Shown in pieces: positions 1 to 64,000 of a stretch of DNA of 64,000 nt. Numbering within the stretch: position 1 is the stretch's first letter; every line of letters begins with the position of its first letter. Under the pieces are notes generated by a model. That model had not been told where the DNA came from. It ran no database searches and was given only the letters and a program-made list of their open reading frames with translations. This DNA is from Methylotenera versatilis 7 (lineage in GTDB: Bacteria; Pseudomonadota; Gammaproteobacteria; Burkholderiales; Methylophilaceae): positions 806,001 to 870,000 of the forward strand of contig NZ_JUGF01000002.1 in NCBI RefSeq assembly GCF_000799165.1. The letters run 5' to 3'. The position numbers and the translations under genes are program-made.

Positions 1-1
1 C

Positions 2-2101
2 GACATTGAACAAGTGTGGGCGGCTTACCGCTATGCAGCGAAAGCGCATGAAGGCCAAACGCGCAAAACGGGTGAGCCGTATATTACGCACCCTGTCGCC
101 GTTGCATGTATTCTAGCCAAGCTGCATTTAGATTTACCAACCGTACTCGCCGCTTTATTACATGATGTGGTGGAAGACACTGGCGTGTCAGTATCGGAAA
201 TTGCGGAACAGTTTGGCAAGCAGGTTGGCATCTTGGTGGATGGTTTAACCAAGCTGGATAAAATTGAGCTGCAAAGCGCCGCGCAAGCACAGGCCGAAAA
301 TTTCCGCAAAATGCTGCTGGCGATGAGCCAGGATGTACGTGTGATTCTGGTGAAGCTAGCTGATAGATTGCATAACATGCAAACGCTGGAATCGATGCGA
401 CCTGAGAAACAAAAGCGCATCGCACGTGAAACCTTGGAAATCTATGCGCCTATCGCCAATCGGCTTGGGCTCAATGTCATTTATCAGGAGTTGGAAGACT
501 TAAGTTTTCAATATCTATATCCCATGCGCCATCGTGTGCTGTCTAAAGCCATCATGGTCGCGCGTGGAAATCGTAAAGAAGTTATTGCCAAAATCTTAGA
601 TGCAATTAAACAGCGTTTAGAAGAAGTGCAGATTGAGGCTGATGTTAAAGGTCGCCAAAAGCATCTGTATAGCGTGTATCGTAAAATGGTCAGCAAAGGC
701 GTTGCGCTAGAGCAAATTCATGACATTTATGGCTTCAGGATTTTGGTTAAAGACATGGCAAATTGTTATTTGGCCTTGGGTCATTTACATGCGCTTTATA
801 AACCTATTCCCGGTAAGTTTAAAGACTATATTGCCATTCCCAAGGCCAATGGCTATCAGTCATTGCATACCACTCTATTTGGCCCTTTTGGTACGCCAAT
901 TGAGGTGCAAATTCGTAGTGAGCAAATGCATAATGTGGCTGATGCTGGTGTTGCTGCACACTGGATGTACAAAACCTCGGATGCGAATTTAACTGCCTTG
1001 CAACAGCAAACGCATCAATGGTTGCAGCGTTTATTAGAGATTCAAACTGAAAGTGAAGACAGTTTTGAATTTCTGGAACATTTCAAAGTGGATTTATTCC
1101 CTGATGAAGTCTATGTATTTACGCCAAAAGGCAATATTCTGGCCTTGCCGCGCGGCTCTACTGCGGTAGATTTTGCCTATGCGGTACATACCGACGTGGG
1201 TAATAGTTGTGTGGCGGTTAAAATTAACAACGAGCTCGCGCCGCTGCGTGCTGAAATGCGCAATGGTGATCAAGTGGAAATCATCACCGCTGCTTTAGCC
1301 AAACCCAATCCAGCTTGGCTCAATTATGTAGTGACTGGCAAAGCGCGTTCACATATTCGGCATTATTTAAAAACCGTACAAGTATCTGAATCGGCGCATT
1401 TGGGCGAGCGCATGCTAAATCTGGCTTTGCGTGCCTTGCATGTAGATACCAGCTTGATCAGCGACAAGCAATGGCAAAAAGTCATGCGTGATTATGGCGC
1501 TAAAAATAAAGCGGAAATTCTGGCAGAAATTGGTTTGGGCAAGCGCATGAGCCTGATGGTGGCGCATCAATTAGTCGCTATCGGTCAGGAGCTAACTAAT
1601 GATGAGAATTCTAAAACCAAAAAACCACTCGATATCATTACTATTCGCGGCTCTGAAGGTATGGCAGTGCAATTTGCGCAGTGTTGCACGCCAATACCTG
1701 GCGATCCAATTTTAGGCTTTATCAATAAAGAAAAGGGCTTAATTATCCACACGCATGATTGCCCAACGGTAGCTAAATTCAAGCTAGACCCTGATAAATG
1801 GCTCGATGTGGAGTGGGATCCTGACAATAAAAAACTGTTTAAAGTCAATGTGCGCATTGTGGTTGCAAATGAGCGCGGTATGCTGGCTAAAATTGCTGCC
1901 GGTATTTCAGAGGCTGGTGCTAATATTGATAACGTCAGTGTTGAAGAGCCGGATGGCAGTCAGTATTCCAACGTGAACTTTACGGTGCAAGTGAGTGATC
2001 GCGTGCATTTGGCAGGCTTGATGCGTAATTTACGTAAAATTCCCAATGTTGTGCGCATTAATCGAGTAAAAGGCGGCAATTCAGAAAACCGCATTCAGTA
2101 A
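2..2101 (+). CDS. spoT: Bifunctional (p)ppGpp synthetase/hydrolase, 5' end outside window
   Basis: RelA/SpoT family enzyme that makes and hydrolyses the stringent-response alarmone (p)ppGpp. The frame is open from base 2, so the gene starts upstream; the GTG at 14 is an internal valine. The HD hydrolase domain is intact, with HDVVEDT about 50 residues in, so hydrolysis is expected. A synthetase domain follows, containing the block KDYIAIPKANGYQSLHT. Then come a TGS domain (VYVFTPKGNILALPRGST) and a C-terminal ACT domain (about the last 80 residues, with VANERGMLAKIAAGISEAGA). The intact HDxxED points to a SpoT/Rel-type bifunctional enzyme rather than RelA. recG follows at once, an arrangement also seen around spoT in enterobacteria. 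Its output acts with DksA, encoded at 30820-31242, on promoters such as those of the rRNA operon here. Confidence 0.96.
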   Translation, partial: DIEQVWAAYRYAAKAHEGQTRKTGEPYITHPVAVACILAKLHLDLPTVLAALLHDVVEDTGVSVSEIAEQFGKQVGILVDGLTKLDKIELQSAAQAQAENFRKMLLAMSQDVRVILVKLADRLHNMQTLESMRPEKQKRIARETLEIYAPIANRLGLNVIYQELEDLSFQYLYPMRHRVLSKAIMVARGNRKEVIAKILDAIKQRLEEVQIEADVKGRQKHLYSVYRKMVSKGVALEQIHDIYGFRILVKDMANCYLALGHLHALYKPIPGKFKDYIAIPKANGYQSLHTTLFGPFGTPIEVQIRSEQMHNVADAGVAAHWMYKTSDANLTALQQQTHQWLQRLLEIQTESEDSFEFLEHFKVDLFPDEVYVFTPKGNILALPRGSTAVDFAYAVHTDVGNSCVAVKINNELAPLRAEMRNGDQVEIITAALAKPNPAWLNYVVTGKARSHIRHYLKTVQVSESAHLGERMLNLALRALHVDTSLISDKQWQKVMRDYGAKNKAEILAEIGLGKRMSLMVAHQLVAIGQELTNDENSKTKKPLDIITIRGSEGMAVQFAQCCTPIPGDPILGFINKEKGLIIHTHDCPTVAKFKLDPDKWLDVEWDPDNKKLFKVNVRIVVANERGMLAKIAAGISEAGANIDNVSVEEPDGSQYSNVNFTVQVSDRVHLAGLMRNLRKIPNVVRINRVKGGNSENRIQ

Positions 2102-2118
2102 GTGCTTTATCTTTGGGC

Positions 2119-4194
2119 ATGCCCGCGCTTAGTAAATCTATGACCACACTAGCTGAAATCAAGGCTTTCTCAAAACCGCTTGTCGCCAATCTGCAAAAGC
2201 TTGGCATTTCAAACCTTCAAGGTTTATTGCTACATTTGCCGTTACGTTATATGGACGAAACGCGCATCACCACCATACGCGATTTGCGCCTTGGCGATAC
2301 TGTGCAAATAGAAGGCGAAATCACCCACGCAGAAGTGACTTATAAACCGCGCAAAGCCTTAATTGCACGAATTGATGATGCTAGCGGGCAGTTAACATTA
2401 CGTTTTTTGCACTTTTACCCTAGTCAAATCGCTGCATTGAAAGAAGGCTCAAAATTACGCGTCTATGGTGAAGTGCGGCATGGTTTTTTCGGTTATGAGA
2501 TGGTGCACCCACAATGCAAAGTTGCAGGTGAAAGCACAAAAGTGGCTGAAACACTTACCCCTATTTATCCGACTACGGCGGGTTTAACGCAACCCACAAT
2601 CCGTAAAGCGATTGCATTGGCGATTCAGCAAAATGCACTAGATGAAACTTTGCCAGCAGGCGTTTATAAAAATCTCGATTTTAATAGTGGTCATTTGCCC
2701 AGTTTTGCAACCAGTATTCAGGCTTTGCATCATCCTGCGCCCGATGCTGATTTAACGGCACTGGAAAATCACGCAACGCCAGAATGGCGCCGTTTGGCCT
2801 ATGATGAATTGCTGGCGCAGCAGCTTTCCATGCGCAAACACTATGCTAAAAGACGCAGTATTAATGCGCCCGCTATTGCGATATCCAAAACATTGGCTCA
2901 ACGATTGCTTGGAAATTTGCCTTTTGATTTAACCAATGCACAAAAAAAAGTCGTCACAGAAATCAGTCATGATTTGACTCAGCCGCATCCAATGCAGCGT
3001 TTGCTGCAAGGCGATGTTGGCAGCGGCAAAACCATTGTGGCGTGTATGGCTGCTTTACAAGCGATTGAGCATAGCTGGCAAGTGGCGCTAATGGCACCCA
3101 CAGAGATTTTAGCCGAACAGCATTTTAAAAAATTTGAAACTTGGTTTAAACCGCTTAACATTAATATTGCATGGCTAACAGGCAGCCAAAGCAAGAAAGA
3201 GCGCGAAGCAGCATTGGCTGATATCGCTAGCGGTCATGCCCAGCTAGCTATTGGTACGCATGCTTTATTTCAGGATGCGGTCATATTTAAAAAATTAGGT
3301 TTAGCCATTATTGATGAGCAGCACCGCTTTGGTGTACAGCAACGTTTGGCTTTGCGCAAAAAAGGTGAGCCGGAACCACATCAGTTAATGATGTCCGCCA
3401 CGCCCATTCCGCGTACATTATCCATGAGTTATTTTGCTGACTTAGATGTTTCCGTGATTGATGAGCTACCACCAGGCCGCACGCCAATTGTTACCAAACT
3501 GGTATCCGATGAGCGACGTGATGAAATTCTGCAACGCGTACGTGAGGCCTGTTTGGCTGGTAGTCAGGCTTATTGGGTTTGCCCATTGATTGAAGAGTCA
3601 GAAGCGCTGCAATTGCAAACCGCCAATGATACGTTTGCGCATATGCAAGAAAGCTTTCCAGAGCTGAAAATTGGTTTGGTACATGGCCGCATGAAACCTG
3701 CCGAGAAGCAGGCGGTGATGCAAGCATTCAGTAAAAACGAAACGCAATTGCTAGTGGCTACCACCGTGATAGAAGTAGGCGTGGATGTACCTAACGCCAG
3801 TTTAATGGTGATTGAGCACGCAGAACGTTCCGGCCTAAGTCAATTGCATCAGCTACGTGGTCGGGTAGGGCGCGGTGCGGCCAAAAGTACCTGCATTTTG
3901 CTCTATCAAAACAAGTTAAGTGAGACAGCACGGGCGCGATTAAAAGTGATATACGAAAGTAACGACGGCTTTGCCATCGCTCAGGCAGATCTGCATTTGC
4001 GCGGCCCTGGCGAATTTCTAGGCACCCGCCAAAGCGGTGTGCCGATGCTAAAAATCGCGGATTTAGAACGAGATGTGGATTTGCTACAAGCTGCAAAAAA
4101 AATAGCGGATAAGTTAATCAGCGATTACCCGCAAGCGGTAGATGCACATTTGCAGAGATGGATGAGTCACGCAGATGAGCTGGTGAAAGTTTGA
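2119..4194 (+). CDS. recG: ATP-dependent DNA helicase RecG
   Basis: Branch-migration helicase that reverses stalled forks and processes Holliday junctions. An N-terminal wedge/OB-fold region (about residues 55-150) precedes the SF2 helicase core. Walker A is GDVGSGKT near residue 298 and Walker B is DEQHRFG, the DEQH box typical of RecG. The C-terminal helicase part has VATTVIEVGVDVPNA and QLRGRVGRG, then the RecG tail with LHLRGPGEFLGTRQSG. Full length at about 690 residues. The start is uncertain: TTG 2113, ATG 2119 and ATG 2140 are in frame and none has a clear Shine-Dalgarno; ATG 2119 is chosen because it sits 17 bp after spoT. The stop lies just before ubiC, so the genes are probably co-transcribed. 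Confidence 0.96.
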   Translation: MPALSKSMTTLAEIKAFSKPLVANLQKLGISNLQGLLLHLPLRYMDETRITTIRDLRLGDTVQIEGEITHAEVTYKPRKALIARIDDASGQLTLRFLHFYPSQIAALKEGSKLRVYGEVRHGFFGYEMVHPQCKVAGESTKVAETLTPIYPTTAGLTQPTIRKAIALAIQQNALDETLPAGVYKNLDFNSGHLPSFATSIQALHHPAPDADLTALENHATPEWRRLAYDELLAQQLSMRKHYAKRRSINAPAIAISKTLAQRLLGNLPFDLTNAQKKVVTEISHDLTQPHPMQRLLQGDVGSGKTIVACMAALQAIEHSWQVALMAPTEILAEQHFKKFETWFKPLNINIAWLTGSQSKKEREAALADIASGHAQLAIGTHALFQDAVIFKKLGLAIIDEQHRFGVQQRLALRKKGEPEPHQLMMSATPIPRTLSMSYFADLDVSVIDELPPGRTPIVTKLVSDERRDEILQRVREACLAGSQAYWVCPLIEESEALQLQTANDTFAHMQESFPELKIGLVHGRMKPAEKQAVMQAFSKNETQLLVATTVIEVGVDVPNASLMVIEHAERSGLSQLHQLRGRVGRGAAKSTCILLYQNKLSETARARLKVIYESNDGFAIAQADLHLRGPGEFLGTRQSGVPMLKIADLERDVDLLQAAKKIADKLISDYPQAVDAHLQRWMSHADELVKV

Positions 4195-4199
4195 ATCAA

Positions 4200-4754
4200 A
4201 TGTTAGTCAACGTAACGCTAGCAACATTTCCTATAAGAAAAGTTAATTGGCTAAACAGACCAATATTGTCTGGGCAATTAAAACCCTGGCTAATTGATCA
4301 TGGTTCATTAACTTCAAGTTTGCAGCAACGTTATTCGGATTTTAAAGTGCGACCTGTTGCGATGATTTTTGCTAAGCCAATTGTAGATGAAGCCACTTTA
4401 TTGCATGTGCCTGCGCGTAAGGTTGCTTTAATACGTGAAGTATTATTGTTTGGTGGCGGTCAACCCGTTGTATTTGCGCATAGCGTGTTGCCGAGAGCAA
4501 GTCTACGCGGCTCATGGAATGCGCTTGGCAGACTGGGTAATAAGCCATTAGGTACGGCTTTATTTACCAACCCTAAGGTGAAACGTGCACCACTTAGTTA
4601 TAAAAAACTTTCCCCGCACCAAGTTTTATACCAAAAAGCAGTGCAGCATCTCACAGATAAACCAGCTTGTTTGTGGGCGCGACGTTCGGTTTTTAGGCTG
4701 AATTGCGCTACTATTTTGGTTACCGAAGTGTTTTTACCCAATCTTTCAAAATGA
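4200..4754 (+). CDS. ubiC: Chorismate lyase (chorismate to 4-hydroxybenzoate + pyruvate)
   Basis: First committed step of ubiquinone biosynthesis, a small cytosolic enzyme. UbiC hallmarks are the N-terminal GSLTSSLQQ stretch, the ALIREVLLFG segment holding the conserved arginine, WARRSVF near the C terminus, and ILVTEVFLP, whose glutamate matches the catalytic acid of the family. Length (184 residues) is normal but similarity is diffuse, as is usual for UbiC. ATG 4200 is preferred over the in-frame TTG at 4191 because a GAAAG-like site lies about 10 bases upstream of it. The stop overlaps the ATG of ubiA by four bases (ATGA), so the two ubiquinone genes are translationally coupled. Confidence 0.9.
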   Translation: MLVNVTLATFPIRKVNWLNRPILSGQLKPWLIDHGSLTSSLQQRYSDFKVRPVAMIFAKPIVDEATLLHVPARKVALIREVLLFGGGQPVVFAHSVLPRASLRGSWNALGRLGNKPLGTALFTNPKVKRAPLSYKKLSPHQVLYQKAVQHLTDKPACLWARRSVFRLNCATILVTEVFLPNLSK

Positions 4755-5638
4755 ATTCAAGCAAAAATATAAAAACGTTAACCAAGAAACTAGATGCTTA
4801 CGAACGTTTAATGCGTCTGGATAAGCCGATTGGCATTTTGCTGCTGTTATGGCCGACGCTTTGGGCTTTGTGGATCGCCAGTCGCGGCAAGCCAGATTGG
4901 ATTGTTCTGCTTATTTTTGTGACAGGTACGGTATTAATGCGTAGCGCAGGCTGTGTGATGAATGACATTGCAGACCGCAAATATGATGGCTTAGTGGAGC
5001 GTACGAAAAATCGACCGTTGGCGACTGGCGAAGTGAGCGTTAAAGAAGCCTATTTGTTAGCTGCTGGATTGAGCTTATTGGCATTTTGTCTGGTGTCGCT
5101 GTTTAACAAAACCACTATTTTATTGTCGTTCGCTGCCTTGTTTTTAGCGGCAACTTATCCTTACACCAAACGTTTTCTGGCGATTCCGCAGGCATATTTG
5201 GGCGTGGCATTCGGTTTTGGTATCCCGATGGCATTTGCCGCTGTGAATGATTATCTTGCGCCATTAGCCTGGCTATTACTGGTCGCAAATGTATTATGGG
5301 CGATCGCTTACGATACACAGTATGCGATGGTTGATCGCAATGACGATTTAAAAATCGGTATCAAGTCTTCCGCCATTTTTTTTGGCAAATATGATGTGAT
5401 TGCGGTGATGGCATGCTATGCCGCCATGTTGGGTTTATTGATTTATATTGGTCAGTTAATGGGTTATGGGCAATATTATTATGCTGGTCTTATTGCCGCA
5501 TTTTTGCTGATGTTGTGGGAATATAAATTAATACAAAAGCGCCATAAAACCGACTGCTTTAAAGCGTTTTTAGCGAATAACTGGATTGGCCTAGCCATTT
5601 TTATCGGCTTGGTATTTGAATATTATTTCAAACACTAA
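4751..5638 (+). CDS. ubiA: 4-hydroxybenzoate polyprenyltransferase
   Basis: Integral membrane prenyltransferase that attaches the polyprenyl tail to 4-hydroxybenzoate, the UbiC product. Both Asp-rich, Mg2+/diphosphate-binding motifs of the superfamily are visible: NDIADRKYD and YDTQYAMVDRNDD. Eight to nine hydrophobic segments span the protein, and RPLATGEVS is also typical. The ATG at 4751 overlaps the ubiC stop and gives 295 residues, the usual size. A longer reading from 4703 would add 16 residues inside ubiC and is not supported. Encoded as a ubiCA pair; no ubiD or ubiX lies nearby. Confidence 0.96.
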   Translation: MNSSKNIKTLTKKLDAYERLMRLDKPIGILLLLWPTLWALWIASRGKPDWIVLLIFVTGTVLMRSAGCVMNDIADRKYDGLVERTKNRPLATGEVSVKEAYLLAAGLSLLAFCLVSLFNKTTILLSFAALFLAATYPYTKRFLAIPQAYLGVAFGFGIPMAFAAVNDYLAPLAWLLLVANVLWAIAYDTQYAMVDRNDDLKIGIKSSAIFFGKYDVIAVMACYAAMLGLLIYIGQLMGYGQYYYAGLIAAFLLMLWEYKLIQKRHKTDCFKAFLANNWIGLAIFIGLVFEYYFKH

Positions 5639-5910
5639 GCTTGATTTAATAGAAGTTTGTATTCAATTATTTATATCAGCCAAGATAAATTGAAATAATT
5701 TTTCAGGCAGTTCGGGTACTTTTGTATCTTTTTGAGCTTGCTAAGTAGTATATAATTGCCTGCTCTTCCGACTGCGTTCGGATATGTTTTGGCTAGGAAA
5801 TCTGTGTGCCAATTCAAAATAACAGCCCCAATTATTCTGCTTAAATAACGGGCTAAAACTTTATAGTAAGCATTAACTGTAAAATTAGGCTAATTAATCA
5901 TTTTTTGTAA
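5639..5910. other. Intergenic region upstream of rplM, no gene seen
   Basis: About 270 bases without a credible ORF. A TATAAT hexamer at 5751-5756 lacks a good -35 at normal spacing. The stretch after it (about 5757-5870) is less AT-rich than its surroundings and holds short complementary segments (AGCCC about 5823 and GGGCT about 5848), which could be a leader or small RNA. I do not recognise an RNA family. It is not a tRNA and does not resemble 6S RNA. Confidence 0.4.
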
Positions 5911-5940
5911 TTGACAAGCGGATAAGCAAAAGCATATAAT
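5911..5940 (+). promoter_or_regulatory. Sigma-70 promoter of rplM-rpsI
   Basis: A consensus TTGACA (5911-5916) and a consensus TATAAT (5935-5940) are separated by 18 bases. A GC-rich CCGCCC follows the -10, and the rplM start is 55 bases downstream. Both hexamers are perfect, consistent with strong ribosomal-protein expression. Confidence 0.85.
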
Positions 5941-5994
5941 CCGCCCTCTTGATTTTATAAGCTATGGCTTAATACTGAACTGGGTAGTTATACG

Positions 5995-6438
5995 ATGAAT
6001 ATTTTTTCTGGAAAAACATTTTCTGCAAAATCGCACGAAGTACAACGCGATTGGTTTGTGATTGATGCAACCGATTTGGTGTTGGGTCGCTTGGCAAGTG
6101 CTGTAGCGCACCGTTTACGTGGCAAGCATAAAACCATTTACACGCCACACGTAGATACTGGCGATTACATCGTAGTGATTAATGCTGACAAAATTAAAGT
6201 AACAGGCGCAAAAGCGACTGACAAACAATACCATAGTCACTCTGGTTATCCAGGCGGCATCAGCACTACTACTTTCTCTAAAATGCAAGACCGTTTCCCA
6301 GGTCGTGCTTTAGAAAAAGCAGTAAAAGGTATGTTGCCAAAAGGTCCTTTAGGCTACGCAATGATTAAAAAAATGAAAGTTTATGCTGGCGATAAGCATG
6401 AGCATGCTGCACAACAACCAAAAGCATTGACTATTTAA
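5995..6438 (+). CDS. rplM: 50S ribosomal protein L13
   Basis: Large-subunit ribosomal protein, one of the early assembly proteins on 23S rRNA. The L13 signature is plain: [30 protein letters not shown], the HSGYPGG segment and a [20 protein letters not shown] block. At 147 residues it is about five longer than usual, because the start reads [12 protein letters not shown] rather than the common MKTFSAK; no other start fits. It forms the conserved rplM-rpsI pair, with rpsI 25 bases downstream and a strong promoter 55 bases upstream. Confidence 0.98.
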
Positions 6439-6463
6439 TAGTTAAGAGACAGGGTAAATAAAG

Positions 6464-6856
6464 ATGATTGGTAAATACAATTATGGTACAGGCCGCCGCA
6501 AAAGTTCAGTAGCGCGCGTGTTCTTGAAATCAGGTAAAGGCAATATCGTTGTGAACGATAAGCCTGTTGATGAATATTTCTCACGTGTAACTTCACGTAT
6601 GATTTTGCGTCAGCCGCTAGAGTTAACAAACAACACAGCTAGTTTCGATATTATGGTTAACGTAATCGGCGGTGGTGAATCTGGTCAAGCTGGTGCGGTA
6701 CGTCATGGCATTACGCGTGCCTTGATCGATTACGATGCTGCGCTTAAAAGCGCATTGTCACATGCTGGCTTCGTGACACGTGATGCACGTGAAGTAGAAC
6801 GTAAAAAAGTTGGTCTACGCAAAGCGCGTCGTCGTAAACAATTCTCTAAACGCTAA
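6464..6856 (+). CDS. rpsI: 30S ribosomal protein S9
   Basis: Small-subunit protein whose C-terminal tail reaches the P-site tRNA. The sequence has the family opening [20 protein letters not shown], the central [19 protein letters not shown] and the basic C terminus [12 protein letters not shown] ending in the conserved Lys-Arg. Normal length (130 residues). It is co-transcribed with rplM and followed within 35 bases by an intrinsic terminator. Confidence 0.98.
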
Positions 6857-6890
6857 TTCAGCTTTCGCTTTATTTAGGCGTCAAGAGTTA

Positions 6891-6916
6891 AAAAAGGTCG
6901 CGTTAGCGGCCTTTTT
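6891..6916 (+). terminator. Intrinsic terminator of rplM-rpsI
   Basis: An 11-bp stem (AAAAAGGTCGC / GCGGCCTTTTT, one G-T wobble) closes a GTTA loop and ends in five T. It lies 34 bases after the rpsI stop. Confidence 0.9.
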
Positions 6917-6962
6917 CATTTAAGGTTAAGTTTTTTAGAGTATCATTTTGGTTGTAAGGCAT

Positions 6963-8018
6963 ATGGCAAATCAAAAGTTAAAAGTAGGCATTGTTGGTGG
7001 TACGGGTTATACAGGTGTAGAGTTGCTGCGTCTTTTAACCATTCACCCGCATGCAGAATTAACAACAATCACTTCGCGTGGTGAGGCAGGTTTGCCGGTG
7101 GCAGACATGTTTCCCAGTTTACGTGGGTTTGTTGATCTAACTTTTTCTGACCCAGCAACGGCTGACTTAACTGCCTGCGATGTCGTATTTTTTGCTACAC
7201 CACATGGCGTGGCGATGAGCCAAGCGCAAGCGTTACTAAAAGCCAATGTAAAAATCATTGATTTGGCCGCAGATTTTAGATTGCAAGATACTGCTGTTTT
7301 TGAAAAATGGTACAAAATGCCACATAGCTGCCCAGATATTTTAGGCACTGCGGTCTACGGTATTCCAGAGCTTTATCGCGATCAAATTAAAACCGCAAAA
7401 GTAATTGGCAATCCAGGATGTTACCCGACAACGGTTTTGCTGGGATTAGTGCCTCTACTAGAGCTTGGATTCATTGATTTTTCTGCACCGATTATTGCGG
7501 ATGCTAAGTCTGGCGTGTCAGGCGCGGGTAGAAAAGCAGAAGTATCAACGCTGTTTGCAGAATCAAGCGATAACATGAAAGCGTATGGCGTGGCAGGGCA
7601 TAGGCACCACCCAGAAATTCACGCGCAAATGACGCAACTGGCGGCGGGTGCAAAAATAGATTTCATCTTTGTGCCACACCTTATTCCAATGATACGTGGC
7701 ATGCTTTCAACCATTTATGTCAAATTGTCTGATTCGGCTAAACTGGTTGATTTGCAGGCATTATATGAAAAACGTTATGCCAGTGAGTCATTTGTGGATG
7801 TGATGCCAGCTGGCAGCTTGCCAGAAACGCGCTCAGTGCGCGGTGCTAATCAGTTACGCATGGCTTTGCATCAGCAAGCGGACTCAGGTTATTTAACCAT
7901 CGTTGTGGTACAAGATAACTTGGTAAAAGGTGCAGCGGGTCAGGCAATACAAAACATGAATATTATGTTTGGCTTGGAAGAAGATTCCGGTTTGCAGGTC
8001 GTGCCGCTTTTGCCTTAA
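6963..8018 (+). CDS. argC: N-acetyl-gamma-glutamyl-phosphate reductase
   Basis: Third step of arginine biosynthesis: NADPH-dependent reduction of N-acetylglutamyl phosphate to the semialdehyde. The N-terminal Rossmann motif [17 protein letters not shown] and the catalytic cysteine motif GNPGCYPTT (about residue 148) are present, with KSGVSGAGR and the HRHHPEI histidine region after it. The 351-residue length matches the long ArgC type. ATG 6963 has AGG five bases before it and begins a typical N terminus; the upstream GTG 6948 is less likely. Betaproteobacteria often place argC next to rpsI, as here. Confidence 0.97.
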
Positions 8019-8030
8019 GTTGAAAACGTT

Positions 8031-8402
8031 ATGAAGCCCGTTCGCCGTAAAATCCGTCGCCATTTCGGCTTAACTGCCAAACAAGTCGCGGTGCGTTCAA
8101 AAAGACCGTGGTATTTTCAAGTATTGTTAGCTGTATTATTTGTTATCGTGGGGTTTTCCTCGGCTTACTGGATATTTCAAGGCGGGGAAAATAAAAGTAT
8201 TCGTCAAAAATATGAACAGGTTATGTTGGAAAACAGAGCGCTGCAAGCTAAGTTAGTTGGTGCGCAACGTGCACTGCAAATAGAGCTGGCAACCAATAAT
8301 AACCTTGCCAAAGAGCTTGCAACCGTTCAAGATGAGAGCCTTAAAACTAAAGAGGATTTATTCTTTTACAAAAATATGCTGAACGGTAAAAGATTAAAAT
8401 AG
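8031..8402 (+). CDS. Small membrane-anchored coiled-coil protein (DUF6776-like)
   Basis: Function unknown. A basic cytoplasmic N terminus (about residues 1-26, many Arg/Lys) precedes one transmembrane segment (about 28-48). A long predicted coiled coil follows (about 55-118), rich in Glu, Lys, Leu and Gln, with heptad-like spacing. It lies 12 bases after argC and 67 bases before a bactofilin gene. A protein of this layout next to a bactofilin recurs in betaproteobacteria and matches what I recall of family DUF6776. The pairing suggests a membrane partner for the bactofilin polymer, which is inference from context. Confidence 0.7.
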   Translation: MKPVRRKIRRHFGLTAKQVAVRSKRPWYFQVLLAVLFVIVGFSSAYWIFQGGENKSIRQKYEQVMLENRALQAKLVGAQRALQIELATNNNLAKELATVQDESLKTKEDLFFYKNMLNGKRLK

Positions 8403-8469
8403 TGTCCTACTGATTTGGTGCCAATGGCTAATTAGATAATGGATAAGCCTTAAGCGAGCGGGGAATTAC

Positions 8470-8856
8470 ATGTTTTTCAAGAAAGCGAATAAAATTGATA
8501 ACCGTATCGACACACTAGTGGGTGTAGATACGCGTATTGAGGGTGACTTATATTTTAGCGGTGGTTTGCGTGTAGATGGCGCAATTCGTGGCAACGTTAG
8601 TGAACAAAATGGCGCGCCTAGTACCATTATCGTGAGTGAGCATGGCAGTATCGAAGGTGCAGTGAATGCGTCAAAAATTGTGCTTAACGGCAAAGTGGTC
8701 GGCCCAGTAAAAGCCAGCCAGTTTATTGAGTTGCAAACCAAAGCGCGCATTATTGGTGATTTATATTACAAATCCCTGGAAATGCATACTGGCGCGGTGA
8801 TAGAAGGCAAGCTGGTTTATATGGCCGATGGTGCAGCAGCAGACGAAATGCTTTAA
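8470..8856 (+). CDS. Bactofilin (polymer-forming cytoskeletal protein)
   Basis: Bactofilins self-assemble without nucleotide into filaments that position wall enzymes or polar structures. The protein (128 residues) is built of short repeats with regularly spaced glycine and hydrophobic residues (GDLYFSGGLRVDGAIRGNV, GSIEGAVNASKIVLNGKVVG, GDLYYKSLEMHTGAVIEGKL), the pattern of the bactofilin right-handed beta-helix. Short non-helical tails flank it. The start ATG 8470 has a GGGGAA ribosome-binding site. Together with the preceding coiled-coil membrane protein it could form a small morphogenesis module. No wall peptidase gene is adjacent; the nearest is the M23 peptidase at 12665-14011. Confidence 0.93.
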   Translation: MFFKKANKIDNRIDTLVGVDTRIEGDLYFSGGLRVDGAIRGNVSEQNGAPSTIIVSEHGSIEGAVNASKIVLNGKVVGPVKASQFIELQTKARIIGDLYYKSLEMHTGAVIEGKLVYMADGAAADEML

Positions 8857-8871
8857 ATTGAATTGTAGTTA

Positions 8872-8926
8872 GAACATTAAATGGTTAATCACTTGTAAAA
8901 CTGAACATTAATCCCCAATAATGTTC
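8872..8926. repeat. Three GAACATTA half-sites, two forming a perfect inverted repeat
   Basis: GAACATTA occurs at 8872-8879 and 8903-8910, and its exact complement TAATGTTC at 8919-8926. The last two form an 8-bp inverted repeat around an ATCCCCAA loop. It sits about 80-140 bases upstream of erpA and could be an operator or an mRNA hairpin. It does not match the IscR consensus I know. Confidence 0.5.
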
Positions 8927-9009
8927 TATAGTGGTTGAATCAATAGTATTAAATGCCGTGGCTTAATTTGGTTAAGCAAAGCAGTATTGTGAAGTTTAAG
9001 GAGCAAAAT

Positions 9010-9375
9010 ATGAATGCAGTGACCGATTTACCTGATGTAGAAATGCCAACTCCGTTGGTATTTACTGATAATGCTGCAAAAAAAGTCAAAGAATTAATTG
9101 AGGAAGAGGGCAGTCCTGATTTGAAACTGCGTGTATTTGTTAGCGGTGGCGGTTGTTCTGGCTTCCAATACGGCTTTACGTTTGAAGAAGAAGTAAACGA
9201 CGATGACACTCAAGTGGAAAAAGATAGCGTTACTTTATTAATCGACCCCATGAGTTTGCAATATTTAATGGGCGCGGAGATTGATTACCAAGACAGCTTG
9301 CAAGGTTCGCAGTTTGTGATTCGTAACCCGCAAGCGACTTCTACTTGTGGTTGTGGATCGTCATTCTCGGTTTAA
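9010..9375 (+). CDS. erpA: Iron-sulfur cluster insertion protein ErpA
   Basis: A-type carrier that passes Fe-S clusters to apoproteins. All three conserved cysteines are present, in [11 protein letters not shown] and in the C-terminal [12 protein letters not shown]. The protein is 121 residues with the usual acidic N-terminal tail. ATG 9010 is chosen over an upstream in-frame start because a consensus AAGGAG (8998-9003) sits six bases before it. The gene stands alone between an inverted repeat upstream and a strong terminator downstream; no isc or suf genes are in the window. Confidence 0.96.
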
Positions 9376-9404
9376 TGCTTAATAGTTAATGTGTAGTGTT
9401 ATAT

Positions 9405-9433
9405 AAAAAGCCAAGCGTTTTGCTTGGCTTTTT
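9405..9433 (+). terminator. Intrinsic terminator of erpA
   Basis: A 12-bp stem (AAAAAGCCAAGC / GCTTGGCTTTTT) with a 5-base loop and a T run lies 30 bases after the erpA stop. Confidence 0.92.
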
Positions 9434-9453
9434 AGTTTTTAAAGGGTTATTCA

Positions 9454-10083
9454 ATGAAGAAATATTATTTGGTGCTGTGCATTTTATTCGCGACATTAAT
9501 CGCTGCTTGTAGTGAGAATGCAAAATACACAGCTGTGCCAAAAGACGCGACTGTGCTTATTCTGGGCGATAGTCTAAGTTATGGAACTGGTGCTAAAGAT
9601 GGTGAAGATTATCCAACTTTATTAGCTAAAACCACTGGCTGGCAAATTGTTAACAAAGGAGTTCCCGGGGATACATCGGCAGCTGGTTTAGAGCGTTTGC
9701 CCGATTTGTTAACCGAATATCAGCCACAATTATTAATTGTTGAGCTAGGCGGTAACGATTTTCTGCACCAGCTACCACAAAACCAAACGGAAGCTAATTT
9801 AAAAGCCATTTTATTGTTAGCCAAAGCACAAAACGTTAAAACAATTTTGGTGGCCATTCCAGAATTTAACGCCTTAAGAGCCGCGGTTGGAAATTTAGCT
9901 GACCATCCTATGTATGAAGCGATTGCTAAAGAAACGGCTACGCCATTAATTGCTGATGTATTTTCAAAGGTGTTATCAGATAGAAGTTTGAAGGCTGACC
10001 AAATACATCCAAACGCGACTGGCTACTCAAAAGTGAATGAAAAAATATACAAAGCATTGCAAAAATTGGGCTTTGCGAGCTAA
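9454..10083 (+). CDS. SGNH/GDSL-type esterase lipoprotein (TesA-like arylesterase)
   Basis: Probable periplasmic or membrane-anchored esterase or lysophospholipase. The N terminus is a lipoprotein signal peptide with lipobox LIAAC (Cys about residue 19). The SGNH blocks are intact: GDSLSYG (catalytic Ser) in block I, Gly in NKGVPGDTS, GGND in block III, and DQIHPNATGY with the catalytic Asp and His in block V. The 209-residue length suits TesA/arylesterases. It lies alone, 20 bases after the erpA terminator. TesA is usually a soluble periplasmic protein, so the lipobox marks a lipidated variant. The natural substrate cannot be told from sequence. Confidence 0.88.
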   Translation: MKKYYLVLCILFATLIAACSENAKYTAVPKDATVLILGDSLSYGTGAKDGEDYPTLLAKTTGWQIVNKGVPGDTSAAGLERLPDLLTEYQPQLLIVELGGNDFLHQLPQNQTEANLKAILLLAKAQNVKTILVAIPEFNALRAAVGNLADHPMYEAIAKETATPLIADVFSKVLSDRSLKADQIHPNATGYSKVNEKIYKALQKLGFAS

Positions 10084-10165
10084 TTAATCCATTTTCCAGA
10101 TATAGATACGTCACTTTGGATGTATTTAACAAGGTAATTAAGACGGTTTTGGTAATTTCTAAACG

Positions 10166-11464
10166 TTAGCGCTTTTCAATTGGTACAAACTCACGTCTAT
10201 CCTCACCTCTATACAATTGCCTTGGGCGTCCGATTTTATGTTCAGGGTCGGCATTCATTTCACTCCATTGTGCTACCCAGCCGGCAGTACGGGCTAGGGC
10301 GAAGATAGCTGTGAACATGCTGTTTGGGATACCCATGGCGCGCATGACAATGCCGCTGTAAAAATCGACGTTTGGATACAGTTGGCGTGAGACGAAATAC
10401 TCGTCTTCAAGTGCGATTTTTTCTAGTTCCATTGCCAATTTAAATAGTGGGTCATCTTGTAATCCAAGCTCTTCTAAAACTTCATGGCAAGTGTCGCGCA
10501 TAATGGCGGCGCGTGGATCCATATTGCGATAAACCCTGTGCCCAAAGCCCATTAGGCGGAAAGTGTCGGATTTGTCTTTGGCGCGCTGAATAAATTCACC
10601 AATGCGCGATACATCGCCCATTTCTTCCAGCATTTTTAAGGTTGCTTCATTGGCGCCGCCATGTGCTGGTCCCCAAAGCGATGCAATACCCGCAGCCACG
10701 CTGGCGAAAGGATTCGCGCCACTTGAACCAACGAGTCTAACGGTGGAGGTGGAAGCGTTTTGTTCATGGTCGGCATGCAGAATTAGAATCTTCTCAAACG
10801 CTTTTGCTAGTACTGGATTTGGTACATATTCTTCACATGGTGTGGCAAACATCATGTGCATAAAGTTTTCAGCGTAATTTAGATTGTTTTTTGGGTACAT
10901 AAATGGTTGTCCCAAATTGTATTTGTAGCACCAAGCGGCAATGGTGGGTACTTTTGCCAATAAACGATAAGCAGATGCGATACGGTGTTGTGGGTTGTAT
11001 ACATCCATCGAGTCAAAATAGAAGGCTGACATTGAACCGACAACGCCAATCATGACTGCCATTGGGTGCGCGTCGCGCCGAAAGCCGCGGAATATGTTGC
11101 TAAGTTGATCGTGCAACATGGTGTGGCCGCTGATTCGGTCGGTAAATTCCGTTTTCTGCACGGCATTTGGTAGTTCGCCATGCATTAATAGATAAGACAC
11201 CTCTAAAAAGTTACAGTGCTCTGCCAATTGCTCAATAGGATAACCGCGATGGTAGAGCAGGCCATTTTCGCCATCAATGTAGGTAATATTGGATTGGCAG
11301 GCGGCAGTAGACATAAAGCCTGGGTCGTAAGTAAAGACGCCGTGTTTACCAAGGTTGCGTATATCTATTACGTCATTACCCAAATTACCAGAAAGTACCG
11401 GTAAGTCGATAGGAGTTGCGCCGTTGTCAAAGGTGATGGTGGCTTTGGTTGGTTTTGTAGTCAT
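10166..11464 (-). CDS. gltA: Citrate synthase (hexameric type II)
   Basis: Condenses oxaloacetate and acetyl-CoA at entry to the TCA cycle. The catalytic histidines and their surroundings are clear: [20 protein letters not shown] and [14 protein letters not shown], with the Asp-containing [18 protein letters not shown] near the C terminus. The N-terminal domain (about residues 1-50) is of the NADH-sensitive type II kind, giving 432 residues. ATG 11464 is chosen; an upstream TTG would add two residues. It is monocistronic, convergent with the esterase gene and followed by no TCA genes. Methylotenera-type methylotrophs keep citrate synthase although their TCA cycle is often incomplete, which is general knowledge and not shown here. 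Confidence 0.97.
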
Positions 11465-11531
11465 AATCAATCTTTATTAGGCATTTTGGTTCGTTTAATC
11501 AAGCAGCAATAATACCAAAGGTATAAAGTCC

Positions 11532-12662
11532 TTAGGCAGAATAAATTGCACCCAGCACACGCAAGCCTTTTGCGCCTGTGACGGCTGGCAAGTTGCCGGG
11601 TTTGTGGCTGATGCTTTGTTTGGCAAGCCAGGCAAAGGCTGCGGCCTCAACCCAATCTACACCTACGCCTAATTCTGCCGTAGTTGCTAGTACAGCCGAA
11701 GGCTGTGTATTGGCTAACATTGTTTTTAAATGTTGAATGAGCAAGGTGTTGTGAGCGCCGCCGCCGCACAAATAAACCGCATCAACATCTCCACAATATC
11801 GGGTAAGTGCCTCATGAATGGTGTGTGCGGTAAGTGCAACCAGTGTATGCGCTACATCTTGGGGTCTGTAATCCGTATTCTCTAAATATTGCATCAACCA
11901 GGCATCGTTAAACAAATCGCGGCCAGTGCTTTTTGGCGCTTGTAACGCAAAATAGGGTTCAGCCAGCATTTGTGATAATAATGGCTGAATAATTTCGCCT
12001 GAAGCCGCCCACTCACCGTTTGCGTCGTAATCTTTATCCAGATGTCGTTTTATCCATGCATCCAGCAACATATTGCCTGGGCCGGAATCAAAGCCCAAAA
12101 CTTTCCCTGAGTTTAAATCGTCATTATTTTTTGCCAAATAGGTAATATTGGCAATGCCGCCTATGTTAATAAGCGCACGATTGCTTTGTTTGGAACCAAA
12201 TACCGCCTGATGAAATGCCGGCACTAACGGCGCGCCTTGACCACCAGCTGCAATATCGCGACTTCTAAAATCAGATACCACCGTAATGTTGCTGAGTTCT
12301 GCCAGTAAGGCCGCATTGCCAATTTGCAAAGTAAATCCGAGCTCCGGCCTGTGGCGTATGGTCTGGCCATGGCAGCCGACTGCCGTGACTTGATTTGCCT
12401 GTAAGTTTTGCTTGGTTAGTAAAGCGTTAACCGCCTCTGCATATAAAAATGCGAGCTTATTTGCCGTTAAGGCCGTTGTTTCTAACTCGTTGTCAGCGGC
12501 GGTATGTAGCTGTAACAATTGAGTTTTTAATGCTTGCGGATACGCCAAAAAATGCGTTGAGATGACTTGGCATGTGTCATCCTTTAAATCGCAAAGTGCA
12601 ACGTCAATGCCGTCTAAACTGGTGCCGGACATAATGCCGATGAAAAGTTGTGCTTTAACCAT
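11532..12662 (-). CDS. anmK: Anhydro-N-acetylmuramic acid kinase
   Basis: Phosphorylates and opens 1,6-anhydro-MurNAc during recycling of cell-wall fragments. The family's opening MSGTSLDGIDVALCDL is present, with GQTIRHRP, the DFRSRDIAAGGQGAPLVPAFH block and NIGGIANITYL. The DSGPGNMLLDAWI segment belongs to the ASKHA-fold nucleotide/sugar site. Normal length (376 residues). The start is two bases after the stop of the M23 murein peptidase, so the two peptidoglycan-related genes form an operon. Confidence 0.96.
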   Translation of the reverse strand: MVKAQLFIGIMSGTSLDGIDVALCDLKDDTCQVISTHFLAYPQALKTQLLQLHTAADNELETTALTANKLAFLYAEAVNALLTKQNLQANQVTAVGCHGQTIRHRPELGFTLQIGNAALLAELSNITVVSDFRSRDIAAGGQGAPLVPAFHQAVFGSKQSNRALINIGGIANITYLAKNNDDLNSGKVLGFDSGPGNMLLDAWIKRHLDKDYDANGEWAASGEIIQPLLSQMLAEPYFALQAPKSTGRDLFNDAWLMQYLENTDYRPQDVAHTLVALTAHTIHEALTRYCGDVDAVYLCGGGAHNTLLIQHLKTMLANTQPSAVLATTAELGVGVDWVEAAAFAWLAKQSISHKPGNLPAVTGAKGLRVLGAIYSA

Positions 12663-12664
12663 GT

Positions 12665-14011
12665 TTAATCCGTGCTGGCTGTTTGTCGACGGTTTAGCAT
12701 TTCAATCTGCGCCATCAAATTCAAACTTTGTTCATCGAAAGCTTTTTTATACTGGCCATCTATTGGCACGCTCATCGGCAACGCCACAGTCATTGGGTCT
12801 CGATGTACTTTATTCACCAGAAACTCGTAATGCAAATGCGGACCAGTGGCCAAGCCTGTCATGCCGACAAAGCCGATAATATCTCCTTGCGCTACACGCA
12901 TGCCTCTACGTAAGCCCGCTGCGAAGCCTGATAAATGTCCATAAACGGTGCTGATGCCGTTTTCATGTTTGAGCACAATCACATTGCCATATCCGCCTTT
13001 GCGTCCGACAAAGTCGACTACGCCATTGCCGGAAGCCTTAATGCGCGTGCCAGATGGCGCCGCCATATCGACACCTTTGTGCGCTTTGATGCGATTTAAA
13101 ATAGGATGGTAGCGCCCAGTGCTGAATGATGAGCTGATGCGTGTAAATTCCAGCGGTGAACGTAAAAAGGACTTATGCAAACTTTTGCCTTCGGGCGTGT
13201 AGTAAGCAAACTTGCCTTCAGCATCACCAAAATGAATCGCCTGGTATTTTTTGCCTTTATTGACAAACTCAACGGCTAATACATTGCCAACTTTCATCAT
13301 CTCGCCAGCGTTATAAAAAGCCTCATACACCACATTGAAATGGTCACCAGACCTTAAATCATTATAAAAATCGATATCACTGGAAAATATATCGGCGATT
13401 TGTAAGGCAACTTGGTCAGGTATGCCGGCATCATCCGTCGCGCCGAATAGCGAATTAACAATAGTGGCCGATTTTAAAATTTGGTGATTTTGCAGAATTA
13501 ACTTTTGAGTGGCTACTTGGTATCCTGCGGGCGTTAAGCCGGCTACCAAGATAGTTTCATTATCTACTTCGTATTCTAAATGCAGCAGTTTGCCGTCCAA
13601 ATTGGTTTTAATTTCCAATGAGTGGCCAGGAATTAATCGTGTGTTAATCGCGCGCGCATCCGGTGAAATCGTCAAAAATTTAATGGCATCTTCATCACGT
13701 ACCGACATGCGTCTAAATAAGCTACCTAAAGTATCGTCGCGCCGCACTTGGTCGATTTGCCAGAACTCTTCATTGCGATCTACGTTATGTACCGCTAGCG
13801 GCAGAGTAACACCTTCGGTCACTATTTCAGATTTAACGTAACGTGGCTGATTCGGCGATGCTGTACCAAAAGCCGCGATGACGGCAAAAAAAGGTAGTAA
13901 TAATAAGACTGCGGCCCAGCGTAATTTTATTTTACGCAAGCCCTGTAATAAGTTTTGCGTTAAAATAGCAGGCTTAAATTTCTGCTTGTTTCTGTTAAAA
14001 AATTGCGACAT
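12665..14011 (-). CDS. M23 family murein DD-endopeptidase, membrane-anchored
   Basis: Probable zinc endopeptidase that cleaves peptidoglycan cross-links. The N terminus has a basic stretch and one hydrophobic anchor (about residues 32-48). A LysM-like/OapA-type region follows (about 70-140, with DDTLGSLFRRMSV). The M23 (LytM) domain fills about residues 300-410; its zinc ligands appear in HKGVDMAAPSGT (His, Asp) and HLHYEF, and YGHLSG holds the catalytic histidine. All ligands are intact, so it should be active rather than an EnvC-type activator. It resembles E. coli MepM in layout. Operon with anmK two bases downstream; divergent from tyrS. Confidence 0.93.
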   Translation of the reverse strand: MSQFFNRNKQKFKPAILTQNLLQGLRKIKLRWAAVLLLLPFFAVIAAFGTASPNQPRYVKSEIVTEGVTLPLAVHNVDRNEEFWQIDQVRRDDTLGSLFRRMSVRDEDAIKFLTISPDARAINTRLIPGHSLEIKTNLDGKLLHLEYEVDNETILVAGLTPAGYQVATQKLILQNHQILKSATIVNSLFGATDDAGIPDQVALQIADIFSSDIDFYNDLRSGDHFNVVYEAFYNAGEMMKVGNVLAVEFVNKGKKYQAIHFGDAEGKFAYYTPEGKSLHKSFLRSPLEFTRISSSFSTGRYHPILNRIKAHKGVDMAAPSGTRIKASGNGVVDFVGRKGGYGNVIVLKHENGISTVYGHLSGFAAGLRRGMRVAQGDIIGFVGMTGLATGPHLHYEFLVNKVHRDPMTVALPMSVPIDGQYKKAFDEQSLNLMAQIEMLNRRQTASTD

Positions 14012-14150
14012 AAAAAGTAACTAAAACTGCTTAAAAGCTTGGATAGCAAAGCCTCTTGCTTGGAATCGAAAAAGCATAGTAACAGAATTTTTCTTGTAAT
14101 AAAAAGTAACAGTTTGTAGGACAGCCACCTTTTAACCATTGGAAAATGCC

Positions 14151-15362
14151 GTGAATACCAGTATTGATATAAATCTTAATCAATCATTAGCCATCATTAA
14201 ACGCGGCTGTGACGAGTTGTTAATTGAACATGAATTAGTTGAAAAGTTAAAAAAAGGAACGCCCTTACGCATTAAAGCTGGCTTTGATCCTACTGCACCA
14301 GACTTGCATCTGGGCCATACCGTATTGATCAACAAATTACGGCATTTTCAGGATCTGGGCCATCACATACTGTTTTTGATTGGGGATTTTACCGGCATGA
14401 TCGGCGACCCAACTGGCAAAAGTGTCACGCGTCCGCCTTTAACAAAAGAGCAGGTGGCAGAAAATGCGCAGTCCTATGCCGAACAGGTATTTAAAATTTT
14501 GGATAAAGATAAAACCGACATTGTGTTCAACTCTGCCTGGTTAACCGATTTAGGTGCGGCAGGTATGTTAAGGCTGGCTTCCAGTCTAACCGTTGCCCGC
14601 ATGTTAGAGCGCGATGACTTTTCCAAGCGTTTCAAAGGCAATCAGCCAATTGCGATACACGAATTTATGTATCCATTACTGCAAGGTTACGATTCGGTCG
14701 CGCTTAAAGCGGACGTTGAATTGGGCGGTACCGATCAAAAATTCAATCTGTTAATGGGGCGTGAGTTACAGAAACAAGCTGGCCAAAGCCAGCAATGCGT
14801 ACTGACGATGCCGTTACTAGAGGGTTTGGACGGCGTAAATAAAATGTCCAAATCACTCAATAACTATATTGGTATTAATGAACCACCCGAAATTATTTTC
14901 GCCAAGCTTATGTCTGTTAGTGATGAATTAATGTGGCGCTATATAGAGTTGCTATCGTTTGAATCGCTAGAAACTGTTCAGCAATGGAAAGCCGCCGTAG
15001 CTGCAGGTGAAAACCCGCGTAATATTAAAGTGAGATTCGCGCAGGAAATCGTGGCGCGCTTTCATAGCCAAGCGGATGCTGAAAAAGCGCTGAACGATTT
15101 TCAAACGCGCGCCAAAGGCGGTGTGCCGGACGAAGTGCCGGAAGTAATTGTGAATATTGATGGTGCAAGTATTGGTATTGCACAATTACTTAAACTAGCT
15201 GGCTTGGTCGAAAGTACATCCGAAGCGAATCGTGCGATTGATCAGGGTGGTGTAAAGCTGGATAGTGAAAAGGTGTTGGATAAAAATTTGCAGATCGATA
15301 AAGGTGTTTCCGTTATTGCGCAAGTAGGTAAGCGCAAATTTGCCAGGATTAATCTGGTTTAA
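14151..15362 (+). CDS. tyrS: Tyrosyl-tRNA synthetase
   Basis: Class I aminoacyl-tRNA synthetase that charges tRNA-Tyr. The HIGH-type motif is HLGH (about residue 53) and the KMSKS motif is intact (KMSKSLNN, about 230). The tail (about 340-403) is an S4 RNA-binding domain. [12 protein letters not shown] and the compact insertion pattern place it in the TyrZ-like subgroup common in betaproteobacteria. The start is GTG 14151 with a GGAAAA element just upstream, or TTG 14139, which would add four residues; I favour GTG. The gene sits immediately upstream of the rRNA operon promoters. Confidence 0.95.
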
Positions 15363-15425
15363 TTGGCAGTATTGATCAATATCTTCATTGGATTGTAACA
15401 ATTTTGTAACTTCGTGAAATAGGGC

Positions 15426-15453
15426 TTGACCAAAATTTAAGCCTCTGTAGAAT
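15426..15453 (+). promoter_or_regulatory. rRNA operon promoter P1
   Basis: TTGACC (15426-15431), 16-base spacer, TAGAAT (15448-15453), then GCGCACCTCG. It is the weakest of three aligned copies because the -10 departs from consensus. The GC-rich segment after the -10 is the type of discriminator associated with ppGpp/DksA-controlled rRNA promoters. Confidence 0.75.
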
Positions 15454-15549
15454 GCGCACCTCGTTACAGACAACCGTTAACGAAAAGCAATAAAAAAGTC
15501 GCACTAAAATACACCGTTAATATTAATTAGAAGTCTTTAAAAATTAGTG

Positions 15550-15577
15550 TTGACGTGGCTTAAATGCTCTGTATAAT
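15550..15577 (+). promoter_or_regulatory. rRNA operon promoter P2
   Basis: TTGACG (15550-15555), 16-base spacer, consensus TATAAT (15572-15577), then the same GCGCACCTCG discriminator as P1 and P3. Confidence 0.85.
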
Positions 15578-15672
15578 GCGCACCTCGTTACAGATAACCG
15601 TTAACGAAAAGTAGTAAAAAAGCCGCACTAAAATACACCGTTAATATTAATTGGCAATCTTTAAAATTAGTG

Positions 15673-15700
15673 TTGACGTGGCATAAATGCTCTGTATAAT
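15673..15700 (+). promoter_or_regulatory. rRNA operon promoter P3 (proximal)
   Basis: TTGACG (15673-15678), 16-base spacer, TATAAT (15695-15700) and GCGCACCTCG. The copy nearest 16S, about 390 bases upstream of the mature end. Confidence 0.85.
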
Positions 15701-15740
15701 GCGCACCTCGTTAACGCAAAGCGTGAAACGAAAAGCTCAA

Positions 15741-15782
15741 AAGTGACTCACTTTTTGTAGTGGATAAAAAGCTCTTTAACAA
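15741..15782 (+). promoter_or_regulatory. rRNA leader antitermination site (hairpin plus boxA)
   Basis: AAGTGA-C-TCACTT (15741-15753) is a boxB-like palindrome. GCTCTTTAACA (15771-15781) matches the boxA element that recruits NusB/S10 antitermination factors. The rest of the leader to 16095 has no ORF and presumably holds processing stems for 16S. Confidence 0.75.
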
Positions 15783-16095
15783 ACTGAACGACTGATAAGT
15801 GTGGGTGTTTGTGGTCAAGACACATTGACTTAGACGCAACGAATGCTTGGCTTCGGCCTTGAATGTTTTGTTGTTTGGTTTAAGTCAATACTCAAGATAA
15901 CAAATGCTTACACTTAAATTTATGACAAGTATGTAATAAGGCTTATTTAGCAATAAATAAGCAGTACACAAACCTTGACAATGAATTTGAGAAAAACAGC
16001 TCAACACATACTTAGAATTTCTCTAAGACATGATTGGGTTGCAAAGCAAAAAGCGAATACCACCTCGAAAGAGGAAAAAGTAATAGTCATACATT

Positions 16096-17638
<1,543 letters not shown>

Positions 17639-17749
17639 GAGAACAAACCTTGGTTGCAAACATTCACACTTATCAGTCGTTCGGCAGTAGCAACATCAAA
17701 AAAGATTGGCCAACATAGCAAAAGCAGCAATGTGATTGCTACCTTAACA

Positions 17750-17826
17750 GGGTCTGTAGCTCAGCTGGTTAGAGCACCGTCTTGATAAGGCGGGGGTCGA
17801 TGGTTCGAGTCCATCCAGACCCACCA
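17750..17826 (+). tRNA. tRNA-Ile (GAT)
   Basis: Seven-base acceptor stem GGGTCTG/CAGACCC, anticodon GAT in CTTGATAAG, GGTTCGAGT T-loop and encoded CCA. First tRNA of the 16S-23S spacer. Confidence 0.97.
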
Positions 17827-17841
17827 GATTAAACCTCAAAT

Positions 17842-17917
17842 GGGGGATTAGCTCAGCTGGGAGAGCACCTGCTTTGCAAGCAGGGGGTCAACGGTTCGAT
17901 CCCGTTATCCTCCACCA
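17842..17917 (+). tRNA. tRNA-Ala (TGC)
   Basis: Acceptor stem GGGGGAT/ATCCTCC, anticodon TGC in CTTTGCAAG, GGTTCGATC T-loop and encoded CCA. It follows tRNA-Ile by 15 bases, the usual Ile-Ala order. Confidence 0.97.
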
Positions 17918-18310
17918 AACAATTTTGATGTTGTAAGTAAGCTAAGAAATTAGAAGCAAGCATTTAACAATGAGTGTTTACTTCTAGTTTTTAACTAGAC
18001 TGATCTTTAACAAAATGGAAGAAGTAAAGTGAATGCACATTATTGTGATGATATGTGTGTATTCAAAATGGGTAGTAATTGATTGCAAAATCGAAATATT
18101 TTGCTTCGTTTAGTTCCAGTTAGATAGTGTCGTAATTGATAGTAATATCGGTTACAACATGAAATAACCAAGAAATAAATGAAACAAAAAACCAGTTAAT
18201 GTTGTACAACCTTGCAGCATTAACGAAGTAGCTTTAGAAAAAACTATAACGCATGTTCTCATGCATGATGATATCTGGATTTAAAAAGGGTTCAGGTGTT
18301 AACGTTATAG
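17918..18310 (+). other. Spacer between tRNA-Ala and 23S
   Basis: AT-rich transcribed spacer without an ORF. TGATCTTTAACAA (18001-18013) is a second boxA-like element for antitermination through 23S. The segment just before 18311 (ACGTTATAGGATCAAG) is complementary to the sequence around the 23S 3' end (CTTGATCCTATAAC), forming the 23S processing stem. Confidence 0.75.
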
Positions 18311-21197
<2,887 letters not shown>

Positions 21198-21383
21198 ATA
21201 ACCTTAATACTTGAATGTATCCAAGATTAACGGTTTGTTCTAAAGCAAGATAATGTAATCAATACCATTAAAACTTTACTTCTTCCAATTTGTTACAGAC
21301 GCCTCATGAAAATGAGACGGCAACACAGCATAATCGCTTGTGAACAGCTAATGAAGATTAGCGACGCACGAGAAACCAGTTAT

Positions 21384-21498
21384 GCTTGGCGGCCATAGCG
21401 GTTTGGACCCACCCCTTCCCATCTCGAACAGGGCCGTGAAACGAACCAGCGCCAATGATAGTATGCTTTTTGCATGCGAAAGTAGGTCACTGCCAAGC
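21384..21498 (+). rRNA. rrf: 5S ribosomal RNA
   Basis: Terminal stem GCTTGGC/GCCAAGC, with CCCACCCCTTCCCATCTCGAAC and the GAAAGTAGGTCACTGCC end typical of 5S. About 115 bases, lying 186 bases after 23S. Confidence 0.95.
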
Positions 21499-21509
21499 TA
21501 TTTACACTA

Positions 21510-21556
21510 AATCATCGTGAGATGATTGACGATAAACCCTCCTCGTGAGGGTTTAT
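21510..21556 (+). terminator. Double hairpin ending the rRNA operon
   Basis: AATCATC-GTGA-GATGATT (21510-21527) is followed by a 10-bp stem ATAAACCCTC / GAGGGTTTAT (21532-21556, 5-base loop). The T-rich tail after the second stem is short, so termination may need both hairpins. Confidence 0.7.
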
Positions 21557-21765
21557 TCGTTTGGAGCGGCACATTCAGGGGTGGCGGTTGATTGGTTAGC
21601 TGCTTTCTGTCGAATGTGACTTTATTAGAGATGTTAAGGATGTGGCGTGCGTGTAAGAGTCATTCCAATTACTTGAATTAATTGGTATAATATAGCAATA
21701 ATTTGGTGGGCTTTGTGCCCATTTTTTGTTTCTGCTCGGTATGTAGCGTTTAAGGAAGTGCGGTA

Positions 21766-22251
21766 ATGCAAGATTTGCATGGCTTAATAGATAAAACGGT
21801 CACTCAGCTAGGTTTTGAGTTGGTTGATCTTGAAATCTCGAATCGCGGTAAATTGTTGCGTGTGTTCATTGATAAACTTAACCCGATAGATATCAAGGAT
21901 AGTGTCAATATTGATGATTGCGTGTTGGTGAGCAATCAGTTGGGGAATGTATTAACCGTGGATCATGAGATTGATTATGATCGATTGGAGATTTCTTCGG
22001 CGGGAATGGATCGTGTACTTAAAAAAGAAAAAGATTTTGTACGCTTTGCGGGTGAGCGCGCGCAAATCAAATTGCGTATCGGTGTTAAAGATGAAAGCGC
22101 TAACGCGGCTAAAAGTGCTCTGCCACGTAAAACATTCTTGGGTATTTTAAAGGGTGTTGAGGATGGCAATGTTTTGATGGATTTTGAAGGTAATGTGTAT
22201 AAATTGGCTTTAAGTAACATCGATAAGGCACGTTTAAGCCCTGAGTTTTAG
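21766..22251 (+). CDS. rimP: Ribosome maturation factor RimP
   Basis: Assists 30S assembly. The protein (161 residues) has the RimP N-terminal alpha/beta domain (VTQLGFELVDLEISNRGKLLRVFIDK, with VNIDDCVLVSNQLG and YDRLEISSAGMDRVLKKEKDFVRFAG) and a C-terminal SH3-like domain (about 95-160, with GNVYKLALSNIDKARLSPEF). Its AAGGAAG ribosome-binding site is seven bases from ATG 21766. It leads the conserved rimP-nusA-infB-rbfA-truB operon. A TATAAT at 21686-21691 could be its -10, with a poor -35 (TTCCAA at 17 bases). Confidence 0.96.
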   Translation: MQDLHGLIDKTVTQLGFELVDLEISNRGKLLRVFIDKLNPIDIKDSVNIDDCVLVSNQLGNVLTVDHEIDYDRLEISSAGMDRVLKKEKDFVRFAGERAQIKLRIGVKDESANAAKSALPRKTFLGILKGVEDGNVLMDFEGNVYKLALSNIDKARLSPEF

Positions 22252-22335
22252 GCTGTTTTAGTGTTTTGTCGCCTCACATTTAATGTGAGGTAAATAGTGA
22301 CGGTAAATTAGAATATATAAGAGTTGGAGATTGTG

Positions 22336-23802
22336 ATGAGTCGTGAAATTTTATTACTGGTAGATGCTTTAGCTCACGAAAAAAACGTGAGTAAAGAGGT
22401 GATTTTTACAGCTTTAGAGTTAGCTTTGGCATCAGCTACCAAGAAAAAACATCATGACGATGCAGATATCCGCGTGACAATTGACCGCGAAAGTGGTGCG
22501 TATGAAACCTTTAGACGCTGGCAATATGTGGAGTATGATTTGCTGGAAAACTCTGCTTATCAGTTTGACGAAGAGAGCGAGCATGCTAAAGGCCGCGCTA
22601 TTGGCGACTATTATGAAGAGCCATTGGAATCAATTGAATTTGGTCGTATTGGCGCGCAGGCAGCTAAACAGGTTATTTTGCAAAAAGTACGTGAAGCTGA
22701 ACGTGAACAAATTCTAGAAGACTTTTTAAGCCGCAATGAGAATTTGGTCACCGGCGTGATTAAGCGTATGGAAAAAGGCAGTGCGATTATTGAAGTAGGT
22801 CGCATCGAATGTTTATTGCCGCGTGAAGCGATGATTCCAAAAGAGAATTTACGTGTTGGTGATCGCGTGCGTGCCTATCTGTCTCGTATTGAGCGTGGCG
22901 GCCGTGGCCCACAATTGATTTTATCGCGTATTGCACCAGACTTTTTGAAGCGCTTATTTGAATTGGAAGTGCCGGAAATTGAAGAGGGCTTGCTGGAAAT
23001 TCGTGCTGCTGCGCGAGATCCTGGTTTGCGATCTAAAATTGCAGTCAAAACCAATGATCAGCGTTTGGATCCGGTGGGTACTTGCGTCGGTATGCGCGGT
23101 TCACGTGTGCAAGCGGTGACAGGCGAGTTGGCTGGTGAGCGCGTAGATATTATATTGTGGAGTATGGAGCCAGCACAATTTGTTATTAACGCGATGGCAC
23201 CTGCGGAAGTTTCATCTATCGTTGTCGATGAAGATGCGCATAGCATGGACGTGGTGGTAAATGAAGAGCAATTGGCTTTAGCCATTGGTCGTGGCGGACA
23301 AAATGTACGCTTGGCATCAGAGCTAACTGGCTGGACGTTAAATATCTTGACTGAAGAGCAGGCGGCTGAGAAAAATCAAACCGAGTATGCAAATGTCAGC
23401 CAATTATTTATGGAAAAATTGGATGTGGATGAAGAGGTTGCCGACATCTTGGTACAAGAAGGCTTCAGCACGTTAGAAGAAATTGCTTACGTACCATTGG
23501 CTGAAATGGCTGAGATTGATGCGTTTGATGAGGACACGATTAACGAATTGCGTTCGCGTGCACGCGCAGCTTTACTCACTGAAGCTATCGCAAAAGAAGA
23601 GAAAGTAGAAGAGGCGGCTGAAGATTTGCTAGCAATGGAAGGCATGGATGATGCAACCGCACATTTATTGGCCTCTAAAGGTATTTCTGCGATGGATGAT
23701 TTAGCTGAGCTAGCAGTTGATGAGCTAGTCGAGATGACTGGTATGGATGCAGAACGCGCTAAAAACTTAATTATGACAGCACGTGCACCTTGGTTTGAGT
23801 GA
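22336..23802 (+). CDS. nusA: Transcription termination/antitermination factor NusA
   Basis: Binds RNA polymerase and modulates pausing, termination and rRNA antitermination. Domain order is the RNAP-binding N-terminal domain (1 to about 125), S1 (about 130-200, [19 protein letters not shown]), KH1 and KH2 (about 200-345, with [17 protein letters not shown] and [18 protein letters not shown]), then two C-terminal acidic AR repeats (about 360-488). Having two AR repeats is the long proteobacterial form. ATG 22336 has GGAG six bases upstream and is preferred to the TTG at 22324. It acts on the boxA sites of the rRNA operon just upstream. Confidence 0.97.
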
Positions 23803-23820
23803 TCTGTGATTTAAATAAAC

Positions 23821-23874
23821 TAGTGATTAATAATTTTGGTTGTTAATCACTAAATTATATATTTAAGTGATTAA
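23821..23874. repeat. Three AGTGATTAA motifs in the nusA-infB spacer
   Basis: TAGTGATTAA (23821-23830) and its perfect complement TTAATCACTA (23843-23852) form a 10-bp stem with a 12-base loop. A third copy AGTGATTAA lies at 23866-23874. There is no T tract, so an mRNA processing or control hairpin is more likely than a terminator. Confidence 0.5.
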
Positions 23875-23948
23875 GTCGATGGCAAGACGTTGAGCTAGTA
23901 GTAGAGAAATATTGAGTGTAGTAGAAAATAGAAAGATTGGAGCAGTAA

Positions 23949-26651
23949 ATGGCACAAACAACCGTTGCACAATTCGCCGCAGAGCTAGGGCTGCCAACCG
24001 CTTTGTTGCTAGATCAGCTTAAAAGTGCTGGCGTCGTTAAGTCGGCCTTGGAAGATAAATTGGAAGAAGCCGATAAAACTGCGCTATTGGATTTTTTGCG
24101 TAAAGAGCATGGTGCAGAGCAAGCGCCAAAAAATAAAATCACGCTGACACGCAAATCGAATACGGAGATTAAAAAAACCGATAGTTCTGGCCGTGCGCGC
24201 ACAATTCAAGTGGAAGTGCGTAAAAAACGTGTGTTGGAGCGTCGCGATGAGCCAGAGGAGTTGGTGCAAGTGGTTGCGCCACAAGAGGAACTGCCAGTAG
24301 AAGAGCTGATTGTTGTGCCGGAAGCGGTTGAGCCAGTAGTTGTTGAGCCCGTTGTTGAAGAAGTTGTCGCGCCAGAGGAGCCACCTTTCGTTGAAGTTGA
24401 AGTGCCGGTTGAGGTAAAAGCAGAGGCAGTCGTGGAAGAAGTACCCGCTGTAAAACCAACGACGCTCAGAAAACAAGTATTAACTCCTGAACAGATTGCG
24501 ATCCGTGAGCTAGAAGCTAAACGGCATGCCACATTAGCTGCGATGCAAGCGGAAGATGTACGTAGAAAACAAGAGCTTGTACAGCGTCGTCTAGATGAAG
24601 AGGCAAGAAGGCTGGCCGAAGCAGAAGCGGCGAAAGTGAAGGCCGCTAAATTATCAGAAGGCACGCTACATAAACCTGTTGCCAAGCCGGGCGCTGATGC
24701 AAAACCTGCAGCGGCGAAAGATGCTAAAAAAGTTAAAGGCAATAATAAAGAGTGGACTGATGCTGAGAATAAAAAACGTGGCTTGAAAACACGTGGTGCA
24801 GTTACTACAGGCTCTAATTGGCGTTCACCAAAAGGTAAAAATAGATCACATCACGATGATGATGCAGAACATGCATTTACAGTACCGACTGAGGCAATCG
24901 TTTATGAAGTGTTGGTGCCGGAAACGATTACAGTTGCTGATTTGGCTCACAAAATGGCGGTTAAATCAGGCGAAGTGATTAAAAAGCTCATGACCATGGG
25001 CATGATGGTGACGATTAATCAGGTTCTGGATCAGGAAACCGCGATTATTTTAGTGGAAGAAATGGGTCATAAAGCCTCGGCAGCTGCATCGAACGATCCT
25101 GAAGTATTCTTAGAGGAAGCCGAACATGCGCAAGCTGTTATGGAAACTCGTCCACCAGTTGTAACAGTAATGGGTCATGTGGATCACGGTAAAACGTCGT
25201 TACTAGATTATATTCGCCGTAGCCGAGTGGCTACAGGCGAGGCTGGCGGCATTACGCAGCACATTGGTGCTTACCATGTGGAAACGCCACGTGGCATGGT
25301 GACTTTCCTAGATACGCCAGGCCATGAAGCTTTTACCGCGATGCGTGCACGTGGTGCCAAAGCAACCGATATTGTCATTTTAGTAGTGTCTGCGGATGAC
25401 GGAGTCATGCCACAAACCATTGAAGCGATTCATCATGCTAAGGCTGCAGGTGTCCCCCTAGTTGTTGCGATTAACAAAATTGATAAACCGGATGCAGCCC
25501 CAGAACGTGTGAAGATGGAGCTGGTTGCACAAGAAGTGGTTCCTGAAGATTTTGGTGGTGAAGTCATGTTCCGCGAAGTATCAGCCAAAACAGGTAAAGG
25601 CATTGATGAGCTATTAGAGGCCGTATTGCTGCAAGCTGAAATTTTAGAGCTGCAAGCACCAAAAAATACGCCAGCTAAAGGCCTGGTGATTGAAGGTAGA
25701 CTTGATAAAGGTCGTGGTCCAGTTACCACAGTATTGGTGCAGTCAGGCACATTAAAACGTGGCGATATGATTCTAGCAGGCAGCACATTTGGTAAAGTGC
25801 GCGCCATGCTTGATGAGTCCGGCAATGATATCAAAGAAGCTGGCCCGTCGATTCCGGTTGAAATTTTAGGTTTATCTGACGTACCAAGTGCGGGCGAAGA
25901 AGTGATTGTATTGAATGACGAGCGTAAAGCACGTGAAATCGCTAACTTCCGCGCAGGCAAATTCCGTGATACCAAGCTTGCTAAACAGCAAGCGGCCAAA
26001 CTTGAAAATATGTTTGACCAAATGGCCGAAGGCGAAGTGCAAACATTAAATCTGATTATTAAATCAGATGTGCAAGGTTCTTACGAAGCTTTGGCAACCA
26101 GTTTGCAAAAACTATCAACCGCTGAAGTGAAGGTGCATATTATCCACACGGGTGTCGGTGCGATTTCTGAATCTGATGTGAACTTAAGTGCCGCTTCTGG
26201 TGCTGTACTGATTGGTTTTAACGTGCGTGCCGATGCTGGATCACGTAAATTGATTGACAGCTTGGGCGTTGATGTACGTTATTACAATATTATTTATGAA
26301 GCGGTTGACGAAGTAAAAGCAGCTTTAGGTGGCATGCTGAAACCAGAGCAAAAAGAAAGCATGATTGGTACGGTAGAGATTCGCGAAGTATTCCGTATTT
26401 CAAAAGTGGGTTCAATTGCGGGTTGTTATGTGCAGGATGGCATGATCAAGCGCAACTCACGCGTGCGCGTATTGCGTGCTAACGTGATTATTCACACCGG
26501 CGAATTAGATTCGTTGAAGCGCTTTAAAGACGATGTAAAAGAAGTGAAAAACAACTTTGAGTGCGGCTTGTCATTGAAAAATTATAATGACATTGAAGTG
26601 GGTGACATACTTGAGGTTTATGAAATGGTAGAAGTGGCAAGAACGCTATAA
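23949..26651 (+). CDS. infB: Translation initiation factor IF-2
   Basis: GTPase that brings initiator tRNA to the 30S subunit. An IF2_N domain (1 to about 50) is followed by a long charged linker (about 90-290, rich in Val/Glu/Pro then Ala/Lys/Arg), a second IF2_N-like segment (about 315-375), the G domain and the C-terminal beta-barrel and tRNA-binding domains. G-motifs are GHVDHGKTS (409-417), DTPGHE and NKIDKPDA. The 900-residue length is typical. GGAG sits seven bases before ATG 23949. The stop shares its last base with the rbfA start. Confidence 0.98.
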
Positions 26652-27007
26652 TGGCAAAAGAATTTTCAAGAGCAACTCGCGTTGCAGAACAGATGCAGCG
26701 CGAATTGGCTGACTTATTACAGTTTGAGGTAAAAGATCCGCGCGTTGGCATGGTGACAATCACGCAGGTTGAGGTGACTGGCGATATGGCACATGCGAAA
26801 ATTTTTTATACTGCCGCAAAAGCCAGCGATAGTATTCAGCAAGGATTGGAAAAGTCGGCGGGTTTTTTGCGCACACAAGTAGCCAAACGCATGCTATTGC
26901 GCACTGTGCCACAGTTGCATTTTGTGTATGATGCTTCTATCGATAATGGCATGAAAATGGCGCAGCTGATTGATGCTGCGCGCGCTACAGATAAAAACTC
27001 AGATTAA
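26651..27007 (+). CDS. rbfA: 30S ribosome-binding factor RbfA
   Basis: Cold-shock-associated 16S maturation factor. The KH-fold protein (118 residues) shows RATRVAEQMQRELADLLQFEVKDPRVGMVTITQVEVTGDMAHAKIF and the C-terminal LLRTVPQLHFVYDASIDNGMKM, which are RbfA signatures. Its ATG uses the last base of the infB stop (TAATG), giving tight coupling. Confidence 0.97.
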   Translation: MAKEFSRATRVAEQMQRELADLLQFEVKDPRVGMVTITQVEVTGDMAHAKIFYTAAKASDSIQQGLEKSAGFLRTQVAKRMLLRTVPQLHFVYDASIDNGMKMAQLIDAARATDKNSD

Positions 27008-27021
27008 AATATCCTTTAATT

Positions 27022-27948
27022 TTGCAATTCAAACGCACGAAACGCGCCATTAATGGCGTTTTATTACTCGATAAGCCACTCGGCTTTTCATCTAACCAAG
27101 CATTACAAAAAGTAAAATGGCTTTTTTCCGCTACGAAGGCGGGCCACACCGGTACACTTGATCCACTGGCGACTGGTTTGCTACCAATCTGTTTGGGCGA
27201 GGCGACCAAGTTTGCCCAATATGTAACGGATGCGGATAAAACCTATTTTGCAACAATTAAGTTGGGAGCCACCACAACTACGGGTGATGCGGAAGGCGAA
27301 GTGTTAACGACCGCACCGGTAAGCCTTACCAAGCCCCAGCTTGAGGCTGCCTGCAAGCAGTTTTTGGGTGAAATAAGCCAAATGCCTCCCATGTATTCGG
27401 CTTTGAAGCATGAGGGCAAGGCGCTGTACGAGTACGCCAGAGAAGGCGTGAATATTGAGCGTAAAACACGGTTAATTACCATACAAAGTATTGTAGTTAA
27501 TGCGTTTGATGGTGGTGATATTGCGGAAATTACGGTTAGCTGCAGCAAGGGTACTTATATCCGCACATTGGCAGAAGATATTGGTGCGGCACTTGGCTGC
27601 GGCGCACATTTAAGCGGTTTGCGCCGTATAGAAACTGCCGGCTATTTATTGTCACAAGCAATGACAATTGAGCAATTAGAAGCGCTGCCACAAGAGAGTC
27701 GTGATGCCCTGCTGTTGCCAGTTGACTCAGCGATAGAAACTTTGGCTAAAGTTATTTTAAATGCGGATGCTGTGCATTTTGTTATGCAAGGTCAGGCTGT
27801 TTGGTTGTCTGGAAGCACGCGTCAGAATTTGTCTGTGGGCGATGATTTGAGACTTTATGATGAGCAGGGCCAATTTCTAGGTTTAGGTTTTTTGCAGGAC
27901 GATGGAAAAGTTGCACCTAAAAGGCTTGTTAAGCGCTCAGACAATTAA
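27022..27948 (+). CDS. truB: tRNA pseudouridine-55 synthase
   Basis: Makes pseudouridine 55 in the T-loop of tRNAs. The opening INGVLLLDKPLGFSSN and the catalytic AGHTGTLDPLATGLLP (nucleophilic Asp) are intact, followed by MYSALKHEGKALYEYAREG and SKGTYIRTLAEDIG. The last 60 residues match the PUA-like C-terminal region. The only in-frame start that keeps the conserved N terminus is TTG 27022, with no clear Shine-Dalgarno, so translation may depend on coupling to rbfA, which ends 14 bases upstream. Confidence 0.95.
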   Translation: MQFKRTKRAINGVLLLDKPLGFSSNQALQKVKWLFSATKAGHTGTLDPLATGLLPICLGEATKFAQYVTDADKTYFATIKLGATTTTGDAEGEVLTTAPVSLTKPQLEAACKQFLGEISQMPPMYSALKHEGKALYEYAREGVNIERKTRLITIQSIVVNAFDGGDIAEITVSCSKGTYIRTLAEDIGAALGCGAHLSGLRRIETAGYLLSQAMTIEQLEALPQESRDALLLPVDSAIETLAKVILNADAVHFVMQGQAVWLSGSTRQNLSVGDDLRLYDEQGQFLGLGFLQDDGKVAPKRLVKRSDN

Positions 27949-27964
27949 TCACTGGATTAGTAGC

Positions 27965-27998
27965 CACTTTTTAATCATGACAAAATAATTAAAAAGTG
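27965..27998. terminator. AT-rich 11-bp perfect hairpin after truB
   Basis: CACTTTTTAAT (27965-27975) pairs with ATTAAAAAGTG (27988-27998) across a 12-base loop. It lies 17 bases past the truB stop. A downstream T tract is missing, so it is either a weak operon end or an mRNA-stability hairpin. Confidence 0.45.
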
Positions 27999-28145
27999 TA
28001 ATTGAATGAATGGCTTGCAGTGTATAAAGCGCTTGTTAAAAAGGGTTAATCACGTTATCATGTTGGATTAATCGTAAATGAATGTATTTGCGGGTTCAAT
28101 TTAAAAGACCTGTTTTTACATTGACGCTAACTCAAAGGAAAAAAG

Positions 28146-28415
28146 ATGGCAATTACAGCAGTAGATACCGCAAAAATCGTAGCAGATTATCAACGTGCTC
28201 CAGGTGATACAGGTAGCCCGGAAGTGCAAGTAGCGCTTTTAACTAACCGTATTACTTATTTAACCGAGCATTTTAAAGCAAACAAAAAAGACAATCACTC
28301 ACGCCGCGGTTTGTTAGCAATGGTGAGTCAACGTCGTCGTTTGTTAGATTATTTGAAAAGTAGAGATGTAAGCCGTTATCAAACGTTGATTGAGCGTTTA
28401 AGCTTACGTAAGTAA
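28146..28415 (+). CDS. rpsO: 30S ribosomal protein S15
   Basis: Small-subunit protein that binds the central domain of 16S rRNA. Family features are the [51 protein letters not shown] core and a C-terminal [12 protein letters not shown]. It has 89 residues, the exact usual size. An AAAGGA ribosome-binding site precedes ATG 28146. Gene order truB-rpsO-pnp is conserved in proteobacteria; in E. coli S15 represses its own mRNA through a leader pseudoknot, and the 197-base upstream region here has room for one, though I could not identify it. Confidence 0.98.
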
Positions 28416-28482
28416 TTGTTATAAAAATACCAAGTTTTTTAACGTTTAATTTGTTAATTCTGGGTTCATTTTTATAATTAAG

Positions 28483-28519
28483 AAAGGCCGATTGCATGGT
28501 GATATGCGTCGGCTTTTTT
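28483..28519 (+). terminator. Intrinsic terminator between rpsO and pnp
   Basis: AAAGGCCGA...TCGGCTTTTTT forms a stem (one bulged G), extended by GCAT/ATGC around GGTGAT, and ends in six T. It probably terminates part of the rpsO transcripts before pnp. Confidence 0.85.
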
Positions 28520-28623
28520 GTTTTATACATTTATCACATATATTTGTTATTAGAGACGATTGCTATTGGGTAGTGAATAGCAATTAATTGAATTGAAAAG
28601 CATAGAATAGAAAAGGAAGTCTA

Positions 28624-30738
28624 ATGTTTAATAAAGTTAAAAAAAGTATTCAATACGGGGCGCATGAGCTCACGATTGAAACGGGTGAAATCGCGCGTCA
28701 AGCAGATGGCGCAGTGTTGGTAAGTTACGGTGATACCGTTGTTTTGGTGACAGTAGTTGGTAAACATGAAGTAAAAGCAGGTCAGGATTTCTTTCCATTA
28801 ACAGTGGATTACATGGAAAAAACCTATGCAGCAGGCAAGATTCCAGGTGGTTTCTTCAAGCGCGAAGGTCGTCCTTCCGAAAAAGAAACGCTGACAAGCC
28901 GTTTAATCGATCGCCCATTACGCCCTTTATTTCCAGAAGCTTTCTATAATGAAGTGCAAATCGTTGCGACGGTCATGTCATCAGATCCAGAAATCGATGC
29001 AGATATTCCAGCCATTATTGGTGCGTCAGCGGCAATGTCATTGTCAGGCATTCCATTTTTTGGCCCATTAGGTGCAGCGCGCGTTGGCTATATTGATGGT
29101 GCATATGTATTAAATCCTACCAAAGCACAATTAGAAGTAACCGATCTGGATTTAGTGGTTGCTGCAACTGAAACTGCTGTGATGATGGTGGAATCTGAAG
29201 CGAAAGAGCTGTCAGAAGAAGTAATGCTGGGCGCGGTTGTTTATGGCCACGAGCAAATGCAAGCCGTGATTAAACTGATTAACGAATTATCTGCTGAAGC
29301 AGGTAAAGACGCTTGGGATTGGGTTGCTCCAGAGCCGGATACAGCACTGATCGCAAAAGTGGCTGATTTGGCTGCGGCAGATGTGAATGCGGCTTTCCAA
29401 ATCAAAGCAAAAGGCGCGCGTTCAGCTAAATTAGACGAAATTAAAAATCGTGTTTTAGGTGAGTTGATCACTGAAAGCACATCAACAGATGAAGCCAACA
29501 AAATTAAAACCGAGTTCTTTAATTTAGAAGCCAAAACTGTCCGTAGCCAAATCTTGAATGGCGAACCACGTATCGATGGTCGTGATACACGCACCGTGCG
29601 TCCAATCACTGTGCGCACTGGCGTATTGCCGCGCACGCATGGTTCTGCATTATTTACACGCGGTGAAACACAGGCTTTAGTGGTTGTGACTTTAGGTACA
29701 GGTCGTGATGAGCAAGTGATTGATGCACTGCAAGGTGAGTTTAAAGATCGCTTTATGTTGCATTACAACATGCCTCCGTATGCGACAGGTGAAACGGGTC
29801 GCGTTGGTACACCAAAACGTCGTGAGATTGGTCACGGCCGCTTAGCAAAACGCGCATTAGCCGCGACTTTGCCAACAGCAGAAGAGTTTGGTTATACCGT
29901 GCGTATCGTGTCGGAGATTACTGAATCAAACGGTTCTAGTTCAATGGCTTCAGTCTGTGGCGGTTCATTAGCCATGATGGATGCAGGCGTACCGCTTAAA
30001 AATCACGTGGCAGGTATTGCGATGGGCTTAATTAAAGAAGGTAATCGCGTTGCAGTATTAACCGATATCTTGGGTGATGAAGATCATCTAGGCGATATGG
30101 ACTTTAAAGTAGCCGGTACAGAAGATGGTATCACTGCGCTGCAAATGGACATTAAAATTACCGGCATTACTGCACAAATCATGCAAGTGGCATTGGCGCA
30201 AGCTAAAGAAGGTCGTGCGCATATTTTAGGCATCATGCAATCTTCGATGAGCGCTGTGAATACTGAAATGTCGGCATTTGCACCACGTATTATCACCATG
30301 AAAATCAATCCAGATAAAATTCGCGATGTGATTGGTAAAGGCGGCGCAGTGATTCAAGCGTTAACTAAGGAAACCAATACCAGTATTGATATTGAAGAAG
30401 ATGGTACCGTAAAAATTGCCTGTACCAATGCCCAAGAAGGCGAAGAAGCGCAGCGCCGTATTGCACAAATCACGGCAGAGGTTGAAGTAGGCCAAATTTA
30501 TGAAGGTCCAGTGGTTAAGTTGTTGGACTTTGGTGCAGTGGTTAGCTTGTTGCCAGGCAAAGATGGTTTGGTACACATCTCACAAATCGCTCACCAACGT
30601 GTAAATGCGGTAAGTGACTTTGTAAAAGAAGGCGATATCGTTAAAGTAAAAGTAGTGGAAATCGATGACAAAGGTAAAGTGCGTTTAAGCATGAAGGCTT
30701 TGATCGAGGCGCCAGCAAAAGAGGAACCAGCGCAGTAA
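28624..30738 (+). CDS. pnp: Polyribonucleotide nucleotidyltransferase (PNPase)
   Basis: 3'-5' phosphorolytic exoribonuclease, core of the RNA degradosome. Two RNase PH domains (about 1-230 and 310-550) flank an alpha-helical domain. [27 protein letters not shown] and [21 protein letters not shown] mark the active-site halves. A KH domain (about 555-620, with [16 protein letters not shown]) and an S1 domain (about 622-694, with [19 protein letters not shown]) follow. Full length at 704 residues. AAGGAAG lies five bases before ATG 28624, and an intrinsic terminator follows. Confidence 0.98.
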
Positions 30739-30758
30739 TTAGAGCAGTCTTAGTAAGC

Positions 30759-30784
30759 AAAAAGCCCGCGAAAGCGGGCTTTTT
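30759..30784 (+). terminator. Intrinsic terminator of pnp
   Basis: Perfect 11-bp stem AAAAAGCCCGC / GCGGGCTTTTT with a GAAA tetraloop and a T run. The stem is symmetric and could also serve dksA, which converges from the other side. Confidence 0.95.
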
Positions 30785-30819
30785 GTTATTCATGCTTTTA
30801 GTTAATTTAAAAGACTTAA

Positions 30820-31242
30820 CTATTTGGCAACTTGTCTTTCACGCATTTCATCCAAAGTTTTGCAATCAATGCACAGTGTAGCAGTAGGGCGCGCTTCTAA
30901 GCGTTTTAAACCAATTTCTACACCACAACCTTCACAATAACCGTATTCGTCTGCATCAATATTGCGCAATGTTTCGTCAATTTTTTTAATTAGCTTACGT
31001 TCGCGGTCGCGGTTGCGTAACTCTAAAGCCATGTCTGATTCCTGGCTGGCACGGTCATTTGGATCGGCAAACATGGTCACTTCGTCCTGCATTGTGTGCA
31101 CAGTTTTGTCGATATCGTGACTTAAATCAGATTTCCAGTTATTTAAAATAGCGCGAAAATGATTGAGTTGATTTTTATTCATGTATTCCTCATCAGGTTT
31201 TGGCTGATAAGGAGTGAATGTTTTAGTAAGGGTTTCTGCCAT
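30820..31242 (-). CDS. dksA: RNA polymerase-binding transcription factor DksA
   Basis: Enters the RNAP secondary channel and potentiates ppGpp control of rRNA and amino-acid promoters. The coiled-coil tip bears the functional Asp pair (DPNDRASQESD), and the zinc finger is CEGCGVEIG-x(n)-CIDC with all four cysteines. LELRNRDRERKLIKKI is near-identical to E. coli DksA. The ATG at 31242 keeps the conserved YQPKPDEEYMN stretch. An internal ATG at about residue 21 has a better GAGGAA site and could also be used. Convergent with pnp. Its presence with spoT and stringent-type rRNA promoters in one window is notable. Confidence 0.97.
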   Translation of the reverse strand: MAETLTKTFTPYQPKPDEEYMNKNQLNHFRAILNNWKSDLSHDIDKTVHTMQDEVTMFADPNDRASQESDMALELRNRDRERKLIKKIDETLRNIDADEYGYCEGCGVEIGLKRLEARPTATLCIDCKTLDEMRERQVAK

Positions 31243-31324
31243 AGTTTATCCAGCTAGTTTTTATAATAAAATCAGTTACTTGAAAAAATTAGAATGATAA
31301 ATGTGTGAAATTTTCAATCGCGCG

Positions 31325-31353
31325 AGTGTACACCTATTGCACTATATATGCAA
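31325..31353 (-). promoter_or_regulatory. Possible dksA promoter
   Basis: On the minus strand, TTGCAT (31353-31348), 17 bases, TACACT (31330-31325), followed by a GC-rich TCGCGCG. It lies between folD and dksA, about 85 bases before the dksA start. The hexamers are only moderate matches. Confidence 0.4.
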
Positions 31354-31364
31354 AAAATTGATTT

Positions 31365-32234
31365 TTAATGATGATTAGCCCGCTTCTCACTTAACTCTAA
31401 AGCCAATAATGTGTTTTCCATTAGCGTCGCTACCGTCATTGGTCCCACGCCGCCTGGCACCGGTGTAATGTAGCTGGCACGCTGTTTTGCTGCTTCGAAA
31501 TCCACATCGCCACAAATAGTGCCATCATCCAAGCGGTTAATGCCAATATCAATCACAATTGCGCCAGGTTTAACCCACTCACCTTTAATAAGCCCTGGTT
31601 TGCCTGCAGCAGCGACAATTAAATCTGCACGTTTAATATTATCGGCCAAATTTTTAGTATGGCGATGGCAACTGGTAGTTGTGCAGCCGGCTAATAATAA
31701 TTCAAGTGCCATTGGTCGTCCTACATGGTTAGAAACACCCACAATAACCGCATCTAAGCCCATTAAATCAATTTTGCTGGCCTGTAGCATCTTAATCACG
31801 CCAAAAGGCGTGCAAGAGCGTAATGTCGGCTGGCGCACGGCTAGACGGCCAATGTTGTAAGGATGAAAACCGTCGACGTCTTTATCAACATGAATGCGTT
31901 CTATAATTTTTTCATCCGATATTTGCGCTGGCAATGGTGATTGCACCAAAATGCCGTCGATATTTGGATCATTGTTGAGATTGTCTATTAGTGCAAATAA
32001 TTCGACTTCGCCGATCGTTGCAGGCAATTCATGCACGATGGATTTGATCCCGGCTTTTTCGCTCGCTAAACGCTTGTTGCGCACGTAAATATGTGAGGCT
32101 GGATCTGCGCCTACCAGTACAACTGCTAAACAAGGTGCGCGTTTACCTGTACTTAAACGTGTAGTGATTTTGGCTTTTATGTCATTCAGCAACGCTTGGG
32201 AAATAGCCTTACCATTGATAATTTGTGCTGTCAT
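31365..32234 (-). CDS. folD: Methylene-THF dehydrogenase / methenyl-THF cyclohydrolase
   Basis: Bifunctional C1 enzyme interconverting 5,10-methylene-, methenyl- and 10-formyl-tetrahydrofolate. The signatures [23 protein letters not shown] and [18 protein letters not shown] are present; the catalytic Lys is in [13 protein letters not shown] (about residue 57), and the Rossmann part holds [18 protein letters not shown]. Normal length (289 residues). In methylotrophs this folate route supplies serine-cycle and biosynthetic C1 units. Divergent from the tRNA cluster. Confidence 0.97.
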
Positions 32235-32287
32235 ACGTATAAATTCAACAATTATTAAAAATAAATGCTGATTTTAACATATTCGAA

Positions 32288-32316
32288 TTGACCAAAAGGC
32301 GGTATTGCGCTATATT
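32288..32316 (+). promoter_or_regulatory. Promoter of the tRNA-Pro/Arg/His cluster
   Basis: TTGACC (32288-32293), 17-base spacer, TATATT (32311-32316). The first tRNA base is only 11 bases after the -10, so the primary transcript would have a leader of just a few bases. Confidence 0.8.
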
Positions 32317-32326
32317 TCTGCCTCTT

Positions 32327-32403
32327 CGGCGTGTAGCGTAGCCTGGTAGCGCGCCTGCTTTGGGAGCAGGATGTCGGGAGTTCGAATCTCTCCACGCCGA
32401 CCA
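32327..32403 (+). tRNA. tRNA-Pro (TGG)
   Basis: Acceptor CGGCGTG/CACGCCG, anticodon TGG in CTTTGGGAG, AGTTCGAAT T-loop and encoded CCA. 77 bases. Confidence 0.97.
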
Positions 32404-32469
32404 ATTACTTTAGCAGTAAAAATAAAGTGGTCTTCCCTTTAAATGTTTGTGTTTCAGACGTGTAACCAT

Positions 32470-32546
32470 CTGCCCGTAGCTCAACCGGATAGAGCACCAG
32501 CCTTCTAAGCTGGGGGTTACAGGTTCGATTCCTGTCGGGCAGGCCA
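32470..32546 (+). tRNA. tRNA-Arg (TCT)
   Basis: Acceptor CTGCCCG/CGGGCAG, anticodon TCT in CTTCTAA, discriminator G and encoded CCA. 77 bases. Confidence 0.96.
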
Positions 32547-32574
32547 GTTTTGGTTTCAATAGCTTTGTTTCAAT

Positions 32575-32651
32575 GGTGGCTGTAGCTCAGTTGGTAGAGT
32601 CCAGGATTGTGATTCCTGTTGTCGTGGGTTCGAGCCCCATCAGCCACCCCA
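32575..32651 (+). tRNA. tRNA-His (GTG), intact copy at left end of the element
   Basis: Extra 5' G (position -1) typical of tRNA-His, acceptor GTGGCTG/CAGCCAC, anticodon GTG, discriminator C and encoded CCA. Its 3' part from the anticodon loop on is the attachment site of the integrated element and is duplicated at 38212-38257, so integration restored a complete gene. Confidence 0.97.
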
Positions 32652-32652
32652 T
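32607..32652. repeat. attL, 46-bp direct repeat in tRNA-His
   Basis: Identical base for base to 38212-38257. It covers the tRNA-His anticodon loop to the CCA end plus one T. The flanking bases differ immediately on both sides. Confidence 0.95.
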
Positions 32653-32697
32653 AAAATTCAAACACCTACGAATATTTCTAGTCCCTATTTTTTGTAA

Positions 32698-32721
32698 TTT
32701 ATTAGACAATTGTCTAATAAA
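32698..32721. repeat. 24-bp perfect palindrome near attL
   Basis: TTTATTAGACAA (32698-32709) followed directly by its complement TTGTCTAATAAA (32710-32721). It lies 45 bases inside attL and 7 bases past the stop of the minus-strand gene 32729-33322, so it may be a terminator for that gene or a protein-binding site. The half-site TTGTCTAATA recurs at 38083-38092 near attR. Confidence 0.8.
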
Positions 32722-32728
32722 CTCTAGG

Positions 32729-33322
32729 TTATGGTGATATAGCGAACGTTATACCTTCATAATTACTAGCTATTTCTAACTCCTCTAAAGCTTTAACGCC
32801 CTCACTTGAGTTTACAAACTCATTCATCATTAATGTTCTTGATACGATCATTTGCATTACATCAATCAATACAGCCCTATTTGCTAATACATCATCGTAT
32901 TGTTTAACCAGCCAATTTTTGGCTTCCACTCGATGATCTTTGTGATCAAGATGCCATCTTTTACAAAAGTTGTGAATTATGAAGTTTCTATCATCATTAA
33001 TATCGTTAAAAAATTTAATTGTAGTATTTAAAGCTTCATTATCTGGAAGAGAATTGTAAGAAAAATAGTACTGATCGCTCTCTTCTTTATTAAATTTTGA
33101 ATCTATTTTTTTTAAGTAGGTTTCATCAGTTAATCTGCCTAATGATAATTCATCAATCTTTTTTTTTCGATTATGCAAATTCTCAAACGTCCCTTTACCC
33201 TCTTTGAACTGATGAATAAGTTTAAGGATGTGCTCAACGTTTTGAAAGATCAATACGTTGCGACCCAATAACATTTGTATATTTCGAATTTCTGCTAAGT
33301 CCTCCGCACTAATATCTTTCAC
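32729..33322 (-). CDS. Unknown protein with HEPN-like RX4H motif, coupled to integrase
   Basis: I do not recognise this 197-residue protein. It appears wholly alpha-helical and is rich in charged residues. The segment NDINDDRNFIIHNFCKRW holds R112-x4-H117, the spacing of the RX4-6H motif of HEPN domains, which in many toxin and defence proteins is an RNase active site. In several families the same fold is only a binding module, so RNase activity is inference. The GTG start overlaps the integrase stop by one base (TAGTG), so it is translated from the integrase message. Downstream it ends at the 24-bp palindrome. It could be a cargo defence or toxin gene, or a recombination accessory. Confidence 0.6.
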   Translation of the reverse strand: MKDISAEDLAEIRNIQMLLGRNVLIFQNVEHILKLIHQFKEGKGTFENLHNRKKKIDELSLGRLTDETYLKKIDSKFNKEESDQYYFSYNSLPDNEALNTTIKFFNDINDDRNFIIHNFCKRWHLDHKDHRVEAKNWLVKQYDDVLANRAVLIDVMQMIVSRTLMMNEFVNSSEGVKALEELEIASNYEGITFAISP

Positions 33323-34323
33323 TATTTAAGTCCTTTAACTCGGGTGTAATCTCGTTGTTTTATATAGTGCTCAGTCATGGCGGCACTAGAATGACCAGCT
33401 AAACTTTGTGCGTCTAAGCCAAGTCTTTTTGCATCGGTTAATGATTTTGCCCTAATGTCATGAAAAGTAAAACGATTACCGCCTGATTCGCGCCATTTAA
33501 TCTGAACTCTATTCCACATTGCTTTAAAGCCTGCATCTGAGTAAGGCTGACCTTGACGAGTGCAAAAGAGATATAAACCTCGTATAGGCCGTTTTAATGC
33601 CTTTGCTTTAGCCACAACCTCATTTAGGCCAGTTGTCCATTCATACAGTTGTTTTGTGCCTGTTTTGGATTGTTTAATCCATACTCCCTCATCAGTAATT
33701 TGATCTAGCCTAAGTTTAAGAATATCGCCTTTTCTCATTGCTGTTATGTAGGCAAAATCCATAACAATTGCTATGAGCTCACTGGCTAAAATTTTTACAC
33801 TTTCAAATTCTTGATCAGTTATATAACGATCACGACCTTTTTCAGGATGTTTAGCTACGCCTAGGCAAGGGTTTCTATCAATTTGACCCCAACGCATTGC
33901 ATAGCTGAATATATGTGAGAGTAAAGAAATTTCTCTATTTGCCCTAATTGGTGCTTTAATCCCGCGGAGATCTAAATATTTAGCTATGTGCATTGGCCTA
34001 ACTGCTAAAACTAATGTTTTATCAAATACTATCTTGAGATTTTTTGCTTCAGTTAAATTCCCTGAATAAGTAGATTTAGCTTTTTTAGGTGCTATTTCAA
34101 TCATATATTTATCAATTAATGCACCCATTGATCCAGCTAAAGGTTTTTCAGAACCAGTGATAACTGGCGATTCTCCCTCAATCTCTGCCCATTTAGAAAA
34201 TGCAATTGATTTATCATCTGATAACCTAATCCATTTATTTTCTCTTGAAACATAATAGTAAGCACCATGCTTTAGATACATCCTAGGTGGTAGATTGAAA
34301 TTATTTTTGCGACGTCTGCCCAT
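33322..34323 (-). CDS. int: Tyrosine recombinase (phage-type integrase)
   Basis: Site-specific recombinase that probably integrates the element at tRNA-His. The N terminus (GRRRKNNFNLPPRMYLKHGAYY style) is an arm-type DNA-binding segment, then a core-binding domain (about 65-160) and the catalytic domain. All active residues are visible: R197 (TAMRKGD), K220 (KQSKTG), H288 and R291 (FHDIRAKSLTDA), H311 (LAGHSS) and the nucleophile Y320 (EHYIKQ). Full length at 333 residues, no disruption. Co-directional with rep and DUF4224 upstream and with the HEPN-like gene downstream, so integration and replication genes share one transcript. Confidence 0.96.
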   Translation of the reverse strand: MGRRRKNNFNLPPRMYLKHGAYYYVSRENKWIRLSDDKSIAFSKWAEIEGESPVITGSEKPLAGSMGALIDKYMIEIAPKKAKSTYSGNLTEAKNLKIVFDKTLVLAVRPMHIAKYLDLRGIKAPIRANREISLLSHIFSYAMRWGQIDRNPCLGVAKHPEKGRDRYITDQEFESVKILASELIAIVMDFAYITAMRKGDILKLRLDQITDEGVWIKQSKTGTKQLYEWTTGLNEVVAKAKALKRPIRGLYLFCTRQGQPYSDAGFKAMWNRVQIKWRESGGNRFTFHDIRAKSLTDAKRLGLDAQSLAGHSSAAMTEHYIKQRDYTRVKGLK

Positions 34324-34333
34324 TTATATCTCG

Positions 34334-34558
34334 CTATCTAATTGCATCAAAATTTGGTTCGTTGGATACTTTGTCAGAAGGTGATGACCTGAGACGCTCC
34401 ACAAGTAATGAACGAAGTACTTTAGGTTTGCCTGATGCGCCAGTTTCAAATGGATATGAGTGATTTATTAACCACCTAATTTGAGCACTTGGGTTTTTAA
34501 GATCAGTGAGTTCTTTCAACTCATCCTGAGTTAAAAATAATAATGACAATATGCTCAT
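34334..34558 (-). CDS. DUF4224 protein, possible excisionase/regulator
   Basis: Small protein (74 residues) matching the DUF4224 pattern: FLTQDELKELTDLKNPSAQIRWLINHSYPFETGASGKPKVLR. Such genes are usually found beside phage-type integrases in proteobacteria, and the fold resembles a short winged helix or MerR/AlpA-like DNA binder. A role as excisionase or as a regulator of integration is therefore likely but not proven. Its ATG overlaps the stop of rep (ATGA), and int starts 10 bases after its stop. Confidence 0.85.
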   Translation of the reverse strand: MSILSLLFLTQDELKELTDLKNPSAQIRWLINHSYPFETGASGKPKVLRSLLVERLRSSPSDKVSNEPNFDAIR

Positions 34559-35706
34559 GGAAGCACTCGTCCATAACCAGCTAATTCTGGTAAATCTAAC
34601 CGTTTAGGGAATCCATCTCTTCTTATGAGTGCAATAACTTTTTCAGCACTTCCTTCTTTATTCATCATTACATCAATATGTTTACCGTACGATTGTTTAA
34701 GATAATGATTAAGGCTTTCATATCCTAACGAGGCAGTGGTTTTTAATGTGCGTATTCTTGTTTGCGTGTCAGAAATCCAACTGAGTGCATTGATGTAAGT
34801 TCCAGCTAAATACCGACCAGGTTGTAAAACTGCTTCCCATGGAATAATTCGATCACGATTTCCAAGTTGAACTTCCCATCTAACCCAAGGATGAAATGGA
34901 ATTTTTAACTGCATTCCTTTTTCATATATCCGTGCCATTTTGCCGTTTTCACTTGCACCAATATAAAGAGTCCTACCTCTACCATCTGGCTCAATCCAAT
35001 TGCCTGCCTGATCCATTAATGGTTTTCTACCACCGCTACTAAATAGCCCTTCTTGATACATTCTTAGAGCATTGTTTACGGAATGCTTACCTTCAAAATC
35101 ATCATATGCACCATCCCATCTTGTAATGTGAGCATCCAAATCATTTTGTAAGAAATCAACCAAACGTGGCCAATTACCAATGCGATGGCAACATTCACCC
35201 GATAGGCTTAAAAAGCCTGTACCTCGATTTCCACCATAAGCAAATATTCCTGCTGTTTGTCCAAGTTGAAAAGAGTGCTTATAGCCGTAAAGACCTTTAC
35301 CCCTGTCGATGGCTGGGGCGAATGCATAGCCAAGTAATGGAAGCAGGGTTGAAAAGAAATCTTGAATACTAATTTTTTCTAAATTAAAAGAGCAATTCAA
35401 AAAATCAACTATTGCGGATTCTGGATTGATATCTAAAACAGGTAGTGCAGTGGTAATTACTACAGCTTTACCACCTCGTGAAACAACTTCTAAACTTTCA
35501 CCATCATTTTGGTAGTTCTCATTATTTAAACTTTCCCCCCGTGTTACCAGACGGGGGACATCTGAAAACTCCAAGTTCGTAGATGTTTGAGGCGTTGCTG
35601 TTCCGCCTTCGTTCGGCAATTGGGGCGGTGCTGGCGCATCCGTCCCAATTACCGAGCCGAACGCGGTTTCATTAAAAGCAATAATATTTTGGTCTTTGTT
35701 TTTCAT
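34555..35706 (-). CDS. Replication initiation protein, Rep_trans/RstA-like family
   Basis: Probable rolling-circle initiator of the excised circle. The C-terminal 250 residues carry Rep_trans features shared with RstA of filamentous-phage satellites: GYKHSFQL, GTGFLSLSGECC, ITRWDGAYDDFEG, and GRTLYIGASENGKMARIYEKG followed by WVRWEVQL. The first 90 residues are a low-complexity, Gly/Thr/Asn-rich extension with no recognised domain. The catalytic tyrosine is not certain; Tyr residues in the YLKQSYGKH area and in RYLAGTY are candidates. Length 383 residues. It heads the minus-strand rep-DUF4224-int-HEPN transcript, 80 bases after an upstream terminator. Confidence 0.85.
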   Translation of the reverse strand: MKNKDQNIIAFNETAFGSVIGTDAPAPPQLPNEGGTATPQTSTNLEFSDVPRLVTRGESLNNENYQNDGESLEVVSRGGKAVVITTALPVLDINPESAIVDFLNCSFNLEKISIQDFFSTLLPLLGYAFAPAIDRGKGLYGYKHSFQLGQTAGIFAYGGNRGTGFLSLSGECCHRIGNWPRLVDFLQNDLDAHITRWDGAYDDFEGKHSVNNALRMYQEGLFSSGGRKPLMDQAGNWIEPDGRGRTLYIGASENGKMARIYEKGMQLKIPFHPWVRWEVQLGNRDRIIPWEAVLQPGRYLAGTYINALSWISDTQTRIRTLKTTASLGYESLNHYLKQSYGKHIDVMMNKEGSAEKVIALIRRDGFPKRLDLPELAGYGRVLP

Positions 35707-35740
35707 GTGAGGATGTTTAATGTTCCCTCACAGGATAGAC

Positions 35741-35768
35741 AATAAAAAAGGGAGCGTCAAGCTCCCTT
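35741..35768 (-). terminator. Intrinsic terminator of the 35786-36277 gene
   Basis: On the minus strand, AAGGGAGC-TTGAC-GCTCCCTT is followed by a T run (complement of the A run at 35741-35749). It separates the small upstream gene from rep. Confidence 0.85.
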
Positions 35769-35785
35769 AGTAATTTATTTTACTC

Positions 35786-36277
35786 TTATTCAATTTTCCT
35801 TCGATTTTCCTTCTCTTCTTTGGTCAATTCTGTCTCTCCAGATACTACTTTCCAGAAATTAGAGAATTTTTTAGCAATGCCCAAACCAACGGAGCGACCT
35901 GCACTTGGCCCTTCATCAGGAAAAATGTCACGAATTTTGATATCTAAAATTTCTTCATACTTACGAATCGTTTTTTTGCTATGAATCATATATAACACCT
36001 TCCAACCCATATGGTGCCCCATTCGCAACATCCCTAATGCAGATTCGAGCTCATCCAACATACCTACAAATTGTACGATAGCGCGTTTTTCTATCTGCTC
36101 TATTTGCTCCTTTTGTTCAGGTGAGAGGGTTGCAAAGCTTTGTGCATTAGGTGCCTTATTCGGAAGTACTCTATCGCTAATTCCAATTACAAATTTTTCG
36201 GAAGCGCTATGAGGTCTGGTAATTGGCTTTAAGACTGGATCTTCTGAGTCGGGTGGTGTGTTGGATTTGTTACTCAT
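35786..36277 (-). CDS. Unknown element-encoded protein
   Basis: Not recognised. It has 163 residues with a disordered Ser/Pro/Asn-rich N terminus (about 1-50). A helical, Glu/Gln-rich middle follows (about 52-95), including SPEQKEQIEQIEKRAIVQFVGMLDELESALGMLR, and the tail is basic and charged. No signal peptide or membrane segment is seen. It is the first minus-strand gene from the divergent control region, followed by its own terminator, so it is expressed separately from rep-int. Position suggests an early or regulatory protein of the element, which is inference only. Confidence 0.65.
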   Translation of the reverse strand: MSNKSNTPPDSEDPVLKPITRPHSASEKFVIGISDRVLPNKAPNAQSFATLSPEQKEQIEQIEKRAIVQFVGMLDELESALGMLRMGHHMGWKVLYMIHSKKTIRKYEEILDIKIRDIFPDEGPSAGRSVGLGIAKKFSNFWKVVSGETELTKEEKENRRKIE

Positions 36278-36297
36278 TTTTAACTCCGCTGACTAAA

Positions 36298-36313
36298 TAT
36301 AACTATAGTTATA
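36298..36313. promoter_or_regulatory. 16-bp perfect palindrome, candidate operator
   Basis: TATAACTATAGTTATA lies 20 bases before the start of the minus-strand gene 35786-36277, in the divergent region of the element. Its position and symmetry fit a repressor operator overlapping a promoter. Confidence 0.6.
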
Positions 36314-36346
36314 AGAGGGGATTTGAGCAACCCCTAACTTGCTAAA

Positions 36347-36412
36347 CTTTTTCTTATGAATTACTATGAAGTAAGAAAAAAGATCTCAATCTTTATCTTA
36401 GTTGAGATTTTT
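36347..36412. repeat. Two overlapping AT-rich hairpins in the element's divergent region
   Basis: TTTTTCTTA (36348-36356) pairs with TAAGAAAAA (36372-36380). ATCTCAA (36383-36389) pairs with TTGAGAT (36402-36408) and is followed by T4. The second looks like a plus-strand terminator or attenuator ahead of the small ORF and dGTPase. Confidence 0.45.
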
Positions 36413-36448
36413 ATATAAATGAATTTAAATATTTGAAAGAAAAACATA

Positions 36449-36625
36449 ATGAAAAAAGAAAGAATTAATTCTTTGAATGCGTTTGTTCTAGCAAATAAAA
36501 CTATAGAAAAGCAATCTCAGTCACTTGATCAAATATATGAAACTTTTCTTGTAAAGGCTTCTAGAGCTGGACAAGTAGTCCCTAACTCGAACACACGTAA
36601 TACATCCATAAAACAACCTGCTTAG
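36449..36625 (+). CDS. Small ORF (58 residues) preceding the dGTPase gene
   Basis: ATG 36449 to TAG 36625, encoding a short polar peptide that begins MKKERINSLNAF and ends TSIKQPA. A GAAAGAAA stretch eleven bases before the ATG may serve as a ribosome-binding site. It ends 10 bases before the dGTPase ATG, which has no Shine-Dalgarno of its own, so this may be a leader or coupling ORF for dGTPase translation. No domain recognised; it could also be non-coding. Confidence 0.45.
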   Translation: MKKERINSLNAFVLANKTIEKQSQSLDQIYETFLVKASRAGQVVPNSNTRNTSIKQPA

Positions 36626-36635
36626 CAATTATTAT

Positions 36636-38078
36636 ATGTTGTACAGTTTGGACGACTATAATCGCCAACAGAGCGTAGTCACAAAAAAAGAAGAGCTCGA
36701 ACTAAGGCCTCCTTTTTGGAGAGATTACGCTAGACTCATTCACTCCCCAGCATTTAGACGCCTGCAAGGTAAAACTCAACTTTTTGCAGGTGCTGAGTCA
36801 GATTTTTTTAGGAATCGACTTACTCACTCTTTAGAAGTAGCTCAAATAGCTAAATCAATAGCTATGAGAATAAACTCTACTAAATTTATTGGGAAGAGTA
36901 AGAAGGACTTAATTGACTTAGATTTGGTCGCCTTTGCAGGATTAACTCACGATTTAGGACATCCACCATTTGGACATAATGGTGAGTTGGCATTAGATGA
37001 GTGTATGAAAGATCATGGGGGATTTGAAGGAAATGCACAGACATTAAGAATTATTACAAGATTGGAAAAAAAAGGTGAATATGTAGAACCTTATTCAGGC
37101 CGGGGAAATAAAGATACTAGACTAGGACTAAATCTAACATATAGAACACTTGCATCAATACTCAAATATGATCAGAAAATTCCTATTAATAATAGTGATC
37201 GAAAAAAAGATGGTATCTGTAAAGGTTATTACAGCAGTGAAGAAGAAATAGTAAAGAAAATTAAAAAAAATGTAATTGGCAAGCAGAAATATAAGGGCGA
37301 TTTCAAAACCATTGAATGCCAAATAATGGACGTAGCAGATGATATCGCTTATTCAACTTATGATTTAGAGGATTCATTAAAAGCAGGATTTTTATCTCCC
37401 ATGGAGATACTTTCTGATACTTTAGATCAGCATTTTATGCTTCGAATAGCAGAAATTGTTACAAAAAGAACTACTGTGAAGTTTGATCTTGAAGATGTAG
37501 TCATAAGTTTGTTAGTGTTGTTTTTTGATACTGGTCTTTTTGAATCTGATTCTATATTGGATGAGATTAGGGGTGCAGCTAATGACAGAGACATGTATCT
37601 TCGAGTAGCTAGGAAAGGGGTTGAGGCATATGCCGCTTCCAATTTAGTAGCTTCGAACGGATACTACCGCAGTGAATTAACCTCAGGCCTTGTTGACAAA
37701 TTTATAAACGGTGTCGAAGTAATTTGGAATGAAGAAAATCCAGTATTTTCAGAAGTGAGATTTTCGGATGATATTTTTCCTTTAGTAGAGGTTTTGAAAA
37801 ATTATACGTATGTTAAATTTATTGAGTCAAATAGATTGAAAGTCGCCGAATATAGAGGATTTAGAATCGTAAAGGAAACTTTCGAAACATTGAATAGTAA
37901 TGCAGGTTCAAATTTGCTACCAAATGATTTTAAAGAGTGGTATGACAAGGCGCCAAATGAAACAGAAAAAAGAAGGGTAATTTGCGATTTTATTGCAGGA
38001 ATGACTGATAAATATTTGATCGAATTTTATGGTCGATTAAACTCGGAAAATCCGCAAAGTATTTTTAAACCTATTTAA
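36636..38078 (+). CDS. dgt: Deoxyguanosine triphosphate triphosphohydrolase (dGTPase)
   Basis: HD-superfamily enzyme that hydrolyses dGTP (or other dNTPs) to the nucleoside and triphosphate. Metal ligands are visible: H64 (RLTHSLEVAQIA), H105-D106 (LTHDLGHPPFGHNGE, with H109 and H114 for catalysis) and the Asp pair near 235 in VADDIAYSTYDLEDS. FRRLQGKTQLF near the N terminus is also typical. Full length at 480 residues. It is the only plus-strand operon of the element and its last gene before attR, the usual place for cargo. Some bacterial dGTPases stop phage growth by draining dNTPs, so a defence role is plausible; a housekeeping role is the alternative. Confidence 0.93.
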   Translation: MLYSLDDYNRQQSVVTKKEELELRPPFWRDYARLIHSPAFRRLQGKTQLFAGAESDFFRNRLTHSLEVAQIAKSIAMRINSTKFIGKSKKDLIDLDLVAFAGLTHDLGHPPFGHNGELALDECMKDHGGFEGNAQTLRIITRLEKKGEYVEPYSGRGNKDTRLGLNLTYRTLASILKYDQKIPINNSDRKKDGICKGYYSSEEEIVKKIKKNVIGKQKYKGDFKTIECQIMDVADDIAYSTYDLEDSLKAGFLSPMEILSDTLDQHFMLRIAEIVTKRTTVKFDLEDVVISLLVLFFDTGLFESDSILDEIRGAANDRDMYLRVARKGVEAYAASNLVASNGYYRSELTSGLVDKFINGVEVIWNEENPVFSEVRFSDDIFPLVEVLKNYTYVKFIESNRLKVAEYRGFRIVKETFETLNSNAGSNLLPNDFKEWYDKAPNETEKRRVICDFIAGMTDKYLIEFYGRLNSENPQSIFKPI

Positions 38079-38082
38079 TAAT

Positions 38083-38154
38083 TTGTCTAATATTTAGTCA
38101 TAAAAGTCAATTTGAAAGAAGAGCTGCTTATCTAAATTCCAATTTAAATTAGAC
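38083..38154. repeat. TTGTCTAATA half-sites inside the right end
   Basis: TTGTCTAATA at 38083-38092 repeats the half of the 24-bp palindrome near attL, and the inverse ATTAGAC occurs at 38148-38154. They lie about 60-130 bases inside attR. Matching sites at both ends suggest arm-type binding sites for Int or the DUF4224 protein. Confidence 0.5.
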
Positions 38155-38211
38155 GAAAAATTAGTAGAAAAATAATAAAATTCAATGGCTTAGTTTATTT
38201 TTAGTCTGGGG

Positions 38212-38257
38212 TTGTGATTCCTGTTGTCGTGGGTTCGAGCCCCATCAGCCACCCCAT
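38212..38257. repeat. attR, duplicated 3' half of tRNA-His
   Basis: Identical 46 bp to 32607-32652. It lacks the tRNA 5' half, so it is not a functional tRNA gene. The stretch from here to 38348 has no gene. Confidence 0.95.
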
Positions 38258-38348
38258 CCAACTTTTCTAAAAAATGACGATTATAAAAACTCAAACCAAA
38301 TAGCGTTCTATTTGCGTTTTTCAATACATGATGAACGGTAATTTCGCC

Positions 38349-39812
38349 TTATCGTTTTGTAAAAGCTTTTTTCAATCTTAGTATCCCAGTTTCCAGTTCG
38401 GTAATATCTAAACTACCAAAACCAAGTCTGATTGCCTGAATCTCCTCAGCAGGTTCTGAAAATGTGGCGCCCGGTAGAATTCGTACTTGTTCAAGTAAAG
38501 TGGCGTTTACCAAGTCATTAATATCAATGCCGGCATTTAAGCGTAACCAAATAGCCAGACCGCCATTGGGCGCATCAAAATTCACAAATTCCCTTAAATG
38601 CGTGTGAATCATCTCTATTAATAGGTTTCGGCGTTCGTTGTAAATTTTAAATGTTCTGCGGATATGCCGTTTAATTTCGCCAGAGGCCATCAGTTCGGCA
38701 ACGGCTAGTTCGGTGATGGAGTTGCCTTGCCGATCAATAATCATCACCTCATTTGCGCATTGGTTAATAAATTCTTTGGAGGCTACCAAGTAGCCCACAC
38801 GTAGGCCGGGAGCAAGCACTTTAGAAAGTGAGCCTACATAGATCACGTGATTATGATGATTGGTACTTGCAAGCGGGAATACAGGGTGGTGTGAAAAGTG
38901 GAACTCATGATCATAATCATCTTCAACGATGAAAAAACCATACTGCTCTGCTAGCATTAATAGCTTTAATCTGCGTTCAGCCGTCATCATCACAGTGGTT
39001 GGAAATTGATGGTGCGGTGTTACATAAATCGCACGGATGGCATGTTTTTTACACAGCTTTTCAAGCGCTATAACATCAATCCCCTGCTTGTCTAAACCTA
39101 CGGTAAGAATTTTTGCGCCGCACGTTCTAAATGCCTCGCGTGCAGGCGGATAGCTCAGATTCTCAACAACGACATAATCGTTTGGCTTAATCAACGCTCT
39201 GGCCGCCAAGAAGATGCCCATTTGACTACCGCGTGCGATGCAAATTTGATCAATATTGACGTTAAGTCCTCTTTCCAGATTAAGCATGGTGACGATCGCT
39301 TGTCGTAAAGCAAGCATGCCTTTAGGGTCGCCATAACCTAATTTATTATTTTTAGTGGGTGACAGTAATGCGTGGCGAAACGCTCGGGAAAGAATCTCAA
39401 AGGGAATGAGGCGTGTATCGGGAATGCCGTCATTAAAATCAATTAGATGCTGCGATGGTGGGTGATAGTCGGTAAGCGACAGAGTTGCGTTGCTGGTTGG
39501 TATGTGCGATTCGACTGTTAACTGATTATTTGTGGGTGCAATCGTAAAGCGGGGAAGGTTAGCAGAAACAAATGTACCTCGACGACTTTCTGTTGTCAGC
39601 CAGCCCTGAGCAATCAGTTCATCATAAGCCAGCACAATGGTTTTTCTATTGACCTTGAGTTGTTCTGCCAGTTCTCTGGTCCCCGGCATGGTGGTAGAGG
39701 GCGTTAGACGTCCCCTTTGAATCTCATCCATAATCTGTTGAGCAATCTGCAAATATACGGACACCCCTGAGGTTTGGGTGATGGTTAAATTTAAGTTCCA
39801 TGAACGTAGCAT
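38349..39812 (-). CDS. MocR/GabR-type regulator (GntR HTH + aminotransferase fold)
   Basis: Transcription factor with an N-terminal winged helix (about residues 10-80, VYLQIAQQIMDEIQRGRLTPSTTMPGTRELAEQLKVNRKTIVLAYDELIAQGWL) and a class I aminotransferase-like domain (about 120-485). The PLP lysine sits in GSLSKVLAPGLRVGYL and the partner Asp in FIVEDDYDHEF. These regulators sense PLP or amino-compound ligands (PdxR, GabR, TauR). Divergent from mxaR with a 186-252 base gap holding CTGGAC repeats. The target could be itself, mxaRSACKL or genes elsewhere; no PLP or taurine genes lie nearby. Confidence 0.92.
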   Translation of the reverse strand: MLRSWNLNLTITQTSGVSVYLQIAQQIMDEIQRGRLTPSTTMPGTRELAEQLKVNRKTIVLAYDELIAQGWLTTESRRGTFVSANLPRFTIAPTNNQLTVESHIPTSNATLSLTDYHPPSQHLIDFNDGIPDTRLIPFEILSRAFRHALLSPTKNNKLGYGDPKGMLALRQAIVTMLNLERGLNVNIDQICIARGSQMGIFLAARALIKPNDYVVVENLSYPPAREAFRTCGAKILTVGLDKQGIDVIALEKLCKKHAIRAIYVTPHHQFPTTVMMTAERRLKLLMLAEQYGFFIVEDDYDHEFHFSHHPVFPLASTNHHNHVIYVGSLSKVLAPGLRVGYLVASKEFINQCANEVMIIDRQGNSITELAVAELMASGEIKRHIRRTFKIYNERRNLLIEMIHTHLREFVNFDAPNGGLAIWLRLNAGIDINDLVNATLLEQVRILPGATFSEPAEEIQAIRLGFGSLDITELETGILRLKKAFTKR

Positions 39813-39840
39813 GATGTTCTCGAATGACTAAGATACAAAT

Positions 39841-39909
39841 CTGGACTATCTATATACAAGTATATTGTAAATTTTGCTGGACCACTAAAGTTATTCAATC
39901 TGGAGGATT
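39841..39909. promoter_or_regulatory. CTGGAC direct repeats and palindrome between mocR and mxaR
   Basis: CTGGACTATC (39841-39850) and CTGGACCACT (39877-39886) are direct repeats, with a partial third (CTGGAGGATT, 39900-39909). Between the first two lies ATATAC-AA-GTATAT (39852-39865). Similar CTGGAC repeats are what I recall for TauR-type MocR regulators. Further on, GTTACATTC is repeated at about 39918 and 39928. Confidence 0.5.
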
Positions 39910-40064
39910 GTAGGATAGTTACATTCTGTTACATTCCTATAACGGTTTGTTACAAGAAGTGAAATTATTTGTACAACAAGGCTTGCTAATTTTATTTAAT
40001 GAACTTGATTGAGTCCTCTGGTAGTGCAATTAACCAGAGCAATTTGAGTAACGGAAGGAGTTCT

Positions 40065-41108
40065 ATGTCACCACCATTAGATCATCAACTCACAGACTGG
40101 CGCAGTCACGCGTTGAAGTTAGAGAGTGAAGTCAAGAAAGTCATCGTCGGCCAGGACAAAGCCATTCGCCTCATGAACACTGCCATCTTTGCGCGTGGCC
40201 ACGTATTGCTGGAAGGTGGCGTCGGGGTTGGCAAGACCACCTTGCTGCAATCCATCGCCCGCTGTATCGGTGGTGCTTACGAACGTATCGAAGGCACGGT
40301 AGACCTGATGCCGAACGACCTGATCTATCACACCTACTTAGGTGAAGACGGCCGCCCCAAGATCGACGAAGGCCCGCTACTACGCGCCGGTGAGAATCTA
40401 TCCGTTTTCTTCTTTAATGAAATCAACCGTGCCAGACCACAAGTGCATGCCTTGATGCTCCGTGTCATGGCAGAACGCCATATCAGCGCCTTTAAAAGGG
40501 AGTATCGTTTACCGCACATGGTGGTATTTGCCGACCGTAACCAGGTCGAAAAAAACGAAACTTTTGAAATCCCTTCTGCTGCACGTGACCGCTTTATGAT
40601 GGAAATCCCCATTGATATCCCAGCCGATCGCGAACTCAGAAAATCCCTCATGTTCAACCTCAAGTTCCAGCATGCAGAAAACCTGACCAAACAAGTGGAA
40701 TCCAATGTCTTGCAGTTTGATCAACTGAATAACTTCTCTGACATTCTGCAAAGCCATATCAAAGCCAGCAGCACCATGGAAGACTACGCACTGGACTTAT
40801 GGGAATCCACTCAATCCCCAGAAAAATATGGCATCAAAATGGACAGCGTCGATGTGAACAGACTGATTCACACCGGTGCCAGCCCAAGAGGCATGGGCAT
40901 GCTGCTGAAAGCGGCCCGCGTCAATGCATGGCTGCAAAACCGCGATAGTCTGTACCCAGAAGACATTCACGCCGTGTTCCATGAGCTGATCGCACATCGC
41001 CTGGTATTTAACGCCATGTATGAAAACCGCAGAACACAACTGGCACGTGAGTTCACGACACAAATCCTGAATACTGTTGCAGTGCCAGCACTCGCTAAAG
41101 CCGCATGA
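40065..41108 (+). CDS. mxaR: MoxR-family AAA+ ATPase, methanol dehydrogenase assembly
   Basis: Chaperone-like ATPase of the mxa cluster, needed for maturation of PQQ methanol dehydrogenase. Walker A is GGVGVGKTT (51-59). Walker B is FFFNEINRARPQ (115-126), with Asn where most AAA+ proteins have Asp; I believe this is usual in the MxaR branch. The start is decided by the strong GGAAGGAG (40053-40060) before ATG 40065; the frame runs open to 39999, but that stretch is AT-rich and unlike the gene. Codon use here is clearly GC-richer than in mxaACKL. The stop overlaps mxaS (ATGA). Confidence 0.9.
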   Translation: MSPPLDHQLTDWRSHALKLESEVKKVIVGQDKAIRLMNTAIFARGHVLLEGGVGVGKTTLLQSIARCIGGAYERIEGTVDLMPNDLIYHTYLGEDGRPKIDEGPLLRAGENLSVFFFNEINRARPQVHALMLRVMAERHISAFKREYRLPHMVVFADRNQVEKNETFEIPSAARDRFMMEIPIDIPADRELRKSLMFNLKFQHAENLTKQVESNVLQFDQLNNFSDILQSHIKASSTMEDYALDLWESTQSPEKYGIKMDSVDVNRLIHTGASPRGMGMLLKAARVNAWLQNRDSLYPEDIHAVFHELIAHRLVFNAMYENRRTQLAREFTTQILNTVAVPALAKAA

Positions 41109-41962
41109 TTCCGGCCTACGCAAAACCATTTACCTACCAGATCCCCTGGAAGTCCAGCAGCGTGCATTCCGGCGACCACCGCGGATCGCAACGCGGCCTG
41201 GGGTTTGAGTACAGAGGCAACCTGTCGCTGGTAGACCATCCGGATGTGCGGCGCATCGATTTGCGCCAGACCTTGCGCGACCCATATGAACAAATACAGG
41301 TAAAGCTGTTCAACCAAGACAACACCACACCGATTTTTGCCGTATGCGATTGTTCCAGTTCCATGCAGTTCAAGGGCAGAACCAGAAAACTGGATATTGC
41401 CAAAGAAATCGCAGCCTCCATTGCCTACTCCGCCTTTGAGATGAGTGACCTATTCAGCTTTATTGCCTATAACGAACAAGTGATAGAAGAGCTCACCTTA
41501 CCGTTAAGTCATCACGTCCACCAATCCTTTGAGCTGATCGAGCAACTCACCAACTACCAAAAGTTACGCATCAGTGCTGAAGGCATCCTGGAAGTGCCGC
41601 AGTACCTGAGCCAGCACAAAGGTCTGGTGTTCTGGATATCGGATTTCCATATGCCGATACATCTGATCGAACAGGCCTTTAATGCTATGTCAGCGCATCA
41701 GATTGTGCCGATAGTCTTATGGGATGAACACGAATATAAAAAGCTGCCCAAATTTGGTTTCGGCAACATGATTGATCCGGAAACCGGCTTAAGCCGCAGC
41801 ATCTTCTTTAGGGAAGCGGTGCGTGTGCAGTTTGAACAGGCGTTTGTTGAGCGCAAGCAGGCATTGGAGGCTTTGTTTGCTAGGTTTGACTGTCAAGCCA
41901 TTTATATCCGCGATACCTATAACGCTGAAACCATATCGCGCTATTTTGAGCAGTTTAGCTAG
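41105..41962 (+). CDS. mxaS: DUF58/vWA-like protein MxaS
   Basis: Partner of the MoxR ATPase in methanol dehydrogenase maturation. A DUF58-type domain contains the integrin-like MIDAS sequence FAVCDCSSSMQF (D-x-S-x-S), followed by DIAKEIAASIAYSAFEMSDLFSFIAY. No signal peptide, 285 residues. ATG 41105 overlaps the mxaR stop by four bases. MoxR ATPases are usually encoded next to such a protein and vWA membrane proteins, as here. Like mxaR it is GC-richer than the genes that follow. Confidence 0.9.
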   Translation: MIPAYAKPFTYQIPWKSSSVHSGDHRGSQRGLGFEYRGNLSLVDHPDVRRIDLRQTLRDPYEQIQVKLFNQDNTTPIFAVCDCSSSMQFKGRTRKLDIAKEIAASIAYSAFEMSDLFSFIAYNEQVIEELTLPLSHHVHQSFELIEQLTNYQKLRISAEGILEVPQYLSQHKGLVFWISDFHMPIHLIEQAFNAMSAHQIVPIVLWDEHEYKKLPKFGFGNMIDPETGLSRSIFFREAVRVQFEQAFVERKQALEALFARFDCQAIYIRDTYNAETISRYFEQFS

Positions 41963-41990
41963 CAGGCATTTAAGTGAGTTTATTTAAAAA

Positions 41991-42911
41991 ATGATGAAAA
42001 AATTAATGATGCAATGGATTATGTCCTTTGGCTTGCTGGCTTTTGTGCTGACTGCAATCGCACAGGATACAGAAATAACCGCAGCCAAAATTATAAAAAT
42101 CAGCAACCCAACACACAGCAACAATATTCAAGTGGGCGCTATATTAACGCGCCAGATTGAGCTGGAAGTTGAATCGCCCTATCAGTTATCGACAGAAACC
42201 CTGCCGATGAAGGGCTCTAGTCAAAACGGTATTGAGTTGCGAGAGATTCAAGTAACGACATCCACGAGCAAGCAAGTGACTCGTTATATTGTTGATATGC
42301 GCTACCAGGTATTTGCTGCGCAATTTGTGCCAGCTGTGATGCAACTACCTGCAGAAAAACTGGCGCTTACAGGTGGACAGCAAGCCTTATCAGTCAATTT
42401 ACCTGCATGGAAATTTTGGTTTTCACCGCTTGTACCTAAAGGCATTACCAATGCAAAAGAGAATATGCAGCCTCAATTTAAACCTACGCTAATAGATGTG
42501 AGCGGCCATCATCAGCGTTTATGGATATCGTTGGCGATGTTGCTGGCAGGGTTGATTGGATTGGTCTATATCAATGCAGATAAACGCTGGTTACCATTTA
42601 TGAACGGCGCATTTGCAACAGCGCATCGCAAATTGAAAAAACTACCGCACAATCCGGCTGGCGAAAAACAAGCGCTGACTTATGTGCACCATGCTTTTAA
42701 CCAAGTCAATGGCGGTAATTTATTTGTAAACCAACTGGATGGTTTTTTAATAGCACACCCTGCGTTTGTCAAATTTAAAGCAGAAATAGAAGCTTTTTTT
42801 GAACGCTCAAACCAATCATTGTTTAGCGATGAAAATCAGAATAGTGGTAAATCAATGACGCATTTGATTGTGTTAAGTCGTCATCTGCGTGATTGTGAGC
42901 GAGGTGTTTAA
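41991..42911 (+). CDS. mxaA: MxaA, membrane protein of methanol dehydrogenase maturation
   Basis: In methylotrophs MxaA is required, with MxaK and MxaL, for calcium insertion into methanol dehydrogenase. The 306-residue protein has an N-terminal signal peptide (about 1-25, ending near AIAQ). A periplasmic beta-rich domain follows (about 26-170), with one membrane span (about 178-196, ISLAMLLAGLIGLVYI) and a cytoplasmic tail. The name rests on position between mxaS and mxaC and on this layout, since the family is weakly conserved. Alternative start ATG 41994. The stop shares a base with the mxaC start. Codon use returns here to the AT-richer average of the chromosome. Confidence 0.85.
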   Translation: MMKKLMMQWIMSFGLLAFVLTAIAQDTEITAAKIIKISNPTHSNNIQVGAILTRQIELEVESPYQLSTETLPMKGSSQNGIELREIQVTTSTSKQVTRYIVDMRYQVFAAQFVPAVMQLPAEKLALTGGQQALSVNLPAWKFWFSPLVPKGITNAKENMQPQFKPTLIDVSGHHQRLWISLAMLLAGLIGLVYINADKRWLPFMNGAFATAHRKLKKLPHNPAGEKQALTYVHHAFNQVNGGNLFVNQLDGFLIAHPAFVKFKAEIEAFFERSNQSLFSDENQNSGKSMTHLIVLSRHLRDCERGV

Positions 42912-43888
42912 TGGTTTTGCTACAACCTTGGTTTCTAATATTACTACCGTTAGCGCTGGTTCCATTCTGGCTTAAAAGCCATCAAGGACAACTCTATTCA
43001 TGGTTGGAAATCGCTCCGCAAGATCGATTTTCCGACATAGTTAACACGCTAATTAAGGCAATTATCAGCTTGTTGTTACTGAGTATTTTCTTGGCACTCG
43101 CATCACCGCGTAGTGCTGATAAACAGGTGCAAAAAGTGGGTAAAGGTGCGCAAACTGTATTGGTGATAGACCGCAGCGTGAGTATGGATAAACCCTTTGC
43201 GGGACAGTCTACAAGTGGCGTGGCGGCAGAAATTAAGTCGGCCGCAGCAAGACGACTTATTACGGAGTTTATTCAGTCGCGACCAGACGACATGATGGGC
43301 GTGGTGGCTTTTACAAACTCGGCGTTATACAGCACTAAAATTACCACCAATCGCAATGCGATTCTGGCGGGGATTAATGCCTCTACCGGTTCTGCGCTTA
43401 ATCAAACGAATATTGGTGCAGGCGTAACAGCGGGTATTGCCATGTTCGATCAGATTCAAAGTTCTGGTTCCAGAGCCATCATTTTATTGTCCGATGGTGC
43501 AGGCAAGTTGAGCCCACGTGTTAAGCAAAAAATTGCCGAGCAATTGACCGAAAAGAAATTGAATCTATATTGGATTGTGTTGCATGAGCCAGATGAAGTG
43601 AGCATTTTCACTAAACAGAAGTTTAGAGAAGGGGAAGTTCCGGGCATTGATTTAGACAAATATTTTAGCGGTCTCAAAATCAAATATAAAGCGTTTGAGG
43701 CGGAAGATCCGACCACATTGCAGGCTGCATTGCAATATATTGATGCTAAAGAGAAAAATTCTATTCAGTACGCGATTACCATTCCTGGACATGATTATTC
43801 TAAGGATTTAATCATGCTGGCATTCGTGCTGAGTCTATTCATATTAGTGATTAAGAATTTAAGGGTGCATTCATGGCAAGGCGCATAA
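42911..43888 (+). CDS. mxaC: MxaC, vWA-domain membrane protein
   Basis: Membrane vWA protein of the mxa accessory set. Hydrophobic spans occur at about 5-20, 47-66 and near the C terminus (about 303-320). The vWA domain (about 85-270) has a complete MIDAS start VLVIDRSVSMD. The C-terminal anchor and N-terminal spans match BatA-type proteins found with MoxR ATPases. It overlaps mxaA by one base and mxaK by 16, so translation is coupled. No metal-site residue appears lost. Confidence 0.88.
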   Translation: MVLLQPWFLILLPLALVPFWLKSHQGQLYSWLEIAPQDRFSDIVNTLIKAIISLLLLSIFLALASPRSADKQVQKVGKGAQTVLVIDRSVSMDKPFAGQSTSGVAAEIKSAAARRLITEFIQSRPDDMMGVVAFTNSALYSTKITTNRNAILAGINASTGSALNQTNIGAGVTAGIAMFDQIQSSGSRAIILLSDGAGKLSPRVKQKIAEQLTEKKLNLYWIVLHEPDEVSIFTKQKFREGEVPGIDLDKYFSGLKIKYKAFEAEDPTTLQAALQYIDAKEKNSIQYAITIPGHDYSKDLIMLAFVLSLFILVIKNLRVHSWQGA

Positions 43889-44409
43889 AAAGCAGTAATC
43901 TTTTGTTTGGTTTTTTATTAACAGTGGGAGCTTTTGGCACGGCTTATGAAGCTTACCAATGTGGAAAAATTGGTAAGGTGAATCAGGCAATTTTAGCCAA
44001 TCAGCAAATAGCCGATAACGATTTTCCATATCAGCAAAAATTTGCAGCGGCTTATGATCAGGGCGCTAAGCAAGGCTACAAGCATGCGGTGCAAACGTAT
44101 GGGCAATTGCTGGAAACCAACCCTGCAAAAAGTGAGCAGGCAAAGATTCAATTCAATGTGGCCAATAATTTGTTTATCTCGGGTTTGGTGCGACGGGTGA
44201 ATGATGATGGTTCGTTTCAAGATGAAGCGCGATATGCTTACTCGCAAGCCAAAATGGCCTATGAGCAATCATTGCGTCTTGAGCCTACATTGGGCGCAGC
44301 TAAATTTAATTTAAGCCTGTTGCATTCAATGCTGGCACAAAATACAAAAATCCCGGCAAAAGAACAATCGACGATGGAATTAAGCAACTTGCCAATAGGA
44401 TTGCCATGA
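43873..44409 (+). CDS. mxaK: MxaK, membrane-anchored maturation protein
   Basis: One of the proteins linked to calcium insertion into methanol dehydrogenase. It has a short basic N terminus and one membrane anchor (about 9-26). The periplasmic part resembles TPR-like helices, with YKHAVQTYGQLLETNPAKSEQAKIQFNVANNLFISG and YSQAKMAYEQSLRLEPTLGAAKFNLSLL. 178 residues. Its overlap of 16 bases with mxaC and 4 with mxaL supports one polycistronic unit. Named by position and layout. Confidence 0.86.
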   Translation: MARRIKSSNLLFGFLLTVGAFGTAYEAYQCGKIGKVNQAILANQQIADNDFPYQQKFAAAYDQGAKQGYKHAVQTYGQLLETNPAKSEQAKIQFNVANNLFISGLVRRVNDDGSFQDEARYAYSQAKMAYEQSLRLEPTLGAAKFNLSLLHSMLAQNTKIPAKEQSTMELSNLPIGLP

Positions 44410-45353
44410 ATAAGCTGTTGATGATATTGAAGGAAAATTATGAAACGGCTTTTTATGTTATCGCGGCAATTCTATTGCTGCTTGCTTTAATTAAGCCAGA
44501 AATACAGCTGAAGCAAGAAGTGCATAACTATTTGCTGATAGCTGATGTTTCGCAAAGTATGAATGCGGAAGATGTTCAGTTGAACAATAAAAATGTCAGT
44601 CGCATGGCTTACACGCGTCATCTCATGACAAAAATTGTGGAAACTTCACCCTGTGGTACATATATCAGCGTGGGCGTTTTTGCCTCTGACAATGTCGCAT
44701 TGCTCATCACGCCTTTAGAAGTGTGTGCAAACTATGATGTGATCAACGATACGATAGCGCATATCGAATGGCGTATGGCCTGGAAAGGCGATAGCCGGTT
44801 GACTGTTGGCGTGCGTGCTGCTGCGCATTTGTTTGACTCACTTAACGTGCCAGCAAAGTTATTACTTTTTACCGATGGTGACGAAGCGCCAAAGTTAAAC
44901 GTCACCATTCGGCAAAATTTAGATGGCGTGCAGATTGGTAAACATACCGTATTTGTTGGTGTTGGTGGTGATAAACATGTGGCTGTGCCGCGCTTTAATT
45001 CAGCGAATAAATGGATAGGGTTCTGGCCTTCTGGGGAAAATAATACCGCTGGCGGCGGTGTTAACTACACTGATACGAGTTTAGATGATCCGGATCCTGT
45101 AGTCGCTTCTGCGGAATATGATCAATATTTATCCAAGCTTGAGGCTGAGCATCTTGAAGAGTTGGCTACAGAAATCAAGGCGCAATACGTGGAGGGAAAA
45201 AATACGCCAGAATTTTATCAATTCGTACAACAACAAAAACCTGCGGCGAGTTTTGTAACTGCCTATTCAATTCGTTGGATATATTTGTTACTGGTGGCAT
45301 TATTGATTGTCGCTACTTTCATTCCGAATGCATTAGCACGTCGACAGACTTAA
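44406..45353 (+). CDS. mxaL: MxaL, vWA-domain membrane protein
   Basis: Second vWA protein of the cluster, also tied to calcium insertion. Anchors are at about 15-28 and near the C terminus (about 292-310). The MIDAS start is LLIADVSQSMNAED (D-x-S-x-S), with LLLFTDGDEAPK later in the domain. 315 residues. Last gene of mxaRSACKL here; the usual next genes mxaD, mxaE and mxaH do not follow. Two inverted repeats occupy the gap after it. Confidence 0.88.
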   Translation: MNKLLMILKENYETAFYVIAAILLLLALIKPEIQLKQEVHNYLLIADVSQSMNAEDVQLNNKNVSRMAYTRHLMTKIVETSPCGTYISVGVFASDNVALLITPLEVCANYDVINDTIAHIEWRMAWKGDSRLTVGVRAAAHLFDSLNVPAKLLLFTDGDEAPKLNVTIRQNLDGVQIGKHTVFVGVGGDKHVAVPRFNSANKWIGFWPSGENNTAGGGVNYTDTSLDDPDPVVASAEYDQYLSKLEAEHLEELATEIKAQYVEGKNTPEFYQFVQQQKPAASFVTAYSIRWIYLLLVALLIVATFIPNALARRQT

Positions 45354-45387
45354 ATTAAGCCGATATTCTGCGCGTTAATAGTCTGTT

Positions 45388-45446
45388 CATACGCCAGCGT
45401 ATGTCCTAGGTGCTCAATTAAGTGCATTTGTTGCACTTAATTGAGC
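45388..45446 (+). terminator. Two inverted repeats after mxaL
   Basis: CATACGC-CA-GCGTATG (45388-45403) is followed by a perfect 15-bp stem GCTCAATTAAGTGCA / TGCACTTAATTGAGC around TTTGT (45412-45446). No T tract follows. It probably ends or stabilises the mxa transcript. Confidence 0.65.
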
Positions 45447-45538
45447 TTAAGGCACACTGACATTGATAACCAGCTTTTTAACGGTTATAGTATCCTTAAT
45501 AAAAAATCACTAAACGTTTCAATTATAAGGATAAATTA

Positions 45539-46975
45539 ATGGCTGAGCTTCGTCCTGTGCTCATGATTATCGATGATGATCCCCTCATTACCGATACTCT
45601 GCACTTTGTATTAAGCAAACACTTTGAAGTATGCGTGGCAGATTCGCGCGCGCAAGCTAAAAGTTTGCTTAGGCAACTCGATGAGCCGCCTGCTTTGGCC
45701 TTGGTCGATTTAGGCTTGCCACCATCACAACACAAACCAGATGAAGGTTTTAAGATGATTGGTGAGTTGCTAGCGCATTCACCCAGCATGAAAATCCATG
45801 TGCTTTCTGGCCAAAGTGATGATGTGAACGTGAAACACGCGCTAGCTTTAGGCGCGCTGGATTTTATTCCTAAGCCATGTGACGTAGATAAACTAAAAGA
45901 GCTACTTTTAAACTCATTAAAAGTGCAAAGCGTTGAGTTGACTGAGCAAGCGCAAACCAAACAAGCAGAAGACAAAAATGGTGGCATGATAGGTGAAAGC
46001 TTACCTATGCAAACATTAATCACGCAGATTCGCCAGTTTGCCGATTCGCCTTTCCCGGTATTGATTGAAGGTGAATCAGGCTCTGGTAAAGAGCGCGTCG
46101 CAAGCAACTTTCATCGCTTTAGTAAACGTGTAAAACAACCATATTTATCCATTAATTGCGCCGCTATTTCGCCCATGTTGGCAGAATCTATTTTATTTGG
46201 GCATGCCAAAGGCGCGTTTACGGGTGCAGCAAATGCCAATGCTGGCTACTTTGAAGATGTGAATGAAGGCACGCTTTTCCTAGATGAAATTGGCGAATTG
46301 CCGCTGGAAATGCAGGCAAAACTGCTGCGTGTGCTAGAGAATGGCGAATATACGCGCGTGGGTGAAACACAGGTGCGCAAAAGTAAAGCGCGCGTGGTGG
46401 CGGCTACTAACCGAGACCTCCGCGCAGAAGTACGTGCGGGTAATTTCAGGTCTGATTTATATCATCGCTTAAGTGTGTTTGCGGTTAAAGTCCCGCCGTT
46501 GCGCGATCTGGCTGAGGATAGCTTGATTCTATTGCAACATTTTAATGATTTTTATGCGCGCGAAACAGGACAGCAATCGTTTAAGTTAGATGCAAAAGCG
46601 CAAGTGCGCTGGCAAAGCTATCACTTTCCTGGCAATGTGCGTGAATTACGCAATATCATTATTCGCCTGATTGCAAAATATGCGGGATTAACGGTTAATG
46701 AGGTACAACTTTCTGCTGAGTTGGATTTGTCTCGTCAAAACGAGATTGATGGCGTGCCAACCATTAGCAATAATGGCGATTTATCGGGCTATGCACTGCA
46801 ACATTTGCAAAATGAAGCCAACGTTAATTTAGATCAGGTTTTAAAATCCTGGGAAAAAGCCTACGTGGAAGCTGCAATGAAAATCACACACGGTAATTTA
46901 AGCCAGGCCGCTAAAATGTTGGGCATTAATCGGACGACGTTGTATAGCCGCATTCAGTTGCAAGAAGAAAAATGA
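45539..46975 (+). CDS. Sigma-54-dependent response regulator (PrsR/NtrC-like)
   Basis: Activator of sigma-54 promoters. The receiver domain (about 1-130) has the acidic pocket IIDDDP and a phospho-acceptor Asp in [10 protein letters not shown], with Lys in FIPKPCD. The AAA+ domain (about 150-385) has Walker A GESGSGKE, the sigma-54 contact motif GAFTGA and Walker [12 protein letters not shown] Fis-type HTH ends it (about 440-478, [20 protein letters not shown]). The receiver resembles PrsR of exopolysaccharide systems. No histidine kinase gene is adjacent, so its sensor is encoded elsewhere. It precedes the msh-like cluster and might control it, but I found no clear sigma-54 promoter there. 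Confidence 0.92.
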
Positions 46976-46979
46976 GATT

Positions 46980-47101
46980 AAAATGCTTATTTTGAGCGAA
47001 TTGCGTTGTTGGACTGTGCTCGAAAGCTCGCTGTACGTACTTGTACTATCTCGCTTTCTGCGCGCAATCCGCCTAGCACTTCATCTCAAACTAAGCATTT
47101 T
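46980..47101. repeat. 122-bp nested palindrome before mshM
   Basis: Outer arms AAAATGCTTATTTTGAG (46980-46996) and CTCAAACTAAGCATTTT (47085-47101) pair over 17 bp with one mismatch. Inside, GCGAATTGCG (46996-47005) pairs with CGCAATCCGC (47063-47072) with one mismatch, and GAAAGC (47022-47027) pairs with GCTTTC (47053-47058). It fills the whole gap between two genes, like a mobile palindromic intergenic repeat. Confidence 0.8.
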
Positions 47102-47121
47102 GTCAATTTTCTAAAGAAGCC

Positions 47122-48537
47122 ATGTATTACGCCCATTTTGGTTTAAAAGAACCGCCATTTAAAATCACCCCCAATACCGAAGTTTTCTACACTGGCGGTA
47201 AGCGTGGTGCGGTTCTAGATGCTTTGATTTATGCGATTATCAATGGTGAAGGCATTGTTAAAGTTGTGGGCGAAGTCGGTAGCGGCAAAACCATGTTGTG
47301 TCGCATGCTGCAAACCATGCTGCCTGAGAAAATTGAGAGCATTTATCTGGCTAATCCCAGTGTGGCGCCAGAAGATATTTTGCACGCCATTGCATTTGAG
47401 CTGCAATTAAAATTACCCAAAAATGCAGACCGTTTAAAAGTGATGCAGGTTCTGCAAAGCCATTTGCTGGCACGTCATACAGCCGGAAAACAAGTGGTGA
47501 TTTTTGTGGAAGAAGCGCAAGGTATGCCGTTGGCGACTTTGGAAGAAATTAGACTGCTTTCAAATTTAGAAACCAAGCATGACAAACTGCTGCAAATCGT
47601 GTTGTTTGGCCAGCCGGAACTAGATGAAAACTTGAATCAAACGCAGATTCGCCAATTGCGCGAGCGCATTACGCATAGCTTTAATTTGGCACCACTAGAG
47701 CCTAAAGAAATCGGCGAGTACCTCATATTCAGACTGCGTGCCGCAGGTTATTTTGGCCCGCATTTATTCACAAAATCGGCAGTTAATGCCATTGCAGCAT
47801 CTGCGCAAGGCTTGGTCAGGCGCGTCAATATTCTGGCAGACAAAGCTTTGCTGGCTACGTTTGCGGATAATCTGTATCAAGTTACGCCAAAACAAGTGCG
47901 TGCGGCCATTAAGGATAGTGAGTTTGGCTTGGAGCAGTCCAAGTTAACGGCAAAAAAATCCCAAATATGGATGTGGGCGGCGTTATTGCTAGTCGGGCTA
48001 GCTCTGGGCTATTTAGTCAGTCATCTATTGCAGCAATCATCAGCCGCGTCGCAATCTGCAAACATTGTTAACTCACCAGCTTCAACCCAAGATCCGGCTA
48101 CTAGTTCTGTAACAAATAGCTCTGTAACAAAACCACAAGTGTCAGCAACTGCTGTGATAGCACCTGCAAACGCAGCAGTTTTAGATTCAACAGTGAGTGC
48201 ACAAAATGACATTCTAAACCGCCGATTAAATATCACATCAAACTGGCTGGTTAATCAGCCCGCCACTACGGTGAGCATTCAGTTGATGGGCGCCAATAGT
48301 GAAACGCAATTAACCGCGGATTTAATCAATTTAAGCCAGAAAATTGAGCTGGATAATATTTATGTGTATCGCACCAAGGTAAATAATCAGCCATTCTTAA
48401 GCGTGTTATACGGTAGTTTTGCTAACCGTTTTGAGGCTTCGCAAGCACTGAAAAAACTGCCAGAGGAAATACAAAAAAATCGCCCTCAATTACGTACAAT
48501 TGCAGGCATACAGAAAGAAATACAACAAACGCCATAG
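47122..48537 (+). CDS. mshM: ExeA/MshM-type AAA ATPase with SPOR-like tail
   Basis: GspA/ExeA family ATPase thought to help place or assemble the secretin. The opening MYYAHFGLKEPPFKITPNTE is typical. Walker A is GEVGSGKT (about 47-54) and Walker B is VIFVEEAQG. A membrane span lies at about 284-303 (MWAALLLVGLALGYLVSHLL), and the periplasmic Ser/Thr-rich linker leads to a SPOR-like domain (about 370-460) that may bind peptidoglycan. 471 residues. It opens a row of MSHA-type genes. Confidence 0.88.
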   Translation: MYYAHFGLKEPPFKITPNTEVFYTGGKRGAVLDALIYAIINGEGIVKVVGEVGSGKTMLCRMLQTMLPEKIESIYLANPSVAPEDILHAIAFELQLKLPKNADRLKVMQVLQSHLLARHTAGKQVVIFVEEAQGMPLATLEEIRLLSNLETKHDKLLQIVLFGQPELDENLNQTQIRQLRERITHSFNLAPLEPKEIGEYLIFRLRAAGYFGPHLFTKSAVNAIAASAQGLVRRVNILADKALLATFADNLYQVTPKQVRAAIKDSEFGLEQSKLTAKKSQIWMWAALLLVGLALGYLVSHLLQQSSAASQSANIVNSPASTQDPATSSVTNSSVTKPQVSATAVIAPANAAVLDSTVSAQNDILNRRLNITSNWLVNQPATTVSIQLMGANSETQLTADLINLSQKIELDNIYVYRTKVNNQPFLSVLYGSFANRFEASQALKKLPEEIQKNRPQLRTIAGIQKEIQQTP

Positions 48538-48651
48538 TTTGGCGACTTTAATAATTAAAATTTACAAAAAATTCAATGACTTAGTATTGCAATTTAACGC
48601 AACTTATGCGATAACACATAGCGTACGCAATTATTAGGGAGCAAGCACGTC

Positions 48652-50514
48652 GTGCTTAATCAAAACAGTAAATTTAAACGAGTGAAATCAGGCTTGTTGT
48701 TTGCCATTTGTTTCGTTGTGGTTGGCTGCGCGCATGAATCAAAAGTACCACTATCCAAAGGTCATATTGATGGCGGATTAACGCCACAAAATACCAATCA
48801 AAATGCGCCTGACAATGTAGTGAATACTGCACCAATACCAAAACTTGTTCGCAATAGCCCGCAATTACCAATACCAAAACAAACGACCAAAGTACAAACC
48901 TACAGCGTTGTGGTGAATGAAGTGCCAGTGAAGGAAATCCTGTTCGCGCTGGCGCGTGAAAGCAAGCTGAATATTGATATCCATCCATCCATCCAAGGCC
49001 GTGTAACCCTAAATGCGGTGGATCAAACCTTACCAGCCATTTTAGAGCGCTTAGCGAAACAAGTCGATTTGACTTACAAAATGGATGGCAATGTGCTCTA
49101 CATCTCTCCTGATCAGCCTGTTTTACGAATTTATAAAGTGGATTACGTCAATATGAATCGTGATACCAAAGGCTTTATTGGCGCGGCGGCTGAAATTTCC
49201 AGCACAGGCCAGAGTGCTAGCACTGGCGCAAATGGCAGTAATACAACAACCAGTACTTCTGGCAACGGTGCAAAAAACAGTTCAAGCACTTCTGTCGATA
49301 GCACCTCTAAAAACCATTTATGGGAGTCGTTAATACAAAACCTGAAGGAACTGCTGGCAGAAACGGACAAAGAGGTGATTGTGTCGCGTTTTGGCAGTGT
49401 GCCAGAACCCAGCGCGGCAACAACGCCTGCGGCAACATCTTTGGCAGAAGCAGCCAGGGCGACAACAGAAGAACGCAATCAGCAGCGTTCAGAATATAAA
49501 ACTTTGTTTGCTGCAAACGTAATTGCTAACCCGGAAACGGGTGTGATTAGTGTTAGAGCCACCAATAAACAGCATGAAAAAGTGCAGGAGTTTATTGATA
49601 AAGTGATTGGTAGCGCTAAAAAACAGGTCTTAATTGAGGCCACCATTGTTGAAGTACGTTTAAATGATAGTTACCAAGCTGGAATTGACTGGAGTCGTTT
49701 TGGTAATCGTGGAACTAGTAGTGACGGATTTACCTTTAACCAGGCGTTAGGGCCAAGTATAGGGCCTGGTTCAACTGCTGGTGCTGGAATTGCGGTTGGG
49801 TATATTAACCAAATGAGTTCTCTTGGTAATTTGGCGGCATCTGTAACACTATTGAAGCAGTTTGGGGATACTAAGGTTTTATCAAGTCCTAAATTAATGG
49901 TATTAAACAACCAGACAGCAGTACTCAAGGTGGTGGATAACATCGTCTACTTTACAATACAGGCACAGATTTCACAGTCTGCCAGTGGAGTGTCAGGCAC
50001 AAACCTACAATCATTCACTACAACGCCTAATACCGTGCCTGTTGGTGTGGTGATGAGCGTCACACCACAAATCAGCGACTCTAGTATGGTCAATATAAAT
50101 GTAAGACCGACCATATCAAGGACTATTGGCCCTGGAAAGCAAGACCCAAACCCACAGTTGGTATATCAGACTGGTGTTAAACAAGGTGAACAGATAGTTA
50201 GTTTAATTCCAGAGATACAAGTGCGTGAAATGGAGTCTATGTTACAAATAAGTAGCGGAAATACTGCGGTACTTGGGGGGTTGATGCAAGATGAGATACA
50301 ACGTAATACGGACGGGGTGCCTGGTCTGATGGATGTACCTGGCGTAGGCAATATTTTTAAAGGTCGCGACGATCTAAATCGTAAAACAGAATTGGTGATT
50401 TTTTTGCGGCCGACCGTTATCTCTAACGCCAGTTTGGAAAGCGATGAGTTGCAAAGCTATAAACAATATCTGCCGGCACAGCAATTGCAAAATGTGCTGG
50501 AAGAAGCGAATTGA
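48652..50514 (+). CDS. mshL: MSHA-type outer-membrane secretin, lipoprotein
   Basis: Forms the outer-membrane channel of the pilus or secretion machine. It starts at GTG 48652 with GGGAG nine bases upstream, and a lipobox VVGC (Cys about 25) ends the signal peptide. An N0/STN-like domain (about 85-150, VVVNEVPVKEILFALARES) precedes a Ser/Thr/Asn/Gly-rich insert (about 180-222). The secretin domain (about 320-600) has VLIEATIVEVRLND, VLSSPKLMVLNNQTAVLKV and the C-terminal VPGVGNIFKGRDDLNRKTELVIFLRPTVI. 620 residues. Confidence 0.93.
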   Translation: MLNQNSKFKRVKSGLLFAICFVVVGCAHESKVPLSKGHIDGGLTPQNTNQNAPDNVVNTAPIPKLVRNSPQLPIPKQTTKVQTYSVVVNEVPVKEILFALARESKLNIDIHPSIQGRVTLNAVDQTLPAILERLAKQVDLTYKMDGNVLYISPDQPVLRIYKVDYVNMNRDTKGFIGAAAEISSTGQSASTGANGSNTTTSTSGNGAKNSSSTSVDSTSKNHLWESLIQNLKELLAETDKEVIVSRFGSVPEPSAATTPAATSLAEAARATTEERNQQRSEYKTLFAANVIANPETGVISVRATNKQHEKVQEFIDKVIGSAKKQVLIEATIVEVRLNDSYQAGIDWSRFGNRGTSSDGFTFNQALGPSIGPGSTAGAGIAVGYINQMSSLGNLAASVTLLKQFGDTKVLSSPKLMVLNNQTAVLKVVDNIVYFTIQAQISQSASGVSGTNLQSFTTTPNTVPVGVVMSVTPQISDSSMVNINVRPTISRTIGPGKQDPNPQLVYQTGVKQGEQIVSLIPEIQVREMESMLQISSGNTAVLGGLMQDEIQRNTDGVPGLMDVPGVGNIFKGRDDLNRKTELVIFLRPTVISNASLESDELQSYKQYLPAQQLQNVLEEAN

Positions 50515-50543
50515 TTTGTGGATGTTTGCAGGTAGATTAATCA

Positions 50544-51965
50544 ATGAGTTTACTGATTAAAGCGCTCGATAAAGCACAAGAGGCTAAAGCGAAAGAGACA
50601 CAAGTCCAAGCGACTAAAATCGAGCAGGCACAGGCAGATAAATCGCTGGAAACCAGCCCCGGTTCCACAGTAAAACGCAAACCTCTTGCCTTAGAAAGTG
50701 ATGTTCAAAATTCTGCAGCGGAAAAATTGGCCGTAGTAAATGCGTTAGAAATGGAGCTGTCGCCCATATCTAATAAAGTTAAGCGTTTTGAGGCAGAGAG
50801 TCCTGCTGGTACTTCAGCGGCGAATGCCGAGCTGCAAGGCGTAGCGACAGCTAGTCGAACCTCTACAACCAGCAAGGCTAATGCAAAAAGTGCTGCCAAT
50901 GTATTTTCAGCCAAACGTATTGAATCGAATAACCGGAATACGATATTGGCGTTAATTGCGGCTGGTGGCTTGTGTGTTTTACTGGCGATCGCTGCCTATT
51001 TTTATCTGTTTATGGATCGTGCACCAGATTTTGCGATTGCAAAACATCCGGTAGTGTCGCCAGAACCATTCACAGACAATGCAACAACCCAGCCTATAGA
51101 GTCTACTAAGGTATTGCCTGATAAGCCTGCCGTAGAAGTTGAGAAGCTGGCTGCACCGATAGTGCCTGAAACAAATGAAAATACGGCACGGGCTGAAAAA
51201 TCTGTTAAAAATGCCGCAAAATCAGCAGTATTTAAGGATGAAAGTTTAGCTGAAAATGAATCGGTGCTAAATGAAATGCTGGTTGAAAAAACACCCAGCA
51301 ATCCATTAAGTCAGTCTAAACGAAATATTTCGAAGACGGTTGAAGTGGAAGAAATCGCTTCTAAAAGTGCGTCCATTCAAATATCTAAAACCAGGCCGCA
51401 AGCTGGCGTGAACCCTGTTTTGATGGATGCTTTTAATGCATATAACGCAGGTGATGATGCAGTTGCCAGCAAGCTTTATAGGCAAGTTTTGCAGCGCGAT
51501 CTGCATAATGTCGATGCCTTGCTTGGTTTAGGTGCGATTGCACAAAGGCAAGGTCGCGTAGCTGACGCCAATGGTTGGTATGCGAAAGTATTGGAAGTTG
51601 AGCCTAGAAACGCTTTGGCAGCGGCTTTTATCCTGAATAGCCAACCACAGAACGATGTGGCCGGTAATGAAAGCCGCATTAAAAGTATGCTGGCAAAGCA
51701 ACCGGATGATGCGAATTTGCACGCTGCGTTGGGGCATTTTTATGCCGATTTAAATCAATGGCCTGCTGCGCAGCAAGCTTATTTTGATGCTTATGGATTA
51801 AATGCCAATGCCGATAATGCGTTTAATTTAGCGGTGAGTTTGGATCAAATGGGTAAGCCGAAATTAGCATTGCCTTATTATCAGCGAGCATTGCAGCTTG
51901 CACAGTCAGGCAGCTCAAATATTGACAAAAATGCATTAGAAGCGCGCATTGCAGCGATTCAATAA
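50544..51965 (+). CDS. mshN: MshN-like TPR protein
   Basis: Inner-membrane protein of MSHA systems with a periplasmic TPR domain. The cytoplasmic N terminus (about 1-130) begins MSLLIKALDKAQEAKAKE, a recurrent opening of MshN. A membrane span follows (about 133-153, TILALIAAGGLCVLLAIAAYFYLFM) and then a long Ala/Glu/Val-rich linker. TPR repeats run from about 290 to 470 (ALLGLGAIAQRQGRVADANGWYAKVLEVEPRNALAA and similar). 473 residues. It follows mshL by 29 bases. Confidence 0.85.
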   Translation: MSLLIKALDKAQEAKAKETQVQATKIEQAQADKSLETSPGSTVKRKPLALESDVQNSAAEKLAVVNALEMELSPISNKVKRFEAESPAGTSAANAELQGVATASRTSTTSKANAKSAANVFSAKRIESNNRNTILALIAAGGLCVLLAIAAYFYLFMDRAPDFAIAKHPVVSPEPFTDNATTQPIESTKVLPDKPAVEVEKLAAPIVPETNENTARAEKSVKNAAKSAVFKDESLAENESVLNEMLVEKTPSNPLSQSKRNISKTVEVEEIASKSASIQISKTRPQAGVNPVLMDAFNAYNAGDDAVASKLYRQVLQRDLHNVDALLGLGAIAQRQGRVADANGWYAKVLEVEPRNALAAAFILNSQPQNDVAGNESRIKSMLAKQPDDANLHAALGHFYADLNQWPAAQQAYFDAYGLNANADNAFNLAVSLDQMGKPKLALPYYQRALQLAQSGSSNIDKNALEARIAAIQ

Positions 51966-52033
51966 ATGAATATCAACAATAAAAACATGACAACAATGAT
52001 GATGAACACATTACATAACAACGGATTTCAGCG

Positions 52034-53740
52034 ATGACAGAGCCACGTCGCAAATTACGCTTGGGCGAACTGATGATGCAGCAAGGCCTGATTAGTCAGG
52101 ATCAGCTGCGTATCGCTTTGATTGAGCAAGAGCAGAATAATATTCCGCTAGGCCGCCAATTAGTGCGCTTGGGTTTTGTGTCTGAAAGCATGGTGCGAGA
52201 TTTAGTCGCACACACGATTGGGCAGGAAAGTATCGATTTAAGCACTGTAGTCGCCGATAACGATGCGTTAAGAATGGTGCCAGAGGATTTTTCAAGGCGT
52301 TATCACTTATTGCCAGTTGCCTATGAGGATGTGACCAAAACCATGATTGTGGCGATGGCGGATATGTTCAATGTGGTGGCTTTAGACCAGTTGCGCGCGA
52401 TGCTGGGCGGGCAGATTCAACTGAAACCTGTAATGGCTGCAGAGGCGCAATTAGAAGAACACATTGACCAGTTTTATGGCTATGAGCTTTCTGTAGATGG
52501 TATCTTGCGCGAGATTGAGACGGGCGAAATTGACTATCAAAGCCTAACTGCGGATGGTGATGAGTATACGCAACCAGTGGTGCGCTTGGTTGGTGCACTA
52601 TTAATGGATGCGGTCAAACGCACAGCGTCGGATATTCACTTTGAGCCAGAGTTCGCTTTCTTACGCATCAGGTACCGTATTGATGGCGTGCTGCAGCAGG
52701 TACGTAGTATTCACAAAAGCTATTGGCCTGGTATCGCGGTGCGTTTGAAGGTTATTTCAGGTATGGATATTGCCGAAACACGTTCGCCACAAGATGGTCG
52801 TTTGAACATGAACTTGTGTGGTCGGCCAATTGATTTTAGGGTGTCAACTCATCCGACCATTCATGGTGAAAATATCGTTTTACGCGTGCTGGATCGCGAA
52901 AAATCGATTATTCCGCTGGAGCGCATGGGTTTGCGTACTAGCACCTTGGCGCAATTAAAATTAATGATGACGCGACCTGAAGGCATCGTTGTGGTCACTG
53001 GGCCAACTGGTAGCGGTAAAACGACAACGCTGTATTCATTACTATCCCATTTGAATGATGAGACGGTGAATATCATGACGTTGGAAGATCCGGTGGAATA
53101 TCCGGTCACCATGATGCGGCAGACTTCAGTAGCGGAAGTCAATAAAGTCGACTTTGCCAACGGTATTCGTTCCATTATGCGCCAAGATCCTGACATTATT
53201 CTGGTAGGTGAAATTCGCGATCAAGACACTGCCACCATGGCTTTTCGCGCAGCGATGACAGGCCATCAGGTATTCAGTACGCTACATACCAATTCTGCAC
53301 TGGGCGCTTTCCCACGCTTGACCGATATTGGTATTTCGCCCGACATTATGGCGGGCAATATTATTGGTGTAGTGGCGCAAAGGCTGGTGCGTGTACTTTG
53401 CCCACAGTGCAAAGAGCCCGTTAAACCGACCGATGAGCAGCGTAAAATACTGGGCGTAAAACGTAACGAAGCAATTCAGATTTATAGGCATAAAGGGTGC
53501 AAGCGCTGTAACCAAACGGGCTATCGCGGCAGGATGGCCATTTTGGAGTTATTGCGCATTGATGCTGATATGGATTCGTTAATTGCGCGTCGCGCGCATT
53601 TGGATGAATTGCGCAAAATGGCTTTAGAAAAAGGCTTTACCACCTTGGCAGATGACGGTGTACGGCGTATTTTGGAAGGCTACACCAGCATCGATGAAGT
53701 GATGCGCGTGATTGATCTAACTGCGCGGCTTGGTCTGTAG
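52034..53740 (+). CDS. mshE: Assembly ATPase MshE (GspE/PilB family)
   Basis: Cytoplasmic ATPase that powers pilus assembly. The N-terminal GspE-N domain (about 1-150, starting RKLRLGELMMQQGLISQDQL) has the pattern of MshE N-domains that bind cyclic-di-GMP, with RxxxR-like and Leu-rich positions; c-di-GMP binding is inference. The core has Walker A GPTGSGKTTTLYSLL (about 325), the Asp box (VGEIRDQDTATMAFRAAMTGH), the His box (STLHTNSALGAFPRL) and the zinc tetracysteine CPQC-x(n)-CKRC. 568 residues. Confidence 0.94.
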   Translation: MTEPRRKLRLGELMMQQGLISQDQLRIALIEQEQNNIPLGRQLVRLGFVSESMVRDLVAHTIGQESIDLSTVVADNDALRMVPEDFSRRYHLLPVAYEDVTKTMIVAMADMFNVVALDQLRAMLGGQIQLKPVMAAEAQLEEHIDQFYGYELSVDGILREIETGEIDYQSLTADGDEYTQPVVRLVGALLMDAVKRTASDIHFEPEFAFLRIRYRIDGVLQQVRSIHKSYWPGIAVRLKVISGMDIAETRSPQDGRLNMNLCGRPIDFRVSTHPTIHGENIVLRVLDREKSIIPLERMGLRTSTLAQLKLMMTRPEGIVVVTGPTGSGKTTTLYSLLSHLNDETVNIMTLEDPVEYPVTMMRQTSVAEVNKVDFANGIRSIMRQDPDIILVGEIRDQDTATMAFRAAMTGHQVFSTLHTNSALGAFPRLTDIGISPDIMAGNIIGVVAQRLVRVLCPQCKEPVKPTDEQRKILGVKRNEAIQIYRHKGCKRCNQTGYRGRMAILELLRIDADMDSLIARRAHLDELRKMALEKGFTTLADDGVRRILEGYTSIDEVMRVIDLTARLGL

Positions 53741-53749
53741 TGTCGCATC

Positions 53750-54955
53750 GTGGCAACGTTTAATTACAAAGCAATTGATCAAACTGGTCGGCATGCGCAA
53801 GGCCAAATCGACGCACTAAACGAAGTCGATCTAGAGCTGCGACTGGAGCGCATGGGGTTAGATTTAATCACGTTTAGAACCTGTGCCAAATCAAACAATG
53901 CTTTTGCAAAAAACAGAGTCAGCAATCGTGATTTAGTCATGTTTTGCTTTCAACTGGAACAGTTAACCAGTGCTGGTGTGCCAATATTAGAAGGCTTGAA
54001 CGATTTACGTGAAAGTACGCAAAACCCTTATTTTCAGAAAGTACTGGGCGCCATTGCAGGTGAGGTAGAGGGCGGGAAAATGCTTTCACAAGCCTTGGCT
54101 GAGCACCCTGAAGTATTTAATGAAGTGTTTGTGAACTTAGTTGCTGCTGGCGAACAAACCGGGCAATTGCCTACGGTTTTTGATAATTTATCCAATACGC
54201 TCAAATGGCAGGATGAGTTGTTAAGCCAAACCAAGCGGCTGTTGGCTTATCCCTTATTTGTGCTAGTGGTTGTGCTGGCAGCAGTGACGTTTTTAATGGT
54301 GTATTTAGTGCCGGAAATGGTGAAGTTTTTACATAGCCTAGGCCAGGAGCTGCCATTGAATACGCGAATTTTAATTTTTATTTCGAACGCATTTGTGCAG
54401 TATTGGTGGCTGATTTTAACCGTGCCGCTGGTGCTGGCTGTGGGAGCGGTTTCTTACGTTAAACAAAGTGCAGAGGCACGTTATCGTTTTGATTACCTTA
54501 AACTTAAGCTGCCAGTTACTGGTGAAATCTTACACAAAATCATTATGGCGCGTTTTGCACGTTACTTTGCGTTGATGTATCAAACGGGAATCCCTATTTT
54601 GCAGGCAATTAAAACCTGCGAAAAGATTGTCGGAAACCGCGTGATTGCCGATGCATTAAGCCGCGCGCATGCACAAATCAATGCGGGTGATAGCATGTCT
54701 GAAAGCTTTCACAACGCAGGTTTATTTCCGCCTTTAGTGGTGCGTATGATTAAAGTGGGCGAAAGTACGGGTGCGTTGGATAAGTCGTTGCTGAATATCA
54801 GTTATTTTTACGATAGAGATGTGAACGAGTTAATGCAAAAAATGCTTAAATTATTGGAGCCAGCTTTAACGGTGATTTTAGGTCTGATTCTGGCGTTTAT
54901 TATGGTTTCAGTGTTAGGCCCTGTTTATGATTCTTTCAGTAAGATGAAGCTGTAA
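53750..54955 (+). CDS. mshG: Inner-membrane platform protein MshG (GspF/PilC family)
   Basis: Polytopic platform protein that couples the ATPase to pilin insertion. It has the two repeated GspF domains (about 70-190 and 270-395) with membrane spans near 165-190, 215-235 and 375-395. Motifs include FCFQLEQLTSAGVPILEGL and FARYFALMYQTGIPILQAI, the paired repeats of the family. The GTG start at 53750 lies 10 bases after mshE without a clear Shine-Dalgarno. 401 residues. Confidence 0.94.
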   Translation: MATFNYKAIDQTGRHAQGQIDALNEVDLELRLERMGLDLITFRTCAKSNNAFAKNRVSNRDLVMFCFQLEQLTSAGVPILEGLNDLRESTQNPYFQKVLGAIAGEVEGGKMLSQALAEHPEVFNEVFVNLVAAGEQTGQLPTVFDNLSNTLKWQDELLSQTKRLLAYPLFVLVVVLAAVTFLMVYLVPEMVKFLHSLGQELPLNTRILIFISNAFVQYWWLILTVPLVLAVGAVSYVKQSAEARYRFDYLKLKLPVTGEILHKIIMARFARYFALMYQTGIPILQAIKTCEKIVGNRVIADALSRAHAQINAGDSMSESFHNAGLFPPLVVRMIKVGESTGALDKSLLNISYFYDRDVNELMQKMLKLLEPALTVILGLILAFIMVSVLGPVYDSFSKMKL

Positions 54956-54985
54956 AACTTAGCTAAACATATTAACCTACAAATT

Positions 54986-56629
54986 ATGCTGAATAGTGCT
55001 AAAAAATTAATCTTATGTGCCAATAATCGCAGCTTAACTGCTGGGGTTTGGCATGGCACCAAACTGCAAAGTTACGCTGTTTTTAATAATATAGATCAAG
55101 ATTACACCGCCTTTAGCGAGTATTTGGCACAGCAACCGAATACTAATATTTATTTAATCGTCGATGCGGTTGAGGAAGATTACCGTCTAGAAAGTTTGCC
55201 GCATACCACAGGGCGTGCACGCACTGAAATCATTGAGCGCAAACTGAACCAATTTAATCGCAGCAGCGTGTTTCGTGCGGCGCATTTTATTAATCGCAGT
55301 ACCGAGAAACGCAAAGATGACAACTTTTTATTTGTCGCATTAAGTAACGCCGACTCATTACAGGGTTGGCTGGATGTCATTCAAGCAAATCAGTCACCCT
55401 TAGTTGGCGTTTATTTGCTGCCGATGATTAGCCAAGTCGTGGTGCGTCAAATGAAACTAATGGCACCGCATATTTTGCTGTGTGAGCAATTGCCATCAGG
55501 TTTTCGCCAAACCTATCTACACAATGGACGCCTGCGTATGAGCCGTCTGGTGCCAATGACGGATGTTAAACCAAACCAGTTAGCGTATTTTTATTTGGTA
55601 GAAACTGAAAAGACGCGGCTTTATTTAATGAGCCAGCGTTTAATCAGCAGCGAAACTGCACTGCAAATGGTGCTGCCGGCGCTGGATAATTCGCATCATG
55701 AAATTGCAAAAAGTATCAGCCACGATCAGGGTTTAGAGTGTAAAACGGTGGATATTTTGGCTTATGCCAAAAATATACGCATTGATACTTCGCTGGTTAA
55801 AACTAACCCAGAACTGTTGCATATGCAGCTATTGGCCAATGGTCATGTACCAGATAATTTGGCACCAGCCGCTTACAGCAAAATTCATAACTTAAATAAT
55901 ACTCGCCGTATTCTGCAAATCGCGACGGCGATTATTGTGATTGTTGGCGTGTTGGTAGCTGGGTTTTATCTGTGGCAAGGCAAAAAACAAAAAAATCAAT
56001 TGCAAGACATTGCCGCACAAACAGCACAACAACAGCATTTATATAACGAAGTGGCACAGAACTTCCCAGCCACGCCAATACCCAGCACTGAATTGAAAGT
56101 GGCGGCAGAGCTGGTGCAAGTCATTAAAAAAAATAGCCAAACGCCCGCGCAATTGATGCAAATTTTAAGTGGTGCCTGTGAGGCCTTGCCAGAAATTACA
56201 CTAAACAGAATACGCTGGGTGCGTAGTGCCACTGATGATGTAAAAGATGAGGCCAGCAGTGATAGTGCGGTTGCAAATCCATCTGGACAGGTAATCAATA
56301 CCAATAATGATCCAACCAATTTATTGCAAATTGGCTTTGTGAATGCCGACATTAAAGGCTTTACAGGTGATTATCGTGCTGCGCTGAATACCGTGAGCCA
56401 ATTTGTGAGTAAGCTACGTGAGAATCCCGCCGTTGATTATGTGGTGATATTGCAAGAGCCGGTTAATGTTAGCTCGCTTGCTAATTTGCAAGGCAGCACA
56501 ACCGATGAAAATACCACGGAACGTCCACCTGCGGCATTTAAGTTAAAAATTGTGTTAAAAAATAATGTCATAACGCCTGATGTAAGTTTGCCTACTATTA
56601 ATGCTCCGATTAATGGAGGCTTGTCATGA
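54986..56629 (+). CDS. MshI/PilM-PilN-like assembly protein
   Basis: Probable inner-membrane scaffold. A cytoplasmic N-terminal region of about 300 residues has no clear ATP-binding motif but sits where MshI (a PilM/GspL-like actin-fold protein) is expected. A membrane span follows (about 312-330, IATAIIVIVGVLVAGFYLWQ), then a coiled-coil-like stretch and a periplasmic PilN-like domain (about 350-545). At 547 residues it could be a natural PilM-PilN fusion. The 3' end overlaps the next gene (ATGA). The name is from position and layout only. Confidence 0.7.
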   Translation: MLNSAKKLILCANNRSLTAGVWHGTKLQSYAVFNNIDQDYTAFSEYLAQQPNTNIYLIVDAVEEDYRLESLPHTTGRARTEIIERKLNQFNRSSVFRAAHFINRSTEKRKDDNFLFVALSNADSLQGWLDVIQANQSPLVGVYLLPMISQVVVRQMKLMAPHILLCEQLPSGFRQTYLHNGRLRMSRLVPMTDVKPNQLAYFYLVETEKTRLYLMSQRLISSETALQMVLPALDNSHHEIAKSISHDQGLECKTVDILAYAKNIRIDTSLVKTNPELLHMQLLANGHVPDNLAPAAYSKIHNLNNTRRILQIATAIIVIVGVLVAGFYLWQGKKQKNQLQDIAAQTAQQQHLYNEVAQNFPATPIPSTELKVAAELVQVIKKNSQTPAQLMQILSGACEALPEITLNRIRWVRSATDDVKDEASSDSAVANPSGQVINTNNDPTNLLQIGFVNADIKGFTGDYRAALNTVSQFVSKLRENPAVDYVVILQEPVNVSSLANLQGSTTDENTTERPPAAFKLKIVLKNNVITPDVSLPTINAPINGGLS

Positions 56630-57243
56630 GCATATCCAGACAGGATTGGCGCAAATTGCGTAACCCGATATTAGGTTTGGGCGCAGCTTTGATATTAATC
56701 GGCTTGTTAATCAGCTTTGCCGACCAGTATCGACAAAAAAATGCACTTGCTTTGCAATCACAGCAAAATCTGCTGAATCAAGCGCGGCAAAAATATCAAT
56801 CCTCTGGTTTGGAAAAAGAAACCATTACGCAGTATTTACCCATTTACAATGATTTGTTAGCAAGCGGGTTTATTGGCGAAGAGCGGCGTATTGAATGGAT
56901 AGAAAATCTGCGTCAAATTCATGCGCAACACAAACTGTTCAGCATTGATTACAGCATTGGTTTACAAGAAAATTATAAGCCAAACTTTTTGTTAAATTTG
57001 GGTAATTTTAAACTGAATCGATCCGTCATGAAGCTGAGTTTGGATATGCTACATGAAGGTGATTTGCTGGCGTTATTAGATGGCTTGCAAGAACAGACTA
57101 CGCCATTTATTGTGCGTGATTGCGAAATTACACGCCCAATTGGCGCCGTGATGAATACCAAAACTATCAGCGCCAATTTAAAAGCGGTTTGTGAGATTGA
57201 TTGGTTGACCCTGCGTGATCCGCAACTAACGGGGGCATTATGA
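56626..57243 (+). CDS. MshJ/PilO-like membrane protein
   Basis: Small bitopic protein: cytoplasmic start, one span (about 15-33, ILGLGAALILIGLLISFAD), a coiled-coil stretch (about 38-65, QKNALALQSQQNLLNQARQKY) and a periplasmic ferredoxin-like region, as in PilO and MshJ. 205 residues. It overlaps both neighbours by four bases, so it is co-translated with the MshI-like and MshK-like proteins and likely forms the alignment complex with the former. Confidence 0.72.
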   Translation: MSISRQDWRKLRNPILGLGAALILIGLLISFADQYRQKNALALQSQQNLLNQARQKYQSSGLEKETITQYLPIYNDLLASGFIGEERRIEWIENLRQIHAQHKLFSIDYSIGLQENYKPNFLLNLGNFKLNRSVMKLSLDMLHEGDLLALLDGLQEQTTPFIVRDCEITRPIGAVMNTKTISANLKAVCEIDWLTLRDPQLTGAL

Positions 57244-57743
57244 TGAGAGTCATTACATTTTTAATGCTGGTTTTTTTAGTAATGCCTTTTGCACAAATAA
57301 GTCGTGCAGCAGAACCCATTGGCCGCCTGTTTAGCACGCCAGCAGAACGCAGCGCACTAAATTATTTGCGCCAGACCAAAAAACTAAATATTGCTATCCA
57401 GCCAGAAACATCGGTACAGCAAGCAGAACCCGAAGCGCGCGCATTACCTAGTGCAATTAATATGCAAGGCTATGTAAAGCGCAGCGATGGTAAACAAGGC
57501 ACGATATGGATTAACGACCAGGCCATGCAAGAAAATTCGGCTAATCAAGACGTACAGGTGGGTAAATTGCCAGCAAACGGCAACCGCATCCCCATCAAGC
57601 TACCCGCCAACGGCAAACGCTTAACCCTAAAAGCAGGCCAAGTTTATGACCCGGAAAATAACCGTGTAAGTGAAGCCAGAAGCCATGGTGCACAGGGTGA
57701 TAGTGGAACAATAGATGGCACAATTGGCGATGCTGAATATTAA
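57240..57743 (+). CDS. Small exported protein in the MshK position
   Basis: Signal peptide (about 1-24, ending near SRAAEP) and a small periplasmic region of about 140 residues, Gln/Asn-rich. GYVKRSDGKQGTIWINDQAMQ resembles the short beta-rich fold of pilotin/PilP-like proteins. MshK and PilP in related systems link the inner-membrane complex to the secretin, so this is the likely role by position. 167 residues, overlapping its upstream neighbour by four bases. The C-terminal part has near-repeats (LPANGNRIPIKLPANGKRLTLK). Confidence 0.65.
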   Translation: MMRVITFLMLVFLVMPFAQISRAAEPIGRLFSTPAERSALNYLRQTKKLNIAIQPETSVQQAEPEARALPSAINMQGYVKRSDGKQGTIWINDQAMQENSANQDVQVGKLPANGNRIPIKLPANGKRLTLKAGQVYDPENNRVSEARSHGAQGDSGTIDGTIGDAEY

Positions 57744-57746
57744 TGT

Positions 57747-59381
57747 ATGCGCATTGCTACTTTAAAAGTGAAACAAACCGGTGCCACATTAATTTTAATG
57801 GCGTTTATTATCGCCTTGGCTGCGACTGTTTATTTGTTAAAAGCTTATGACCCAGATAGATTAAGAATAGAGCAAGATAAAAAAACATATCTTGCTTTGA
57901 ATGAGGCTAAGCAGGCGTTGATTGCTTGGGCGGTAAGTAACACAGCTAACCCCGGCCAAATGCCATTCCCAGATAGAAATGGCGATGGAAATTATGATGG
58001 TAGAAGCGATTGTCCCTCACCTGTTTCGCCATTTTCATATAGTTTATTAATTGGGCAATTGCCAATTTATGGACAAACCAATCCTTGCGTTAGCCCGCAA
58101 ACAGGGCTTGGGATAGATGTTAAGGATGGTAGTGGCAATGCTTTAATGTATGCTGTTTCTCGCAATTTGGTACACAAATATGATGCACCAACATCAAATC
58201 CAATTATCAATCCTTCAATAATTACATCTCCAAATTATCCTTGGATGAAAGTGTTAGATGCTAATGGCGTATTAGTCTCCAATCGTGTTGCCGCAGTCAT
58301 TATTGCGCCTAGTGCAGCAATTGGAGTTCAAAATAGAACAGGGGCTGCGAGTGTTGATAATTATCTAGATACTTTTAAAATAGACTCAGTAACTTATAGT
58401 AATAGTAATTATGTTGCTGCGGATGAAGATTTTGTTCTCAACAGAAAAGGCGAGGATGTAAACGATAGATTGGTGTATATCACTATTGATGAATTGATGT
58501 ATGCATTAGAGAAAAGAGTTTTAGAAGAAGCCAAAAATAAGCTAACTGCTTTTTATAAGGTAAATAATTACTATCCATTTGCAGCAGGATTAGGCTTAAC
58601 AGCCAATCAAAATCAATGTGTGCAAGGCAATTACAGAGGCCTGCTCCCTGTAGTTGCTCCTGCTGACCATATTTGCAGTTGCACTGAAGATAAAACTTGT
58701 CGATGTAACTTTAGTATCGTCAGTGAAATATCATTTACTAGAAACAGTGGTGCATTTGTAGCAGACGGTTTACCTGTAAACAGTCCTACGGGGGCATGCT
58801 CTGTTAATCCTGCTGATACTAAAACATGTACTTGTAGTGGAGTGGGTGCGTGTAAAAACGCTGCTGGTGTTAACGAGTTCGAATGTAATGCTTGTGGGAT
58901 ATGTAGGGCAGTGGTGGTGGAGGGGAAAAATAAATTTTCTACCACAGGTACTTTTACGAATCCGACCGGGTCTTGTACTAATGAAAGTGGCATAATCACT
59001 TGCCCCAATGATGCAGATGGTGGTTTTACATTGGGAGCATGCAATAGTGATGAAATGATAGGCGGACTCTTACCCGTTTGGTTTCTGGCGAATCAATGGG
59101 AAAAGTATATTGTTTATGCCGTATCAATTGACTGTGCCTCTTCATCAACATGTGAGACAAGTACTTCGCCACCAAAAATTAGTGTAGGACTTAATTCTAA
59201 TATTAATGCAATTGTGGCAGGCTCTTTAGCTAATCCAAACAATTCTTGTAGTATATCTGGCTACTTAAGTAGCTCTGAAAGTGTAAATTTACAGATAAGT
59301 AATGGCACGCAAGATTCTATATACCAAATAACACAGCCTAAAACCTTATTAAATACAGATCAGTTAGTGACAATTCCATGA
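57747..59381 (+). CDS. Large Cys-rich pilin-like protein (PilX/MshP-like N terminus)
   Basis: Not assigned to a known gene. The N terminus KVKQTGATLILMAFIIALAATVYLLKA is a prepilin-like helix, but it lacks the usual G-FTLIE pattern and the Glu5 of class III signals is replaced. The body of about 500 residues has repeated N-terminal (NTANPGQMPFPDRNGDGNYDG) and middle regions. A cysteine-rich block follows (about 300-430) with many short CxC and CxxC pairs, such as CSCTEDKTCRC and CNACGIC. The spacing suggests disulfides or a metal cluster in an exported domain. It could be a tip adhesin, with the next gene as its minor pilin partner. 544 residues; ends overlapping the next gene (ATGA). Confidence 0.7.
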   Translation: MRIATLKVKQTGATLILMAFIIALAATVYLLKAYDPDRLRIEQDKKTYLALNEAKQALIAWAVSNTANPGQMPFPDRNGDGNYDGRSDCPSPVSPFSYSLLIGQLPIYGQTNPCVSPQTGLGIDVKDGSGNALMYAVSRNLVHKYDAPTSNPIINPSIITSPNYPWMKVLDANGVLVSNRVAAVIIAPSAAIGVQNRTGAASVDNYLDTFKIDSVTYSNSNYVAADEDFVLNRKGEDVNDRLVYITIDELMYALEKRVLEEAKNKLTAFYKVNNYYPFAAGLGLTANQNQCVQGNYRGLLPVVAPADHICSCTEDKTCRCNFSIVSEISFTRNSGAFVADGLPVNSPTGACSVNPADTKTCTCSGVGACKNAAGVNEFECNACGICRAVVVEGKNKFSTTGTFTNPTGSCTNESGIITCPNDADGGFTLGACNSDEMIGGLLPVWFLANQWEKYIVYAVSIDCASSSTCETSTSPPKISVGLNSNINAIVAGSLANPNNSCSISGYLSSSESVNLQISNGTQDSIYQITQPKTLLNTDQLVTIP

Positions 59382-60109
59382 GTTTTAGAAAAAATATACA
59401 AAGTGGATTTACTCTAGTGGAAATGGCAATCGTATTGGTCATTTTTGGTTTAATTTTATCTGCATTATTGTTGCCATTGCGTGCGCAGCGTGAACAAGCA
59501 GCACAAGCGCAGACAATTAATACACTAGATAATGCTAAACAAGCTCTATTGGGTTTTGCACAAGCAAATGGCAGATTGCCATGCCCTGCGACAAATAATG
59601 GTACAGCTACGTTCCCTGATGATACGGGCAACTCGAATCCAAATGGTAGCGGCATTTGTATACACCAATCAGGGTTTTTACCTGGAGTGACATTAGGAAT
59701 TTCGCCAACTGACCCGCAAGGATTTGCTATAGATGCGTGGGGCAATCGCATTAGATATGCCGTCACCAATGCAAATACAAGTGCTTTTACGACAAACAAT
59801 GGTATGAGTGATTTAGGAATTACAGCATTAACGCCAAATCTGCGGGTTTGTGCATCTGCAAATAACTGTACTGCAACTGTGAATCTTATCAGCACCGCAG
59901 TAGCAGTAATTTACTCAATTGGGGCAACTGGACAGCAGGCAGTTGGCGGTGCTGATGAAACAGAAAATCTTAATGCCATTGCAAATATCGATAATATATT
60001 TGTGGCTCATGACATTACTGCTGCCCCAAACGAGTTTGACCATATAGTCACTTGGATTTCGCCATACGTACTTTATAACGCAATGATACAAGCGGGACAG
60101 TTGCATTAA
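59378..60109 (+). CDS. Type IV prepilin-like protein
   Basis: Class III prepilin with leader MSFRKNIQSG and cleavage before FTLVEMAIVLVIFGLILSALLLPL, including the Glu at position +5 of the mature protein. The globular part (about 45-243) holds CPATNNGTATFPDDTGN-like and WGNRIRYAV-like segments found in pseudopilins of this kind. It is the only canonical prepilin in the cluster, and no prepilin peptidase lies in the window, so processing must use one encoded elsewhere. 243 residues. Confidence 0.9.
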   Translation: MSFRKNIQSGFTLVEMAIVLVIFGLILSALLLPLRAQREQAAQAQTINTLDNAKQALLGFAQANGRLPCPATNNGTATFPDDTGNSNPNGSGICIHQSGFLPGVTLGISPTDPQGFAIDAWGNRIRYAVTNANTSAFTTNNGMSDLGITALTPNLRVCASANNCTATVNLISTAVAVIYSIGATGQQAVGGADETENLNAIANIDNIFVAHDITAAPNEFDHIVTWISPYVLYNAMIQAGQLH

Positions 60110-60111
60110 TC

Positions 60112-60855
60112 ATGAACGACAACCAACTTCTACGTTACAGCCGCCATATTTTATTGCCTCAAATTGGTTATGAGGGGCAAGAAAAGATAGTGAATAGCCA
60201 TGCATTGATTGTGGGCGCAGGTGGTTTAGGTGCGCCTGTTGCGTTGTATTTGGCTGCTAGTGGCGTAGGCAAGCTGACGCTTTGCGATTTTGACGTGGTG
60301 GACTTAACCAATTTGCAGCGGCAGATTATTCACACGACGCAAAGTGTTGGCGTAAATAAAGCCGTTTCGGCGCAGCATGCAATCGATGCGATTAACCCTG
60401 ATATTGTGGTACAAACCATTCAACAAAAATCGACAGAAGTTGAATTTGCGCAATTGGCAGAAAATGTAGATGTGGTGATTGATTGCAGTGATAATTTTGC
60501 CACGCGTTATGCGCTTAATCGGGTGTGTTTAAAGCTTAAAAAGCCATTGGTTTCAGGTGCCGCGATTGGATTTGAGGGGCAAATAACGGTATTTGATTTT
60601 AGAAATGCATCTAGCCCTTGTTATCACTGTCTGTATCCGGATGTTGGCAGTGATGCCGAAATGCGTTGTGCTGATAATGGCGTGTTTGCGCCGCTGGTGG
60701 GCATGATAGGCACAGCTCAGGCGGCTGAAGCCTTAAAGTTAATCATGCATTTGGGTGAAAGCTTACAGGGCCGTTTGCTGTTATTAGATACGTTGAGTAT
60801 GCAGTGGCGCACCATTAAGTTATCGCGTGACCATGCCTGTGCGGTTTGCAGTTAA
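60112..60855 (+). CDS. moeB: Adenylyltransferase of MoeB/ThiF family
   Basis: E1-like enzyme that adenylates the C-terminal glycine of a sulfur-carrier protein (MoaD or ThiS). The ATP-binding motif is GAGGLGAPVALYLAASGVG, the substrate Asp is in DFDVVDLTNLQRQ, and two CxxC pairs for zinc are CYHCLYP and CAVCS. 247 residues, with no rhodanese tail, so it is MoeB/ThiF-like. The next gene is a ThiO-like oxidase on the other strand, which makes a thiamine role possible. It begins two bases after the pilin gene, but a functional link to pili is unlikely. Confidence 0.9.
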   Translation: MNDNQLLRYSRHILLPQIGYEGQEKIVNSHALIVGAGGLGAPVALYLAASGVGKLTLCDFDVVDLTNLQRQIIHTTQSVGVNKAVSAQHAIDAINPDIVVQTIQQKSTEVEFAQLAENVDVVIDCSDNFATRYALNRVCLKLKKPLVSGAAIGFEGQITVFDFRNASSPCYHCLYPDVGSDAEMRCADNGVFAPLVGMIGTAQAAEALKLIMHLGESLQGRLLLLDTLSMQWRTIKLSRDHACAVCS

Positions 60856-60874
60856 CGCTAAATCTAGACTAAAC

Positions 60875-61918
60875 CTAAATCTTTGTTTCTGGCAGATCGT
60901 CACACATTATTGCCGCAATCCGTCGCGCACTGGCGGGCGCCATGGTGAGACCGTAACGAAAGTGTCCGGTATTTAAAAACAGGTTTTTAATACTTGGGTG
61001 TGCAGCAATAGTCGGCAGGTTATCTGGTGTGCCTGGCCGCAAACCGCTCCAGTGTTTGAGTATGGGGGCATGCTTTAAGCTGGGTAAGATGTTTTCAGCT
61101 TTTGTTTGCATCTCTTTTTTTACAGCCTCAGTCGTGTTTTTATCAAAACCGACGTCTTCTAGTGTGCTGCCGGCAAGCAGTAAGCCATCTTTTCTTGGTA
61201 CAAGGTAAAAGCCATTCGCGTAAACAATGTGCGCTAGTTTTTCGCCTGTTTGTTGGTACAGTAAAATCTGGCCGCGCATGGGTTTAACGTTGAGGTCTTG
61301 CCCTGTGTTTTTTAATAGCTCAAAGCTCCATGCGCCAGATGTGACGACAAATTGATCTGCTATCAATGTTTCATCTGCAGTGGTTTGCCAAGTATTTAAA
61401 TGGCCATTTTCTAGTTCAGCAGGATTAAGTGGCTTTAATTCTGTGCGCTCTAATAATGTAACGCCACTTTGCAACAAAGCTTGGCGTAATGCTTTCAGTA
61501 ACTGCGGTGGGCGAGCCTGCGCCACATTGGGTAAGAATAAACCAAATGCATTTTTTTGGTAAGGAATGGCATTTTTTTCACACCAGGCAATCGCTTGATT
61601 TTCATCGAATGGATGCTGAATCTGCATACCACATACCAAATGTTCAGGGTCAATTCCTGTTTTTGTGAGTAAGTACTCACAAAGTTTTTGATAGATTGCC
61701 GCGCCTTCAATTGCTAGTTGATTGACTGCGTCTTTATACATCCAAGGCAACAGCGGAAATAGAATGCCGGCACCCGCCCATGATGATTCGCCCGATGTCT
61801 GGCTGGCGACTACATTGCGTTCGACTAATGTTACTTTACAGCCGCGCTCAATTAGTTCTAACGCCGTCAGGCAGCCTACAATGCCGCCGCCTACAACAAT
61901 TACTTTTTTGTTAATCAA
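60875..61918 (-). CDS. thiO: FAD-dependent oxidoreductase, glycine oxidase (ThiO)-like
   Basis: DAO-family flavoenzyme; ThiO oxidises glycine to iminoglycine for the thiazole ring of thiamine. The FAD motif is VIVVGGGIVGCLTALELIERG, then TSGESSWAGAGILFPLLPW, and the C-terminal GLRPGTPDNLPTIAAHPSIKNLFLNTGHFRYGLTMAPASARRIA. The start is TTG 61918, as a stop codon lies upstream and no ATG or GTG is better placed. 347 residues. It converges with moeB, whose product could activate ThiS. A related D-amino-acid oxidase is the alternative. Confidence 0.85.
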   Translation of the reverse strand: MINKKVIVVGGGIVGCLTALELIERGCKVTLVERNVVASQTSGESSWAGAGILFPLLPWMYKDAVNQLAIEGAAIYQKLCEYLLTKTGIDPEHLVCGMQIQHPFDENQAIAWCEKNAIPYQKNAFGLFLPNVAQARPPQLLKALRQALLQSGVTLLERTELKPLNPAELENGHLNTWQTTADETLIADQFVVTSGAWSFELLKNTGQDLNVKPMRGQILLYQQTGEKLAHIVYANGFYLVPRKDGLLLAGSTLEDVGFDKNTTEAVKKEMQTKAENILPSLKHAPILKHWSGLRPGTPDNLPTIAAHPSIKNLFLNTGHFRYGLTMAPASARRIAAIMCDDLPETKI

Positions 61919-61942
61919 TTTTTATGCCTAATATTGAATGAG

Positions 61943-63919
61943 TTAGCGACCGGTTAATAAGAATTTTTCGGCACTACTTAAGTCTGCAGGCCTGCCCAAT
62001 AATACCAATATATCGCCTACATCAATCACAATGTCGGGGCGCGGTAGAATGTCTTCCAGCATATTGGGTCGGCGTATGTGTTGCAACTCTACATTAAAGC
62101 TGACGAAATCAATTTGATCTAGATGCATATTTGTCATAAAAGCTTCTTTGGTCACTTCAACGGAATGCAATCTAATTTGATGTGCTTCGGTGGCTTCAGT
62201 GGAAAGGTCGGATATGCCATGAAAATAGCCTTGAAACATTTTGTAGCGCTCTTCGCGGAATAAACGAATACGCTTAACCACGCGATTTAATGGAATGCCC
62301 AATAATACCAATGCATGTGAAGCCAACATTAAACTGCCCTCCAGCACCTCAGGCACGACTTCGGTGGCGCCGGCATCTCTAAACGCATCAATGTCTGCAT
62401 CATCATAGGTGCGTACAATAACGGGTAAGTTTGGGTAATTTTCTTTTACGATGTGCAACACCTTCAATGATGCACGCATATCAGAATAACTAACGATAAG
62501 GGCTTTAGCTCGCTCACTACCAGCGGCCTCCAGCACAAGGCGACGGCTTGCATCGCCATACATCACATGTTGCCCGGCTTGTGCTGCATCGTGTACGCGG
62601 GTTGGATCAATATCCAGCGCGATAAAAGGGATGTTTTCCTCTTTTAAAAAACGACCCAAATATTGGCCGCTACGACCATAACCACAAATAATCACATGGT
62701 CTTTAAGATTTTTGGTGACGCTGACAATTTCATCCACCACTTGTCCACTGTTGCGCGTGTAGCTTTTAACTAGCTTGCGTGCGATACGGCCATTGTATTG
62801 AATGATAAACGGCGCGATTACCATGGATAAAAGTGAGGCTGCCAGTACCACTTGCAGCTCATCTCCGCCAATTAACTTTTGCTCTAAACCTAAGGCTAAA
62901 ATCACAAAGCTAAACTCACCTGCTTGCGCTAATACAACACCTGTGCGGATGCCTACGCCTAATTCAAACCCAAACAATCGGCTTAAAACAGCGATAACTA
63001 TGCCTTTAAATAAGACAAAGCCGACCAATAATGCCAGCACTAAGCCAGCGTGACTAATGAGTTGATGGAAATCAAGCAACATGCCAACAGTAATAAAAAA
63101 CAGGCCGAGTAAGATGTCGCGGAAAGATGCAATGTCTGATTCTACTTGGTAGCGATAGCGTGTTTCAGAAATAAGCATGCCAGCGATGAAAGCGCCCAGT
63201 GCATACGATAAACCGGCCAATTTTGTGGCAAAAGCCAATAACAACGTGACCATTAGCACGTTCATGACAAATAATTCGCGCGAATGTTGTCGTGCAACGA
63301 TGCTAAACCAATAGCTCACAATGGTTTTGCCAAATTTAAACAATACAAATAGCAATACAACGGTTTTTATGAGTGATAAAGCTAAGGTTGTGCCAAAATC
63401 ACCTGATTGCGCACCAAGTGCGGGAATGAGCACCAAAATAGGAATAACGGCTAAATCTTGAAACAGCAGAATGCCGATACTTAAGCGACCGTGACGTGAA
63501 TTTAGGTCCACACGCTCAATTAATATTTTGGACACAATCGCAGTAGATGACATGGTTAATGCGCCACCAATGACAAACGCGGTTGGCAAACTTAATCCGG
63601 CCAGCCAGCCTGCCAATATCGCTACACCCATTGTAATAATGACTTGTGCGCCACCTAAGCCAAACAGGGTTTTGCGCATGGCATATAACTTGGGTAAGCT
63701 AAACTCTAAGCCAATACTAAACATTAAAAATACGATACCAAACTCGGCTACATGGCGACCACTGATGGTATCAGGCAGTAAATTGAGTGCGTAAGGGCCA
63801 AATACCACGCCGACAAAAAAATAGGCCAACAGGGCAGGCATGCGTAATGCGCGAAAAAGCGCAACAGCCAACACTGAGCTAGTGAGTAACAATAATACGT
63901 TGGGTAAGGAATCAAACAT
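61943..63919 (-). CDS. Monovalent cation/proton antiporter, CPA2 family (KefB/YbaL-like)
   Basis: Membrane K+ or Na+/H+ antiporter with cytosolic gating. About 12 membrane spans fill residues 1-380, with GGALTMSSTAIVSKIL and GQDLAVIPILVLIPALG-like segments of the family. A RCK/TrkA-N domain follows (about 405-530, VIICGYGRSGQYLGRFL and DIDPTRVHDA), then a TrkA-C domain (about 570-655). 658 residues, complete. The Cys-loop used by glutathione-gated KefC is not obvious, so the YbaL/KefB-like name is approximate. It begins after a short 24-base gap from thiO and is probably expressed independently. The last 81 bases of the window, 63920-64000, hold no gene. Confidence 0.9.
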   Translation of the reverse strand: MFDSLPNVLLLLTSSVLAVALFRALRMPALLAYFFVGVVFGPYALNLLPDTISGRHVAEFGIVFLMFSIGLEFSLPKLYAMRKTLFGLGGAQVIITMGVAILAGWLAGLSLPTAFVIGGALTMSSTAIVSKILIERVDLNSRHGRLSIGILLFQDLAVIPILVLIPALGAQSGDFGTTLALSLIKTVVLLFVLFKFGKTIVSYWFSIVARQHSRELFVMNVLMVTLLLAFATKLAGLSYALGAFIAGMLISETRYRYQVESDIASFRDILLGLFFITVGMLLDFHQLISHAGLVLALLVGFVLFKGIVIAVLSRLFGFELGVGIRTGVVLAQAGEFSFVILALGLEQKLIGGDELQVVLAASLLSMVIAPFIIQYNGRIARKLVKSYTRNSGQVVDEIVSVTKNLKDHVIICGYGRSGQYLGRFLKEENIPFIALDIDPTRVHDAAQAGQHVMYGDASRRLVLEAAGSERAKALIVSYSDMRASLKVLHIVKENYPNLPVIVRTYDDADIDAFRDAGATEVVPEVLEGSLMLASHALVLLGIPLNRVVKRIRLFREERYKMFQGYFHGISDLSTEATEAHQIRLHSVEVTKEAFMTNMHLDQIDFVSFNVELQHIRRPNMLEDILPRPDIVIDVGDILVLLGRPADLSSAEKFLLTGR

Positions 63920-64000
63920 TTAGCTTTTTATCAAATGGCTTTATTCATATTATTAAGAAAAACTAAGAACCTCTTTAGCACGGTTTATTTAATATAGTCA

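Follow-up and report, generated by a model that had tools for sequence, protein, structure and literature searches.

What kind of element is inserted in the tRNA-His gene of Methylotenera versatilis 7, and how might it travel between hosts? The window analyzed here, i.e., the whole stretch of 64,000 nucleotides, carries an integrated unit (Table 1) that the sequence-only reading had interpreted as a satellite-like, replicating and integrating element with a defence-type dGTPase. This interpretation gained support from relatives that combine the same core with other cargo and from defence-rich cargo across 35 elements; the dGTPase turned out to be one of many interchangeable cargoes. The unusual feature of the element is not the dGTPase but a protein termed ORF163 together with a link to filamentous phages. 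We consider it somewhat probable, at little better than an even chance, that the element is a member of a family of small integrative elements whose mode of life would be that of a filamentous-phage (inovirus) satellite.

With regard to the boundaries, the perfect 46-bp direct repeats reported earlier are exact and sit within a 55-nt match with 3 mismatches. Sharing by chance does not account for them, as their 39-nt core occurs twice in the window and in none of 100 shuffles; the possibility that the window holds a third att copy was rejected. An empty site, which had been suggested as a check, was found in the best-matching genome (G007; 97% over 360 nt), which has one intact tRNA-His gene and no element. 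This genome also lacks a further 7.2 kb to the right of the element, so that the empty site is defined by the intact tRNA and outer synteny and not by an identical right flank. Profile matches bore out the intact tyrosine integrase, DUF4224, Rep_trans and full dGTPase originally described between the repeats as well as the lack of virion and transfer genes: at E ≤ 0.001 none of the seven ORFs matches such families, coat and assembly genes included, and two weak virion matches have E values of 0.1 and 0.17. Three ORFs, ORF197, ORF163 and ORF58, had been overlooked.

Table 1. Features of the element and its insertion site; positions are counted from the first nucleotide of the window.
Feature	Position	Strand	Size or match	Remark
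Element	32607-38257		~5.6 kb	inserted in tRNA-His gene
tRNA-His	32576-32651			ends in attL copy
attL	32607-32652	+	46-bp repeat	3' end of tRNA-His
ORF197	32729-33322	-	no family	cargo beside tRNA
Tyrosine integrase	33322-34323	-	PF00589, 2.1e-15	faces tRNA-His
DUF4224/excisionase-like (Xis)	34334-34558	-	DUF4224, 2.7e-13; PHROG excisionase	
Rep_trans (RstA-type) rolling-circle initiator	34555-35706	-	Rep_trans, 2.9e-29	
Nick-like hairpin motif inside rep	35534-35559	-		also in inovirus reps
ORF163-Rep gap	35707-35785	-		terminator-like hairpin GGGAGC-TTGAC-GCTCCC, then T run
ORF163	35786-36277	-		signature protein of the family
Interrupted palindrome AGGGGTTGCTCAAATCCCCT	36316-36335	-		overlaps -35-like TTG
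ORF58	36449-36625	+	no family	small ORF, 10 bp upstream of dGTPase
dGTPase	36636-38078	+	480 aa; PADLOC dGTPase, 1e-122	cargo
attR	38212-38257	+	46-bp repeat	second perfect copy

The integrase is 84-85% identical to its counterparts in the three tRNA-His relatives whose copy of the gene is full-length. Rep matches the PHROG replication initiation family phrog_453 (3.7e-65), with matches in 77 phage records; a rolling-circle Rep of the filamentous-phage type is thus indicated by homology, the origin-like character of the motif inside its gene by sequence only. In a matrix scan, 50 of the 55 Rep_trans loci examined carry this motif, including four Zot-bearing inoviruses, and none of 717,930 other positions does, 30 of the sites found having been used to build the matrix; six duplicate loci (L074-L078, L080) were removed before counting, and at least one contig is still represented twice among the 55 (L093, L213). 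One locus (L068) scores under the matrix cut-off, in another (L120) an initiator of the REP_ORF2-G2P type replaces Rep_trans, and pairing within the motif is imperfect in the Zot-bearing inoviruses (5-6 of 9 in the chosen register). Across the family it is read in two frames (35 and 15 loci) and therefore conserved as DNA, and protein conservation as its sole cause was rejected on the same ground.

A search with ORF163 across 84,980 species genomes yielded 75 loci, with hosts that, judged by record title, are mainly Betaproteobacteria. No relative of ORF163 was detected in Pfam, PHROGs, PDB profiles or phage and plasmid records, a single-sequence search yielding no match in 50,697 phage records; the protein was found in two viral contigs. 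By our reading it holds an HTH-like stretch, KRTIRKYEEILG. The palindrome upstream of its gene recurs in other family members and, with a -10-like TAT about 17 nt beyond the -35-like TTG (by eye), is likely to be the promoter/operator of the ORF163 operon. Palindromes of this type were sought in inovirus loci and none was found, the best score being 16.1 overall (L067) and 14.1 among the four ORF163-bearing inoviruses (L131), compared with at least 19.1 for the sites. The gap between ORF163 and Rep is partly conserved within the tRNA-His group.

The usual order in the family is ORF163, rolling-circle Rep, sometimes Xis, and an integrase facing the tRNA, while the two ends hold exchangeable cargo. 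Among the 57 loci with more than 3 kb 3' of ORF163, a count that excludes ten of the 75 loci because they yielded no ORF163 ORF, Rep is the next gene in 47, an integrase lies within 4 kb in 48 and both hold true for 44. A direct repeat of at least 26 nt surrounds the element in 26 of the 41 loci with both flanks (inverted control, 0). The sites are genes for tRNA-His, Val, Ser, Arg, Phe, Met, Thr, Gly, Lys and Pro as well as tmRNA, with exact att repeats of 27-72 nt; the boundary of one element (L079) was set by hand, and at L103, where no tRNA was called, the repeat is a tRNA-His tail. The recommended comparison with other tRNA-His insertions revealed the same core with different cargo in three genomes (G008, G066, G011) and in a fourth (G010) whose element is split over two contigs. 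One chromosome holds two copies with the same ORF163 and different neighbours. Elements mostly span 4-7 kb (median 5.2 kb over 35 delimited elements), and genes for defence and toxin-antitoxin systems abound in the cargo of these 35: 183 PADLOC model families were matched for 86 cargo proteins vs. 51 for 86 random flank proteins, a comparison that counts model families and not proteins, in which one OLD-type protein matches many models and the flank control also contains defence genes (AbiE, reverse transcriptase). ORFs of fetched loci were called by a longest-ORF script, and the cargo lists, like the controls, include some spurious ones.

The dGTPase in the window possesses the HD-type residues (H64, H105-D106, D235-D236) and passes TIGR01353 for dGTP triphosphohydrolases (351.8 bits, cut-off 152.35), while it stays below the cut-off of NCBIfam antiphage_dGTPase NF041026 (378.1 vs. 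400 bits). Among three plasmid homologues with 48-50% identity, one is annotated as anti-phage dGTPase and the other two as dNTP or dGTP triphosphohydrolase. The objection that the enzyme could be the sole housekeeping copy falls away, since a second dGTPase of 377 aa (C1:504709-505734) resembles the single match present in most relatives; the candidate role of only copy in the genome was rejected accordingly. ORF197 contains the stretch DDRNFIIH, an R-x4-H that may correspond to the one typical of HEPN RNases; it has no match in PDB and one distant relative in 300 genomes. ORF58 may be a chance ORF.

Inoviruses of Nitrosomonas carry ORF163 as well, immediately 3' of Zot. The genes of the N. 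oligotropha inovirus (L136) run RstB, G2P Rep, Coat B, proteins of 98, 478 and 96 aa, Zot and ORF163; Zot likewise precedes ORF163 in two loci by Pfam (L131, L127) and in a fourth (L192) by our own profiles, of which that for Zot is loose and labelled some small ORFs as well. The inoviral ORF163 sequences make up one lineage, which sits on a long branch nested among the elements, so that inoviruses could have acquired ORF163 from the latter. All of the 25 other Zot loci that were read lack ORF163, and Zot shows no clear enrichment in ORF163-carrying genomes (3 of 13, all weak or partial matches, vs. 45 of 399 overall). The genome of the window is devoid of Zot and thus has no resident helper.

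A double hairpin is common to ten Nitrosomonas-type elements and the ORF163-bearing inoviruses. A DNA profile built solely from nine of the Nitrosomonas-type elements finds, after the elements, exactly four inoviruses (L136, L131, L127, L192), in each case right behind the 3' end of ORF163 and on its strand (E 3.7e-4 to 0.011); L131 carries a second copy. At E < 0.01 the double hairpin occurs in no other searched family locus except L146 and L114, the latter with an unexplained second match outside the element (1276-1354, E 0.0019), and it is absent from the element in the window and from the tRNA-His group. In the alignment, all sequences keep each of the 21 pairs (100% vs. 85.7% in shuffles), 28 cells are changed on both sides (vs. 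8.7) and the covariation score is 0.372 (vs. 0.122), each value being reached by none of 500 shuffles; seven pairs show changes on both sides, which is not unusual (shuffled mean 5.8; seven is reached by 127 of 500), and the four inoviral copies are near-identical, so their changes represent one evolutionary split. A loop rule, written after the matches had been seen, gives 19 matches vs. 0.2 in mononucleotide shuffles, those in L073 and L217 lying elsewhere. A related first hairpin is located 3' of morphogenesis genes in inoviruses without ORF163 (L268, L065, L064; E 0.012-0.074). A prespecified test failed, L254 (G166) and L255 (G209), ORF163-less inoviruses from the genus of the ORF163 carrier G247, being without a double-hairpin match, and just 3 of 25 Zot-labelled loci lacking ORF163 show a weak match; the hairpin therefore tracks ORF163 and not inoviruses generally. 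As L136 has a G2P Rep and the Nitrosomonas elements have Rep_trans, the common part consists of ORF163 and the hairpin, as predicted for a packaging module.

To our knowledge, phage-satellite families ride mostly on tailed phages and few inovirus satellites are known. RS1 is small, has an RstA-type Rep and no coat genes, and integrates through XerCD at dif. The element shares the Rep type, the lack of coat genes, the small size and integration with RS1, but has its own tyrosine integrase at tRNA genes, ORF163 and swappable defence cargo, and its ORF163 family is spread over many Betaproteobacteria. RS1 is a satellite of the filamentous phage CTXphi (PMC11389934). pDolos, also an inovirus hitchhiker, is a plasmid satellite and autonomous, whereas the element integrates by int/xis and att (Schmid et al., 2024). 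Islands at tmRNA sites that are moved by a jumbo phage agree in tyrosine integrase, direct repeats, defence cargo and lack of transfer genes, but neither a rolling-circle Rep nor an inovirus feature is named for them in the abstract (PMC12595487). Anti-phage dGTPases and Clover CloA share the HD-domain dGTPase close to NF041026 (PMC12265719); the enzyme studied here scores below that cut-off, and no nucleotidyltransferase partner was recognized among the neighbouring ORFs.

Other origins have to be weighed against an inovirus satellite. A tailed-phage satellite of the minimalist PICMI type would excise, form rolling-circle concatemers and, having no packaging genes itself, undergo headful packaging by a tailed helper. 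PICMI resemble the element in being integrative, with about 6 kb, a minimal core and a slot for defence cargo, so far as the source describes them (PMC10803314); size (~5-6 kb), integrase, small core and defence cargo agree, and a rolling circle could produce concatemers. PICMI has, however, AlpA, a primase, a fis site and a tailed virulent helper according to the same account (PMC10803314), whereas the seven ORFs contain no AlpA or primase domain, the site is tRNA-His, and the Rep family and rep hairpin motif, in Nitrosomonas also ORF163 and the double hairpin, are shared with filamentous phages, and we regard this origin as improbable. Equally improbable is an origin from integrated inoviruses whose virion genes were lost, the remnants now being static defence islands: Rep, ORF163 and signals are shared with inoviruses, and the same bacterial family also contains integrase-bearing inoviruses (L062, L064, L065), but the intact core and the exact att repeats at tRNA/tmRNA genes, the constant core order with differing cargo across many hosts and the two copies with equal ORF163 and unlike neighbours in one chromosome speak for a mobile unit. 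An integrative mobilizable element, with Rep_trans as MOBT-like relaxase and a conjugative plasmid or ICE as vehicle, appears very improbable. Rep_trans proteins have relatives among the MOBT relaxases (PMC11389934; see also PMC7563843, PMC6499999) and the domain is present, yet Rep resembles phage initiators, the motif inside its gene is the same as in Zot-bearing inoviruses and L120 has a REP_ORF2-G2P type initiator at the Rep position.

An autonomous, phage-independent integrating rolling-circle element, whose own regulatory or replication module of ORF163 and hairpin was acquired by one Nitrosomonas inovirus lineage, would agree with the nested position of the single inoviral ORF163 lineage, the hairpin-less inoviruses of the same genus without ORF163 and the lack of Zot in the genome of the window; the conserved promoter/operator 5' of ORF163 and the HTH-like KRTIRKYEEILG fit a DNA-binding regulator. 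Against this stand the weak related hairpins in three ORF163-less inoviruses and the spread of the family over many hosts although no transfer gene is apparent, and we judge it rather improbable. As to the cargo, the dGTPase might tune nucleotide pools for the element or restrain co-resident elements instead of serving in defence. Its score under the antiphage_dGTPase cut-off favours this possibility, which we deem unlikely but worth considering given the many families of defence and toxin-antitoxin genes in the cargo slots of relatives and the annotation of one of the three plasmid homologues as anti-phage dGTPase.

For the inovirus satellite that we favour, we infer the following cycle. Integrase and Xis would excise the element at tRNA-His, the Rep_trans protein would nick the hairpin within its own gene and rolling-circle replication would yield single-stranded circles. 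ORF163, with the hairpin signal where members have one, would steer the single strand into the coat/extrusion machinery of a helper inovirus, either resident or co-infecting, and the DNA would integrate in a new host. Interchangeable cargo at the element ends, here dGTPase and ORF197, would pay the host, the dGTPase being expected to lower dGTP while other phages infect.

The family of small mobile elements is apparently undescribed, literature searches having found no description of this tRNA-integrating, defence-carrying family. Tentatively, and with confidence that falls a little short of even, we propose a large family of integrative satellites of ssDNA filamentous phages that would carry anti-phage genes across Beta- and Gammaproteobacteria and leave the cells alive, ORF163 and hairpin hijacking inovirus extrusion and the cargo guarding both host and helper against lytic phages. 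If this is true, defence genes would have a common route inside non-lytic filamentous particles, ORF163 and the hairpin would provide a testable handle on DNA choice by filamentous phages, and ORF163 would be a simple marker gene for detecting such elements and, in their cargo slots, novel small defence systems.

The perfect 46-bp repeat described in the sequence-only reading is real, its left copy forming the 3' end of tRNA-His, and domain calls recovered the integrase, DUF4224, Rep and dGTPase between the copies. Starting from tRNA-His, ORF197, integrase, DUF4224/Xis, Rep_trans and ORF163 lie on the minus strand, followed by ORF58 and, adjoining attR, the 480-aa cargo dGTPase on the plus strand. 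An empty site exists in the related genome G007, where tRNA-His is intact and the element is lacking. The 7.2 kb beside the element, which on our reading of the ORFs hold the gene of a MocR-type regulator and an operon of the MoxR/VWA type, are not present at the corresponding place in G007, the best-matching relative; no third att copy was found in this region. A perfect palindrome adjoining attL is possibly an integrase arm or Xis site.

Coordinates of features in the window and in compared loci
Feature	Sequence	Position	Strand	Remark
Element	window	32607-38257		between 46-bp repeats
Left repeat copy (attL)	window	32607-32652		3' end of tRNA-His
Palindrome adjoining attL	window	32696-32720		TTTATTAGACAATTGTCTAATAAA
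ORF197	window	32729-33322	-	
ORF163	window	35786-36277	-	signature protein of the family
Palindrome upstream of ORF163	window	36316-36335		
ORF58	window	36449-36625	+	
Right repeat copy (attR)	window	38212-38257		
Stretch beside the element	window	38258-45460		
Second double hairpin	L131	8758-8828		far side of a 310-aa gene
Covariance model match	L114	1276-1354		outside the L114 element
Five tRNA-His 3' ends	L183 (G009:C33)	3627-15598		

ORF163 matches no described family among those searched: for the 57 members scanned, Pfam yielded only scattered weak matches (best E 0.0056) and PHROGs none at 0.01, while a search of the PDB with the ORF163 profile gave none at E 10. Its stretch KRTIRKYEEILG may, by eye, be part of a helix-turn-helix. 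A scan of 84,980 species genomes returned 75 loci, by record title mainly from Betaproteobacteria; some are from Gammaproteobacteria, and a few isolated titles are unexpected (Geobacteraceae, Actinomycetes). ORF163 was also found in two viral contigs and in none of the phage or plasmid records. Within a sample of the order, 13 of 399 genomes are carriers. ORF163, a rolling-circle Rep and the integrase follow each other in the same order and on the same strand in 44 of the 57 loci with enough DNA, and a DUF4224-type Xis is present in 11 of the 57. More than one kind of Rep occurs in the family, including Rep_trans and, in L120, REP_ORF2-G2P (2.5e-33). Of 41 loci that could be tested, 26 have the element between direct repeats of at least 26 nt, where the inverted control gave 0, and the 35 delimited elements measure 3.4-7.8 kb (median 5.19 kb). 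Genome G247 carries on one single-contig chromosome two elements, L210 and L211, with ORF163 identical in the tree and different neighbouring genes. Four further loci from its genus (L212, L221, L223 and L220) combine ORF163 with an integrase, and no Rep gene was recognised in them; the first three share a 570-aa gene upstream, and L220 ends at a contig end.

Gene content at other tRNA-His insertions agrees with exchange of cargo around a constant core. G008, G066 and G011 hold the same core at the same tRNA-His (identity to the window: Int 84-85%, Xis 61-66%, Rep 49-54%, ORF163 54-77%), bounded by 45-46-nt repeats, and the cargo differs each time, comprising DUF3800 with a 269-aa protein, a ClpP-like SDH protease plus HicA with a DUF1902 partner, and Rap1a with three proteins without family. 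In G010 the same core is spread across two contigs and accompanied by a Panacea-domain protein. The five tRNA-His 3' ends within 12 kb of L183 probably represent stacked insertions at one site. In L184 (G155:C1), an 8-kb stretch between tRNA-His repeats contains Xis as well as an integrase that is related at 69% DNA identity; it gave no ORF163 match.

In the bacterial family to which the window belongs, each of the seven complete or partial elements has a perfect hairpin with loop CTGGTAAY in the 5' part of rep. By weight matrix the motif occurs in 50 of 55 Rep_trans loci, including the Zot-bearing L062, L064, L065 and L067, which retain the 3' arm with pairing of 5-6/9 in the register used, and at 0 of 717,930 other positions in the same loci; Zot-bearing L068 falls under the cut-off. 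As the motif reads PRLVIRG-like in 35 loci and PPSGNTGG-like in 15, the DNA and not the protein alone is conserved. The hairpin is a candidate replication origin; origins within rep are known from pT181-type plasmids. Upstream of ORF163, at 25 distinct loci including the window's (30 listed, five duplicates; underlying set up to 85 ORF163 ORFs), an interrupted palindrome, probably regulatory, overlaps a -35-like TTG that is followed some 17 nt further by a -10-like TAT. The inovirus loci searched gave no such palindrome.

In three inoviruses of Nitrosomonas oligotropha (L127, L131, L136) and in the viral contig L192, likewise an inovirus, ORF163 comes after Zot, a phage assembly ATPase family named for its Vibrio member; in L131 a 59-aa ORF intervenes. 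Pfam recognised RstB, G2P Rep, Coat B and Zot in L136 and Zot in L131 and L127, and L192 was typed with in-house profiles built from these three. A double hairpin 5' of ORF163, independent of cargo, is common to ten Nitrosomonas-type elements (seven under Nitrosomonas titles, one under the title Proteobacteria bacterium, and two in G247). When a DNA profile was derived from nine of these, inoviruses left out, the next matches were exactly L127, L131, L136 and L192 (E 3.7e-4 to 0.011), here directly 3' of ORF163, L131 having a second copy. The alignment keeps 21 pairs in all sequences and 7 differ on both sides; paired-cell share, cells changed on both sides and covariation score were each reached by 0 of 500 shuffles, but 127 of the 500 reach the count of 7 two-sided pairs, which is not unusual. 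Over 99 sources, a covariance model further matched L146 (5.5e-5), directly 3' of ORF163, as well as the second L131 copy and, unexplained, a place in L114 (0.0019); it detected nothing up to E 10 in the window or the tRNA-His group. Another 28 sources, of which 25 carry a Zot label and lack ORF163, gave three weak matches (L268, L065, L064; E 0.012-0.074). Each is found where the morphogenesis genes end, 3' of them and on their strand, and two come from the window's bacterial family; this position resembles that of the packaging signal of Ff phages. The hairpin was not found in L254 and L255, inovirus loci of G247's genus, so that it accompanies ORF163 there as a module and is not a property of every inovirus. 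The four further ORF163 loci of that genus lack it as well.

The Nitrosomonas case is the most telling for a link with inoviruses, since the Pfam-typed inovirus has a G2P Rep and the elements have Rep_trans, leaving ORF163 and the hairpin as what they share. A packaging or assembly module is the simplest explanation, and on the favoured reading the elements would be integrative satellites of filamentous phages. The main alternative is a regulatory module that one inovirus lineage acquired. In the tree, the inoviral ORF163s together with L146 form one clade (100/100) inside the family, and the same hairpin is carried by Nitrosomonas-type elements from two ORF163 lineages. Against satellites count the absence of Zot from the window's genome, the lack of clear Zot enrichment in carriers (3/13, all weak or partial, vs. 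45/399), and the absence of the double hairpin from the window's element and from same-genus inoviruses without ORF163. RS1 (PMC11389934) and pDolos (PMC11389934, PMC13230959) are known inovirus satellites. The open-access literature covered, with subscription papers and bioRxiv preprints mostly outside its scope, yielded no description of a tRNA-integrating inovirus satellite or such an element, nor, among the matches listed, the term DUF4224; the term satellite was not found in the text covered of a paper on cryptic inoviruses (PMC6813254).

With regard to cargo, the concern that the dGTPase might be the only housekeeping copy is answered by a second, 377-aa dGTPase in the 2.50-Mb genome. 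A dGTPase match at 1e-20 is present in 119 of 149 relatives, but only one of them, G105, carries an enzyme related to the cargo dGTPase over nearly its full length (55%). Pfam analysis of 86 cargo ORFs from 35 elements gave, among the matches listed (25 of 42 families), OLD-type AAA (3), HNH (3), SDH protease (2), HicB (2) and, once each, ParD, RelA/SpoT, cytidine/dCMP-type deaminase, SIR2, trypsin-like, DUF4276, DUF3800, Rap1a and dGTPase. With PADLOC at 1e-5, the cargo ORFs matched 183 model families vs. 51 for 86 random flank ORFs, a control that itself contains AbiE and a reverse transcriptase. An R-x4-H stretch, a feature of HEPN RNases, is present in ORF197; if this likeness is real, the element would have a second defence or toxin cargo.
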